From Crossaster papposus (Eukaryota > Echinodermata > Asteroidea > Velatida > Solasteridae): a DNA stretch of 64,000 bases. Positions within the stretch are counted from its first letter, which is position 1. Each line of letters begins with the position of its first letter. The notes below the pieces were generated by a model, which saw nothing but the letters and a program-made list of their open reading frames with translations, did no database searches and was not told the origin of the DNA. The position numbers and the translations under genes were made by a program. Positions 1 to 64,000 of the stretch are shown here, piece after piece. Location of the stretch: assembly GCA_037893245.1 (NCBI GenBank), contig JBAIAA010000110.1, positions 1,426,001 through 1,490,000 on the forward strand, written 5' to 3'.

Positions 1-1690
1 GTAAAATTTGGACTTAGTCAAATTTTGGGGTGATATTACCGGTAATATCGGTAACCGGTAACAACTTGCCCACTGGGATGCCATTGAAATGCTGCTTTTG
101 ATAACGAGCGCAACCAACCGCGGTAGATTGGTTGCGAATAGTCAGCTAGACTTAGTCCAACCATCGTTGACTAGTGTGAGTTCGGTCAGAGTTAGTCGAA
201 CTATGGTTAACTATAGTCCTTGCTCGAACTTGCTCCTACTAGCCTATAACTGGGGGTCGCCGTAAATTACATCTTAGGATGCATCTTAGTCTTACAAAGA
301 GCACAGAGGAACAACAGCATGGCGAAGACAGCCAAGGCATGCTTCTTTCTGAATCCGTATCTCATGTTGCTATGGCAACTGATGTAATGTGTCATCGCAT
401 CGCGTCAGGCAGGATGATGGTTCACAACTCTAGAGTAGAGAAAACAAAAATATATAAAATACGGCTTAACTATAGAATGCAGGGCCCACTCACAACTCTC
501 GACTTTATTTACCCTATGACATAAAATGAAGTGGCCCTGTATTATATGGGTATTAGGGTATACAGGGTTAGGGTTAGGGTCAGTCCATTCTATGTCCTAG
601 GGTAAATAAAGTCAAGAGTTGTGAGTGGGCCCTGCAATAATTGCTCCTAAATAAAATACAATATAGAGTTATTGGGAAATATTGGAGTAGGCCTATTGCT
701 TTTTAATCAACATATTAAAAAAAGTGTTAAGTGTTTTCCTGAGATATTTTTATTATTATTATTATTTTATTTAAATCACTCGAGTGGGACCTAGAAGAAC
801 TATGGGGCTCCCGACGCCCGCAACCTTCTACTTTACAAAATTATAGAAAGAATGTGGCAAATATTTCCAGTTTTGTTAGAAAATACTTAAAATGCTTTAT
901 TAAATTCACAACTAAAGAAGTGGCGGCAGGCATAAGAACAACATTATAATTCTTAGCTTAGGCCTAAACGAAAACCATTTGGACAGTAACTACTGGTTTT
1001 AGCAAAACATGAAATACAAAATAGGCCTACCTTGGAAGAAAAAACACTCCGAATTCGATTAGTGTATCCTGCACAAACCCACCACAGACTAGACGTGACA
1101 TAACCTTGTTTTCTACCCGTATAGCTTGCAATAGCGCCCTCTATCGAATATTAATTCCAATGCGCCGCTGTGCGGCGCTATTTTTGCACCCCCTCTAAAT
1201 AACCTTGTTTGTCTTGTATAGGCCTTTATTATCAGTTAGGTTCCAATTCGTCTCCCTATCTTCCTGTGTATAAAGTATGGTAAAGTGCTATTTTCAAGGT
1301 TCGCGTTTTTTCCAAGACTATTTTCCTTGTAATATACCAGAAAAGTTGGTGCATGATAATCCATCGGCAGGTTTTTTTTACTGACTCAACCCAGAATTCC
1401 AGAAATAGAAAGAAAAACAAACAATAAATAATTCGGCTATAAGTCACATCTTTTACTTAAATTAGAATCGTACAAGGCAGCCATCAAGCATTGGTTTTAA
1501 GCTGTCTTTTTATATAGTTCTCTAATTATAACGAACCTAAAACTGTCTCTCACTGTAACCGCTTGCATAATTTGTGTGCTTGCGCCCTCCATACCTAGAA
1601 AAAAAAGACCGCGGTTTTCCCTGTAATGACTTATTCATATTTGTTGCATATTCATTTTATTTCTCTTCATGCGATTTCAATAACAGCTAA
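1..1690. other. 5' flank of the carrier gene, no gene seen
   Basis: No open frame here looks like a real protein. The stretch holds one long foldback element (478-636), small palindromes built from ACCGGTAA near 37-62, and simple AT-rich DNA. I see nothing else I can support. Confidence 0.5.
478..636. repeat. Foldback element with ~45-bp arms
   Basis: Positions 478-523 are almost perfectly complementary to 592-636; the arms start and end with TGCAGGGCCCACTCACAACT or its complement. The loop holds a short telomere-like run (GGGTTAGGGTTAGGG near 567). It would fold into a long hairpin as RNA or single-stranded DNA. It is probably a short MITE; no target duplication is clear. Confidence 0.75.
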
Positions 1691-1923
1691 AAATACCAAC
1701 CAATCAAATGTGTTGCTTCACGTGAATGATCGTGTGTGAACTTTGGGGTCAAAAGTCTGGCCAATCAGCCTCGAGCGGAAGGTTGTGTGTAATGTTTTCA
1801 GCATGTGGTTAACGCGTGATAACAAACTTCTGGGATTCCGTTTTTATTTAGCGAATAAACACACAATACACGCGTGAGAGTGTTGGTGGTGGATGAATCT
1901 TAGACGCAAAGGAATGGATACGT
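1690..1923 (+). promoter_or_regulatory. Probable promoter/5' UTR of the SLC25A33/36 gene
   Basis: Just upstream of the start codon at 1924 are two CCAAT boxes (1700-1704 and 1761-1765) and a palindromic E-box TCACGTGA (1718-1725). No clear TATA box is seen. CCAAT and E-box sites are common in housekeeping promoters, so a role for this segment is inferred from motifs and position only. Confidence 0.4.
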
Positions 1924-4900
1924 ATGGCAATTTCACGTCCAACTGCTGGAGTAGAAAACAACAAGATGCACAATCAAGTGGTTTCAGCTCACATGACCCA
2001 TGTTATTGCGGGAGGGTAAGTATTTCGTGCAATATGAAAGTGTAATCTGAGAGTACAGTTGCATTACTGTTTTATGTAACGCCATTTAACGTCGGGCTGG
2101 GCGATCTTGTCGGTTGCACGCCCGCCCGCCCGCTGCGGGGAGACCTCCCCAGATGACCTTGTCAACATTGAACATGTTGGACGGAGACCTGTGTCGTTAA
2201 TACCGCCAAGATTACGTCCAGGGATCCGGAGGCCACTAGGCCTAAAATAAAAACCAAATTAGGTGCATTTCAAGATATTCAATTAAATATTGCATTGTTT
2301 CTACCAATTAAATTGGTTTACTTGTGTATATTAATTATTATTAAAATAAACATTTGTATCCTCAGTCAATGTTGACTGGTGATCCCCCACAAATGACAAT
2401 GTGATGTCGCTTCCCAGACTGTGTTGTAAAATCGGGTGTCATCCTTGGCCCCACCGCACTGGTCCGGTCCGGTATTACGGAGGTCGCAGGTTCAAGTCCC
2501 GCCTTGCCGATTTCTCTGTTTACTTTGAAATTTATGCAAATTTACCTAGTCAGTTTCCCTTGTAGTTTATTTGTGTGTTAAATTAAAGTGTTTAATAAAC
2601 ATTGTTTAAACTAGGAGAATTCTGCACTTTGACTAAGCCAGTTCCTAAACTAAAAATATAACACACGTCACTTGTCCACAATCCTGACAATGACAATGTC
2701 AAAAATTCATTAAAAAAAAAAAAATCACTGCACATCTACTTCTGTGAATATGTATTGTGAAAACGTGTAATAGCCTATTCAAGATTTGTACTTTTTTTGG
2801 TAAATATAAATGCAATGCAATGCAAATAAAATGAATTGGATTTATTTTCTGTACATTTTGCCTGGTTATTAACCACAGTAAATATTATCAAGTGAATAAA
2901 CCGTCCTGATTTATTTTTTCAAAGCAACTTCTTTGTGGGGCTCTCAGCAACATTATCGCACGCTTTAATAAATACGCACAAATGAATAAGTGAAAAGATG
3001 CATAAGTTATAGCCGTGTAAATGTAAACACACTCATTGATGTGTGCATATTTATACAAAATGCACGACATTGTTGGGCAACACAGGCGCATATGTAAATC
3101 GGCCTAGGCTATAGTGTGATCTGAAAGTAAATTTTTGTTCTCGTGAAAAACTTGGATTTTTATAAAAAAATGTTAGCAATTTTTTCTTAACAATTGGGCA
3201 ATATTTCCTAATAGTCAGCTGAAACTATTGTTACCATCTTGTTGGGAGGATGCCTGTTTAAATCTATCCCATCTGCTCTGGACAATGCATAGGATATCCA
3301 GGGCACTAACTACATCGTGATGTACGTGTTGTTTTTCTAAGTGCTATTTCACCATGCATCAGAATAGGATATGGGAGATACAGCCTGCTGTTTGGTATCG
3401 GAAAGCAAACTTACACAATCAATTGTCTGCCCTCATTAACATATAAAAGCAGTAGATAAGCAGGGATGCCTATCAAATGATTGAATTGGCAGAATGGAAG
3501 GGTGGGATTTCCAACTCTTCATACATCTGTGTGCTTGCAGAAATTCACCAGAGATTACGCATGATTGCTCAGCATGATATATTAATGTTGAACAACTGTG
3601 CTGGCTCATGCGATTTTTCTGTGAAGTTGACGCTGGAGTTATTTGTGCCAAACGCCTGGTGTACATGTATAGGTCTCTTTGTATGACAAATGAATAACAT
3701 ATATCCATTTGCATAGGAATTCCAAGGAATGTACATGTCTACATAGTACATATATACTGTGATATATGCAATATGTTTACCCCTATGCGAAAGTCTCTTT
3801 CTTCCTAGTAAAGATACCAAAGGAGTTAGGGTTAAAAGGCCTAAAAACAAAGATACGCAGCTTGTAAACCTTTAAAAAAATTTATACTAATGTCAATTAG
3901 TCACTCGCTTAAGTTGTTTTCTGTGAAATTATCGGTTTTAGTTGAAATGTTAGACTGAGTGGATCGTGGTTTAAACTTTGGATCGAGTCTCCTATCTATC
4001 AGTCACAAAGGTCATTAGCCATTAGTAGATTATACATGTACATGGTTTCGTGGTGAATTGTCATTACTGTTGGTGGTTGAAATACAAGTACATGTACATG
4101 TAGGTCAGGGCTACAGGCCGGAAGGTGAATGGCATACAGTTTTGTGGTTTGTGGAGCTGTACAAGGTTATTGGGTCCAAAGATCAAATGGGTTAATATTG
4201 TTTCATTTCTGTACAGAAGAGGTCAAGGGCTGATTGATGACTTCATTTTGTTTTTCCCAAATTTGGAAGAGGATCTTTGGAACAAAGAGTTTGAACAAAG
4301 AGTGTTTCAATTTGCATTAAGTTCAGTAAAACAAAACAAAATTGGGGGAGGGAGTTTTTCCTTTTGGTTTTTCACTTGAATATTTTCTAAGGGCATTAGC
4401 TGACAATTTGTTTTGTCTAGGACATTGTATCCCCCTTGAAAGATACAGACAGTGTAAACGCGGTTTTAGTAAGTGAAGGAGGGTCCAATAAGATACAGAA
4501 AAACATGTTATTTGTTATTCAAATACATGTATATAGGAATATTTATGAGGGAACTGAGGACAATTTGTTGTGGTCTTGAACTTGCAGGTCATCAGATAAA
4601 ACCAAAACAGTGTTTAACTAGTGGAATATTTGAGGTCACTCTGTTAGTGTTGCAATTTGTTTTGGTCTTGGTTTTTCATGTCGGATAAAATTGTATTGCA
4701 AGTACATATGTATCAGTTACATATCAGTACATATGTACTTTTTATAGTATTCATTTTCTGTACTACCCACAACATCTACACAGTTTAACAGTTCCTTTCT
4801 ACAAAAGGGTACACGTGGTTAATTTTCCCCAGAATCTTCCATTATGTGTAATCTGTTGGTCATGTGCGGGTCCATTGTAACTTTTTTTTTATGGTGGTGG

Positions 4901-7900
4901 GAGGGGGGAATTATAACAATTCTGTATTGCAACAGAGGAAATGATTTGTTGATGACAGTTTCGCATTGATAAACATGGTTCAAAGTACCATATTTAGACA
5001 TGGGAGTTGAACTACACGTAGCGCTGATATCCTACAACAAATAAGAGGTTTGTTGTTCCTCTTAAAAATGGTGAACATTGAGAGGAAAGAGTTTTGAAAA
5101 GAGGTGATAATAAGTCTTCTCTTGTTCTTAGAAAGATGTTGCAACCTGACGCTTTTTTAGTCTTCATAATATATCACCTCAATGCAGGTCAATCAGTGCA
5201 ATTTTTTTTTTAAAGACAGAAATCTGGGACTGAAAATCATTTTCAATTTTATTTGGAAATACTTTTCTCAACTCTCCATAGACTTTGTACACAACCGCTG
5301 AAGTAGCGTCAGATTACTACATTCTTCCCCTTCTATTTGTAGGTGATTTTTGGTTAAAATGAATTAAAATAAATTATTCCTCCGGGTATTTTTCATTCAA
5401 GATTGAGGCTGATTTTCAAGAAAGTACTTCTTCATAGACTTGTTTCTTGGGGAGAAAAATATCTTTACAAAAATAAAAAAAAAGTCGAGCTGTAGAAAAA
5501 GTGGCTGATTCTGTTGAAGATTTGTTGGTTAGAGCAGGTGACTAATAAGTATTATATTGGATATTGTTGGATTAATGGATTCAGAAGATATTTTTACTCA
5601 TGTCTCTGTTTGATGAATATTATAAGCAAAATACTTGTGTAAGGGTTTGAGGAACTAAATAGCATTTCTTGAAATTTTATTGGTTTACAGAACCGGAGGT
5701 ACAGTTGGTGCAATTTTAACATGTCCACTTGAGGTTGTCAAAACGAGATTACAGTCATCCAACACATCCCTGCGGAAAGTGTATATTGCCAATGTGAACA
5801 CTGGCTTGTCCACAACAGAAGGGGTCACCCAGGTCAAAGGTTACAGCAGGCAGTCACTGGGAGTCATCAGATGTCTAAGGTAAACACAAGTATACGGAAT
5901 GAAAAATAATAAAAAATAATTACAGATTTTTAAAACAAATTGTACACATTTTGTTGTTGGCATGAAACGTTTTAACTAATTTAACCCCAACATCCTTGGC
6001 ATTCATTTTGGAGTACATTACCCAGTACTACAAAATACAACTCGTACTGCATACTGCAGTTTACTCAAGTAGTATTGGGTAATGTTACAGTTAATGAATT
6101 TTGTTGTCACTACTCGCCAAAGAAATTGTTTGGCAATATCCAGCATGGCACAAAACACAAAGTTTACACTTTGCTTATACTATGTGATTGAGGAGAAAAC
6201 AGATTATGGGAAACAATAACATTAAATAATTTGTTATATTTGGCATCTATAGGTTTTTGTTTTGTTGTGATCTTTTGAAGCAGTCACAGTACTCGCCCAG
6301 TACACAGATAAATTGGTGGGGTGGTTAAACTTTGTGCTTGTATTTACCCAAATATTCTCATCAAACATATTTAGTGGTCGTTGACAGAGTTGAGAAGTGT
6401 TAACAAGTTATTTGGATTCATCAAAGCTGATCTACAATTGAACTTGATGATCAGAACTGTATATCTTTCTTTTGTTTCTCAGGTATATTGTTGAACGTGA
6501 AGGTCCTAGTGCATTGTTCAGAGGGCTTGGCCCTAATCTCATCGGTGTTGCACCATCAAGGTAATATTCGCTGTTTTGCAAGTTTTTTCAAAATTCCCCT
6601 ATTTTAATTTGTAACCACAATTAATTTCCTGGATTTGAAATTATGACCCAATAAACCCTGTATTATACCCTAACCGCAACAATGCTATGTGCATTCTCTT
6701 TGCAGGGCAATCTATTTTGGCGCTTACGCACAAACGAAGAGCTTCCTAAATGATAGAATAGAGCCGGAGTCATCGCTTGTACACTTGCTGTCAGCAGGCT
6801 TTGCAGGTAAGAAACACCCCAACCCACAACGCCAAATTTTTTATACTCGAATATTAAATTTGTCATTGATGACGAAGAAATGAAGATCATACAGCCTGTT
6901 TAAAGGAAAATTATTAGGTTTTAAAAAAAACTTGATAAAAGTTGTAAATGAAAGTTTGCTATGATCGTTTATAGTTGACATCTGAAAGTAATTATACTAA
7001 AACCTCTGTAAAGAAATGGAATTTACCCAACTGCTGGGATTATGCCATCGAATCCAAGCTGAAGATATCCCTCCTGACCGGAACTATTCAAAACGTTTCT
7101 TAAGTACCTGTGCCCTTCTATAATGTTTAGATAAACAAACAAAATAATTGTTGTTGATCTGAATAAACAATACAGGAATATCGGAATATTGGAATTTACC
7201 CAACTGCAGAGATTTATGCCCAGAGAATCCAAGCTAAAGATATCTCCTCCTAACCCGAACTTTTCAAAACGTTTCTTAAGTACCTGTGCCCTTCTGTAAT
7301 GTTTAGATAAACAAGCAAAACAATTGTTGTTGATCTGAATAAACAATATGTTTTTGAGCCTAAAGTCTATTGTCAACCCGACTGTTAATTGACAGTTTCC
7401 TTTCCGTGTGTTTCTTTGTTGCAGGTTTTACAGCATGTACGCTCACAAACCCCATATGGCTGGTAAAAACCAGACTCCAACTGGAACATGTGTAAGTAAA
7501 CTAACACCATCTTAACCCTAACCCCCTAGGCCTTACTTTGGGCTAAAGAACTGCGTACTACAGAATACTACTTAGTACTACAGAATACTACTTAGTACTA
7601 CAGAATATTACTTAGTACTACAGAATACTACTTAGTACTACAGAATACTACTTAGTACTACAGAATACTACTTAGTACTACAGAATACTACTTAGTACTA
7701 CAGAATACTACTTAGTACTACAGAATACTACTTAGTACTACAGAATACTACTTAGTACTACAGAATACTACTTAGTACTACAGAATACTACTTAGTACTA
7801 CAGAATACTACTTAGTACTACAGAATACTACTTAGTACTACAGAATACTACTTAGTACTACAGAATACTACTTAGTACTACAGAATACTACTTAGTACTA

Positions 7901-10238
7901 CAGAATACTACTTAGTATTTTGTAGCACTGGGTCTCTCTGTGACTGATGATTGGGTGTGTACTGACAGAGTACAGATACTGCCAACTACAAAATACTAAT
8001 AGTGGCAATACAGGTCAGTAATACTTACCTGGCAAAAAATGCAGTAGTCCAGCCTTGACCCATTGCTGTGTCCCAAGAGACAATTTTTGCTGTAGAGTTT
8101 AGAACACCCTACACAGCATACATGGGCCATGCACACTCAGCAAGCAGAGGGACCCAATGCTAAAAAGTACCAAATACTAAAAATTACTACAGGCATTGCA
8201 CACAAGTCAGTGAGAGTACTGCATACTACTTTTTACTACTAGCAGTAAAACGTAGCATTATGTAGGGTTAGGGTTAATGAATCTCCGAGGACATTGTCGG
8301 CCGATTTTCTCTTGCAGTTCCACTTTCAGTCAACTCTGAATTGTAAGACTTGGGTGAAAGTCAAAGTTCACATTCGATACACTCAACAAAGGGCTTATGG
8401 TGAATTTGCAGAACGAAAGAGTTGGCTCTCGTACTAGCATGTCCGTTAATGATTCTGCCAGCTGAGCTATCAAGCCATACACCCTTAAATGCCCAGGTTC
8501 CAATTTCAAGGCACCTGCTGACCACAAAATTATGTTCTTACTATCGCCACTCTATGCATACCCTACCAGCAAAAAAACAATGCACTAACCTGGAAATAAG
8601 CCAGTTCGCTAATCCAACTGCGCATGTGCACAATATGGGTTACGGATCATTTGAGATAACTAACGCTTGTTTGTGAACGCGCCAGGTGGTCGCACAACTT
8701 GCACATGTTAATTACAATCAAAATGTCCATTCGCTTAACATTGCATTACATGAAGTCAGCGTTTTTATCTCCAATAACCTATGACCGTTATACTTAATCA
8801 AGATACCCAGCCGACTTATTGCAAAATGAGCCCAAAAACCTCGCCAAGTACACTCATCGAAACAGTGGAATTTACTGGTTTAGTTAGCAGGATTGTTTGA
8901 CTTAGATTAGCAGTGCTGCAACTCGTACCAATCAGCACTCTTTGCTTATAACATTTCTGTTGGCTCAATGAAGTCGGCCCATGAAGATCCCTGATCCAGT
9001 GGTTCAGAAATGATGCAGGATGTTTTCATTACACCATGCTAAAATATATTGCACAAGGAAATTGACCACGCTTGTGGTGTTTCGATTTCTTCTTCACAGC
9101 AATGGCAAGAAGCACGCCAACATGTTCCGCTGTGCCAAGTACGTCTTTCGCAAGGAGGGCCTGCGGGGGTTCTACCGCGGCATCTCCGCGTCCTACATGG
9201 GCATCTCGGAGACGGCCATCCATTTTGTCCTGTACGAGCACATCAAGTCCCTGCTGACGGAGCAGCACGGCGACGTGCCGGAGCAGCGAAGGAAGCTGGA
9301 CTTTCTCGTGTTTATGGGTGCTGCGGCCACCTCCAAGACGATAGCTGCCACGCTGGCATACCCACACGGTGAGTTACAGTAATATACTTGGGTCGGCTGA
9401 TTTTTCTCGTTCTTCACTTCACACTTATGCCATTGATAATTGGAAAACAATTGTACAAAGTCTTGCGAAGATTATAATGTCCTCGGTTTTTTTTAATTAC
9501 AAGTTGCATGCCTGTTAGAGGCCGCCTTATATTTCAGCAGCAAGCAAGGCCGGAAATGCGTAGGTGTGCTTCCCGGTACCATCGGCCTGAATCCGCCTCA
9601 GATCGAGTTTCGTTGAAAATAATCCTGCGCCTCGGCTGGTGAATGTTAAAATAATCCCGGCGCAAACTGGTTAACTTGCGGATCCTTTGACTTGTCTTTT
9701 TTCATCGGAAACATTCGAAACACCATTTTGTTCATTTCATTTTGGTTTGATACGATAGATACTGCATTCTCTTCGAACTTTTTGAGTGGTGAATAGTGGT
9801 AATTGTAAGTGGCGTTAAATGCTCTTTCACATGGTTTTAGCAGATGCCACTGAGAGATATTAGTCTCAAAATAAATATTTATTTGGGTTAGTTATTTATT
9901 CCAAAGCATTTGTTCTAGTGACTATTCACCCTAACAATCCTCAATCCTCCAATTTCAATATGATTTTGCAATTTGCATACCCCCCTCACAAAAATAATAA
10001 TTTGTTGGAATTATTTTTGTTTCTTTTTGATCACTCGGCAGAGGTTGCCCGGACAAGATTGCGAGAGGAAGGCAAGAAATATCGCTCATTTTTCCAGACG
10101 TTGATCACGGTCGCGAGGGAAGAGGGCTATCGGGGAATGTACGGTGGACTGGCCACGCATCTCGTGAGGCAGATTCCAAACACGGCCATCATGATGTGCA
10201 CCTACGAATTCATCATCTACCTATTCAATCGGGTCTAG
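1924..10238 (+). CDS. SLC25A36: Mitochondrial pyrimidine nucleotide carrier, SLC25A33/SLC25A36 type (seven coding exons, complete)
   Basis: Exons: 1924-2015, 5691-5879, 6483-6560, 6706-6806, 7425-7491, 9100-9368, 10042-10238. All junctions are GT/AG and phases agree, giving 330 aa (the vertebrate proteins are about 311-321). Three carrier signatures are visible: PLEVVK (43-48), PIWLVK (163-168) and PHEVAR (264-269). The PIW form of the second is typical of the nucleotide/folate branch. Long blocks such as [35 protein letters not shown] and [10 protein letters not shown] match the vertebrate carriers. The family sits in the mitochondrial inner membrane, with six transmembrane helices, and exchanges UTP/CTP-type nucleotides. 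I cannot separate the A33 and A36 paralogues; a single invertebrate co-orthologue is likely. AATAAA lies at 10265-10270. Introns 1 and 5 are repeat-rich. Confidence 0.93.
2016..5690 (+). other. Intron 1 of the carrier gene
   Basis: This 3.7-kb intron contains one tRNA-SINE fragment (about 2455-2515) and AT-rich DNA with scattered ACATGTAC runs (4037-4105, 4697-4740). Open frames here are short and unlike known proteins. No other feature is supported. Confidence 0.6.
2455..2515 (+). repeat. tRNA-derived SINE fragment
   Basis: It shows the pol III B-box GGTTCAAGTCC (2489-2499), preceded by GGTATTACGGAGGTCGCA and followed by CCGCCTTGCC. The same block recurs at 28.65, 33.03, 49.69 and 52.58 kb. 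The A-box half is missing, so this copy is 5'-truncated. Confidence 0.75.
5880..6482 (+). other. Intron 2 of the carrier gene
   Basis: It holds a TACTAC-rich stretch (about 6020-6080, with CATACTGCAGTTTACTCAAG) that is repeated near 39.10-39.15 kb. This stretch is related in sequence to the 20-bp tandem array of intron 5. Otherwise the intron is featureless. Confidence 0.5.
7018..7352. repeat. Tandem duplication, 173-bp unit, two copies
   Basis: Both copies, 7018-7190 and 7191-7352, begin GGAATTTACCCAACTGC and share AAAACGTTTCTTAAGTACC, then a run ending in GATCTGAATAAACAAT. They have diverged by scattered substitutions. The repeat lies in intron 4 of the carrier gene. Confidence 0.85.
7555..7916. 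repeat. 20-bp minisatellite, about 18 copies
   Basis: The unit CAGAATACTACTTAGTACTA is repeated head to tail from about 7561 to 7916 with only one visible substitution (near 7607). Each unit is made of two related 10-mers, both ending in TACTA. The surrounding 7920-8240 is also rich in TACTA motifs, so the array probably grew from a dispersed repeat. It lies in intron 5 of the carrier gene. Confidence 0.95.
8440..8525 (-). repeat. tRNA-derived SINE fragment
   Basis: Read on the - strand it has an A-box-like GATAGCTCAGCTGG followed by CAGAATCATTAACGGAC and a degenerate downstream half. It belongs to the tRNA-derived class but to a different subfamily from the copy at 2.5 kb. Confidence 0.55.
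9528..9676 (+). repeat. MITE family D, partial copy (right half)
   Basis: It contains AGCAAGGCCGGAAATGCG and GGTGTGCTTCCCGGTACCAT and ends with the family terminus AAACTGGTTAA. Fuller copies are at 10797-11039, 32636-32863 and 34110-34324. This copy lies in intron 6 of the carrier. Confidence 0.8.
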
Positions 10239-13200
10239 GGTGAAAACTCAGACCCCAAAAAAACAATAAACGATCACTGTTGCTGAAATTAATGAGCTGC
10301 ACGAAAAGACTTATTCTGCGAACTGTTTGTGGAGGTTATGCATCCTCTCGTAGAGCTACCCTCTCAGATGCGCTACCGTAATTAAGAGAGGTTCCTCGCG
10401 GTGCAATCTCGGAAAAAGAATTGCCCCAGGATTGAAACTTGTGGCTCAACAAGCGCATGTTTCGAGTCACGAGGAGGTATGAGAACGTGTCATCCGAAGG
10501 TAACAATTCTACCCACATCTTCCCTTGCAAGAAATTCCAATACACTTGTAAACAGTTGATTGTATACCTCTGCTTGTAAGTGCAGGTATTTATGGCTAAT
10601 TTCAGCATCAACTTTCCTAAATGTTTGTGCTGGACTGCGGTTCCAATGAGGACATTTTGGGAAGCCAATACACCTTCAACAGGGGTCCATCATTCTGCAA
10701 AGAAAGGCAGGTTGAAAATACAAAATCTACAGCCAATCCGTGTACGAGCAGGTGTAAGTGTGAACATTTTGCCTTGCCAACCTGTGTTACGTAATTTTAA
10801 CCAGTTCCCGCCGGATGACGTATATCAACGCAAAGTTTTCCCCAGATTCAAAACGGATGACGCATAAACACGCCACGAGCAAGGCCGGAAATGTCTGTCA
10901 GCAGCGAGCAAGGCCGGAAATGTGTGGGTGTGCTTCCCGGCACTATTTTGCCTGAACCCGCTTCGGATCGAGTTTCGTTAAAAATAATCCCGCCCCTCGG
11001 CTCGGTGATGTTAAAATAATCCCTGCGCGAACTGGTTAACTTGGAAATATGCGCAATAGGGGAATGTGGAAAGGTCTTTTCGTTCCTGCCTTGCATTTTG
11101 TACGAAAATGTACACTTTGCCCCATTATTTGACAGACAGGATGTTTTGGAAAGAGGCAAGTGATAGAACATCAGTGTCCTGAATTTCACGCACTTCATTT
11201 ACCTGTTGGTGCTTATGTGTGTTGGAACTTGATTTTACATGATTGTCTTGTTCCATATATCAATGTGTGTGTGGTCAATGAATGATGTACATGTACAGTA
11301 CATGCACATGCCATCAAGGCCTTAATCCAACTTTTCTTTTGTGTGGTATTTTTTCTTATGGCAGGGATGTGCCATCTGAAAACAGCAGTGCCACCAAAAC
11401 AAATCGAGACATTCTTAGAACTATTTAAATCAATAATAATGCTAAAATTACTTATGTAAATATGAACAAAGCCAAAAAACTGATTTATTTTGATGCCCAT
11501 ATTTCCTTTTGTAAATTGTGAAATATATAGATATTATAAACAAAAAATGTATATATTAAACACAAAATACTTATTAACTCTGCCTATAAATGCACCGTGG
11601 ACGAATGGGAGAAGTTTCTGATCAATTTCTATTAATGAAAAGTTGTGAAGACCTCGGGCACAGAAGCCGCTAAATGCCACTCCCATGAAAAATGAGAACG
11701 ATATCAAGTGAAAGTTCTCAATGCCTAGTATACGATATTCAAATACTTTTTTCTGGCATTTAGCGACTTTTGCGCCTTAAATTCTTCACATGTGCTGTTC
11801 AATGGTTCTTGATCAAGCAGTACATGTATATTCACATGGCTTTTCAAAAGTTGAAGAAAAATTGTACTCGCTCGAAAGTTTATTCTTAGATGTATACTTT
11901 GTAGTTCTTTTATTTTGGGTCAGAAGTACTTTTTGTGTTGGTCATCATCTAAACTCTGCAGTTTCTACACCTATACGCCAGGTTCTTGAAACTTGAACCC
12001 TTCTTTTCTAGTTCGAAAGGAAGGCACTTGTAACTTCCAAAGGATTTTCAGATGATGGATAACACAAAAATATCTATTAGGAAATAGTTCGGGAACTGTT
12101 TATATGTATATTGAAAATCCAGCTGCAACTTTTCGGCAACACTAATACATGTACAGGTACCATATTCTTGGCTGCAGATTACTATATTTCCACTCTACAA
12201 GTAGTTTTAAGTTGTTCATTTTCTGATCTTATTTAGTAAAACACGCTTCTACAAAAAAGTATTTTAGCATAAACTTTGACACATTTTACTTTGATTTTGT
12301 TGGCTAGACGAGCTTCTAAAAACAGTAAACTAATACTGTTGACAGATAATAGCTTACCATAATGAACAGTATTGCTTGCTTCCTAATTTTTTTTCAAATT
12401 TGGATACTGTTCAAATAATTTGTTTTCATAGTGAGGCATTATTTCATAACAAAAAGTATCTTTGCTGAGATATGTAAAAGTAAAAACACTTTTTGTATGG
12501 ATGTACTAATAATTATCAGGTTTTGGGCGCTGTTCAATTTAAGGTATTCGGACATTTGTAAAATTTACCGTTTTGAATAACATGTACCGTAACTAAATTT
12601 GTAAGGGAAGAATTTGTACACTCGCTCCTTGTCTTTAAACATTTGGCTACGTGGGTCACTTTGTTTCAAAATCTGCCTGAATCCAAATTGGTCAAATTTT
12701 AAAGTACACGGTGGAAAATTCAGTGATGTACATGTACAAATGTCAACATCATTTTGTTGATGCATTAAAACAAAACAAAACCGAAAGCCCCCCCCCCCCC
12801 CCAATTTTTTTTTTATTTTCGTAAAGATTTTTGGACTTTTTTGTCTTGATTATTGCTTTGTGTTTTTTATAGAAAATATCAGCCCGTCTTACGATCCCCC
12901 CACCCCTTCACCCCCACCCCTCCCCCTGAACATCAAAGATATAGTTAATGCTGTGTATTCTTAACAAGTATGGTATTTTTAAAAGCCATATGGGCCAGTA
13001 TATAGAGGGTTTAGTTTTAAAGTCTCAATTAATTGTCTCATCTTCATTTTTTTTTCTTGACATACTGTCGTTCAATTGAACACTCGTTAATTCTAACCAA
13101 AGAAATGTAGAATATTGTACAATACAGCAAGCCGATAAATTGTTGATGAATGTTTTACTTTAAAAAAAACTGGAAGACTAATACAGGAATTTGTCCATAC

Positions 13201-14219
13201 ATTTAAAAGCACATAGAATCAAGTGCAGTTTGTTCATTTCCGATAATAATACTTAATTTTCTCAAATTTCAGAGAGAAATGTTCAAAACCTAACATCTTA
13301 AAGCATCAGCTCGGTGGACATTACACTTTCCAGAAAATTTTGGAAACCATGCGTACAACCTTTTGGTAATGAAACATGGCTTTGTCAATAGAATTTTGAT
13401 TCCCTAAATGTCCTGACTGACTGACTGACTGGAAATAATAATTTCTTGATTTCCTCAAACACTATTACGGCAAGCCAGATGGAATAATTTCACCGGGTGT
13501 TTAATGCCACAAGAACAATTTGAACCCTTCACACTATTTTGAACGCTTTACACTGTTCCAAACTCATCAGTGATTGATTGTAATCCAAGCAAGAGTTTAG
13601 TTGATTACCTTTAGGATAAATGGAAATAATCCTATATGCCTTTAAAAAAATACCCAACAGGTCTTTGTACTACTTGGTTGCTTGTGTTGGACAGAGCATA
13701 ACTTGAATATCAGAATTGTTTTATTTGATCATGGTAATGATATAACCATGGAGGTAATGATATAACCATGGAGGCATTATAAGAACGTATACCAAACTTC
13801 AACTTTGTAAATAGCCATGTCAGTAGTGTAATATTTACTACAACCGTTGTTTTATTAAAAATGAAAATTTAAGCATTTTCAGATACATTTTGTATGATTC
13901 TGAGATGAATAAAAACCTTTACAAAAAGGAAGAAAAATCCTTAATTAAAACCATGTTTCAAGTTTGATCATTACATGATGTACAGAATACAAGCATCGAG
14001 TTTCACAGTGTAGCGGCAGCATTATAATAATTTATGCTTGCGTCATAAAAGGCAGTTATGACATCACCCAGGACGTGAATAATTATGCAGATTGTGACGG
14101 GGAGAAAATTAGTGGCGCAAGAGAGCGGGATTTTTAATCAAAATTTGCCAACATTTGTTTTTTCCCAAGAAATTAAAAATTGTAAGGGCTAATTGGATCA
14201 AACTTAAATTATCAACTAA
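10239..14219. other. 3' flank of the carrier gene and intergenic DNA
   Basis: AATAAA at 10265-10270 is a likely poly(A) signal 27 bases after the stop codon. Beyond it I see MITE D at 10797-11039, a C14 run near 12788, a short TGACTGACTGAC run near 13417 and a 20-bp duplication near 13735. No gene is supported. Confidence 0.5.
10797..11039 (+). mobile_element. MITE family D, full-length copy flanked by TTAA
   Basis: It starts TTAACCAGTTCCCGCCGG and ends CGCGAACTGGTTAA, so the ends are inverted and TTAA is present at both. Inside are two copies of GAGCAAGGCCGGAAATG. There is no coding capacity. A TTAA target suggests a piggyBac-type source, but this is inference from the ends only. Confidence 0.8.
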
Positions 14220-14414
14220 GGGGCCAAATTCATGGAGCTGCTAAGCACAACAATTTGTTCAGCATAACAATTATTCCTTGACAGAAACTAGGTTATAAAT
14301 TAGGCCTATTAAACATTTTTGCTTAGCATGAAAAAGCATATTGAGTTTTGGCTGATAATCTGTTTTTACTGAGCAAGGATATTTTGTGCTTAGCAGCTTC
14401 ATAAAATTGGCCCC
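14220..14414. mobile_element. MITE family E, foldback with GGGGCCAAATT ends
   Basis: The left end, GGGGCCAAATTCATGGAGCT followed by GCTAAGCACA, is the imperfect complement of the right end, TGTGCTTAGCAGC through to TTGGCCCC. It is non-coding, about 195 bp. Relatives lie at 30260, 38322, 38574, 56704 and 62090. Confidence 0.85.
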
Positions 14415-14697
14415 TGCAAGTCTTTCAAAAATGGTATATTGTACCGCTAAAAAAAACCACCCCAAAACAACGAAATGTTGTTTGTATATGCAAATTGAGT
14501 CGTTACTAATTTATGTTATGATCATAAAGAAAGGACCCCAAAACAAATCTGGTTCGCGCCCAAAGTTTATAGTGATAGCATGCAATGCACAAATAACTGG
14601 TCCGCGGCAGTTGCTATTTGAAATTGCAGCACAAATTGAGGGGCCATGTGCTTTACAGAACCAGCCAGACACGTGGTTCGCCGCACCCATTTGTAAA

Positions 14698-17600
14698 ATG
14701 GCGGCACGGAGGTTTGAGGACTTTCGAAAAAGTCACAACAGTCAAAGTAAGTTTGCCGTATTTTCATATGAAACTTTGAACATTTAGCCTTCAAAATTTA
14801 GGTAGAAATTACCCTACTACTGTATAGGTGCTTATGAAATAGACGCAATTGTAAACTCGGTTCATATTGTTAACTTTTTCAAGGGCAATACTCATCCTTT
14901 ATCTTCAACCTTTGAGAATGGGCGTGGTCGTTTGAGGCAATTGTGTAGTTACGGGCCTCTGTTTAATTTTGGTCCAATTTCGGTCCAATTTCGAGTCAAG
15001 GTTCCACTTGAAATTACTTTACAGTATATTTCTCTCAACTCTAATGACGAATTTTTACAAATTTAAAACAATTTCTTGTGGTGAAAATTTTACGCTTGAA
15101 CTTGGAAGAATTTGAATGCAGTGCTAATGTTATTTGTTATTGTTACAAAGGATTTTTAATTAATGCCAAGGGCATGTTGTGTGATTTTATAAATCCATAA
15201 AGAAGTGAATTATTAGCATAGTTTACACAGTGGGGTAATTAGGGTTAATTAAAAAAAATATGTTTTTTTTTATTTACAAGTCTGCCACTGAAAATGTATA
15301 AAGTTGGGTTCATTTTTTTCACAGATGTTTGCAATGACAGAGGTAGTCTTCAAAGCTAATGAAGTGGATGCCTTCACGAATGCCACAAAATGAATCAGAT
15401 GCAAATCAAGCCAAGGAATGCCAATGAAACTTTCCACTAGTCCCTGCTTATTTGTTATACCGTGCCCATCAGACAAAGTTATATTGCTCTAGAATTCGGC
15501 TTGCGTACCAGTTAGGTCTGGGGCCAACTTCCTTTTTATAAGACTTGATAAATTGCATTTCTGCAGCACAAACTTGGTGCAAAACTGCTGCAAAACTTGG
15601 ATATCTTGATCTTGGGAGCCCGATTGAAGGACATGCCTAACTTGAACTTCCTTGCTATTTTGGAAGCTTGACACTCGGAGGAGGCTTGTTTGGAAGGAAA
15701 ACGCTTGCTTTAGTTTTATAAAGGAACCACTTAAACTTGGAGGATTAGGAATGCCTTTGATGTTGAAGACTATCGGAGATTGCCATGCTCTACCAGAAAA
15801 ACTAAGAGGTAACTATTTATATTATTTATTCTTTGTTTATTTATATTTTGAAAATCATCTTTCGGATGACTTCTTTTAAGTTTTAAATATTATTAAAGAA
15901 ACAAAATTCATTTGATTACCTCTAAAGTCTTGGAAAACACCAGAGCCTATTTTTTTTTTAATTAGCTCATGTAGGGATTAGGAAAACCCCTAGAATAGGT
16001 GTGGTTTTAAAAAGCACCGTTTCAAATATATTAAATACATAATTTGTCACTACTTTAAATAAAAACTTGTGGACTTTAATTGTTTGTCATTCAAGATTGT
16101 CCAACCGTTAGGAATTAAAAAAGTGCAGTTAATTTAGTTGTGAACATGTGGCACTATTCTTAAAATGAATAAAAACAATTACCAAAACCCCAAAGAAATT
16201 ATAGAAACTTTATGAAACATTCTAGATCACTTCTACATGTAGGTAACAAAAAATTGGGTTTTTTTACATAAAAACCCCTACTGAATTTTAAACCTGGATA
16301 TTGTAGGTTTTTTGCACCCATAATACACAAACGCATATGCGTGAAATAATTTAAACCCACTGCAAATGATTCAAGTTATAAATTATATTCAATAACTTAA
16401 CCCTAACTCCCTACACAACAAAGGAAGTTGGAGGATTTTGAAGGAATTGTATTGTTTAATAACAATGGTGAGGGAGTTGGGGTTAATGTAGGCAAATAAA
16501 AAACAAAAACAAAAACCCGAAGGGGGAAATGTAATCATATTCTATTGATAATTTTCACAAGAGTGCTGTTTTTTTTCTTCGTAAGTCGGGCACGATGTTT
16601 TTTGCCATCAGTAAAACATAAAAAAGTTTCCATCCATTAATTTGAAATATTTTGTTCTGTTTTTCTGTAGACGGTGCATGGTTTCTATTGGGTGGCGAAT
16701 GCCTACAGTTTTCCGGTTCCACCCTGGGCCTGGATGGGACCCTGGCAGCTTGGGTAGAGGCCGGGGGGACAAGTTTGCATGTTCACTAAGGTGAGGTAAC
16801 CATTTCTTTGTAGGCGTGAACATGCACAAGACCCCCGGAAGTGTACAGTGTTTAAGTGGAGTCGCTATGGATTGCTGTGAATCGATCGTTGGCACAAGAG
16901 GGACCAGGAAAGCAAGTTAACCGACGTAAGGTAACTAATTATTTTACGACCCAAACAAATCTAGGCCCATTTGTTTCGGAAAACCTTTGATACATTTTTC
17001 CCAGGTGGTTCAGATATGTAAGGGGTTCTGGCAAAATGAGACAGAATTTTTTTTTAAGCATTATGAAAGAGAATAACATTCTCCTTACAATACTTACAGT
17101 TGTGCTTCAATCGGACATTCTGTTAAAGGTAAAAGTAGGATACACCATTGGTAATTGCTTGAATTATCATGAATGGGTGGATTTGGGGGGGGGGGGGGGG
17201 AGGTGGTATTTTATGGTAATTATTGTCTAACTGACCAGTCCAAAGTTTTACAATCATGGATGCCCCCCAAAAAGCAAGAAAAACAGCTTTCGTTTTCAAC
17301 CGGCATTAGCAATTGTTTCTGTTGTTATTGTTTTCTTTGTGATCACCGTCCAGCATTCGTGATTTTTTAAAATAAAATTTCATTTTTGAAACAATTACGG
17401 GATATCTAGCGCAACCATTGCTGGATGGCTACAATAATTATTTACTTCAAAATAAAAAAAACATTTCTCAATAATTTGGGAGTACAAATTTGTTGACATT
17501 TTCAAATGGTGTATCCTACCATTAATAAGTTATGCCCGTTTAAAAATGTTGCAAAAGTAAAATGTTAAGTAAAACACCTTGAAAGTTTTTAGTTTTGCAC

Positions 17601-20600
17601 ATGTGATAAGGAAAAAGGCAATTTATTTTTCTTAAAAACTGTTTTATTTCACTACTTTCCTACTATTTCTTTACACGTATGGTTGGTAGACATAACAAAT
17701 GTTACAAATAGCAACAAATCAGAAAAGAAAAACACATGCATTAACTATTTTTTTAATTTTCTTTTCGCTGTGGCTTGTACCTAGTTCTGTCTTATTTTGC
17801 AAGAACGCCTCACATACATGTATTGATGGGATTGGTATCCTGGGACCTTCACATGGTAGCCCTGTTTTGACTAACCTTACCAGAATATTTCACCACCAGA
17901 TGCAGATGGAGTCGAGATGATGGCCTCGATGTGTTTTCAAAGGTAAGCATCAAGATTTCAGACAACTTTTAAATTTTAAAGGGATCGTATACGTTTGGTA
18001 AATACTCCAAAATTGATGGCAATACAAACTTACTTGGTAAGAAGTACAGCAGCTTTGGATAGTATAAATGCATTTTTAGAAATTGTTCACTTCGAAGTAC
18101 TGCGGTTATGAAAAATATATCACTTTTTATCCCCAAAAATTTGAATCTGAGAAGCGTTACTACAGTGACGTTTTCTCGGACTGTGTATTCTAATGCAGAA
18201 TATTCTTCCCGCGTGGACATAACCGCTCTAGATTTTCGGCAATATCTCAAAATTGCTACCACCTTTTGAAATGAAATTTGTACAGGATAGTTTTATGGTA
18301 TATATCTATAACTATATAGGATTGAAACAAACAGTAGGTTCCAATTACTAAACGTATACGATCCCTTTAAAAGATTTATTCAAAAATAAAGTATAAATTT
18401 ACAACCCAAACAAATCATTAAAACCAGGTTTGAACTTTTTCAAATAGTGTATCCAGCTTTTTTTGACAGAGGGGGCAAATATCTCCAAGTTAAAATTCAT
18501 CTTAAAAATAGTTTCTTGATGCTTCAAATGCTACCGGGGATATGTCACAGATTCTCTCTCAAAACTTTTGCTTGAGATATAAAACATTAATTTCTTTGGA
18601 TTATTTGTTTCTCTCTTTCCTAACGGCCAAAACTGCCTCGGAGAAAAGCATGGGACCCGATTTTTCCGGCTTTAGCATATTGAGCAAGGACCGTCAGTTT
18701 TACAAGGTAAACGATTTACTTAGGTAAGGAATTTTGGCAAAATTTGACAGAACTGGGCACAGCTCAAAATGAGTGTTTGCAGATATTAAAAAAGAACAAC
18801 ATGCTCCGTGCAGCACTGTATTTCAATCGGATGTTCTGTCGTCGAGTGTTGACAAGATATGGCTTAAAATTAAGTTAGCATGTCAAAAAGTAAATTTAGA
18901 AAAATCCTTCAAAAACTAAACAGTTTCGTAGTTGTATAAACATGGAAGATATTGTTTTTCCAGATCTTTTATTCCATAATTTGGATACTCATTTCTTAAA
19001 AATGGGCAGTAAAATTTAAAAATATTACGAATATAAAATTTAAAAAAATTAAAAAATCGACACATTCAGTTTTGTTGCTTTTTACCCAACGTGCCACGTT
19101 CAGTCTCATTTTGCCATAATTCCTAATGTGTGCATTGTGTATTATTAACTTCAAAGGCAGCCTCTTATCTTATCTGGATATTTGTTTTTATTTAAATACC
19201 AAAACTTCTGAGATCTTTCAACTCCACTTTGGTTGAAAAGATTGTTTTTAGTGGAGCCAAAAACAAGCCAAGAAAATGTTTTGCATTTGCACTACAGTTC
19301 ACTTGTTAAAGGTAGTATACACCATTGGTAATTGCTTGAATTATCATGAATGGGTAGATTTGGGGGGTTGTATTTTATAGTAAATATCGTTTAACTGACT
19401 TTTCCGAAGTTTTACAATCATGGATGCCGAGAAAAGCACGAAAAACAGCGTTTGTTTTCAACCGGGGTCGAGCAGTTATTCTTATGTTATCTTTGTTTTT
19501 TCGCGATCGCCGGACGGCGAGAGCGAATTTGTCTTTATAAAATTCAATTTTCAAAATAATCACAGGATATCTAGCGCAATAATTTTGATGGATGCCTAGA
19601 ATCATTATTTACTTTCAAATTAGTAAAATATTTCTTGATAATTCGGTAGTAAATATTTTCGATATCTGCAAATGGTGTATACTACCTTTAAAGGTAGGAT
19701 ACACCATTGGTAATTGCTTGAATGATCATAAATCGGTAGATGTGGGGGGTTGTATTTTATAGTAAATATTGTTTAACTGACCTGTCCGAAGTTTTACAAT
19801 CATGGATGGCGAGAAAAGCACAAAAAACAGCGTTTGTTTTCAACCAGCGTCGAGCAGTTATTCTTAAGTTATTTTTGTTTTTTCGCGATCGCCGTCCGGC
19901 GACCGCGAATTTTTTCTTTATGAAATTCAATTTTTCAGAATAATTACAGGATATCTAGTGCAATCATTTTGCTGGATGCCTAGAATCATTATTTACTTTC
20001 AGATGAGTAAGAAATTTCATAATAATTTGGTAGTAAATATTTTCGATATCTGCAAATGGTGTATCCTACCTTTAACCAGCTCGTGCAAGGATTATCTAGA
20101 CATTGACTGAACCCAGGCACAGGAATGTTTTTTAATGATCTTTGATCCTAGACAGGTTCAGGCCGTCATCTGTGAGTAGCATTAATATTGTGCAAAACCG
20201 ACCTGAAACCGAAACCGACCCGAAACTGTTCGGTTTGGGTAGGGAGGGTTTTTCTGTCATTTCAGTTGGTCAGGTCGGGTTGGTTTCAGTTTTGTGTTTT
20301 GAAAAAAGAAAGAAAATAACAACAACAAAAAGAAACCAAAAAAGACTGCAATAAGACACAGTGAAATGTCCATGTCAGGACAGGCAGCACAAACAATTGC
20401 TGTTAAAAGTCAAGGTCTAACGCTAATTGCAGCTCAACTTGGACTTCGCAAAATGCTACTTTAACGAGCTGCTTCCGGTAAGACACATCTTGGTCAGGTT
20501 TCCCAGGTCATGCCACCGACGACCGTCGCTGATCACTGTTCCAGCCTGTGGAAGGGTAAGACATTAAAAGGTGCAACTTCCGGAAGGCAAACTGGGTATG

Positions 20601-22973
20601 TTTCATGCAACACTTGAACAATTCAGCAGCTGGTCTCCTGCCTCGACATCTCCCGTGGAGTGCGCAAGGAATACGTCCTCTGCTGGGATGACGAATGTGA
20701 AGATCTGGTTTCCAGCCTCTGCATCCAAATAACCTTGACAGCGCCTATGACTGCTACTGCAAGGTAATACTCACTGCCGCCAAGAAGAACATCTCCCGTG
20801 GAGTGCGCAAGGCCTACGTCTCCTGCTGGGATGACGAATGTAAAGATCTACCTCAGCTGGTTTTCAGCCTCTGCATCCAGATAACCTTGACAGTGCCTAT
20901 GACTCCAACTGCAAGGCATATACTCACTGCCTCCAAGAAGAACATCCCCCGTGGAGTGCGCAAGGCCTACGTCCTCTGCTGGGATGACAAATGTGAAGAT
21001 CGATCTACTTCAGCTGATCTCCAGCCTCTGCATCCAGATAACCCGACAGCACCAGCTATGACTCCTACTGCAAGGTATTACTCACTGCCACCAAGAACAT
21101 CCTCCGTGGAGTGTGCAAGGCCTACGTCTCCTTCTCGGAGGACGAATGTGAAGATCTACTTCTGCTGGTCTCCGGCCTTTGCATCCAGATAACCATGACA
21201 GTGCCTATGACTCCTGCTGCCGCCAAGAAGAACATCCCATGTAGAGTGCCCAAGGCCTACGTCCTCTGCTGGGATGACGAATGTGAAGATCTACTTCAGC
21301 TGGTTTTCAGCCTCTGCATCCAGATAACCTTGACAGCGCCTATGACTCCAACTGCAAGGTATTACTCACTGCCTCCAAGAAGAACATCTCCCTGGAGTGC
21401 GCAAGGCCTACGTCTCCTGCTGGGATGACGAATGTGAAGATCTAGTTCAGCTGGTCTCCAGCCTCTGCATCCAGATAACCCGACAGCACCTATGACTCCT
21501 ACTGCAAGGTACATGTATTACTCACATGCCACCAAGAACATTGAGTGTGCAAGGCCTACGTCTCCTGCTCGAAGGACGAATATGAAGATGAACTTCTGCT
21601 GGTTTCCGGCCTCTGCATCCAGATAACTATGACAGTGCCTATTACTCCTACTGCAAGGTATTACTCACTGCCGCCAAGAAGAACATCCCATGTAGAGTGC
21701 CCAAGGCCTACGTCGTCTGCTGGGATGACGAATGTGAAGATCTACTTCAGCTGGTCACTAGTTTCTGTATCAAGATAGCCTGCGCCTATGCCTCCTACTG
21801 CAAGGTATTACTCACTGCCTCCAAGAAGAACATCCCCCGTGGAGTGTGCAAGGCCTACGTCTCCTGCTCAGAGGACGAATGTGAAGATCGATCTACTTCA
21901 GCTGGTCTCCATGCAGGCTCTGCATCCAGATAACCTCAAACAGAGCCTATGACTCCAACTGCAAGACATTACTCACTGCCTCTAAGAAGAACATCCCCGT
22001 GGAGTGCGCAAGGCCTACGTCCTCTGTGAAGATCTACTTCAGCTGGTCTCCAGCCTCTGCATCCAGAAAACAGCGCCTATGACTCCTACTGCATGCAAAG
22101 TATTACTCACTGCTGCCAAGAAGAACATCCCCTGTTGAGTTTGCAAAGCCTACCTCGACAGCGCCTATGACTCCTACTGCAAGGTATACTCACTGCCGCC
22201 AAGAAGAACATCTCCCATGGAGTGCGCAAGGCCTATACGGTATGTCCCCTGCTGGGATGATGAATGTGAATATCTACATCAGCTGGGCTCCAGCCTCTGC
22301 ATCCAGATGACCTCGACAGTGCCCATGACTAGGATGATGAATGTGAAGGTCTACTTAGCACTCATGAATTAAGAAGCAACAACCAACAAAGACAGGGATA
22401 ATGCAGCCAGTGATCTTTTTGGTAGGCTCAAAGAGAAATCCAGGCAGAGATGAATTGAGACTGTGGAATAGATCGACTTCACACATTCCAGGCATTGCAA
22501 ACCATCAATAAGCTCATGGGTTATAGGTCCAAGACCCCAACACAATGCCCAATTACGCAGACAGAAACTTTACTAGAGGTGACTTCACGGCACATGAACT
22601 CCAATTCAATTTTCCGAAACAATTCAGGATATCTAGCACAATAATTTTGCTGGATGCCTAGAATCATTATTTACTTTCAAATAAGCAAGATATTCCTCAC
22701 TGCAGTAACGCTTCTCAGATTCAAATTTTTGGGGATAAAAAGTGATATCTTTTTCCATAACCGCAGTACTTCGAACTATCCAAAGCTGCTGTACTTCTTA
22801 CCAATTAAGTTTTTATTGCCATTAATATTTGGAGTAATTACCAAACGTATACGATCCCTTTAATTGACTGCATCTTTTGTTTCCATCTTTCTCTGCAGGT
22901 GAACCACACAGTGATCATGATAACATCACACCTCAGAGAGAAGGCTCCTCATCTTAGAGCTGAGAGGGGGTGA
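14698..22973 (+). CDS. Possible unrecognised spliced gene (low confidence)
   Basis: I do not recognise this product. A first exon is suggested at 14698-14746: an ATG in AAAATGGCGGCACGG (a YY1-type start context), 16 codons beginning MAARRFEDFRK, then GTAAGT. A last part is suggested by three phase-compatible pieces: 17900-17942 (ADGVEMMASMCF), 18649-18706 (MGPDFSGFSILSKDRQFYK) and 22899-22973 (VNHTVIMITSHLREK, then a stop). Each has AG/GT borders. Open, splice-bordered stretches near 15740-15808 and 16671-16926 may be middle exons, but I could not chain them without a stop or a too-short intron. The locus is full of MITEs and holds a tandem array in its longest intron. It could be a real small gene, a lncRNA or chance; transcript data would decide. 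Confidence 0.25.
16671..16926 (+). other. Exon-like, GC-richer block
   Basis: It starts after a strong acceptor (TTTTTCTGTAG) and ends at GACGTAAG before GTAACT. An internal GTGAGGTAAC...TTTGTAG would be a 23-base intron, which is too short to be real. Positions 16672-16790 are open in one frame. The composition contrasts with the AT-rich surroundings. It may be an exon of the candidate gene at 14698 or a non-coding exon; no homology is recognised. Confidence 0.3.
17020..17126 (+). repeat. MITE family C, left fragment
   Basis: It begins GGGGTTCTGGCAAAATGAGAC and continues AATAACATTCTCC to CAATCGGACATTCTGTTAAA, matching the left part of the copy at 18719-19126. It is cut off by MITE A at 17123. 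Confidence 0.7.
17123..17525 (+). mobile_element. MITE family A, copy 1
   Basis: It starts at TTAA (17123), then AGTAGGATACACCATTGGTA, and ends with the inverted AATGGTGTATCCTACC at about 17521. The right flank is ATTAA. A G12 run lies inside. It is about 400 bp and non-coding. Confidence 0.85.
17976..18370 (+). mobile_element. MITE family B, full copy flanked by TTAA
   Basis: The ends are TTAAAGGGATCGTATACG and CGTATACGATCCCTTTAA, exact inverted repeats of 18 bases including TTAA. It is 395 bp and non-coding. A fragment of the same family is fused to family A at 22600-22863. Confidence 0.9.
18719..19126 (+). mobile_element. MITE family C, near full-length copy
   Basis: It begins TTAGGTAAGGAATTTTGGCA and ends GTCTCATTTTGCCATAATTC, the approximate complement. 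Isolated family ends also occur at 17020, 57470 and 59727 (GTCTCATTTTGCCAGAACCCC). It is non-coding. Confidence 0.7.
19306..19691 (+). mobile_element. MITE family A, copy 2
   Basis: TTAAAGGTAGTATACACCAT opens and ATGGTGTATACTACCTTTAA closes this 386-bp element. Its right TTAA (19688-19691) is also the left TTAA of copy 3, so the two stand head to tail with one shared target site. Confidence 0.93.
19688..20075 (+). mobile_element. MITE family A, copy 3
   Basis: It starts TTAAAGGTAGGATACACCAT and ends ATGGTGTATCCTACCTTTAA. It closely matches copy 2. Inside is a GC-rich palindromic core, CGCGATCGCCGTCCGGCGAC, near 19884. Confidence 0.93.
20590..22370 (+). repeat. Degenerate tandem array, ~145-bp unit, about 12 copies
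   Basis: The block AACATC(T/C)CCCGTGGAGTG followed by CGCAAGGCCTACGTC recurs near 20643, 20788, 20941, 21096, 21231, 21383, 21537, 21682, 21829, 21989, 22122 and 22207, with spacing from 85 to 160. One frame of the unit reads like protein (for example SKKNIPRGVRKAYV then CWDDECEDL). Units differ by non-multiples of three, so no long open frame survives. The wording resembles the endonuclease-RT linker of non-LTR retrotransposons. I read this as an amplified retroelement fragment, not a gene. Confidence 0.8.
22600..22863 (+). mobile_element. Chimera of MITE family A and inverted MITE family B
   Basis: 22600-22694 matches the internal right part of family A (GGATATCTAGCACAATAATT, GATGCCTAGAATCATTATTT). 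From 22695 the sequence is the reverse complement of family B, ending CGTATACGATCCCTTTAA at 22863. The join is near CTCACTGCAGTAACGC. Confidence 0.85.
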
Positions 22974-23494
22974 TGTGCCCTTTTAGCAGATTTTTAAAAA
23001 CAAATTTGACCATATTGAGATATTTTTTACATTTGATATCACAAGTTCTTGTGTTGACCTGTAACTCTCCTTGAATATCAGTTTGAAGCATTATTTGTTT
23101 TGAGCTGGAAATATGTTTAGGTTTATTATTATTATTTTTTGGAACTTCCCATTTGAGATTTTGTTTTGGTTTACCTTTTTTTTTGCATGTTTGGGCATCC
23201 CTTTTTATTTCTTTGGTTCTCATTTCTGACTGACCCTATTTTTGACCCAAGGAAAAAAAGTATTTTTAATTACCGCCGACCCTATCTACAACCTTTGGCA
23301 TGGCGCACTTGAAATAAACCTCAGGAAAATTATAAGTTAACATTTAATAATTTACCCAATTTAAAGTGAACATTCTGATAAACCATTATTATCTCTTACA
23401 TACCCAACTAGAAGCTGGTCAGACACTGTTTTATTTTGATTTTGTTGGGAGGCATTTTGAAAGGGTTCACTTTGAAAATCACCCTAAAATAAAT
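22974..23494. other. Intergenic stretch, nothing recognised
   Basis: AT-rich DNA with poly(T) runs. No repeat shared with the rest of the window and no plausible coding frame was found. Confidence 0.4.
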
Positions 23495-23880
23495 AGATCT
23501 AATAAGATAAGTGGTTTGCGGTAACACCATGTGGTAATTCACTAGAGTAAGATGTGTGGTTTTTAAAAGAGCCGGAGGAACTTAACATTCCAGACAGTAT
23601 GCTCTGCCTGTCGTCAGGAGACAGAGGGTTCCAACGGTGAAGCGGATTATATGGATCCTGGAAGCAATAAACGGTTTTAAGGATGCAATTCAATAGGAGT
23701 ACTCAAGCGGGACGTGAACGATGCTGGATGATTACCGAGGCGTGTCAGTGTGAAGAAGAGCGCGGCAAAGGGGAAGGTTGCCCATAGGCTGGAAAACTAA
23801 ATGTCCTAGGGTATAGGGGACCCATCGAACTGGAAGTGGATGATGGGGCACCAGATGTCGCTGATGTAGAAACCGATGTT

Positions 23881-24187
23881 TTAAGGAACCGTGTATTGCT
23901 TGATGATTTCAATGGCTTCTATGATGCGGCGGGGATACCAGCGTTCGATGCTGGTGATGAGTTCAGCCTTGCTACGGTTGATCTGATGGACTTTAATGTG
24001 GGAGTGCTTGACAGTGGATGATTTGACAAAGTCTCCCTTTCTGCCATGGGCTTTGTGTTTGTCGAGTCTGGTGGAGATAGAGGTCCCTGCCAGTGTCGCT
24101 GATTTGCCACTTTGGCTTAGGATCCTGTACACTGCTGGTCTGCGCTGCTCTGCCTGTCACCAGGAGACTGAGGAATTCAAACTGTGA
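23881..24187 (-). pseudogene. Penelope-like endonuclease remnant (downstream copy)
   Basis: In one - strand frame the stretch reads STRLDKHKAHGRKGDFVKSS, a following KHSHIKVHQINRSKAELITS, then IERWYPRRIIEAIEI. This is the wording of the C-terminal endonuclease region of Penelope-like elements. The usual upstream Cys-rich and GIY residues are damaged. It is not functional. Confidence 0.75.
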
Positions 24188-24439
24188 AACTGGGTTATAT
24201 GGAAGTGGTGAAACGTACGAAGGATGCAACTCATCAGGGGTACTCTTGGAGGATGTTGGATGATTACTGAGACGTGTCAGTGTGAAGGAAGAAGGTGAAG
24301 GCGAAGGTTGCCAAGGGTATAGGAGGTGATGATGGGGCGCCAGATGTTGCTAATGAAGAAACTAATGTCTTGGGATAACTCAGTGTCCTCGGCTATAGAG
24401 GACCCATCTGACTAGAAGGTGATGATGGGGCACCAGATG

Positions 24440-24720
24440 TCACTGACTGAGAAATCGATGTCTTGGGGAACCACGTTGTGCTTGATGTGATGCTTCTGTG
24501 AAGCGGTGGATGTACCAGCGTTCGATGCTGGTGATGAGTTAAGCCTGGCTCCAGTTGATCTGACGATGTGGGAGTGTTTATACTATAGTTGGTTTAAGTC
24601 TTTTTTTTGGCCATGGGGGTTGTCTTTGTTGAGTCTGGTGGGGAGGTCCCTGCCAGTATCGCCAATGTACACTTTGCCATATCGGAACTGTACACTCCTG
24701 GTCTGCGCTCAGTGTGTGAA
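24440..24720 (-). pseudogene. Penelope-like endonuclease remnant (upstream copy)
   Basis: This is a second, more decayed copy of the same region. The + strand text CCAGCGTTCGATGCTGGTGA at 24509 repeats 23938. It abuts the RT remnant and so belongs to the longer copy of the element. Confidence 0.65.
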
Positions 24721-24850
24721 GTAAGCAGGTTCTGGATCTACAGGGACACTTTGTAGAAAACTTGAATTCCGTGCTTGTGGAGATTGTGCTGGATGTTGTG
24801 TGAACTACCTAAAGACCGGCCTGGATTGGATCTTGGGTCTTGTGTCTTGA

Positions 24851-25770
24851 TTATAGCCTTGTATCCGTTGAGTTGCAGCGCTGTGGTGGTGTGGTGAAGT
24901 TCCTGGGAGAGATGTTCCTTGTCGCAGGCGTTGTATGCCCTGCGGACGAGTGCCAGGTTGATGGATTTCTCGATCTTGGGTTGAAGGAAGGAGCTGCTGT
25001 TGGGCTATCTGTCGGTGTGGGTTGGTTTGTGATAGACGCTGTAAGTGAGACTCCCGTCCTGCTTTCTGAACAACTCAATGTCAAGAAATTAGATGTTGCC
25101 ATTCCTTTCTTGTTCCACGGTGAACTGGATGCTGTTGTGGTGTTCCAAGAAAAGCCAGAGGTTATCCTGCCCATGCTGCCAGACGACAAAGGTGCCATTC
25201 CACGTACCGGAGCCAAACCCAAAGGCTGTGGTCTGCTGTGGCAATGGCAGTCTGCTTAAACTCTTCTATGAATGTCGCCCAGAACCAGGGATATAGGAGA
25301 TCCCATGGAGGTTCCAGCCGACTGTTCGAAGGATTTATCCTGCCACCGGAAGCGGGATGAGTTGACACAGGCGAGGAGCAGATCATGAAGCTGGTCAGAG
25401 GTGAGGTCGGTGTGGCCCTTGAGGGTGGGGTCTGTTTAAACTCTGTCCTTGGCGATGGTGCTGGCATCAGACGTGGGGACATTGGTAAAGAGGGAGACGA
25501 CGTGGATGAGGGTGGCGAACTGGTCGGATTTCTTCTTGTGGATACTGGGCTGTCAGAAGAATCTTGGGCACTTGGAGATAGATGGCCGGAGCTGCCTGTG
25601 CGAGGGCTGGGAGGGGAAAGGAGCTTCCATTGCAGTTTACTCTTGATGGATGGTGTGGGGTATTTTCGGAGTTCACGGTAGCAGTCCGAGTTGAGGATGT
25701 CTGCCACCTTGCGGTCATACGCGGTCTTGTCCTTGATGACAGTGGCATTGCCCTTGTCCGCTATAGACAC
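24851..25770 (-). pseudogene. Penelope-like reverse transcriptase remnant
   Basis: Family-typical pieces appear in shifting frames on the - strand: ADKGNATVIKDKTAYDRKV near the start, LFTNVP (RT motif A type), GTSMGSPIS (motif B type) and WLRYVEW in place of the usual catalytic YVDD. After that come a KPTHTDR-type segment and RAYNACD. Several frameshifts and the lost catalytic aspartates show a dead copy. About 300 codons remain, less than half of an intact element's protein. Confidence 0.78.
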
Positions 25771-25826
25771 ATCTCACTAAAAGGAATTACCACATGGTGT
25801 TACCGCAAACTACTTATCTTATTGCC

Positions 25827-26429
25827 TTTTTGCCATGTAAACCTTAAATGTCTTTAAATTTGTAATGGGTAGATAAACTCGCAATTTATGAACAGGCTTG
25901 AGGGAAGTTAAAACTGTTGCTTTAGCTGGGCACTACAGGCAAACAAATCAGTGTGCCACATTAGAGTACATCAACAATGTCATGGCTGCCACTGCAACTA
26001 ATTCGTTCATTTGTGAGCTGCATTTTGCCAAAAATGTTCGATTATTTCACCGATTTTTGTATTAATTCAGAATTTATATACTAAACACTATAAACAAACC
26101 TGGAGATATTACATACACTTTTCATCGTAATTTAGCCATCTAATCAGATGGAACTTCGAACTGCAAAAAATGTTCCGTTAGATTTTTAAAAATGTTTTCG
26201 ACCGACCGGCCCAACTTTCAGGCAAACAAATATGAGAACCATAGAAGTAGAAAGGGATGGGATGCCCTATCATTGGGCTGATAGTCTGGTTCTCTGACCT
26301 GACAATACTCAGGTGTCTGAATTGTAGATAAAGTAGCTGCCGGCAACAACAAAAAAAATGCCCTGCTGGTAGCGCAGCTATTTTATACTAAACATGTATG
26401 TTTTTTCTAAGCATGACAAAATAATTCAT
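25827..26429. other. Intergenic stretch, nothing recognised
   Basis: No coding frame, tRNA-like block or repeat shared with other parts of the window was found here. Confidence 0.4.
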
Positions 26430-27010
26430 CTTCAAGCATACTTGAATCCTCAATCCTGATTGGTCGATCCATGGCAACAACGTATAATAGGAGACCATAT
26501 TGCAGTCCCGTACACGTATAAATCTCCGTTCTAAAACGCAGTGCTACACAATCCATTGAAAATTCAAAAGCTGCGCATTTGCATATCTAGTCTTGGTTGC
26601 AAGACCAGCTGAAGTAGATCTGGTCAAGTTTTTGTTACGTGACAGAATTATGCACACACGCATGCAAATGCGACACAATTCTGCGAAAATTTTCGAGCGA
26701 TTATGTGAGTTAGCCAAGACGACCTGCATTGGCGGCCTACGCACGCTGCATACCATGATTAGGACGTCTTGCAACCAAGACTATTGCATCCCATGTGGAT
26801 TGTCGCATTCTGCAAACTGTTAGTGATGCGCGCGTGTGTGGTAGATTCTGGTTTCGCGCAAGTCTTTACTGTTCCGTCTGTACTGCGGGTCAAGTTTGCT
26901 TGAAGATAAATTTGTTATCTGTGTCCCATATACCACTCGGCCTCGTGGTATATATGGGACACAGACGCACTACATTATTCTGTGTTCACTCTCGGGATAA
27001 CTAATAGTAT
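26430..27010 (+). repeat. Dispersed repeat family L, copy 1 (interrupted)
   Basis: Similar to 34640-35020: both carry TTGATTGGTTGATCCATGGC-like text, AATTCAAAAGCTGCG, ATGTGGATTGTC(A/G)CATT, GATGCGCGC and a final CGGGATAACTAATAGTAT. This copy is split by a small MITE at 26590-26781. Type unknown; there is no coding capacity. Confidence 0.8.
26590..26781. mobile_element. MITE K with 15-bp ends and TA target site
   Basis: The ends GTCTTGGTTGCAAGA (26590) and TCTTGCAACCAAGAC (26767-26781) are perfect inverted repeats. TA stands on both sides (26588-26589, 26782-26783). It is nested inside repeat L; the uninterrupted host sequence is at 34.8 kb. A TA duplication suggests a Tc1/mariner-type mover. 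Confidence 0.88.
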
Positions 27011-27514
27011 TATAAACTATTTCAACAGCCAAACAAATTGTTTCTTATAACCAACAAATATTATTTATCGGTGTTTTTGGAGGACATATGCGCAGTTTCA
27101 CAAATAAGAACGATTGTCTGCAATGTCAAAATGGGTTTTAAATTTTCTTTTTTATCTGGTTACATTTGAAAACTGGTGTATTTTACAAAATCTGCATATA
27201 CAGCTACAGTGGATGTTAACATTTTCGTAAAATTGATGGCTTAGTAAAGTCCAGTTTATTTTGCTAAATTATTGTAAAAAGTGCTAATTACGGGAAACTT
27301 GTAATGAATTGTTTGTAAACTGATGTATATGTTTTACTGCATTTTTTGTAACAAAATAAATTCTCGAACCATTGTATGTATTTTTATGTGCTTTAAAGTT
27401 ACTTTCAGAGTGCAAGTTCAATTTTGTTGGGAATCCCACCCGTGGGAGGGAAACCTCTGCCCAAATTTTCAAAAAATGGCACATTTATGAGATAGCCTAT
27501 ATTTCGGACCTCCT

Positions 27515-27539
27515 CCCCCCCCCCCCCCCCCCCCCCCCC
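27515..27539. repeat. Poly(C) tract, 25 bases
   Basis: An uninterrupted C25 run followed by a C/T-rich stretch to about 27680. Long proline or glycine frames across it are artefacts of composition. Confidence 0.9.
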
Positions 27540-27696
27540 TCGGGGCTCCTCCCTCTTCCCCCTTCCCGGCCCCTCGCTGCTACCCCAGGACCCCTTCTCT
27601 TCTACCAAGCTCCTGTCCTAGGCACCCCCCTCGTTAGGCCCCACCCTCATCTTCTCCGCACTACAGTCCTGGGACTATCCTTTTTCAAGTTATAAT

Positions 27697-27775
27697 ATGG
27701 CACCGCCTGGGTTTGAACCCAGGATCCTCCGCACTGCAGTCCTGAGCTTATCTGATTGAGCTAACTGGCTCTTGA
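27697..27775 (-). repeat. tRNA-derived SINE or tRNA pseudogene
   Basis: On the - strand it has AGCCAGTTAGCTCAATCAG (A-box region) and GGGTTCAAACCCA (B-box). The two halves are spaced as in a tRNA, but no perfect acceptor pairing is seen, so I do not call a functional tRNA. Confidence 0.6.
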
Positions 27776-27884
27776 AAAAACATTCCCAAATATTATTTAT
27801 AAACCTTAGGTTGACCTAATGCCTCTCCAAAAAATAGACTATCTGTTTGTAAACAAATAAAACTATCTCAAAAAAAATAGACAA

Positions 27885-27975
27885 AGTCCAAATTATAGAC
27901 TAAGTCCAAAGTCCAAATTATAGACTACCCCAAGTCCAAAGTCCAAATTATAGACTAAGTCCAAAGTCCAAATCA
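27885..27975. repeat. Short tandem repeat, ~30-bp unit, three copies
   Basis: AAGTCCAAAGTCCAAATTA followed by TAGACT repeats three times with a small insertion in the second copy. Confidence 0.8.
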
Positions 27976-28599
27976 TTATTTTGCCAGTCATTTTTAAAGT
28001 TAGTTAAAACTGCGAGCAAAGGTAACACACAAATAAATACAGTAATACTTTTTAATGCAATAAACAAATCTTTAATAGCAAATTCAGGGTTTTTCAATCG
28101 GAAGTATTTTTCAAATACACAAATGTTAAAAATAAAATTAAAAAACACATTACTAAAAAATAAAAGCAAATTTTCTGTTCTTTGTGGACCCATCCTTAAA
28201 AATGTAAATACATTGTATAACTAAAGATATTGGCACCCAAACAAATACAAAGCATATAATTCCAAAACATATAATACAGAAATAATTCTTAAAAACATCC
28301 CGCATGTTTTTATACATTTACTTTAAAAGAAAGCATGCATCCGCCAACTTGATAATAATATTTACACAAGTTCTAATTATCTAACAGTGATTATAGAATT
28401 CACAAAATGGTTTACATCTTTCCTGGTTTTTTGTTTTTAATTCTTTGAGTAATCAAGTAAATTCTACTACAAGTAGCAGCAGGGATTTGGAAAAGGGCCT
28501 TGTCGTCAAAAGCCCCAAGTTTACCAGTGAAATACATCGTTGATGTACATCTGTGGGTACCATTTATTCTGAGTTAATACTCTCTTCCATAATCTGAAA

Positions 28600-28705
28600 C
28601 CGGTTCCTAACATCAATGGTCGGCTACTCGAGTGCCTGGTTCCAATGCACGGTATTCCGGAGGTCGCAGGTTCAAGTCCCACCTTGCCAATTTCTTTGTT
28701 CACAT
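28600..28705 (+). repeat. tRNA-derived SINE fragment
   Basis: It contains CGGTATTCCGGAGGTCGCAG, then the B-box GGTTCAAGTCC and CACCTTGCCAATTTCTTTG. The A-box half is lost. Same family as 2455, 33025, 49635 and 52529. Confidence 0.75.
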
Positions 28706-30259
28706 TGAAACTAATTAAATTGTTAGTAACATTTTAAAAGAAAACCAGTAATTAAGTTCTAATCTGTCACTACTATACTATCTAGGAACTGTTTTTGTTT
28801 GCAATAAAGGGGGGGGGGTTGAAAAGTCAAATTCAAACCTCAAGAATATAAAAAAAAAATGTCCACTTGATTTGTAGGTTTTCCTACAAAAAACGGCAAG
28901 AAATTGTACATTTCATTAGAGTATAAAACAATAGTAATACAAGGTGAGCTCTGTGATTCAGCAATATAATTCAAGGTGTAACATAATTTGCATATAAAAT
29001 TCTGCATAAAGAAAAAAATATACGACTTAAAAAAAACAATGTTTGAAGTAGTAACAAAAACTATTATATGGCACTACATGTATGAAATATTTGATACAAA
29101 CTTCAAAGCGATACATACCGTGTACACATAGTTTGATTAAAGTTTGTGTGGAATGTTAACAGTGATAAAAGTGAGTTGGATTTAAAACTTATCACTACTT
29201 CAATAAAAATCTGTCGCCTAAACATACCATTAGAACCTAATGTTCTTACAGCACTGAGCAAGTTCGAGCTTGGACCGAGGTTAGCAATTAGCAATTAGCA
29301 AAATCTCGGTTGGAAGAATTAATGAGCACCAGTCAATAATAATAAACACTGCGTGAACGATTGGCTAGTACCCTGTTGTTACTACAGTAATATCCTGTGC
29401 TAATGAGCTCTATCGAATCGGACCCTGGCTATGCTGTTTTGGGTTTTCAACTTCTGACTCAGACAATTAATTTACCAACTTTTTTCGATTCGCGACAGTC
29501 CCTACAGTAACTACACGAGGGTAAATCCTCGACACAACAATCTTCTTTTTTTTTAACCTTGTTACTTGTTCTATATCTACACAAACATTTCTCGGTTAAA
29601 AACGATACAAAAAAATATACATTTTAGGTGATTACAATTTACAAAAACCTAAAAATTTGATTAAAAAATCAATGAGAGTTGCTCTGTCAATGTTGGGACA
29701 CTAACTGATTCTAATCACAATACCTCGACAAACGGGCTTGGGCCAAAAATATACAAATTAATGTTGTGTTTCCAGTAACATTTGCATAAAATGAAATGTT
29801 ACAGTGCATGGAAGGTGTTCTTGTTAATTTGTTTGTACATATGTGCCTCTGTACACAATACATATTGGAAGTCGACTGTCCGGTACATCGTCACGGTTTT
29901 CACAAAGGGAGAAAGGTCTGTCCGCAAAGTATTGTATTGTCTGTCCGCATTTGATGTCGGTCTTATTACATTCAAAGGAATTCATTAAAATCGCTTAATT
30001 AGTAGCGAAGCATTTATCACTTTGTGAAAAAAACACTAAAATGTGTTTTACAGGAGTTTTGCCCCCGCAAACCGACTGTTGCCTCTTCATGGCACGCACA
30101 AAAAACGTGCACTGCAACGCTATGGTGTAATAGGGCAAAATCAACTTTGCCTTTTGCGTGAAAACTGTAAATTAGGGTACCCGGAAACACAACATTTTTT
30201 GTAATTTTTGCCCAGCTAACAAAACCAAGTTGACGTACCGTAAGACTTTATACACTTAT
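28706..30259. other. Intergenic stretch, nothing recognised
   Basis: AT-rich, with homopolymer runs. No protein-like frame and no repeat family of this window was found. Confidence 0.4.
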
Positions 30260-30498
30260 GGGGAAAATTTCACGAAGCTGCTAAGCACACACAAATTGCT
30301 TAGCACAAAAAAGTATTGCTTAGTAAAAACAGGTAACTGGCCAAAACTCCATGTGTTTTTCATGCTAAGCAAAAAAAAACAGCTGAATATCACTCCAGAA
30401 CAATAAATGAAAATGTTGTCTGTAACCCTGTTTTTGCCAAGAACAAATTTTCATGCTAAGCAAAATGTTGTGCTTAGCAGCTCCGTGAAATTTGCCCC
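30260..30498. mobile_element. MITE family E, copy
   Basis: The left end GGGGAAAATTTCACGAAGCT (then GCTAAGCACA) is complementary to the right end TGTGCTTAGCAGCTCCGTGA (then AATTTGCCCC). It is about 240 bp and non-coding. Confidence 0.85.
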
Positions 30499-32209
30499 AG
30501 GATGGTCTAAAATCTCCCACCATACACTTAATATCTTGAGGTCCCTGACTATTCCATACACTACAGCAACAAATATTAGAAGAAGCCATACTGGTATTCC
30601 AACTACGCATGTGCACATAAGAATTTGATGATTTTTCCTTCGAGAAAAACATTTCATTGTATTTCAAACATTTCAGATTTCAAGAGATCGTCGTGTTCTT
30701 AAAGGGGCACTATGTCCTGAAAGCACCCAATTAAGCTACAGAACGCATTTTGAACAAAATGATGTTAATCGGAGAATATAAACATCCACACAACCATCCT
30801 TTAAAAACAGGGTGTTTTTGTGTTCTTCTTGTGTAGAACGAGTTTCGGGGTCACTTTTTTTAACCCCTAAAACTCGAGCTGTTTGGGTGTACGAGGTCTG
30901 ATTTTAGCCGAAAAGTGGTCGCTTTTTGCGGGCGTGTAAGAAACCACATTTATACATTGGTACTGTTTGTGGGAAACACACAACGTGTATCGAACATTGA
31001 ATAAAAAACGACAGGAAAAAGGTATGCGTACTCTCCATCGTCTTTTCGATTGCACAAAATTTTTAAGAGAATGCAGATTCGGTTACCACGTCCCCCATAG
31101 CCTTGTGTGTGTTTTTTTTCCGTGTTTATCCCAAGAGAAAAATCATTGAATCTTGTTGTGCACATGCGCATTTGGAATACTGAACGGGCTTATTGATGAC
31201 GCAGTAAGGCCTACGCATGGGTGCAAGTAATAAATGCAAGTTGTACACCCAATGTACACAATTCAGTTGAATTTGCACATAAGGGAATAATACCTCAGCA
31301 CTGCCTACCTGCACCTTCTGCCTATCTGCTCCGTGCACAAGCACCCCATCAAAGGGAGAGTTGGGGAAGACTGCCTGAGGACATCAGACGCTCATGCCAA
31401 GATGCGGTAAACTCTGCACATTTGGGAGAAAAGAGGTCGCGCTTACTTTGCCGAACATACAGTTGTGAACCACATAACGACGAGGATAGCCCTTTGTTTT
31501 TCCTTTATTCCTGTACATGTACTGTAACCTAACCCGCTTCGCCTTACGCTACCCGAGCGACCGGCAAAGAACAAATTTTGACCTAAAAACTATCGCTCGA
31601 GGATTCTTTGTCCCTGTAATTTATCTTTTGTTCTCTTTCGTGTCTCAATCCTTGGTCGTTATACAAGGTAAGAGCATTAAAAGACATATAGTATGCCCAC
31701 AGATATATAAACGCATAGACCGCCAGGTCTTATACAACGACATGATCATTTCGTGATTTTCACGGCGCCCGACTAAAATGCCAACTACGGATCAAATTCA
31801 GAATGTGTACACAGCTGAAGAGTTCCAGTCAAATAATTATATGAAAGCATTTTTTTATAAAAAAAATTAAACATACCGGGATGTACGAAACGAAGTGTCA
31901 ATTTTGATACTTCCAAATGAATATTTACAAGACCCATTTTTGGGTTAAGCACATTGCCAAGTAGGCGCACTAGACGGGAAAAGTGTGCGGTGCATTGCCC
32001 GACGAACGAACGATACGTACATAATTATATAAACGCACAAGCAAAGTGCGTTACGCAATAGGCGCAAAGAAGGTTATGAGCAACCATTCACCGACGCCTC
32101 GTTTTGCCCTCACAACTAGTGGTCCATGCGATTATAATTCTGTAGCTGTGCACAAAGCTCATTGAGAGCAATGACCCTTATAGATTTAAAAAAATATTTT
32201 GTGAGAATG
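30499..32209. other. Region downstream of EFHD2, no gene supported
   Basis: A + frame at 31221-31532 carries a short stretch reading WGRLPEDIRRSCQDA, but it has no recognised relatives and no splice context. The 3' UTR of the swiprosin gene may extend here: AATAAA on the - strand lies at 31504-31509, about 900 bases past the stop. Confidence 0.35.
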
Positions 32210-32335
32210 AGACCGCATCCGAAACCTTAGGGCTAGGGCTATTGTCTAGGTGTGCGCTCATTACAACCATGTGGGGAAATGCTGACAATAGCTGTAGCCG
32301 TAGGTAGATCTAGAAGCCTGTTTCGGACACAGCCA
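32210..32335. repeat. MITE family F, copy
   Basis: It begins CCGCATCCGAAACCTTAGGG and ends CCTGTTTCGGACACAGCC, imperfect inverted repeats. Its interior, GGGGAAATGCTGACAATAGC, is also present in the copy at 56250-56372. Confidence 0.75.
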
Positions 32336-32405
32336 GAGAGTACAGGGTCTTCTTACCTTGGGCCTATGACAGTGGGTCATGATGGTGAGTTCCCCCCATC
32401 TAGAT

Positions 32406-35400
32406 CTAGACCTTGAAAGCCGCCTGCTTGGCTTTAAACTCCTCCCTCCTTATTTTCCGTTGCTCTTCTTCTTGCTTCTTCTCTTCTTGCTCCTGTCGGA
32501 TCTCCTCCTCAAACTTTTTGACTTGCGTTTGTTCGTTGATCTGTGGCAGGTAAACCATCAACAAATAATTGAGAAAAAAAGAAGGCATGATAAGGTCGTC
32601 TTTTTTGGTTACATAGGTAATGCAATCTTTTTTCTTTAACCAGTTCACGCCGGAGGACATACACACAAAGTTTTCCCAAGATTTAAAACGGATGACGCAT
32701 ATAAACACACCACGAGCAAGGCCAGAACTGTCTGCAGCAGCGAGCAAGGCCGGAAATGCATGGGTGTGCTTCCCGGTACCATCGGCTTTAACCCGCCTCG
32801 GATCCAGTTTCGTTAAAAATAATCGTGCGCCTCAGTTCGGGGATGATACAATAAACTGGTTAATTACATACCGGTACATGTTAGTAATCATCACAAAGAC
32901 ATAAAACCTCTTGAGTTGAGGGTGTTTTCATTACAAATGCCCAACTTTTTATATGGGCAAGTTGCCCATTCCATTTGTTCAAGATTAAAAAGAAAAATTG
33001 TATCAAAATTTTACAGATTTTTACGGTATTCCGGAGATCGTAGGTTCGATTCCCGCCTTGCCAATTTCTTTGTTCACTTTAAAAACATTACCTTTCAGTG
33101 ATTGTTTTAACATTTTGTTTCCCTACAAAAACAGCTCAATATCTGTGTTTTATTTTAATACAATACACTTTGATGAATAACCTTGTATTAAACTCCAGTT
33201 TTCTATTTATAACTCATTCATGGAAGCTGTGGAGGAGCTGCACCTAAGTTTTTTATAGCCTGAAAAGGTCAAAGGTCGGCTGAGAACAGACTTCCCAGGA
33301 AGTCTAATTTTACATCTGCACTCTATTAGGCTTCATTCAAGTCTAAAGCAGTGGGTGAACATACTGGGAGCTGGGAGGCCTGTAGCCACCTGGCGTAAAG
33401 CGCTAGACAATTCTGCATTGGAGTTTGTGACTGAAGACGTTGGCTGGACAGGAGGTTATTTAGTTGAGTAGCTGAGTATAACTCTTGCTGCAGCCGCAGT
33501 GGCAATGCGCCATGCTTTAGTCTACCAGTAACACAATCGTGGGGCACACATTCAGACTGGAATTAAGTCTAGGCTTTTTCGCCCATCACTCAACCCTAGG
33601 AAACCATGTGACAGGTTTAAGCTCAGGAAGGTGTGTGTAGACCAGTGGAATAAAAGGTCAGCAAGACTCCAGGCAATCCAGATGACAATTTTTCAAGTAT
33701 TTACAGATGTGTGCCAAGTTCATTTAAGGAAGGGATTGTAAAACATAAATTAAGAGCTATGCAGAAATAAATCTCTTTACTTTTTCTGAGGGGACTTGAG
33801 GATGAAGTAAAGCATGCCATTTGCCTACAATTAAATAAAGGCTTCCAAGTCTGACTAGCACCCTCTTGAATAAGAGACATTGGCAAATTAGGCAAACCCC
33901 AAACAATAGAGCTGGATAAGCTCCGTTGGGAGAGCACTGGAATGAAAATCAGGATGTCGCAGGTTCAAACCTCACTCGAGCCAATTGTTTTCATTAATTT
34001 TAAAACTTGTGTAAAAAAACCACTAACTTATAAGTGAAACTTGTAACCACTCCTGGAATGTCTCATTAATTTCTAGCGTTACTGGTACATTCCAACTGTT
34101 ATAACTTTTGTTAGCAGTTCAAGTGAGAGGACGTGTATACACGCAAAGTTTTTCCGGAATTCAAAATGAATGACAGATAAACAACGTCGCGAGCAAGGCC
34201 GCAATTATCAGGGTGTGCTACCCACAGATGCCGGCCTGAACCCGTCTCGGATCAAGGTTCATAAAATACAATCCCGTGCCTGGGACCAGTCAATGTCAAA
34301 ATAAAAACGACGCGAACTGGTTATAACAGTAGTGTAAAATTCACTGCTTCTGCACTTCATTTGAGGCGGACTCACCTTGGCTTCAAAGAAATTCTTGGCT
34401 CCGCCCACCCCTTCCTTGTCCACGTCAATCTCGGTTAGTCTGGCCAGGGCACTCAGCCCGCTGTCGACATCCAGCTCCCCTGCCGCTGCCTTCCGGAAAA
34501 TCAGCAAAAACTGAGGACAGGTAAAAGAAATTTAAAAAAAAACTGTTAGTGACATCATTTTAAATGGGGCCGCAAATCACTTCCGCCTAACGGACCTCAT
34601 TTACATAAATTATCATATTAGGGAGAAAATGTCTATTAACAATACATTTTATCTTCAAGCAAACTTGGATTCTTGATCTTGATTGGTTGATCCATGGCAA
34701 CAATATGACACGACCGTACCATATATTACACGCCCCATATCAAACTCCGTGCTGTTCTAACTCCACGTATTGCGCAATGCGAAAAACACAGTGCTGTGCA
34801 AATTATTGGAAATTCAAAAGCTGCGTTTGTTTGTCCTACAATGTATGTGGATTGTCACATTTTGCAAACTGTTATTGATGCGCGCATGTGGCACGTTCTA
34901 GTTTTGCGCACATCAGCATCCATGTTCCATCTTTACTACACGCCTTCGGCCTTGTGGTTAATGGGAACAGATGCAGTACATTATTCCGTGTTACACTCGC
35001 GGGATAACTAATAGTATTTAAAAAAGAATATGACAGCTCCGCCCACAATGTGGATACATATGCACTGCAAATGGTCACAGAGTATATTTGTGAGAGCATG
35101 AATTGAATTAGGTTGAAAACATGCAGAGTGTAATGAACTTTTTTATGTCACAATTATGGGCGGAGCTTAACTTACAAGTGATGTGAATGCACAATTATGG
35201 GCGGAGCTAAAGTTCTAGGCGCTGCAAATGGTCAAAGAGTATATTTGTGGGAGCATGACTAGAATTTGGCTGGAAACATGCAGCGCGCGTGAAATGAAGT
35301 TTTTTATATGCACAATTATGGGCGGAGCTAAAGTTCTTTGATCTATGGTCAAACCATAGAGAAAGGAACTTTCTTGGTCAAACTAAGAGTACACGTCGCT

Positions 35401-38400
35401 GGAAACAAGCATTGTGAATGCACAATTATGGGCGGAGCTAAAGTTCTATGAGCTACAAAATGGTCAAAGAGTATATTTGTAGGAGCAAAAGTGGAATTGG
35501 TCTGGATCCGAAAACAAGCGACGTGAATGCACATTATTATGGGCGGAGCTAAAGTTCTAGACGCTGCAAATGGTCAAAGAGTATATTTGTGGGAGCATGA
35601 CTGCAATTTGGCCGGAAACATGCAGTGTGTAATGAAGTTTTTTATATGCACAATTATGGGCGGAGCTAAAGTTCTAAGAGCTACGAAATGGTCAAAGAGT
35701 ACAGGGGTGCGTTCCACTCCAGCGAACGTTGCCAACGTTGGCCAACGTTAGCGTTGTTCGCGTGAGTGGAACGCAATGTGCGCCAATTATGTTGGCCAAC
35801 GTTAGCCAGTGACGTATTATAATGATGGCGAAGCGGTTAGCAGACGGCAGGGCTCTTTTCACGGTTTTTATTTACGTTTTATACTTTTCGTTATAAACGG
35901 TGGATTGTTTTGAGCATTCACAGGGATCTTTTAAAGAAAAATAATGAGTTGGACAAAAATCAGCGAACCAAACGATGTCACTTTCACTGGGCGCCGCCAT
36001 TTTGAAAACGTAGTTTTTAAAATATCGTTCCACTTCAACTAACGCCAACTCAAAACGTTGGCGAACGCTCGCGCAAACAGTTCGCGTAAGTGGAACGCAC
36101 CCCTGGTCTGGAAACAAGCGATGTGAATGCACAATTTATGGGCGGAGCTAAAGTTCTTTGCGCTGCAATGGTCAAAGAGTTTGTGGGAGCATGAATTGAA
36201 TTGGGTTGGAAACACGATTTGTAATGAAGTTCCTATAAAATGTGATTCGAAAGGTGGTACCTTGTGAAACCCTAGGAGCACAATGGGGACATTAGAGTGA
36301 AAATAGATTTTACAAGTTTTACTAAAAGACAATTGAATATTTTTAATGATCTTTGAGCTCTAGGGAAGAATGGTTTAGGGTTATAGCCCAGAAAATTGTA
36401 TCTAGGGTAAAATAAAACCACTTTGAAAATAGCTCTGAGAACTGAGGTCTGAGAACTCTACTAGTACTATCACTTATGTAAGGCTATGTCCGAATCACTT
36501 GGCTGTGGCCTAAATTTACACACTACATGAGATGTGGCTGCAGCCTCTACCATAGACTCGTGTGTAATTTCAAGCCTCAGCCAAGTAGTTCAGACACGGC
36601 CTTACATCAGAATCTGTAATGCCAGTGATTGATTGCAAAGTTTTAGGCGGTAAAAAAGCAAAATAAATTGAAAAAAACCGACCTCCCGAAATGATATCCT
36701 GCCGTCGTGGTCCTCGTCCACTTCCTTGATCATGTCCTTGAGGGCGCAATGCGTCTGTGGCGCTTCGAGCTTCTCCATCATGAACTTCAGCTCCATCAGC
36801 TCAATGAAGTGGTTCTTGTCAGTGTCATAACTGCAACGAGACAACAAAAATTATATGAGAAAGAAAGAATAATGTTTAGAATTAACGAGACTAGGGCATG
36901 TCCTTCTGTGTCAGAACTTCTGTGTCAGCTGATGCCAAACAGGTATACTCCAGATCCACGACTTCGGCAGTCTGTACGACCACACAAACTAACAGTTTAG
37001 GCAACAAGATCAAACATGGTCAGCCATCAAAGGTCCTTTTTACCATCTACAGCCCGAACATGGAGCTCTCTTCCTGCCCATATCAGAAAGCAGGCCAGCT
37101 TCAGTAGGGAGGTAAATCGCTATCTGGAAGACAAGCTGTCAGCAGTCTCTTAATCAATACAGTTTCTTGCTATTAACCCTAACAGTCCTCAATCCTCCAA
37201 GAGGTAAAGGATTGAGGACTGTTCGGGTTAAGGCCAATAAATACTCTTTAATCCAGACAAACTCCAACACCAGATTTTGTCGGGATCTGTTAGAATGGGT
37301 ACTGGTCCCCTAAACCGATTGTCTTTTACACTGGGTTAGGCATCTAGAATCGGAGTCCAATAATGTGTGTGTACTACACTGTACAGTTTGCCATATGGTG
37401 TTAAAACTTGAAAGGATGGGTATACAATGTAGTTCCTAGTAAATTACACTAGAGATTTAGGGTAATTCAGCCACTTTTTCATATGCATACTGTATTTACT
37501 TCGTTCAAAAACTGTGTAGCAATTTGCTGTGTATGTTTTATTATATTGGTTCAGCTTCACAAAAAAATACAATGATGTCAATGATTAAGTCATCACTTGT
37601 ACAAAGAAAAAAAAATACGGTAATACGCAAGATACAGTAATATGACAGTGAAATCCCCACTGATTGATGACTCATTATCCATTGATCTAGTTGACCCAGC
37701 GGGAATCAACCTGTTCTCTTTATAAGTAGCATGATGCTACTACTTTGTACTAGCATCAATAAAATATCAACTGAAAAAACTAACACAAAGTGCATTATAT
37801 ATAGATTGCTAGAAATGGAAAATTATACCGTTCACATGTAAATTTGTACACTTACTGTGTACAAATGACATAGAACTTAATCCTGACCCTTTCACACAAA
37901 GTCACAATGCATTAGGTGGAAATGTCTGGGGCACTTGACTTGAATGCATTCTGCTGTCAACACCAGTGCACAAACAACCACAGTCTATTAGTATTACTAT
38001 AGTATGGGAGCTATAATCCTCATTGAACAATGCCAGAGATTGATTCTGCTGCTTTGGGAAACCACAGACTTTAAGCAATAGGCCTTGATATTTCTGACCT
38101 GATACATTTCTCAGCACTGAGTAGAACCATTGTAGAACACGATTTATAGCTCCTGTGTATTTATTTCAGTGAGTGAATATATCAAGCCATTCAGATTACA
38201 CAGTTCTGTACTTCCTTCTTTCTGTTTATTTATATTGAGTCTGCAATGGCAGTAAATGAGCAGCCAGTGTCTGCTTGGTACATTTATGTAAACTAGCCAA
38301 GTACATGTAGCATTAACCTCGATTAGCAATTTTATAGAGCTGCTTAAGCATACAATTTTGCTTAGGTACAAAAACCCTTACTTGGTAAATCAAGTTTGGA

Positions 38401-40220
38401 GCCGAAATTCAACGTGATCGTTATGCTAAGCTTACAACAGCTAAATACCAATCACAAATAATAAGATACATCCCATGGAGTTAAGTTGTGGCTGGTAAGC
38501 GGGTTTTACTAAGCAAAAATGTTTTGTGCTTAAGCAATTTTTATGCTTAAGCAGCTCTATAAAATTAGCCCCTGGGCCCAATTTCATAGCGCTGCTTATC
38601 AGTTAGCGGAAAAGTTGTGCTAACTTTAGCAGAAAAATTTGCTAACCTTAAGCGTTATTTCACGGCGTTTTTGTGCTAACGTATGCGCGCGCATGGAGAT
38701 TCTACTGTTACGTCACTGATTTAAGCAAATTTTCCCGCTAGGTTAAGCGTGCCTTTTGCTGCGCTTACTGCTTACGGTGCCCATGAAATAGACGGAGGCT
38801 CGGTTAGCAGAAAATCGTGTGCTTAGCAGCGCTATGAAATTGGGCCCAGATCACAACCAAACAAGAGGAAGTTCCCAAGTTCACAAAATAAAACCTAGTA
38901 ATTTAAAACAGTTCAGGGGAAATACCAGCGTGCCAACAGGATCCTAACAGAACACAAAATGTTGGTAGCTTCCTTGTTCCACGAGTTGGGTATCATGGTG
39001 CTTCCTGTTGTGCACTAGTAACAGGGCAACATAACAATGGGAAAATTACTCCATGTATACATTTGGGGTACAGTACACTGTAGCTTAGGCCAGTGTAGTA
39101 AAAGCACTACATACTGCAGTTTACTCAAATAGTATTTTGTAGTATTAGATGACATTAGAGTTAATATTGTGTTTTACCCTTCACCAGCATATTTTTAAAC
39201 ACCCCATACACAGTGTTGTCCCAAAAGATTATGAGGGAAACAAATCACTTGTGTGAGACTCAAACCTATGAAAACCTCCTGCTTGCTTGAAGACGTCTTA
39301 ACAATCGACCACCGAGCTTATATGTACTTCCTGACAATGCTGCAAGTACATTAATGGCAATTGTGTAGTCCTACAGTTACGGGCCCCGTTCCAAAGTTCC
39401 TATTTTCTACCAGGCATTTATACTGAGACACGAAAACTTACCATGACAATGACATGCTTATTTGCGTAATTTGTATGCGTTCTCACTGGGATTTTTGTTT
39501 ACTACGACGGAATGTTTGTTTGCCTTACGAGGCTGGCAGAATGTCATGTACATTGCTGGCGCTAATTTCTGCAGATACGCGATAAAAGATGGTACAAAAT
39601 CGCATCGACTTGCAAGACACCAACACTAACCACAAAACGCATCAGAAAATTGCATTTTTTACTGCAAGTAACTTTTCAAAATTACCAAAAAAATGGTGCT
39701 GTTGTCATAGTCAGAGGTAATTCATTGAGAGAATTAATGTAGTTCAAGTTCAGGTTGATAGTCATTTTGGTTTGGAATGATAAAAACACCTTTGACTCTG
39801 GACTTGAACTGCACTGAACTTGAACTGGACTGATTCCTCCATATGGACAAACTATGGAATGCAGCATTCCTCCATGGACAAAGTAACACAGGGGCCCGTA
39901 ATTAACTACACACTTGCTACATCAACCACATGAGCATTAGAGCAGTTAATTTTCACACATTTCTACTCATACAATTATGACAATATCTTAACTCTAGGGG
40001 TATTGTTTAGGTTAAAATCGATCAGGTGGATTTTGAGGGACCGACCGACTTACTTTTTGAACATCTTCTCGTATTGTTTGATTTCTTTTCGGCTAAACTC
40101 CTTGAACTCCGTGTACGGGTTGAAAACCAGTGTTCTTTTATCCGTGTTGTTAGGTTCTTCGTTGCCTTCATTCAATGCTTCCCTTCTCGCAAGCTTGCCT
40201 GCCAATTCATCGTCAGCCAT
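32406..40220 (-). CDS. EFHD2: Swiprosin (EFHD1/EFHD2), EF-hand actin-binding protein, complete, four exons
   Basis: Exons in order on -: 40220-40054, 36830-36683, 34510-34376, 32540-32406; 194 aa. Vertebrate EFHD1/2 are about 240 aa, the extra length being a disordered N-terminus. Visible blocks: NPYTEFKEFSRKEIK (about 35-50), EF-hand loop 1 DTDKNHFIELME (58-69), EF-hand loop 2 DEDHDGRISFRE (94-105), both with all usual Ca-binding positions, then LLIFRKAAAGEL and GAKNFFEAK, and a charged coiled-coil tail (151-194). The family is known as Ca2+-dependent actin-binding and bundling proteins. Phases agree at all junctions; the donor after exon 2 (GTCGGT) is weak. EFHD1 and EFHD2 cannot be told apart in an invertebrate. 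It lies downstream of FHAD1 on the same strand. Introns are 3.2, 2.2 and 1.8 kb and full of repeats. Confidence 0.93.
32636..32863 (+). mobile_element. MITE family D, copy flanked by TTAA
   Basis: It starts TTAACCAGTTCACGCCGG and ends AAACTGGTTAA, with two copies of GAGCAAGGCC inside. It lies in intron 3 of EFHD2, 96 bases from the last coding exon. Confidence 0.85.
33025..33076 (+). repeat. tRNA-derived SINE fragment
   Basis: GGTATTCCGGAGATCGTAGG, then TTCGATTCCCGCCTTGCC. Only the B-box half remains. Same family as 2455. Confidence 0.7.
33903..33990 (+). repeat. tRNA-derived SINE, second subfamily
   Basis: An A-box-like GATAAGCTCCGTTGGGAGAG is followed by ATGTCGCAGGTTCAAACCTC. Both halves are present at tRNA-like spacing. 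It lies in EFHD2 intron 3. Confidence 0.65.
34110..34324 (+). repeat. MITE family D, diverged copy
   Basis: It has GTTAGCAGTTCAAGTGAG at the left, GCGAGCAAGGCCGCAATT inside and CGCGAACTGGTTATAAC at the right. The TTAA ends are mutated. The right end lies about 50 bases from EFHD2 exon 3. Confidence 0.75.
34640..35020 (+). repeat. Dispersed repeat family L, copy 2
   Basis: Uninterrupted counterpart of 26430-27010, ending TCGCGGGATAACTAATAGTA. It lies in EFHD2 intron 2. Confidence 0.8.
35140..36240. repeat. Tandem array, ~115-bp unit, interrupted by a MITE
   Basis: The marker AATTATGGGCGGAGCTAAAG recurs at about 35193, 35312, 35421, 35535, 35650 and 36130, with a partial copy at 35155. Units also share AAATGGTCAAAGAGTATATT and GGAAACATGCAG. 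The gap between the last two markers is due to the element at 35702-36105. It lies in EFHD2 intron 2. Confidence 0.88.
35702..36105. mobile_element. MITE H with CAGGGGTGCG ends (hAT-like ends)
   Basis: The ends CAGGGGTGCGTTCCACT and AGTGGAACGCACCCCTG are perfect inverted repeats. Near the left end is a self-complementary run of CCAACGTTGGCCAACGTTAG type. No clear 8-bp target duplication is seen. The CAGGGGT start resembles hAT elements, but this is only suggestive. Confidence 0.85.
36480..36603. repeat. MITE family F, copy
   Basis: AAGGCTATGTCCGAATCACT then TGGCTG at the left is mirrored by CAGCCAAGTAGTTCAGACAC then GGCCTT at the right. It lies 80 bases from EFHD2 exon 2. Confidence 0.8.
38322..38573. 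mobile_element. MITE family E, copy
   Basis: ATTTTATAGAGCTGCTTAAG at the left is mirrored by CTTAAGCAGCTCTATAAAAT at the right, ending AGCCCC. It lies in EFHD2 intron 1 and is directly followed by another relative. Confidence 0.85.
38574..38848. mobile_element. MITE family E, diverged relative
   Basis: The ends GGGCCCAATTTCATAGCGCT (then GCTTA) and TAGCAGCGCTATGAAATTGG (then GCCCA) are inverted. The interior differs from the neighbouring copy and is GC-richer. Confidence 0.82.
39362..39913. repeat. Foldback element J
   Basis: The left end TGTGTAGTCCTACAGTTACG (then GGCCCC) is the imperfect complement of GGGGCCCGTAATTAACTACA at the right. It is about 550 bp. A related single end is at 14944 (GTGTAGTTACGGGCC). 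It lies in EFHD2 intron 1. Confidence 0.7.
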
Positions 40221-40414
40221 GGTGAAATTGTCTCCTGAATTTTATGTTGCGGGACTTGTGTGTGTAATTGTTGAATAAAACGGCGTCCCGGTATACATCC
40301 GTCCACGACAACGCGGAAAAGGAAATGAAATTTCTCCGTATATTTTGACTGGTTTCCGTACACATGGTGGTTGTTTTATTGTTGTCCGCGACGAGTACCA
40401 GCGACTCAAAGGTC

Positions 40415-41340
40415 AGGCCGTGTCCAATTCACTTGGCTAAGGCTTGAAATTACACGCGAGTCTATGGTAGCGGCTTTAGCCATTTCATAAATTTTGAATC
40501 CATGGCTTCAATTCATTTTAGGCCGTTTTCCAAACCCCTGTTTCGTCTCTTGTGGCTTTGTTCATGCAGTTTGTCAATGGATTGGTGATCAAGTTAGAGG
40601 AATCAAATTTTGCGTTTTAAAAACGTTATAAGCACGATATGAGACCGGGGGACTCCCCCTTTTAGTCCCCCATACCTGAACAACCTCTAGACTATTGTTA
40701 CCTAACGCACCCATCCCTAAAAACATAAACAGAATTCCTGAGAAACCACAACATTCCGCAAACACAATGACCACCACAAAAGAGGAGGGGGTGTTTCTTT
40801 AGTGTCATATTTTGCCTCATAAAATCATGTCAACTTTGGGAACTCCAGCCTCAATCTGGCACCTGTTGTGCTTCATAAACATTCAATTGATTGAGTGAGC
40901 GAGTATTTAGGGTTTAACGCCGTACCAGCATCAATGGCCATATTCACGGCGGGAACAAATTTCATTCAACAATGTTTTATTTCATTCAACAATTAATGTG
41001 AAGAAGTTACAGTTTTAGAGGTGGGAGGAAAGCCCCAGAAGAATATCCTGGGGAAAAACCCACGGAGTCAGGCAGGGACTGAAAACCCAATCCACATAAT
41101 TGGCCCAGGCCGGATTCGAACCCGGGTCATAGTGGTGGAAGGCGAGGAAAGAACCGCTACACCAACCCGACTCCCCTCAATTGATTGATATAAACCCAAA
41201 AGTTCGAATATTTCTATTTACTTTAATAAAATTATATTTGTTTCTCAGTGATCCGGATGCGAAGACGAAGCAAAAGTTTTGAAGAAAAAAAACGACTTGT
41301 GTGTAATTTCAAGCCTAGTATAATTTCAAGCTTGTAGCGA
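40415..41340. repeat. MITE family F, longer copy interrupted by a SINE
   Basis: It opens GGCCGTGTCCAATTCACTTG, then GCTAAGGCTTGAAATTACAC; TGTGTAATTTCAAGCC-type text recurs at 41300. The middle part (ATTCAATTGATT ... AAACCCAAAAGTTCGAATA) is also found at 58840-58880. The SINE at 40895-41176 sits inside. Confidence 0.65.
40895..41176 (-). mobile_element. tRNA-derived SINE with 12-bp target duplication
   Basis: TCAATTGATTGA occurs at 40883-40894 and 41177-41188, a perfect target duplication. On the - strand the element starts GAGGGGAGTCGGGTTGGTGT, carries the B-box GGGTTCGAATCC, then a central part with CGTGGGTTTTTCCCCAGGAT and TTTCCTCCCACC. That central wording resembles conserved SINE central domains seen across marine invertebrates; I cannot name the family with certainty. 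Confidence 0.88.
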
Positions 41341-41640
41341 AGAAATACGTAATCAATTTTTTCTAAAGGATTGGCATGTTAATTCACTGCATAAGGGGGA
41401 AACCACACTTCGGTATTAAATAGGTCACAAAAAAGATATACATTTTAATAAAAGCATTTTTATTGACTCAAGTTAAGTAGCAGGATTTTAAGATCAATAG
41501 ACCAACTATAAACACAAAATGCTAAATTTTTATTCACATTGCACGATAAAAAGAAATTGAAAGCTGCTACACCAATGACTGTTTTTAGATTAAATCGGTG
41601 CATAATTGTGTAAAAGTAAAGTATTGCGTGCTGTTACTAT

Positions 41641-41661
41641 GGGGGGGGGGGGGGGGGGGGG
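41641..41661. repeat. Poly(G) tract, 21 bases
   Basis: An uninterrupted G21 run lies about 180 bases left of the Harbinger element. Confidence 0.95.
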
Positions 41662-41868
41662 AGGACTTATATTTTGTCTATTTACAAACATCAAAAACAC
41701 AATTTAGAAATGATAGTACAAAGTTTCAGCCTATTGTGAAGGGCAGTACATGATGTATTTATATAATATATATTTTACAGAGTGCACAACTCAATTTTGG
41801 GGTAAGCTAAAGAAACTACTTTTAGAACCTTTTTTACTTAAAGCCCCAGTCCCATCGGCCAAGGATAC

Positions 41869-42362
41869 TCAAGGATACTCCCGGACATGATCCGGGAGTA
41901 TCCTTGAGTATCCTTGGTCATTTTTGGCTATCCGGGGGGTCATTTTCTCCCGGACACCGCCGGATAAAAGTCGAGAAAAACAGCCGGATAGAAGGGCCCG
42001 GATAGTCAAGGATAATCCCGGATACAACACGGATACTCCAGGATACTACACGAATACTACACGGATAGTCCCGGATATGACACGGATACCCAAGGATAGG
42101 CAATTTCATGTTACAAGCATGTTACCCGGATAGTCCAGGATACGACACGGACACCGCCGGATACAACACGGACACCGCCGGATACACCACGGATACACCA
42201 CGGACAGCGCCGGATACCCCCGGACAGCCAAGGATACTCCCGGATAGTCCCGGATAGTTCCGGACACTCACGGACATACTCCCGGACATGACACGGATAC
42301 CTCAAGGATACTCCCGGATATGTTCACGGACACTCCCGGACATCGCCGGATACTCCCGGATA
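41869..42362 (+). repeat. Left subterminal array of GGAYA motifs at ~10.45-bp spacing
   Basis: CGGATA/CGGACA and variants recur almost without gap. I counted 22 successive intervals between about 42127 and 42360: nearly all are 10 or 11 bases, total 230, mean 10.45. The orientation is GGAYA on +. The expected role is binding sites for the transposase or the accessory protein; this is inference. Confidence 0.9.
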
Positions 42363-42375
42363 GAGGAAAAAGCAG

Positions 42376-42383
42376 TATAAAAG
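42376..42383 (+). promoter_or_regulatory. TATA box of the accessory gene
   Basis: TATAAAAG lies just inside the left motif array. About 30 bases on is TTTTTCATCACTTC, with an initiator-like TCA (A at 42406). The ATG is at 42497, giving a ~90-base leader. Confidence 0.75.
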
Positions 42384-42496
42384 GAACGGGGTTTTGGGGT
42401 TTTTCATCACTTCCAACTGGACTTCCGAGGAGAGAACATCAACTTGTTCAGCCACTTCTTCAACTTCTTCAACTTCTTCAGCAACTTTGAACTGCC

Positions 42497-44085
42497 ATGC
42501 CTCCTAAGAAGAAGGAGCCCCTTGCCAAGAAGGCCAAGATGATTCTGGAAAAGAAAAGAAAAACTAGATCCAGGTCTAGTTCTGAAGCCAGCTCCAGATC
42601 CAGATCCAGAAGTCCTCCTGCACGTTCGCCCACTCCTCCTCCTCCTCCTCCTGAAGCTGACGTCCCGAAGAAGAGGGACAAAAAGAAGTCCGTGATACTG
42701 ACCAATGACCAGGAGGCCATGCTGGCCGACTGGTTGAGGGACAATGCGATGTTATATTCCAAGGGCTTGACGGAGTACAAGAACAGGGCAAAGAAAGTCG
42801 TCATGTGGCGAGAAAAAGCACAAGAGGTCAACCTGGAGTCTGGGGAGATGTTGAAGGTGTGGTACAATAGTGTGAGGACGAAGGTGGGGAAGCTCCTCAA
42901 AGTACAAAAAAGCGGAGATGCTGCAAGAACCCTGACTGACCGGGACAACTATCTCCTGAGGGACTTCGGATTCCTGATTGACCATGTCACTCGAGTGAAG
43001 GGAAAGCCTGCCTGCAGTGTAAGTAGAACAATACAGAATTATTTGCATTTCCATTTTATTATATACGTATACTTACCTTCTACTGAAGTCTCCATGTTTT
43101 TCAGTTCCACCATCTGCCATATACTCGTTCATAAATCTTACTTTAACACAGGTGTTCTTACCTCTTCTCTTTACAGTTGAAAGATCGCCTGGATACCGCA
43201 GTGCTGACGTGTGATGACTCCGACTGTGGCTCTGAAGCGGAGAACCAGATGATTCTCGATGCGGATGCCGAAGATGCCTGCTGCTCGCAAACAGGTCCTT
43301 CTTCTGACGTGGTTCCTCCTCTCATCCGACGTTCTTCTTCTGCCGGTGGCTCAGGCACAGCGAAAACCATGACGACAGCTGGGGGACAGCTCCCAACCAA
43401 GTCCCTCTCTTGTCCTAAAAAAAAGCAGACAGATCTGAACCGGAGCGCCGACGTGATGGAGTTACTGGCGTCCTTGGAGGAGCAGCAGGATAGGTCCAAA
43501 GCCGTGGAGGGAACGATTACTGGGATGCTCGGCCAGCAACCTAACCCCGGCAGGCCAACCTCTAGTTTTGGGGTTTGGATCGGCGACATGGCTGGCAACT
43601 TCCATCCTTCCTTGCTCAACCAATTCTACACGGAGAATACAGCACTGGTTGTACGGTATGCAGGAGAGACTGCACGTCTGGCGGCAATTCCTCCTCCTAC
43701 TCCTCCTCCTCCTCTTCCTTCTTCTTCCACGATGAATCCTCCTGCAGGACACTTCATCCCCATAGATCCACAGCAGCAGCAGCCGCAATACACGACTCTG
43801 GTGCACCAGCAGCAGCCTCCTCCTCAGCAGCAGCCTCCTTCTCAGCAGCAGCAGCACCAGCAGCAGCCTCCTTCTCAGCAGCAGCAGCCCTCCTTCTTCG
43901 CCTCCCAGGACCTAACCTGGAACACAATGGCACCAACCGCTGGCCAATCGTCATACAGCGCTTCAACGCCACAACATCCAGCTAGGTCAGCGAGCAACCC
44001 TGCGTTTAACACCAGCTTCTCATCCATTCCAAGTCTGAGGAATAATCCCAGTCTGTCACCAACTGTCTACCACCAGGATGACCAG

Positions 44086-44117
<32 letters not shown>

Positions 44118-44124
44118 ACCGTGA
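42497..44124 (+). CDS. Harbinger accessory protein: MADF-like DNA-binding domain plus Q-rich tail (two exons)
   Basis: Exons 42497-43018 and 43177-44124, phase 0, 489 aa. Order: basic and SR-rich start (1-64, nuclear-signal type KKKEP...KKAK), MADF-like domain about 70-136 (MLADWLRDNAMLYSKG, then an MWREKAQEVNLESGEMLKVW segment), acidic and Ser-rich middle, Pro-rich stretch, and a Gln-rich tail ending in about 13 Q. Harbinger elements typically carry a second Myb/SANT or MADF gene whose product binds DNA and brings the transposase to the nucleus and the ends. The Q tract is unusual. Poly(A) signals are at 44170 and 44295. It converges on the transposase gene. Confidence 0.85.
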
Positions 44125-44949
44125 TTGTGTTGAACAGTGTCAACAACAGTGGTCAAAACAGAGGCCAAAAATAAATAACTCTTGCGATTTCAACCATTTT
44201 TTGATATAACCATAACATGTATTACCATTTTTGATATAACCATAACATGTATTGTATATTTGTAAATAATAACTTCGTTATAACATGTGATAGCAATAAA
44301 ACCTTTGTTTTATTTGCAACTTACTTTGGTGTTGACTTGGTCATTTCATATAGTTCCTACAAGAAAAAACCGATGAAAGAAAGTTGAAGAAACGAAATAT
44401 GAAAAGTTAATAAACCGAAATTAAAAATGTACAAGTTCTAATAAAAAGAAATAAGAACCCTGGTAAACACTAATTTTGAAAGGGTCTTAAAAAAAAAACT
44501 ATGATTGCAATCATGATGCCAAAAGATTGCGAAAAGATTGCAAACAAACCGAAACAAATAGTAGTAGTAGTGAACCTGCAATGTTCATTTCTGCGTTTCT
44601 AAATTGTTCTCTTCTATTTTTAATAAATTCTATGTTTAATACCGCTGTTTCGTTTATTTATTCGGTTTTATCCATTTTCTTTGCATTTCCATCATCAGTT
44701 TTATTAATTTAATGAAACGAAACAACTTTTTAATATCATTATTACATTGGACATTTTATTAATAAATATCATTCTTCTTTTTTTGCTTTGTATTTCACAT
44801 CATCATCATTATCACATCATCATTGTTGTACAACAAACACACATCACATAATATATTAGATAATTACAGAGCATATAGGATATTTGCAATAGTCCATTGG
44901 ATATTGTTCACACAATAATTGTTAAGAGTTCAAAAGCACAATGTTCACA

Positions 44950-46365
44950 TCAGATCATGTCATCCTGCCAGGACACTGATCCAGCTTCGGAGTTCATGTA
45001 GGCACAGAAGTACTCTCTCTGGTTCTTGGCTGCCTTCGTAGTGGAGTTGTGTGGTAGGTCGGAGACTCCATCCAAGAGAGGGTTGTCCTTCCGCCATTCT
45101 CCAGGGATGACCGTGTGGTCGTCGTCCTCCTGGTCAGCAACATTGGTGATGTGTTCTGTCCTGTAGCGCATCCGCAAAAGATTGTGCAAGCAGAGGCAGG
45201 TCGTTACAATGCTCGTGACTGTCTCTGGATGCTGTAGCATCGTGGTCAGTAGACATCGGAAGCGATGCGCCAGAATACCGAAGGCGTTCTCCACGATTCG
45301 TCGACCCCTGGACAACCTGTAGTTGAAGATTCTCTCTGATTTGGACAAGTTCTTTTTGGAGAATGGCTTCATGAGCCACGTCTTCAAGGCGAAGGCGTCA
45401 TCTGCGGCAATGTAGAATGGCATGGGCTTGTCGTCGTTCGGTAGAGGCTCCGCTTCAGGAAGTCCCAGGAGTTTTTTCTCGATGGCTTCCTTCAACTCGC
45501 TGTTGTTAAAAACTTGAGCATCACCAGCTGATCCGTTGCTGCCGACCTCTGCCCATAGGAATTTGTAGTCAGCATCAACCAAGGCCATGAGGATGAGGGA
45601 ATGGTACCCCTTGTAGTTGTAGTACATCGAACCAGCACGAGCAGGACACTGTATGGCAATGTGCTTGCCGTCCAATGCACCAACGCAATGGTGCAGATTC
45701 CATCGATGACCGAACTCTTTGGCAATCTTCTTCCAATCGTCTGGGGTCGCTGGACATGGGATAAGTTCTGCAGAGTACTCCTCAACGATCGCAGCACAGA
45801 CTTGGCGGATGACTTTGGAGATGGTGTTGTGGGCCACCCTGAATCCATACATCAAGGAGTGGTAGCTTTCTCCAGACGCCAGGTACCTCAAGGTTATAGC
45901 CAACTTGATGCCAGCTGACAGAGGAACTCTAAAGTTATTCGGCTTTGGCTTGATCCTAGGCTCAATTCTAGTCAGGATCTCTTGGTACAAGTCTGGGTCC
46001 ATCCGCAGGAAGTTACGGAAGCCCTTGACGTCTTCAGCCTTCAGCTCTTCCATCAGACGTGCATATTGGCCCAGTTCTGGTCTTCTCTGTAGCCACTGCC
46101 TCACCCAGATGTTTCTCTGCCTTCTCGTTCTCCTAGCTTGAGTAGAAATTCTCTCAGTTTGTCGCTTCAGCTTGGCCTTTGCTATTGCAATAGCGGTTGA
46201 AATTGTCTTTTGCCGTATCTGCATCAGACTCCTCATGAGTCTGAGCTGGTCAGCAGTGGTCAGATGGTCCCCCATGCTTCTGGATAGGATGTAGATCTGT
46301 TGCTGCTGGTACTGTGGCAGAGATGATACGTCGCTGAAGCCGAGAGAAGAAGTGATGAAAGTCAA
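44950..46365 (-). CDS. HARBI1-type DDE transposase, complete
   Basis: 471 aa from the first ATG (46365); Met31 (46275) is a likely real start because the promoter predicts a transcription start near 46356. A helix-turn-helix-like region lies around 144-190 (SYHSLMYGFRVAHNTISKVI). The DDE nuclease has D232 (GALDGKHIAI), D322 (YIAADDAFAL) and E359 (RRIVENAFGI), with 36 residues between the last two. The family cuts and pastes the element at TWA sites. No stop or frameshift interrupts it and all three catalytic residues are kept. A - strand AATAAA is at 44755-44760. It is single-exon, converging with the accessory gene. Confidence 0.95.
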   Translation of the reverse strand: MTFITSSLGFSDVSSLPQYQQQQIYILSRSMGDHLTTADQLRLMRSLMQIRQKTISTAIAIAKAKLKRQTERISTQARRTRRQRNIWVRQWLQRRPELGQYARLMEELKAEDVKGFRNFLRMDPDLYQEILTRIEPRIKPKPNNFRVPLSAGIKLAITLRYLASGESYHSLMYGFRVAHNTISKVIRQVCAAIVEEYSAELIPCPATPDDWKKIAKEFGHRWNLHHCVGALDGKHIAIQCPARAGSMYYNYKGYHSLILMALVDADYKFLWAEVGSNGSAGDAQVFNNSELKEAIEKKLLGLPEAEPLPNDDKPMPFYIAADDAFALKTWLMKPFSKKNLSKSERIFNYRLSRGRRIVENAFGILAHRFRCLLTTMLQHPETVTSIVTTCLCLHNLLRMRYRTEHITNVADQEDDDHTVIPGEWRKDNPLLDGVSDLPHNSTTKAAKNQREYFCAYMNSEAGSVSWQDDMI

Positions 46366-46374
46366 AAAATGGCT

Positions 46375-46383
46375 CTTTTTATA
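46375..46383 (-). promoter_or_regulatory. TATA box of the transposase gene
   Basis: TATAAAAAG on the - strand, with TCATCACTTC starting 25 bases downstream (46358-46349). This is the same initiator text as at the accessory gene. The first in-frame ATG (46365) would lie upstream of this start site. Confidence 0.65.
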
Positions 46384-46395
46384 TGCTTTTCAGCG

Positions 46396-47165
46396 TTCAT
46401 CCAGGCGCATCCGTGATAGTCCGTGACTATCCGTGACTATCCGTGAAGCATCCGTCAGTATCCGTGTCATGTCCGTGACGCATCCGTGTATATCCGTGTA
46501 TATCCGTGGTATATCCTTGGTTATCCTTGGTTATCCGGGTATGTCCGTGTCTTATCCGTGTTGAATCCGTGTTGAATCCGTGTCGTGTCCGTGACTATCC
46601 GGGACTATCCGTCACTATCCGGGACTATCCGGCGTCACATCCGTGTTGACACCGTGTTGCATCCTGGAGTATCCGTGACCATCCGGCTGGAAATCCCAAA
46701 ATTTTCGTCCTTAACCGGGAGTGTCCGGGAGTGTCCGTGTTGTATCCTGGAGTATCCGTGTTGATGCCGGGACTATCCGTGACGGTTCCGTGCATATCCG
46801 TGATGATCCGGGACGTCTTTTTCGCTCCAGGATAGGGGCCGGATATACCCGGAATCAACACGGAACCGTCACGGATAGTCCCGGCATCAACACGGATACT
46901 CCAGGATACAACACGGACACTCCCGGATCGGGCGACTTCTTCCCGGATACTCCCGGACAAATTCTAATTTTTAAACCTCCCAACTTTTAAATTTCGGCTT
47001 CCCGGACAGCGCCGGACACTCCCGGATGCTGAAGGACACTGAAGGACTCTCAAGGATACTTCACGGACTCTCAAGGATACCTCACGGATAGGCCACCGGA
47101 TACTCAAGGATACTCAAGGACTCGTATCCGGGAGTATCCTGGAGTATCCTGCTGTCCGATGGGAC
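46396..47165. repeat. Right subterminal array of GGAYA/TRTCC motifs
   Basis: In 46409-46640 the motif is on the - strand (ATCCGTG...). There, 22 counted intervals again sum to 230 (mean 10.45). From about 46850 the motif runs on +, and the last ~30 bases turn again. The array contains a 68-bp perfect inverted repeat (46725-46926). Confidence 0.9.
46725..46926. repeat. Perfect 68-bp inverted repeat inside the right array
   Basis: 46725-46792 is the exact reverse complement of 46859-46926, with a 66-base spacer. It begins CCGGGAGTGTCCGTGTTG. Perfect identity points to a recent inverted duplication, or to conversion between the arms. Confidence 0.93.
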
Positions 47166-47200
47166 TGGGGCTTAACATAAAACTGATTTGGTTGTTAATT

Positions 47201-47578
47201 TTAAAGGTAGGATTACACAATTTGCAGATATTGAACAATTTTACTACCGAATTATTAAGAAATATCTTCTTTATTTAAAAGTAAATAATGATTCTAGACA
47301 TCAAGCAAAAACGTTTGAGCTAGATATCATGTAATTGTTCTGAAAATTGAATTTTATTAAAAGAAATCACGATCGCCGAACGGCGATTGAGAACAAAAAA
47401 CCAATAACTGCCCGACACCGGTTGAAAACAAACGCCATTTTTCTTGCTTTTTTCTCGGCATCCGTGATTGTAAAACTTCAGACAGGTCAGTTAAACGATA
47501 TTGACTATAAAATACAACCCCACAAATCTACCAATTCCTGATAATTCAAGCAATTACCAATGTGTATCCTACCTTTAA
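47201..47578 (-). mobile_element. MITE family A, copy 4 (inverted)
   Basis: TTAAAGGTAGGATTACACA opens and TGTGTATCCTACCTTTAA closes. The interior is the reverse of copies 2 and 3. It starts only 26 bases beyond the Harbinger right target duplication. Confidence 0.9.
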
Positions 47579-48216
47579 ATACTCTTTCCTATTACATAAT
47601 TTCCTTCCAAATTTCCTTCCAGAAGTCCAATTGGGCACTTCCCAGGCCATAATACCCCTTTAACTGGCCGCGATTGTGAAATTAAAATGCAATCTATTTT
47701 TGTTGGGTATCATTATTCAACGATTTTATTCCACAAGGTACAAATTCAAAAATCTTTTTTTTAGATACAAGCTCACATAAAATTAATTTACACTAAGAAC
47801 TTAATTTCTTAATCACATAATTTGATTCCAATTTGATTTACATAATTATTTACAATTAAGTGCGGCCAGATAGTATTTACAAAATGAATGTGTTTTACAT
47901 GTAGACCTTTGTGAAGATAATTTTGCATGTTTTTTCCTTAACATTCACATTACAAATCACTTGAAAAGCAAAAGTTTCCACTAATTATCAAAACTATATC
48001 CAAGGTATATTTCTTAATTTTGAAATTTCTTTATTTTAATACCTGTTATTCACCCTTCACAAAAGAGATTTGTGAAATAAACTTTTTTTTAAACCATAAA
48101 ATGGAATTCATGTCGCTACTTTTTCATAACATTCAATATGACTCTGAAATATTTACAGATTGTAAAGGCTTTGTGCAATTGTTTGCATAATACTCATCGA
48201 TTGCTGCATCAGTGCT
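47579..48216. other. 3' flank/UTR of the FHAD1-like gene
   Basis: AATAAA on the - strand at 48030-48035, about 180 bases after the stop codon, is a fitting poly(A) signal; a second is near 47725. Nothing else is seen. Confidence 0.5.
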
Positions 48217-51200
48217 TTACTGTTCTCCCCTACTTCCAAAAATGGAACGGTCCACTTTGAAGTTCAGCTGATTGCCTGTGCACAGAGAAAGATAAGTTAC
48301 ATATCTATGGAAGCCTCTTGCTGACATTGTGAATAGGTCTATTTTTATGGACATGTAAAAATGTAGTAAAATTAGGTAAATAAACTAGGGAAAGTAGGAA
48401 TACATGATAACCTGCAACAAAAACATGATCTGTTGTTTTTCATAATTTGCATATTGAATATTCATTAGGGAGTGTGTGCCCAACTCACCACGGCATGTTC
48501 CAAGTTGATCAGCTTAGCTGTTGTCTCACATAGCTGCTGGTCTTTCTCACCCAACTCCTGCAAAATCATTTCAAAAACACAAACGAATGTTTAATTAATG
48601 AATTGTTTATGGAATACATACTATAAAAACATCTTAAAATGCTGACTTTTCAAAAAGTTACAAATTGTTAGATTAAACAAAGAGTGGTAGGCAGTAAAAA
48701 GGAAGTGAATGAGAAATGTTGGCCTAATAAACTGGCTCACGATTTCTATTCGGTCTTTGAGTAAACAAATAATCACTTTGAAACAAAAACAATTCAAATT
48801 GTTCACTTACAGTTTTTAAACTCTCTAGTTCGTAGCTCTTCCGAAGTAGCTGCTCTTTTTGTGTTTTCTTCTTTGCTTCTTTCTATTATTTAAAAAAAAT
48901 AAAACAAAATATGTGACCTGTTCCAACGAAACCCGGACAAAGTCGCACAATGTGTTTTGTCACAATGTACTCCTGAAGTAATTTCGGGATGGATTTTACC
49001 ATTTTGAGATTTTAGTTTTTCCTAAGTCACTTACTATTAATCTACAATCTCCTCAAATTTGAACAAAATCCGTATACCAGAAGTGTGTTTTTTGGTCAAT
49101 TTTGTGAAACATTTGTGTATATAAATAATACGCCTCTGAACTTCAAAGCTGTTTATCTCATAATTAGGTTGTCAGGGTTTTATCACTAAATCCAGACCCC
49201 AGGGAAGATAGGGTGGGGGTACATATGTAAATGATACATCATTTTAAAGCTGAGAACCTAGAGAATTTGAAAAAAGCAAAATCTGAAAAACTAAAAAGTC
49301 AACTTTGTCCGGGTTTCGTTGGAACAGGTTACAAATTAACGATGAATCGGCCTTATGCTAGCTACGTGACAACTCTATTTTTTTATTTTTTTATAAACCC
49401 GCAGCAACCCACCTTCATCTTGGTCGCCTCGTCCTCATAGCAGTTGTGCTTCGGCCACGTCTGCTTGCTGTTTTTGGTGTCGTTCTCCAAGTGGAATGTC
49501 TGTCAATAGAAGGAAGAAGAAAAACAATTTCAGACAATAGAATTATAACAACAAATTGCCTAATTGCCACACGGCATTCTGGTGTTTATGACTTCTGACT
49601 AGCGCACTCGAACAAAGATATTGACGATTTGGGAGACCGCCAACATAGGGCAAGATAGCTCAGTTGGTAGAGCGCCGGTTCGGTATTCCGGAGGTCGCAG
49701 GTTGGCGTCCCGCTTTGTCAATTTCTTTATATGCTTTGATTTACCTATGTCCTTTGTCCTTTGAAATACGGCTACCTTCCCTACTCTTTCCTACACAGTG
49801 TGAGTTCAGACTGTTTCTATCCATTTATGTGGAGACCATGTATTATTTGTTCAGTTTTTGTTTGTTTGTTATTGCTTTTGCTGTTCACCTTTTTGTTCTT
49901 AATGGCTCGGTTCAGTCTCTTCTCCTGGTCAAGCCCTTCCCTGGTCCTTCTCAGTGTCTCCCGGAGGTAGTGTGCCTCTTCCGTTCTGCCGTGAAGGTCG
50001 TTCTGAAACCACACCCAAGAAATATGCAGGGTTATCCATACTCTATGAAAGATTAATTACAGGTGCCAACTTTTGGGGCAAAAATAGTTTTGCAAAACCT
50101 GAAGGGTAGTAAAGAGCGGAAGGTTAAAGACAATCTGTTGGCTCTCTGAAAACTGATCAAAACTTGATCCAAAATGAAAGGTTGGATAATCCTCAACTTT
50201 CAAATTGTACACGTTGAAGACTTACAGCCAGTTTTTCAACTTGTGCTGACTTCCCATTGGCCAGTTTCTCAGCCAATCGTAGCTTCTCTAGATCCTTCTC
50301 GTAGTCCTTCAGAAGTTCGTCTTTGCGTTCCAGTCGCTGGTTCAGTGTCCGCAGCCGGCTGGCGATCAGCTCCTTGGTGTTGGCCCGTTCCCCGGCAATC
50401 CTGTCGCGCTCGTCCTTGGGGAGGTGGCCCATGGAATCCTGGCCGGCTACCTCGCCCAGGCTCAGGAGGTTGGCTACCGACTGGGCCAGCTTGAGATACT
50501 GTGAGGTTACAATCCAGACAGAAACAATATCAGGGGAAAATGAGAAATTGTAGTCTGTAACTCAAGGTTTACCTGGAGGATTACCGAGGGTTTACGTTTA
50601 CCGGGTGGTTTACCAAGAGGTTTATCAAGAGGTTTATCCGGAGGTTTACCTCAACATTTACCTCAATTTGTTTTCAGGTTTTTTTCCCAATGATGCTTTT
50701 AAGTCATGTTTTTCCAACGATGGATAGCTGACAATTGTTGCAAATTAATACAAAAAATCCACATTCTTGATAATGACAGCATACTAGCTACAATAATTTG
50801 CACAGTTAAATAAGGTATTTGTTATAATAATTTGGTAGTCTTGTTTTGTTATGTTTGTAAAGGTTTATTCATTACCTTTAAAGGTAGGATACACCATTTG
50901 CAGATTCCAAACGTCAAATCCACCCATTCATGATAATTCAAGCAATTACCAATGGTGTATCCTGCCTTTCAGGTTTAAAGACGATATGTTAAAATCACAA
51001 TGTCGGGGTAATATTACGATTGACTCACCGACTGTTCACTGATCTCCAGACCTTGCTGCATCTCGATACGAGCGCTCCGCTCGATGACCGCATCGGAGGA
51101 CGCCGTGGAGATCTGGCCCCGCGCCTTGGCCACCTCCCTCTCCAGCACGGCCTCCGGGTTGGCCCCGCCCACCCCTCCTGGCTGGCCCTGGTCCATGATC

Positions 51201-54200
51201 TGGGCCTGCTTGGCTCGCATCTCGGCCAGCTCCTTCTTGAGGAGGATGACCTGCTGGAGGGCCTGGTCTTGAGTTGGCACTGGAGACACAAAACAGTACA
51301 ACAATAAACGAATTATAGGTGTGCAAGAGATGAGGTCAGCAATAAGTGATGATAACATGTGGAAGTTAAAGGTAGGATACACCATCTGTAATTACTTGGA
51401 TTATCATGAATGGGTTGATTTTTTTTGGGGGGGGCGTATTTTTTAGTAAATATCATTTAACTGACCTGTCTAAAGTTTTACAATCAAGGATGCCAAGAAA
51501 ATCACGAAAAACAGTGTTTGTTTTCAACCGGAGTCAGGCAGTTATTCTTATGCTATTATTGTTTTTTGGGCGATCGCCGTCCAGTTTCTACTGTTTCGAA
51601 TCCAGGGTGAGAGTTTTAACCCGGGTTGAAAATATCAACCCTAGTCTGGAGCAGGGTCGAGTTCAACCAGGGTTGAAATCAATCTAGGGGTTGACGCAGG
51701 CTTAGCACAGGGTTGAAAATAGTCAAGTGTGTGAATCGTTCAATGTTTTTAACCCTGTATCAACCCTGTGTCAACCCCGAGATATGACTGGTGTCATATA
51801 GGCTTTTGCATGATTTATTTGGAATCATACCCATCCTTGCAAATTCTAAGACATTTTCATTTTAAGAAAGCTTGACAAAAAAAATGAACTTTTTGTCACA
51901 AGCATTTCATTAAGTTTGATTTGCCATGCCGTAAGCAGGTTCAGAGAGGTTTGTAGTACAAGAGTCTGTGGATCATCGCAACAACAAACAAACAAAGTTG
52001 AATGTAACAGTTGTAATGAGAGCAAGATAACTGGTACGTACGTGGTGGTCGGTTTGATTCTATTCCTTTGATGCGTGACCTGAGCTCCGCCAGTGCCTCC
52101 CGTTGTCTGGCGATAACCTGCTCATGTCTCTCCCCCCTGCACTGGGCTCCGAAGGCCGACATCTCGCTGGTGATCATACCCTGAAGAAACCAAAGAAACG
52201 TAAACAATAATCAGCAATCTACAGTGTCCTGGCCTGACCAGTCGGAACACTCTGCAACCGATGCAATCGAGTCAGGCCTGCTCACCTCTTGTTGCACCTG
52301 TTCCAAGGCCCGTTTGCTGCTCTCCTGTTCATGACCCAGTTGGGCCTGCAACTTGGCCAGCTCGTCGCCCTTCATCAACGCGTCTTGCTTGTGCTTGGAC
52401 ACCATCTCCTTCTGGGAACTGACGGATTGAGAGCACAGCAAGAGAAAATTTGGTCACAGAAAATTAAAAAGCATGAGGGAACATTTGCAACAACCCGAAA
52501 TGTTCTGTAATAAGATAATGACAATTTGGAAGACCGCCAACATAGGGCAAGATAGCTCAGTTGGTAGAGCGCTGGTCCGGTATTCCAGAGGCCGCAGGTG
52601 CAAGATTCACCTTGCCGATTTCTTCGTTCACTTTAAAAGTAATGATTGAAGAACAGAAAGCTTGCTCAAAGTGACTACAGGACTCATATTGTTATCTTGT
52701 TATGACTTTCTTCCGACTACAAAACACAAGACACAAAAACCAGTCTTAGTCCAGACTTAGATTCCAAGCATCCACAAACGGCCTTCGAGTACCCCTCCCC
52801 AAAACTCACCCCAGATCCTTGACCAATCGCTCGGTTTCTGCCGCCTTCCTGTCCACCAGCTCTGACAGCTTGACCAGCTGCTGCCTCTGAGTGGTCAGCT
52901 CGGCCTCCTGGTCTCGGATCAGCAGGCGGTTGTTCTCCAATTCCTCCTTTTGCCGCTCGTTCAGCTCGCCGGTCATGTCCGACAGGCGGGCCGCCGCACC
53001 GGCCAGGTCTCGCCGCAGGCCTAGGGTAACGTTCTGCTGATCCTGCAACTCTTTTTTCAGGTTGCTGTTCTCTTTCCTTACACCACAAAAAAAGGAAATA
53101 AAAATGGTTGGCCAGTTTTCAACAAGTATGTTTAAAACTGACTCATTGCCCTGGTTGCGTTATGCCCAAGCCAAAGAAAAGGGCATTATCAATGTTAAGT
53201 TATAAAACTTTAGACAAATGCAATTTGTACAATATTTGTCCCCCAGCATTTAACTCGGTTTTCTTTTTTGTAACATTCAATCAACTTTTATAAAATAAAG
53301 AACTTTTGTGTACAAATTTTAAAACAGAGCTTATAGGCTTTAAGACAACAACAAGCTGTCTTAAAAAATAAAAGAATGACCTTAAAATGCAACATTATAC
53401 AAATCTAATTTATCTTTAGACTGAACTTGGTGTGATGTAGTGTATGTACCGCCCATCCTATCTACACACATTACGAATCCATAACACCTCGTTAAGGTGA
53501 ATATTTAATATTCAATGTGAATATTCATAATAGGGGTGGAGTCTCACACAGACAACCTACTTGAGTAAGCCAATCAGCTGCTCCATGCCCTTGACATCAG
53601 CAGCAGGTTGCTGGACGATGACCGGTTTGGGCGGGATCTCCGGCTTGCTGGCCTGCTGCTGGAACTTGAGAAGCATCTCCTGTGCCTTCCTAGTTTGCTC
53701 TGCTCAGATACAAGAAAATGTGAACGAACAATCTTAAAACATTTAGGAAATGCAGGCTTTCAAGCAGACTCAGATGAAAAATTAGGAGAAAAGTAGGATC
53801 AACATTTTCAAAAAAGCAGAACAAAAGTTGGACTTTGGAGGACAAAATCAAGATGAAAGTAGGACTTTTGCAGGCTTTCAGGAGTAATTTTTGGCAATAC
53901 TCGTACATGTCCACAGCATTGTCAGCCTCATTTGGCATGTTCTGTACTCACAACTCTTGTGCTCTTCCTGCATCTAAGCTCTTGGAAGTACAAAACCTAT
54001 CATTGTGTTATTTACATATATGACAGCGTGTCACAATGTTTAGAAAAACATTCAATGAGAATTTAAAAAAACTGTTAAAAATTTTAAACACTTTAAAAAC
54101 AATATGTCAGGGCTAGTTGACAAATTTGGGAAAGCCGTACACAGTTCAACTTCGTTCCAATTTCACAGCGAATGCTTTATGACGTCGAATCTGAATGCCG

Positions 54201-57200
54201 TTAACGTATAAACCAGCCTTTCTACTCTCTTTTGTTTTTATAGTTTTATAACCGTGTAAATTTGTTTTCACTTTTGGATATAAATGGATATATGGCGCTT
54301 TGGAACTAAATAAGAATATAATAGGGGATATAGTATAGGGAAAGCTGTCAAGGCGGGCTCATATGCGGCGCAAAAGCGGAGGAGATCACGATCACGATCA
54401 AGTAGTCACGATCACGATGTGGTTACACACCTGCAAGTTTCTGTTGCAGCTCCACCACCTTGCCCTGTCCCATGGCCAGGTCTTTCCCAGACTTGATGAC
54501 CCTATCCTCCAGGCTGACGATGGTCAGGGAATGCTGCTTGATCTGCTCTCTCAGGGCCACCGTCTCCTTGCCTTGTTGGGCCTCCGATGCCGTCAGCTTG
54601 TCCTGCAAAGTGCCTACTTCCGAATGGTGGTTCTTCCGCAACGTCAACAAGTCTTCATTCAGCTTCTCCTATTTGGACACAATTTGTTTTTATTACGACA
54701 AATCCAATTAAAGACTTAGTTAAGATGAAAACCGGGGAGCGCAGAGCTCTACCAACTGTGGCGACTGGCGACTTAAATCAAATCTGAACTCCTGACACAT
54801 GGATTAGTTGTTCGGTGTCCGGTTGACTGCCCCGACTAAATTCAAATTGAAATACCCTTTAATTAATTGTCTGGAGCTTCACAAACTGAGCTGCTTCACA
54901 ATTAGGGTTTGAACCCCAGCCACCTGAGCTGACTAAAGTTGGATTTGAACTCCAGACCCTTTAGTTATTCTTTATGTGCACTACCAACTTAATAGCTGAA
55001 CCAAATGGAGCTAGAACCCCAGACTCATGGATTAATGTTCCAGTGCTCTACCAATGGAACTTCATCGATTGAGACCACTGGTACAGGCCGATCGGCTCCA
55101 AACAGAAAAAACAATAAACTGATCCAAATAAACAATCCAATTTCTTTTTCACAACAAAAAGATGAAAATTTCAACAACAAAGAAATGATGTATGTGGCTA
55201 TATCAAGACAGTTGACTTACTTCCGTTGCGGTAAACTCCTTTTCTCTAGTCTCCAGCTGCCTCTCCAGAACTTGCAGCCTTTCTTCATCGGAATTCTTCT
55301 CTGTCAAAGCCTGCCAAATGAAAGGTAACTCAGAATGTATAGGTGATCTGTTACCACAAAATGGGCGTAAAAGTACTTAGCAAATTTTGAAAAATCAAGA
55401 TTATGGTATTTTCTGAAAGTGCCTTTTTTTCTTCTTCCCCTGTACCTGTCGGAGCTCTTGTATTTTAGCCTCTTGTTGTTGGACCCGCTTCTGTTCAGCC
55501 TTGACAGCGCCAGCTCCCTTGGCAGCTTCTTCCAGATGGAGCTTCTCCAGAGAGGTCTGCAGTTTATTCTCAGCTGGGGAATTAGGAACAGAAGGCATGC
55601 GTTCAGTTCTGCTCAGTGTTCAAGGGGTGTTTTGAGTTGAGAAGAATTGTGTAGGCATTGGTCATAACTTTCGTCGCCTGTCGTCAATGTAAGATAGCAT
55701 CCTTAATTCCCTTAAAAACTTTGAAGACTATAAATACGGAGATATCTCGTCAATTATGCAGGAAATGTAGCCAAAACTGTCATATGCCAACCGAAATAGT
55801 TATTTGTAGCAGGTTTCTGAACCATTTTCTCCAGTATCTTCCTGCAATAAAACAGTCAATGCTGTGTGCAAAACATTTGAATATTCTCGGGAAAACTGAT
55901 AGAATTCCTACAACTGATGTCCAATTCAGTGGACGAAAAGTGGATACATTTCACTGTACTTCACCCTAGATATTTAATGAGAAGACCTTTAACCTTTGAA
56001 TCAACTTTGTAAGTCTCCCGTAGCTTGGTTTGGTGAGTAAAGTGGAGGGTATGGCTTAAATTTAAACATTTGTTATTACTTTTTGAATCACATTTTCATT
56101 GCAATTTTTATTCCAAGTTTGAAGTCATCGCAGGGACATGACCTGAGACAGTCTGTGACCAAGCCAAGATTTGGAAAATGGCTTTGTCAGACTGATCCAA
56201 GTCTCACAGATGACCCAATTTTCAAAAAAGGAGATTCCCCTTCCATCGCAGGCCGCATCCGAAACTCTGTGGCTACTGTCTAGGTGTGTGCATATTACAA
56301 CTACATGGGGAAATGCTGACAATAGCCGTAGCCGTAGCCCTAGCTCTAGATGCCCGTTTCAGACACAGACGTACCTTCCAATCTAGTTTTCTCCAGTGCA
56401 TCAGCCAGCTTTGTCTCGTATTCTGTCTTGAGCCGAGTCACCTCCTGTCCCGTCTCCATCTTCAGCGTCTTCTCCAACTCGTCAAATTTAGACTGGACAT
56501 CGGCTGCCTCCTTGTGAGAACTCTCCTTCTTAGACTTAAGGTCCTCGATGAACGCTGCCAGACCTAGGAAGAAGAGAAAAAAAGAAAGGAAACTTTAGTT
56601 ATGGTTTCACTTAATCCTAACCCCAAGACATTCTTTACGAAGGGCCAACCTCAAGGCTCTAAAACTCTCAACTGTGAAGTAAAAACGAATCACGGCATGA
56701 CCTGAAGCCAGTTTCAAGGAGCTGCTAATCACAAAATTGTGCTTAGCCCCCAAAAAGGAACGTCTTGCTCAGCAAAGACAAGTTACAAGCCAAAACTCCA
56801 TATGCTTTTCGTGCTAAGCAAAAACCAGCTGATCATCAATCACAAACAATATACATCACCTGAAAATTTGGTCTGTAACCATGTATTTGCTAAGTACGAA
56901 TTTACATGCTAAGCAACAATCAGGTTTGTGGGTACACCCGGGTTTCGATGCACAGCCCGAATATACGGTGTGAAGTACGCAGGACTTACTTGCAGATAAA
57001 TGTTCACAAATCGTGCTACACGGCATTAGTTTTAGCGCAACCTTTAAAGTAGCGGCGTACGTTTCTTCTCAACTTTACCTTTCCCCGGTGCAGTCGTGTC
57101 GATACCGCATTTCTCCAGCGTGCCCTCATACTCCTGTTGCCATGCCAACTCATCCTGCAGCATGACAGCGACGGTATCCTTGACACCCTGCAGGCTCTCG

Positions 57201-60200
57201 TCCACGGTAACGGAGGACAGGAGTTTAATCTCATTACGCAGATGAGTGCAGGTCCGCCCTCCCTCTTGCAAACGTTTCTGCAGGGAGAAAAAAGAAAAAC
57301 ATATTTAAAACATCATTTTATTTCTTTCACCAGAAATAAATGGATACCTGTAATTTGCTGGAGTAAGCCTAAGAAACAATTTTTTTATTAGAAATAATTT
57401 CAGTTCCATACGACACATTGTTATATTATCCATTATTTTGCAGTTTTTCCCACAATGCCCCGTCATGAGTTCCGTCTCATTTTGTCAGAACGCTAGAGAC
57501 CTAATGAATCTTGAATGGTGCATGTTGCTGCGTCTGGCACGGTTTCTAGTCGAAATACCCTGGACGGTTAGGGTTTACAGTGACCCTGATTTTATTGATA
57601 TATTTGGTCTAGAATCGTCGTCTCACCTCCAGTGCCACCATCTGCTGCTTCAGCGTCTTTGAGTTGGCCTTGGAGTCCTTCTTGTAGGCTTCCAAGGCCT
57701 TGCTGGTTTCCTTCATCTCCCGGAGCTTGTTCTTGCCCTCCGTCCGGTCCTCGATCAGCTTGCTTATGGTCTCCACGACGGTGTCGTCGCTGACGTCCGA
57801 GTCCCGGTCCGGCATCTTGAAGCTTGGCGCGGAGAAGGTGATCTGCATGACGCGGGTGCGGAACCGCTCAAGCTAAGATGGAAATCAGTAAAGAAAGACA
57901 TACCGGAGACTTGAATGCATGTATTATAGTACCCCAATAGGAGCTGGTTTAGTTCAGTCAGTAGAGCATCGGACCAATGGATCACAAGGTCCGCAGTTCG
58001 AGTCGGCCTCCGCTCAATCAGAATATGGGTAGCACTGGAAGAGCAAGACAGGTGTGGCGGTCCGTCTCACCAATTGACCTCCCTGGTCCAGCGCTTCGAA
58101 AAGAGATAAACTCCCTCGTTGTACGGCTGATACCGACAATAGGCCTCCTCAACTTACTTACTTACTTTACTTTACTTTACTTAACAGGATTCACTGCATG
58201 CTTGTGTTCTTGGGCAAGACAATTTACTATGACTTTATCAGAGTTTTTGTTATTAGACAGATGCTCAGCTGATTCTCGGATGGGAAATGAATGGATTCTT
58301 ACCCTCTTCTGAATCTGCTCGACGTCGGTCTTGGACGTTTTTTCCTGTCGCTGCATCTCAGCAAACTGGGCCTTGGTGTGGTCTCGCTCTAATCTATACT
58401 TCTCCTCCATCTAAAAACAGAAAAAGAATATAATTTGTCAATTTCTTTGACATTACATTAATTATACATACAAAATGAACTAATTGACTTTTGTTTGGCT
58501 CAGTGCAATAACGTTCTTTACAGTTCACCATTGTTTTTTCTTCTTTCATTTTTGTACCTCTTTTTCTTCTTCAATGTGCCTCTTTAGCTTCTCAATGTCT
58601 TGCTTGTAAGACTCCATCTCGTGTGTCAGCTCGCCGACCCTGGTTTCCGACGACCGCAGTTTCTGCAATGAGCAACAGTGATAAATAGATTTAAATTACC
58701 ATTAGAAAGAAAACAAAAAGGGTAGACATAGGGCCTTTTCGAATCTCTGGCTTCATCTTGGTTTTTGGATTAAGGCAATTTTAGGCTTCCAACTGCGAGA
58801 ACTTTAGCCATTATTCTGATGCCTGTTGTGCTTTAGAAATATTCACTCGATTGATATGAAACCAAAAGATCGAATAGTTCCACTTGCTTCCATTTCTATT
58901 TGTATCTCAGTGATTTGGAAGTCAGAGGCGAAGTCAGAGGCGAAGCCAGAGGCGAAGCCGAAGCCAAAGCTGAAGCCAAGGTTTTGAAAACCCCCTAAAA
59001 TGTAATCAGGCAGTGTCCAAAATGGGCTTCTAGAGCTATGGCTACATCTGCTCACATGTAGCTGTTATGGGCGAACACCTAGACAATAGCCATAGCCGAG
59101 AGATTTGGACACAGCCTCACTTCGACAAATATGTCTGGAACCAAATTTCGACGGATCTTCAAGGATCATGCTTACATAAATAAATATTTTCTGCAATCAT
59201 TGTTAATTAATTAAAATAACAAAAAACTGTCAAAGATGGGTGATGAACGAACAGCGTCTATATTTCAACCACATTATTTCCTGAACTGCTGAAAAAAAGT
59301 TAAAACAAGTCATGTGTTTTTGCATATTTTTTGTTAAAGCTGAATCGCTATACCTGTATAACTACATATGATAATGGCTTTGAAATGAAACAATGAACGA
59401 ATATCAGACCATAAAAATGACCCAAAAAAATTAATTTGAATAATGAAATTGGAGCATCCAACTCCCAAATACTGTTCAAAATGTTACTGGTCAATGCCGA
59501 CATGTAAAATGAACAATTTCCTCAATGTCTTAACAAAAGGAATGTTTTGTTCCAGGCAGACAAACACGTATACCTTCCAAAATTCTATATCACAAAATAC
59601 AAATCATGAAAAGCAGAAAATGAAAGAAGCAAAAAAAAAGCAACCAAAAGAAAGCAACAAAACAATTGGCCACTGAAGCTTTTTTCAAATGCACGAGAAA
59701 CCTCATTTCAACCTCTGCCCATTTCCGTCTCATTTTGCCAGAACCCCTCACAAAATAATGACTAATGCTGTATCACCAACACCATAACACTTCAAACTGC
59801 ACAGGCCTCTTCTCAAGCAGAGTAAATCACCCCCTGTCGCCCTCTACCGATCATGCACGCACCCAATACACCACGACCAAAGTCGGTTTTAGCGATGAGA
59901 CAAATGGCAATGAATGCTAGCACAGTATAATATGCAAGGAATGGCAATGGCACCCTATAGACCAACTCTGCAACATGCTGCTGTTTTATCACATTTATAA
60001 GCTGCCAAATTCAGCGGTTGAGTTAGACAAGTTATCTGAAATGTTTGGTAGCATTTGATCACTACGAATTGCCGATTGGTTTTTGGGGGGGCAAAGAAAC
60101 ATAAGCACTCTGTGAACTATGTTAATGAGGAAAGACTAATATAATAACTTTAATTTATAGATCATATTGATCATTTGCATGTCTCTTTTAATGATTTAAG

Positions 60201-63200
60201 AAGCAACAGCACTCAAACATCAAACATGGAATGATGCTTTAAGGAAAAGCTTTAAGGAATGTCCAAAACACAAATATAAAGGGTTACGAGGAGTTTGGTC
60301 GAGTAGTTGGGGTTTATAACTCGTGATTCGAGAGTCAGGGATTCAAATCCAGCGACTTTTACAAGTTCTTTTACAATTCCAGTCACAATTCCAGTCACAA
60401 TTCCAGTCAGCTTTAAGGAATGTCCAAAACACAAATATAAAGGGTTACGAGGAGTTTGGTCGAGTAGTTGGGGTTTATAACTCGTGATTCGAGAGTCAGG
60501 GATTCAAATCCAGCGACTTTTACAAGTTCTTTTACAATTCCAGTCACAATTCCAGTCTCAAGTCCAGTCACAAGTCCAGTCTCAAGTCCAGTCTCAAGTC
60601 CAGTCTCAAGTCCAGTCACAAGTCCAGTCTCAAGTCCAGTCACAAGTCCAGTCTCAAGTCCAGTCTCAAGTCCAGTCTCAAGTCCAGTCACAAGTCCAGT
60701 CTCAAGTCCAGTCACAAGTCCAGTCTCAAGTCCAGTCTCAAGTCCAGTCACAAGTCCAGTCTCAAGTCCAGTCACAAGTCCAGTCTCAAGTCCAGTCACA
60801 AGTCCAGTCTCAAGTCCAGTCACAAGTCCAGTCTCAAGTCCAGTCTCAAGTCCAGTCTCAAGTCCAGTCTCAAGTCCAGTCTCAAGTCCAGTCACAAGTC
60901 CAGTCTCAAGTCCAGTCACAAGTCCAGTCTCAAGTCCAGTCTCAAGTCCAGTCTCAAGTCCAGTCACAAGTCCAGTCACAAGTCCAGTCACAAGTCCAGT
61001 CACAAGTCCAGTCACAAGTCCAGTCACAAGTTTGTTCATAAAGCCAGTCACAAAACTGGTTGAACAATGACAAAGAAATGATGAGATTTGAAGGTTTGCA
61101 TGGCGGAAAAGGCAATAAGATAAGTAGTTTAATTCGGTAATTCTCTTCAGTGAGATCTGTGGTTCTGAAAAGAACCGGCTGGTATGCTCTGCCCGTCGAT
61201 GCCAACGGCGAAGGGGGGGTTATATCGAGCCTTGAAGTGATAAAGCGTACGAAGGAATACCGTTGTTCATTTGATATATAGCCAGAGACTTGCAGGAACT
61301 TGCAGGGTCTTGATTACAACTATGGCATGTTCGCACAACTACTTTTTTTTAGAGCTACGTCTATTTCTAATATTTAACCTAGAGTTGAAACTGACAACAG
61401 ACTTTCTGGTGCAGAGTTGGTCGACAAAGGCCACAGGGTTAGAGCATGCGATTCTACAACGTATTTGTCAGCTACGATCTAGATCTCATGACCTGTGAAC
61501 AGCCACGTTAAAAACTTACATCCGTACTCCTAAGAACCTCACGGTCCTTGCGCGAGAGTTGGTCTCGCAGCCGAGTATTACCGACTTCCGAATCCATCAA
61601 CTAGTGAACAAAGAGACAAGCCGCTTTATTAAAGGTTTTGTTTTTGCACTCGGGACATACTTACGTGTTTGAAACTCATGAGCTCCTTGTTTCTGCCGGC
61701 CATTTCCTCCTCGTGTTTTTTGTTTTCTCGGAACCTCGACAACTGGGAACGATGAGCACAGGGGAATTATTAAGTCGGGCAGACTGGTGCCAAATATGAC
61801 AGAATTGTTCACTTGATGATAAAAGCATGAAATTAGGCACACAGTCAAAAGTATGTCATGAATAAAGATATTTAGCTATAGGGCCATCAAATATTTGACT
61901 AAAAATATAGGTAGAATAACTTGCAATGGCAGGCATTTTGACTAATTGAGATGAAGATGTGACCAAAAATAAAGTTAAGACCGCCTTCCAACATTTGATT
62001 AAAGCCAGAAAACTGGAAAGTGGATATTCAAATGATTTCTTCTTTTCCTAAAAGGTACATGTGGTGTTTTTTTTATAATTTTTTTCCAGAAAGTACACAA
62101 TACCTGAAATTTTGGTTTATAACCGTTTTTGCCAAGATACAATTTTCATGCTTAGCAAATTTGTGTGCTTAGCAGCTCTTTGAAATTTGCCCCAGGTTCG
62201 TTCTTTTTTCTTTGCAGTTTACAATAGACAAATGAAAACGTCATTTTAAACCACATTCTGATTGACTGTTTATGGCTACAGTTGTTTACATTGACATACT
62301 GTAACAAGCATCCAAAGCTGTTACTTTCAGGCATAGCCAGTAATACCTTGGCTGTCATGGCCGAGAGCGACACCTCCTTCTCCCGCAGCTCCCTCTTGAC
62401 GATCTCCAGCTCCCCCCTCATCCGGCAAATGGTGTTGTCCCGGTTGGCCATGTCCCTCTGCAGTGTGGTCGCCAGCCCATTGACTGTGGCCTTCTCCTTC
62501 TTGGACCGTTCCACTTCCTGTTTGAGGGAGGTCTGCTCCCGCTCCTTCTGGATGAGGGTGCTGCGCAGGTGGGCCACATTTTCCATGGGATCGGAACTCT
62601 CAGGACGCATCTTGGTCATCTTCAAAGGAAAAGTTCAATCAAATGTCTATTAGGGGTGTGCATTTACGGGAACTGGGTACCCGATTACAAAAAACACTGG
62701 TACCCGTTAAAGAAGCCAAACTCCAAAATTTAAATCTCCCAAGTTTTTTTCTCAGCTTGTTCATAAAGATGCGCACTATAATACTGCCATATCAGGCAGT
62801 TTGTATGGCTGTACTTGTGAGGACCCTGCAATGTACTTGTGACTGACTTGTGATGTACTTGTGATGTACTTGTGATGTACTTGTGAGGACTTTGCGATGT
62901 AGTTGTGACTGACCTGTAATGTACTTGTGACTGACTTGCGATGTACTTGGGAGGACTTTGCGATGTACTTGTGACTGACTTGTAATGTACTTGTGACTGA
63001 CTTGCGATGTACTTGAGAGGACTTTGCGATGTACTTGTGACGACTTTGCGATGTACTTGTGACTGACTTGTAATGTACTTGTGACTAACTTGTAATGTAC
63101 TTGTAATGTACTTGTGACTGACTTGTGAGGACTTGTGAGGACTTTGTGATGTACTTGTGACTGACTTATGATGTACGTGTGAGGACTTGTCCTTGCGGTG

Positions 63201-63639
63201 ACTTGCTATGTGCTTTTGACTGAATTGTGATGTTGTGAGAACTTGTGACTGATTTGTGGTGTAGCTTGTAAAGACTTGTGATTCTCTTGTGATGTACTTG
63301 TAAGAGCTTGTGATGTGCTCAATAACAATACCGTTTTTTGTGGCGATACTGGAGTTTCTCAGACCACTGCCAACCAACCTGTTCTTTTAACGCGTTGATT
63401 TCCAGCTGCTTCATGTGTATATCAGCCTCCAGCTCCTTCACCCTGGTCTGCAGGGCCGCCGCGGCGTGAGTGTTGGCATCTCCTCCGGCCGTGGGTCGCA
63501 GGACCCCCTGATGAAGCTCAGCAGCCATGGCTTCCACCTCGTCCCTTAGCTGAGCGATCACGCCGTCCTTGCGCAGGGATTCTGACTCGAAGACGGCCAA
63601 GCGGTTGATCTCGTCACCCATGCGTAGCAGACGTTGCTC
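48217..63639 (-). CDS. FHAD1: FHAD1-like long coiled-coil protein, 3' part (23 exons, 5' end beyond the window)
   Basis: Exons on -: 63639-63379, 62619-62347, 61742-61665, 61600-61520, 58662-58558, 58410-58303, 57872-57627, 57277-57079, 56563-56375, 55573-55446, 55310-55221 (acceptor +/-1), 54668-54431, 53699-53561, 53076-52810, 52418-52286, 52180-52042, 51279-51029, 50498-50226, 50002-49889, 49499-49413, 48882-48811, 48557-48489, 48267-48217. Phases agree throughout, giving 1,196 residues and a stop. Nearly all of it is Glu/Lys/Gln/Leu-rich coiled coil. Marker stretches are [31 protein letters not shown] and [14 protein letters not shown]. Human FHAD1 is about 1,412 aa with an N-terminal FHA domain, so about 200 residues, including any FHA domain, should lie right of 64000. 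The identity rests on these stretches, length and the neighbour EFHD2. Another coiled-coil family is possible. The molecular role is poorly known. Confidence 0.78.
48912..49333. mobile_element. MITE G with 32-bp inverted ends
   Basis: The left end TGTGACCTGTTCCAACGAAA then CCCGGACAAAGT is mirrored at the right with a single mismatch (positions 4/4). It is about 420 bp and non-coding, in an FHAD1 intron. No clear target duplication. Confidence 0.9.
49635..49735 (+). repeat. tRNA-derived SINE, near complete head
   Basis: GACCGCCAACATAGGGCAAG, then A-box ATAGCTCAGTTGGTAGAGCG, then TATTCCGGAGGTCGCAGG with a mutated B-box. It lies in an FHAD1 intron. Confidence 0.85.
50570..50675. repeat. Short degenerate tandem repeat (GGTTTACC type)
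   Basis: GAGGTTTACC and variants recur about eight times at 10-13 base spacing in an FHAD1 intron. Confidence 0.6.
50878..50969 (+). mobile_element. MITE family A, internally deleted mini-copy
   Basis: Only 92 bp: the left end TTAAAGGTAGGATACACCAT, a few bases, then the right-end strand TGATAATTCAAGCAATTACC and GGTGTATCCTGCCTTT. Both ends derive from the same terminus type. Confidence 0.8.
51366..51592 (+). repeat. MITE family A, right-truncated copy
   Basis: It starts TTAAAGGTAGGATACACCAT and follows family A up to GGGCGATCGCCGTCCAG, then diverges into unrelated GGGTTGA-rich DNA. Confidence 0.8.
51600..51785. repeat. Inverted GGGTTGA-type repeat region
   Basis: AACCCGGGTTGAAAATATCA, AACCAGGGTTGAAATCAATC and ACAGGGTTGAAAATAGTCA are followed by the reverse motif in AACCCTGTATCAACCCTGTG. 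It is a small foldback-like repeat of unknown type. Confidence 0.45.
52529..52632 (+). repeat. tRNA-derived SINE, near complete head
   Basis: GAAGACCGCCAACATAGGGC, then AGATAGCTCAGTTGGTAGAG, then GGTATTCCAGAGGCCGCAG and a mutated B-box. It shares its 5' flank with the copy at 49635, so that flank belongs to the SINE. Confidence 0.85.
54735..55075 (-). repeat. Cluster of degenerate tRNA-like blocks
   Basis: On the - strand there are several B-box-like motifs in a row (complements of GGGTTTGAACCCC at 54914, GGATTTGAACTCC at 54943, GGAGCTAGAACCCC at 55004). Each is paired with A-box-like remnants such as TAGTGCACATAAAGAATAAC or GTAGAGCACTGGAACAT. It is probably a decayed multimeric tRNA-SINE. 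Confidence 0.5.
56250..56372. repeat. MITE family F, copy
   Basis: CAGGCCGCATCCGAAACTCT opens and GCCCGTTTCAGACACAGAC closes. It shares GGGGAAATGCTGACAATAGC with 32210-32335. It abuts an FHAD1 exon donor at 56374. Confidence 0.78.
56704..56920. repeat. MITE family E, decayed copy
   Basis: AGCCAGTTTCAAGGAGCTGC then TAATCACAAAATTGTGCTTAG; the right end is lost after CATGCTAAGCAACAA. It lies in an FHAD1 intron. Confidence 0.7.
57941..58030 (+). repeat. tRNA-like block (SINE or tRNA pseudogene)
   Basis: GGAGCTGGTTTAGTTCAGTC then AGTAGAGCATCGGACCAATG, then GGTCCGCAGTTCGAGTCGG. The arms look tRNA-like but do not pair perfectly. Confidence 0.55.
58730..59118. repeat. MITE family F, longer copy
   Basis: It carries the same middle text as 40840-41270 (GATTGATATGAAACCAAAAG, CTCAGTGATTTGGAAG). 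A short (GAAGCCAGAGGC)n run lies at 58918-58980, and it ends TTTGGACACAGCC. Confidence 0.6.
59119..60248. other. FHAD1 intron, nothing recognised except one repeat end
   Basis: A family C end (CCGTCTCATTTTGCCAGAAC) lies at 59727. The rest is AT-rich and featureless. Confidence 0.4.
60249..60540 (+). repeat. Tandemly duplicated tRNA-like SINE with a CAATTCCAGTCA tail
   Basis: The 161-bp unit GCTTTAAGGAATGTCCAAAA ... starts at 60249 and again at 60410. Each has a tRNA-Leu/Ser-like GTTTGGTCGAGTAGTTGGGG and B-box GGGATTCAAATCC, and ends in repeats of CAATTCCAGTCA. The second copy runs straight into the minisatellite. Confidence 0.85.
60541..61033. repeat. 12-bp minisatellite, about 41 copies
   Basis: CAAGTCCAGTCT and CAAGTCCAGTCA alternate in a non-simple order, ending in a run of the second type. 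Because 12 is a multiple of three, all frames stay open on both strands and give spurious long ORFs. It evidently grew from the SINE tail. Confidence 0.95.
61110..61265 (+). repeat. Penelope-like element terminal fragment
   Basis: GCAATAAGATAAGTAGTTTA, GAGATCTGTGGTTCTGAAAA and TATGCTCTGCCCGTCG match the terminal part of the element at 23495-23690. Confidence 0.75.
62090..62196. repeat. MITE family E, right-end fragment
   Basis: TTTGCCAAGATACAATTTTC, then TGTGCTTAGCAGCTCTTTGA and AATTTGCCCC. The left end is not found. Confidence 0.7.
62795..63320. repeat. Degenerate tandem repeat (GATGTACTTGTGACTGACTT)
   Basis: Mixtures of GATGTACTTGTGA, CTGACTTGTGA and GGACTTGTGA units of about 10-12 bases repeat some 45 times. 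The array lies between the first two FHAD1 exons of the window. The open frame on the - strand is a by-product. Confidence 0.88.
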
Positions 63640-64000
63640 CTGGCGCGGCCAAGAAAATGATAGTTGATTTGTTACTTGAAGATTGCATCCAAGAGATTTA
63701 AGACCGGTTCGAAACATTTGTATAGGTTTATGGATCAGAGTGTCCGTCTAAAGCCACTTTCCATAGATGCCTAGCACTTCCGTATGCAACGTTCCGATTG
63801 GTTAATACAATCCCAAATGCATTTGTTTACATCCCATGTATCAATCACGGAAGCCCTAGCTAATAAGAGATTGCAATGTCAAGCCTCGAGGCCGTTTTCC
63901 AAACACCAACTTACGTTCCATTTTGGCTACATCACCATTGCCAAATTGCATAAACTAAGCCACAGTGGAAACGAAACTCGAGTTTGGTAAACGACCCACG
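63640..64000. other. FHAD1 intron at the window edge
   Basis: No further exon with an AG/GT border and open phase was found here. The next upstream exons must lie beyond 64000. Confidence 0.5.

Follow-up and report, generated by a model that had tools for sequence, protein, structure and literature searches.

Recognition of subterminal DNA by an accessory protein has a precedent among PIF/Harbinger transposons. In zebrafish Harbinger3_DR, the Myb-like protein is reported to recognise a 9-bp subterminal motif (PMC9710019, citing Sinzelle 2008). In rice, mutation of the ORF1 Myb domain was reported to abolish detectable excision (PMC2836001). The transposition mechanism of PIF/Harbinger elements is described as not thoroughly characterised (PMC9710019). 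In Galileo, THAP binding is reported within the tandem repeats of the TIR (PMC3688188). In piggyBat, subterminal sites are reported to inhibit rather than help (PMC11707139), which counts against viewing such sites as a platform.

We analysed a 64-kb window of Crossaster papposus DNA. The segment 41842-47172 is a two-gene PIF/Harbinger-type transposon with open genes (Table 1), and it is the single copy analysed (n = 1). The initial annotation had placed a Harbinger element at 41869-47165. The transposase, the TIRs and the TAA agree with this family, while the borders are slightly wider than first given. PIF/Harbinger elements have a 3-bp TWA duplication, short TIRs and a DDE_Tnp_4 transposase; here TAA was found on both sides, the TIRs were identical at all 17 positions, and the transposase matched DDE_Tnp_4 with an E value of 3.5e-33 (114.9 bits; Pfam cut-off 24.8). 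Plant_tran was also matched, and DDE_Tnp_1 under its cut-off. The open frame of the transposase contains three motifs which we take to carry the D, D and E residues. The element resembles Harbinger3_DR and rice Ping/Pong in its DDE_Tnp_4 transposase, its 3-bp TAA duplication and its short TIR, and perhaps in having a MADF/Myb-like second protein (here a weak match), but differs in carrying tens of motif units per end. Literature searches over titles and abstract openings found no Harbinger with such arrays.

Table 1. Positions of the features of the element in the 64-kb window.
Feature	Position	Strand	Remarks
Left target-site duplication	41839-41841		TAA; read directly
Left TIR	41842-41858	+	AGCCCCAGTCCCATCGG; 17/17 identity with right TIR
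Left tip palindrome	41859-41917		three inward versus two full and one partial outward units; 27-bp perfect arms, 5 nt between
Left main array	41940-42372	+	36 units over 414 bp, pointing to the MADF-like gene; gaps 24, 14, 34 bp
TATAAAA box, left	42376-42382	+	18 bp past final GGA of left array (42358)
Decamer, accessory gene side	42404-42413	+	TCATCACTTC; common to both promoters
Second (accessory) gene	42497-44124	+	two exons around a predicted intron (43019-43176); product of 489 aa predicted
Transposase gene	44950-46275	-	441 aa counted from first ATG; DDE_Tnp_4
Decamer, transposase side	46349-46358	-	TCATCACTTC
TATAAAA box, transposase side	46377-46383	-	
Right main array	46395-46826	-	34 units over 405 bp, pointing to the transposase gene
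69-bp perfect inverted repeat	46724-46927		arms 46724-46792 and 46859-46927, across the orientation switch
Right distal array	46815-47122	+	21 units pointing outward; one 49-bp gap
Right tip imperfect palindrome of units	47098-47149		23-nt arms, 87%, 6 nt between
Right TIR	47156-47172	-	
Right target-site duplication	47173-47175		TAA

A MADF accessory protein had also been proposed. A MADF-like match does exist, encoded in exon 1 of the second gene and covering 79 of the 84 profile positions of MADF_DNA_bdg (PF10545), but it is weak. The whole 489-aa prediction scored 20.5 (E 6e-4) and the 227-aa ORF 20.9, both below the Pfam cut-off of 22; trimming the sequence to the domain was needed to exceed it (23.5, E 7e-5). 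The C terminus is Q-rich. Single-sequence AlphaFold prediction of the MADF fragment was unusable (mean pLDDT 43). PDB sequence searches returned 8 unrelated chains for the accessory ORF (best E 0.29, nothing useful) and 0 matches for the transposase. Relatives of the transposase were sought in a viral contig set (14 pattern stretches) and in a genome contig set (26 pattern stretches), and 0 were confirmed in either. The four-unit array pattern was found in a single viral contig, L001, as one run of four CCGGATAAAA copies, which was set aside as a chance match.

The dozens of GGAYA motifs first noted at both ends are real and far above chance. We found 84 strict GGAYA motifs in six orientation blocks, one overlapping the right TIR, and a relaxed PWM gave 101 units at the element ends. 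The number of GGAYA/TRTCC motifs per 500 bp has a median of 1 in the window and reaches 10, 31, 26 and 12 in the array bins. A three-unit pattern matched 19 times in the window, 19/19 within the element, and 0.00 times on average in 100 shuffles. The CpG observed/expected ratio is 1.10-1.22 in the arrays versus 0.53-0.61 in the genes. The borders of the two main arrays were chosen by us. Orientation at the right end is mixed: minus over 46395-46826, plus to 47122 and then minus again. The perfect inverted repeat across the first switch suggests a recent rearrangement. About 75 bp, including the palindrome of units, are common to both tips.

To describe the unit, an 11-state circular HMM was trained on the three long blocks without a supplied motif. 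It recovered a CMMGGAYA core, in which the C, the second M, GGA and Y carry 0.96-1.90 bits and the first M and the final A 0.70 and 0.74 bits. The other three states form a linker of 0.13-0.50 bits, where most of the extra bases fall. This result confirmed the early observation that sequence varies around a fixed core. Such a pattern, with a constant core and a relaxed linker, is what a protein-binding array would be expected to show.

The spacing was then quantified. Among 95 neighbouring intervals, 83 were 12 bp or shorter (55 of 10, 23 of 11, 4 of 12 and 1 of 8 bp); 78 of the 95 were thus 10 or 11 bp, and none was 9 bp. The lone 8-bp interval involves a low-scoring unit at the TIR. The 83 short intervals average 10.35 bp (95% CI 10.22-10.48), so 10.5 bp lies just outside; the mean is still 10.35 bp without the duplicated arm of the inverted repeat (n = 80), and the four long runs (64 intervals) average 10.44 bp. 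In each main block the period is close to 10.5 bp, in line with the first description. The count of 22 intervals summing to 230 bp in each array was reproduced on the left with the strict motif (42128-42358). On the right it was obtained only when degenerate units such as GGATG/GGATT were admitted, and with strict GGAYA the right main block has steps of 21, 33, 44 and 52 bp.

Our analysis also revealed a new feature: both main arrays point toward a TATAAAA box followed by a common decamer. Counted from the first base of TATAAAA, the identical decamer lies 28 and 25 bp further on in the two putative promoters. The right TATAAAA is 29 bp past the last counted unit (GGATG, 46412), 19 bp past an uncounted GGATG at 46402 (PWM 1.2) and 49 bp past the final strict GGAYA (46432).

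We infer, with somewhat better than even confidence, that both ends of this PIF/Harbinger transposon have expanded into long series of CMMGGAYA candidate sites for one of the element's own proteins, most likely the MADF-like one, serving synapsis and self-regulation. With numerous weak sites spaced at roughly one helical turn, the accessory protein could coat each end cooperatively and bring the transposase to the cut sites at the termini. As each gene's TATA box has an array running up to it, we propose that coating may also raise or limit expression of the element genes, which would tie protein level to mobility. In favour of this reading count the HMM core, the dissimilar neighbouring units of the left main block and the alignment of the two main blocks (both below), the TATAAAA boxes with their decamer, the CpG ratio, the MADF match and the precedents in Harbinger3_DR, rice and Galileo. 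Alternatively, a host factor or the transposase may bind the array. Counted against a multi-site platform are the weak MADF match, the 49 bp between the last strict motif and TATAAAA on the right, the local copying in the right main block, and the single copy.

A possible but doubtful alternative is that the spacing itself was selected and places bound proteins on one helical face, forming a continuous filament or a wrapped complex. The right main block is the best case for it: its best period is 10.50 bp (R = 0.94), its gaps are 21, 21, 32 and 22 bp, and, for distances of up to 220 bp, 95% of its 443 pairs deviate by no more than 1.5 bp from an integer multiple of 10.5 bp. Each main block has a spectral peak at 10.55, the top self-similarity lags of the main blocks include 10, 21, 31 or 32, 42 and 63, and there are 23 intervals of 11 bp versus 0 of 9 bp. 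When the intervals were permuted with the gaps included, P at a fixed period of 10.5 bp was 0.037 for the left main, 0.014 for the right main and 0.741 for the right distal block; with the best period it was 0.443, 0.126 and 0.892. However, in-phase pairs make up only 62% of 485 in the left main and 47% of 193 in the right distal block, where 10.0 or 10.75 bp fits better and the spectral peak is at 10.00. In the left main block three gaps (24, 14 and 34 bp) break the phase, and in the right distal block a 49-bp gap does so. The mix of 10 and 11 bp had been taken as a sign of selection for one face. This was not supported: in all four long runs the observed interval order kept phase no better than randomised orders did (P 0.19-0.91), and the 11-bp steps follow one unit type, preceding CAC units in 21 of 23 cases, against 9 of the 55 steps of 10 bp (P 5e-10, Fisher). 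The mix is therefore no evidence of face selection. The fuller version, in which each main block, with about 35 sites at one-turn spacing, carries a protein filament along a single face that acts as synaptic platform and as promoter switch for both genes, with the palindromic tips marking the cuts, appears unlikely.

Plain minisatellite growth by slippage in the ends, without any binding function, is less probable still. Minisatellites are abundant in the window, and the perfect 69-bp inverted repeat points to recent rearrangement. Neighbouring units are more similar than chance in the right main block (P 0.003; right distal P 0.085), so some local copying occurred there. In the left main block, however, neighbours are no more alike than shuffled units (P 0.63), and the similarity of their cores is thus not due to recent slippage. 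Conservation also sits in the core, with additional bases falling in the linker. The minisatellite at 62810, with an 11-bp unit, stays on multiples of 11 (24 of 28 intervals; self-similarity lags 11, 22, 33, 44, 55 and 66) and has no 10/11 mix. On the HMM core, this minisatellite and the neighbour tests, simple unit slippage was rated low as the whole explanation. The left and right main blocks can be aligned along most of their extent, with a higher score than unit-shuffled versions reach on average (SW 113; null mean 92, max 117; P 0.007, n = 300). Aligning the left main with the right distal block gave no support for common ancestry (P 0.53); right main and right distal blocks are similar (P 0.010), a similarity that takes in the 69-bp perfect repeat.

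Nucleosome-positioning or bent-DNA ends are the least probable reading, bent DNA having weak support at best, and intrinsic curvature was rated low as the main purpose of the arrays. Averaged over each of the three blocks, curvature ranks between the 15th and 37th percentiles of the window, so it is not extreme overall. WW and SS dinucleotides do alternate at 10.5 bp with an offset of about 4 bp, and the SS amplitude is 0.24 and 0.28 in the main blocks (99th percentile outside, 0.098), but any array with a CCGGATA core gives such a pattern, and the right distal amplitude is just 0.04. In a wedge-type curvature model, the left main block has a mean end-to-end ratio at the 15th percentile (lower is more curved). 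Of the bent ends suggested earlier, one strongly curved right distal stretch was found (local minimum 0.783, against a 1% value of 0.802 for the window).

Open genes, about 100 candidate sites, well-delimited units and promoter signals that match at both ends would make the element a natural substrate for mechanism tests. It suits asking whether the accessory protein is a cooperative coat and whether spacing of about one turn matters. The maize En/Spm element has many 12-bp subterminal TnpA sites at both ends, which are bound by the accessory protein TnpA, a protein also controlling the promoter. It belongs to another superfamily and has fewer sites than the Crossaster element. Foldback-type elements (Galileo, Tm1 and Drosophila FB) share long, internally repetitive inverted ends with our element, in which the inverted main blocks span 414 and 405 bp. 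The repeats of Drosophila FB are 10, 20 and 31 bp. Those of Tm1 are reported to be 13-15 bp, not near one helical turn (PMC3169594), and those of Galileo to be bound by the THAP domain of its own transposase (PMC3688188). Of these three, those with a known transposase carry a P-type (Galileo) or a Mutator/Phantom-type enzyme (Tm1), whereas the Crossaster transposase matches DDE_Tnp_4 and Plant_tran in Pfam.

The element is bounded by a perfect 17-bp TIR on both sides, and a search of the window that tolerated up to 3 mismatches found no further TIR copy. It contains two convergent genes. The transposase (441 aa, DDE_Tnp_4) has an open frame. The accessory gene has two predicted exons with a predicted intron, and its 489-aa product carries a glutamine-rich C terminus. 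The MADF match of the whole product was weak (20.5 bits, below the cut-off of 22), and it reached 23.5 bits when the protein was trimmed to the domain fragment. The predicted intron, a mitochondrial carrier match (9020-9382) and the element itself point to a eukaryotic origin. Outside the element, ARAGORN gave no tRNA at the two tRNA-like Rfam matches, which are possibly SINE heads. The tRNA B-box-like stretch GGATTCGAACCC, noticed by eye ~700 bp left of the element, had no match from Rfam or ARAGORN and is possibly part of a SINE.

Positions of the features in the window
Feature	Position	Details
PIF/Harbinger-type transposon	41842-47172	5331 bp; TAA flanking each side
MADF-like accessory gene	42497-44124	plus strand
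Transposase gene	44950-46275	minus strand
Left main block	41940-42372	+
Right main block	46395-46826	-
Right distal (outward) block	46815-47122	+
69-bp inverted repeat arms	46724-46792, 46859-46927	
CGGATACT sites	42030, 42347, 46457, 46668, 46751, 46893, 46944, 47097	
Tandem array	7555-7917	20 bp x 18 copies, 99% matches
Tandem array	20705-22235	~150-bp units
Tandem array	60535-61031	12 bp x 41 copies
Tandem array	62810-63313	11/22-bp
tRNA-like Rfam match	49649-49720	39.2 bits
tRNA-like Rfam match	52546-52617	31.2 bits
B-box-like stretch	41060-41180	
Mitochondrial carrier match	9020-9382	

The initial annotation described dozens of GGAYA motifs at both ends, and our counts agreed: 84 strict GGAYA in six orientation blocks, and 101 units with a relaxed weight matrix. 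From tip to interior, the block order is identical at both ends, namely short inward, outward and long inward. The tip-most inward blocks have 3-4 units per end (the right end has four, one of which overlaps the TIR), the outward block has 3 units on the left versus 21 on the right, and the long inward block has 36 units in 414 bp on the left and 34 units in 405 bp on the right. The right outward block is probably in part the product of an inverted duplication, since it holds an arm of the 69-bp inverted repeat, which is perfect. An alignment of the two tips covers ~75 bp and takes in a palindrome, whose arms measure 27 bp on the left (perfect) and 23 nt on the right (87%). The CpG observed/expected ratio was 1.10 (41859-42365) and 1.22 (46400-47150) in the arrays, compared with 0.68 over the whole window and 0.53-0.61 within the genes of the element, and the CpG within the core CGG is retained in the arrays.

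Among 95 neighbour intervals, 55 were of 10 bp, 23 of 11, 4 of 12 and 1 of 8, and 12 were longer. The mean of those up to 12 bp was 10.35 (CI 10.22-10.48), and that in long runs was 10.44. Both main blocks contained the reported run of 22 intervals totalling 230 bp, the right one only when degenerate units were counted. The right main block kept phase across ~400 bp, with a best period of 10.50 and an R of 0.94. Among pair distances no longer than 220 bp, the share within 1.5 bp of a 10.5 multiple was 95% for this block (n = 443), 62% for the left main block (n = 485) and 47% for the right distal block (n = 193).

The 10/11 mix had been taken as a sign of selection for one helical face, which predicts that a short step tends to be followed by a compensating long one. 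Measured against permuted intervals, the observed phase was unremarkable in all four long runs (P 0.27, 0.65, 0.19 and 0.91), so this direct test gave the claim no support. The 11-bp steps preceded a CAC-type unit in 21 of 23 cases, compared with 9 of 55 for 10-bp steps (Fisher P 5e-10; a few intervals of the duplicated arm enter twice), and the mixture is thus largely that of two unit types differing in length. With gaps included and the period fixed at 10.5 bp, phase was better than in shuffled intervals in the left (P 0.037) and right (P 0.014) main blocks, an advantage that the right distal block did not show (P 0.741); with the best period, no block was significant (0.443, 0.126 and 0.892, respectively). 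That no 9-bp step occurs would fit either phasing or a minimum footprint.

A hidden Markov model of 11 states (three long blocks, motif not supplied, best of 12 starts) recovered CMMGGAYA as a core that is conserved for the most part, together with three states of low information holding most extra bases, which supports the sequence variation around a core described initially. One of these states, between Y and A, is mainly filler for stretches matching no unit. Adjacent units in the left main block resembled each other no more than shuffled units did (P 0.63), and the core there thus appears to have been retained while the linkers diverged. Neighbours were more alike than shuffled units in the right main block (P 0.003; right distal P 0.085), and therefore some local copying of units occurred in the right main block. 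The 10/11 mix is not general to repeats of this window, since the 11-bp minisatellite (62810-63313) holds to multiples of 11 in 24 of 28 intervals.

The reading best supported is that the arrays would act as a platform with many sites for the MADF-like protein. Both main blocks point to their own gene, with a TATAAAA box close to where each block ends. On the left, this box lies 18 bp past the last GGA, a strict unit; on the right, it lies 29 bp past the last counted unit (GGATG), 19 bp past an additional GGATG scoring under the weight-matrix threshold and 49 bp past the last strict GGAYA. The decamer TCATCACTTC follows 28 (left) and 25 bp (right) beyond the box start. This arrangement, new relative to the initial annotation, suggests that the arrays are promoter-proximal regulatory DNA besides transposon ends. 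A less likely alternative is that the arrays serve nucleosome positioning; in the main blocks, WW and SS dinucleotides alternate with a period near 10.5 bp. A wedge model of curvature showed the blocks to be moderately curved on average (15th-37th percentile), and the right distal block had one strongly curved stretch (minimum 0.783 versus a 1% value of 0.802).

Published reports describe related systems. Zebrafish Harbinger3_DR has a Myb-like protein that recognises a subterminal motif of 9 bp and also interacts with the transposase (PMC9710019, citing Sinzelle 2008), and excision in yeast was undetectable when rice ORF1 was mutated in its Myb-like domain (PMC2836001). Galileo, a P-type element, has long TIRs with internal repeats that are bound by the THAP domain of its transposase, and the authors of that study suggested that specificity comes from many sites (PMC3688188). 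The arrays could restrain mobility instead of promoting it, because subterminal sequences restrict transposition of piggyBat (PMC11707139). All 8 occurrences of CGGATACT in the window (both strands searched) lie within the element's arrays, and the reverse complement of CGGATACT also stands, possibly by coincidence, in CGATTCAGTATCCGC, the TIR repeat (13-15 bp) of Tm1, a Foldback element of nematodes (PMC3169594). No Harbinger with such arrays was found among the open-licence papers searched, mostly by title and abstract, which does not prove absence. Internally repetitive ends are already known in other superfamilies.
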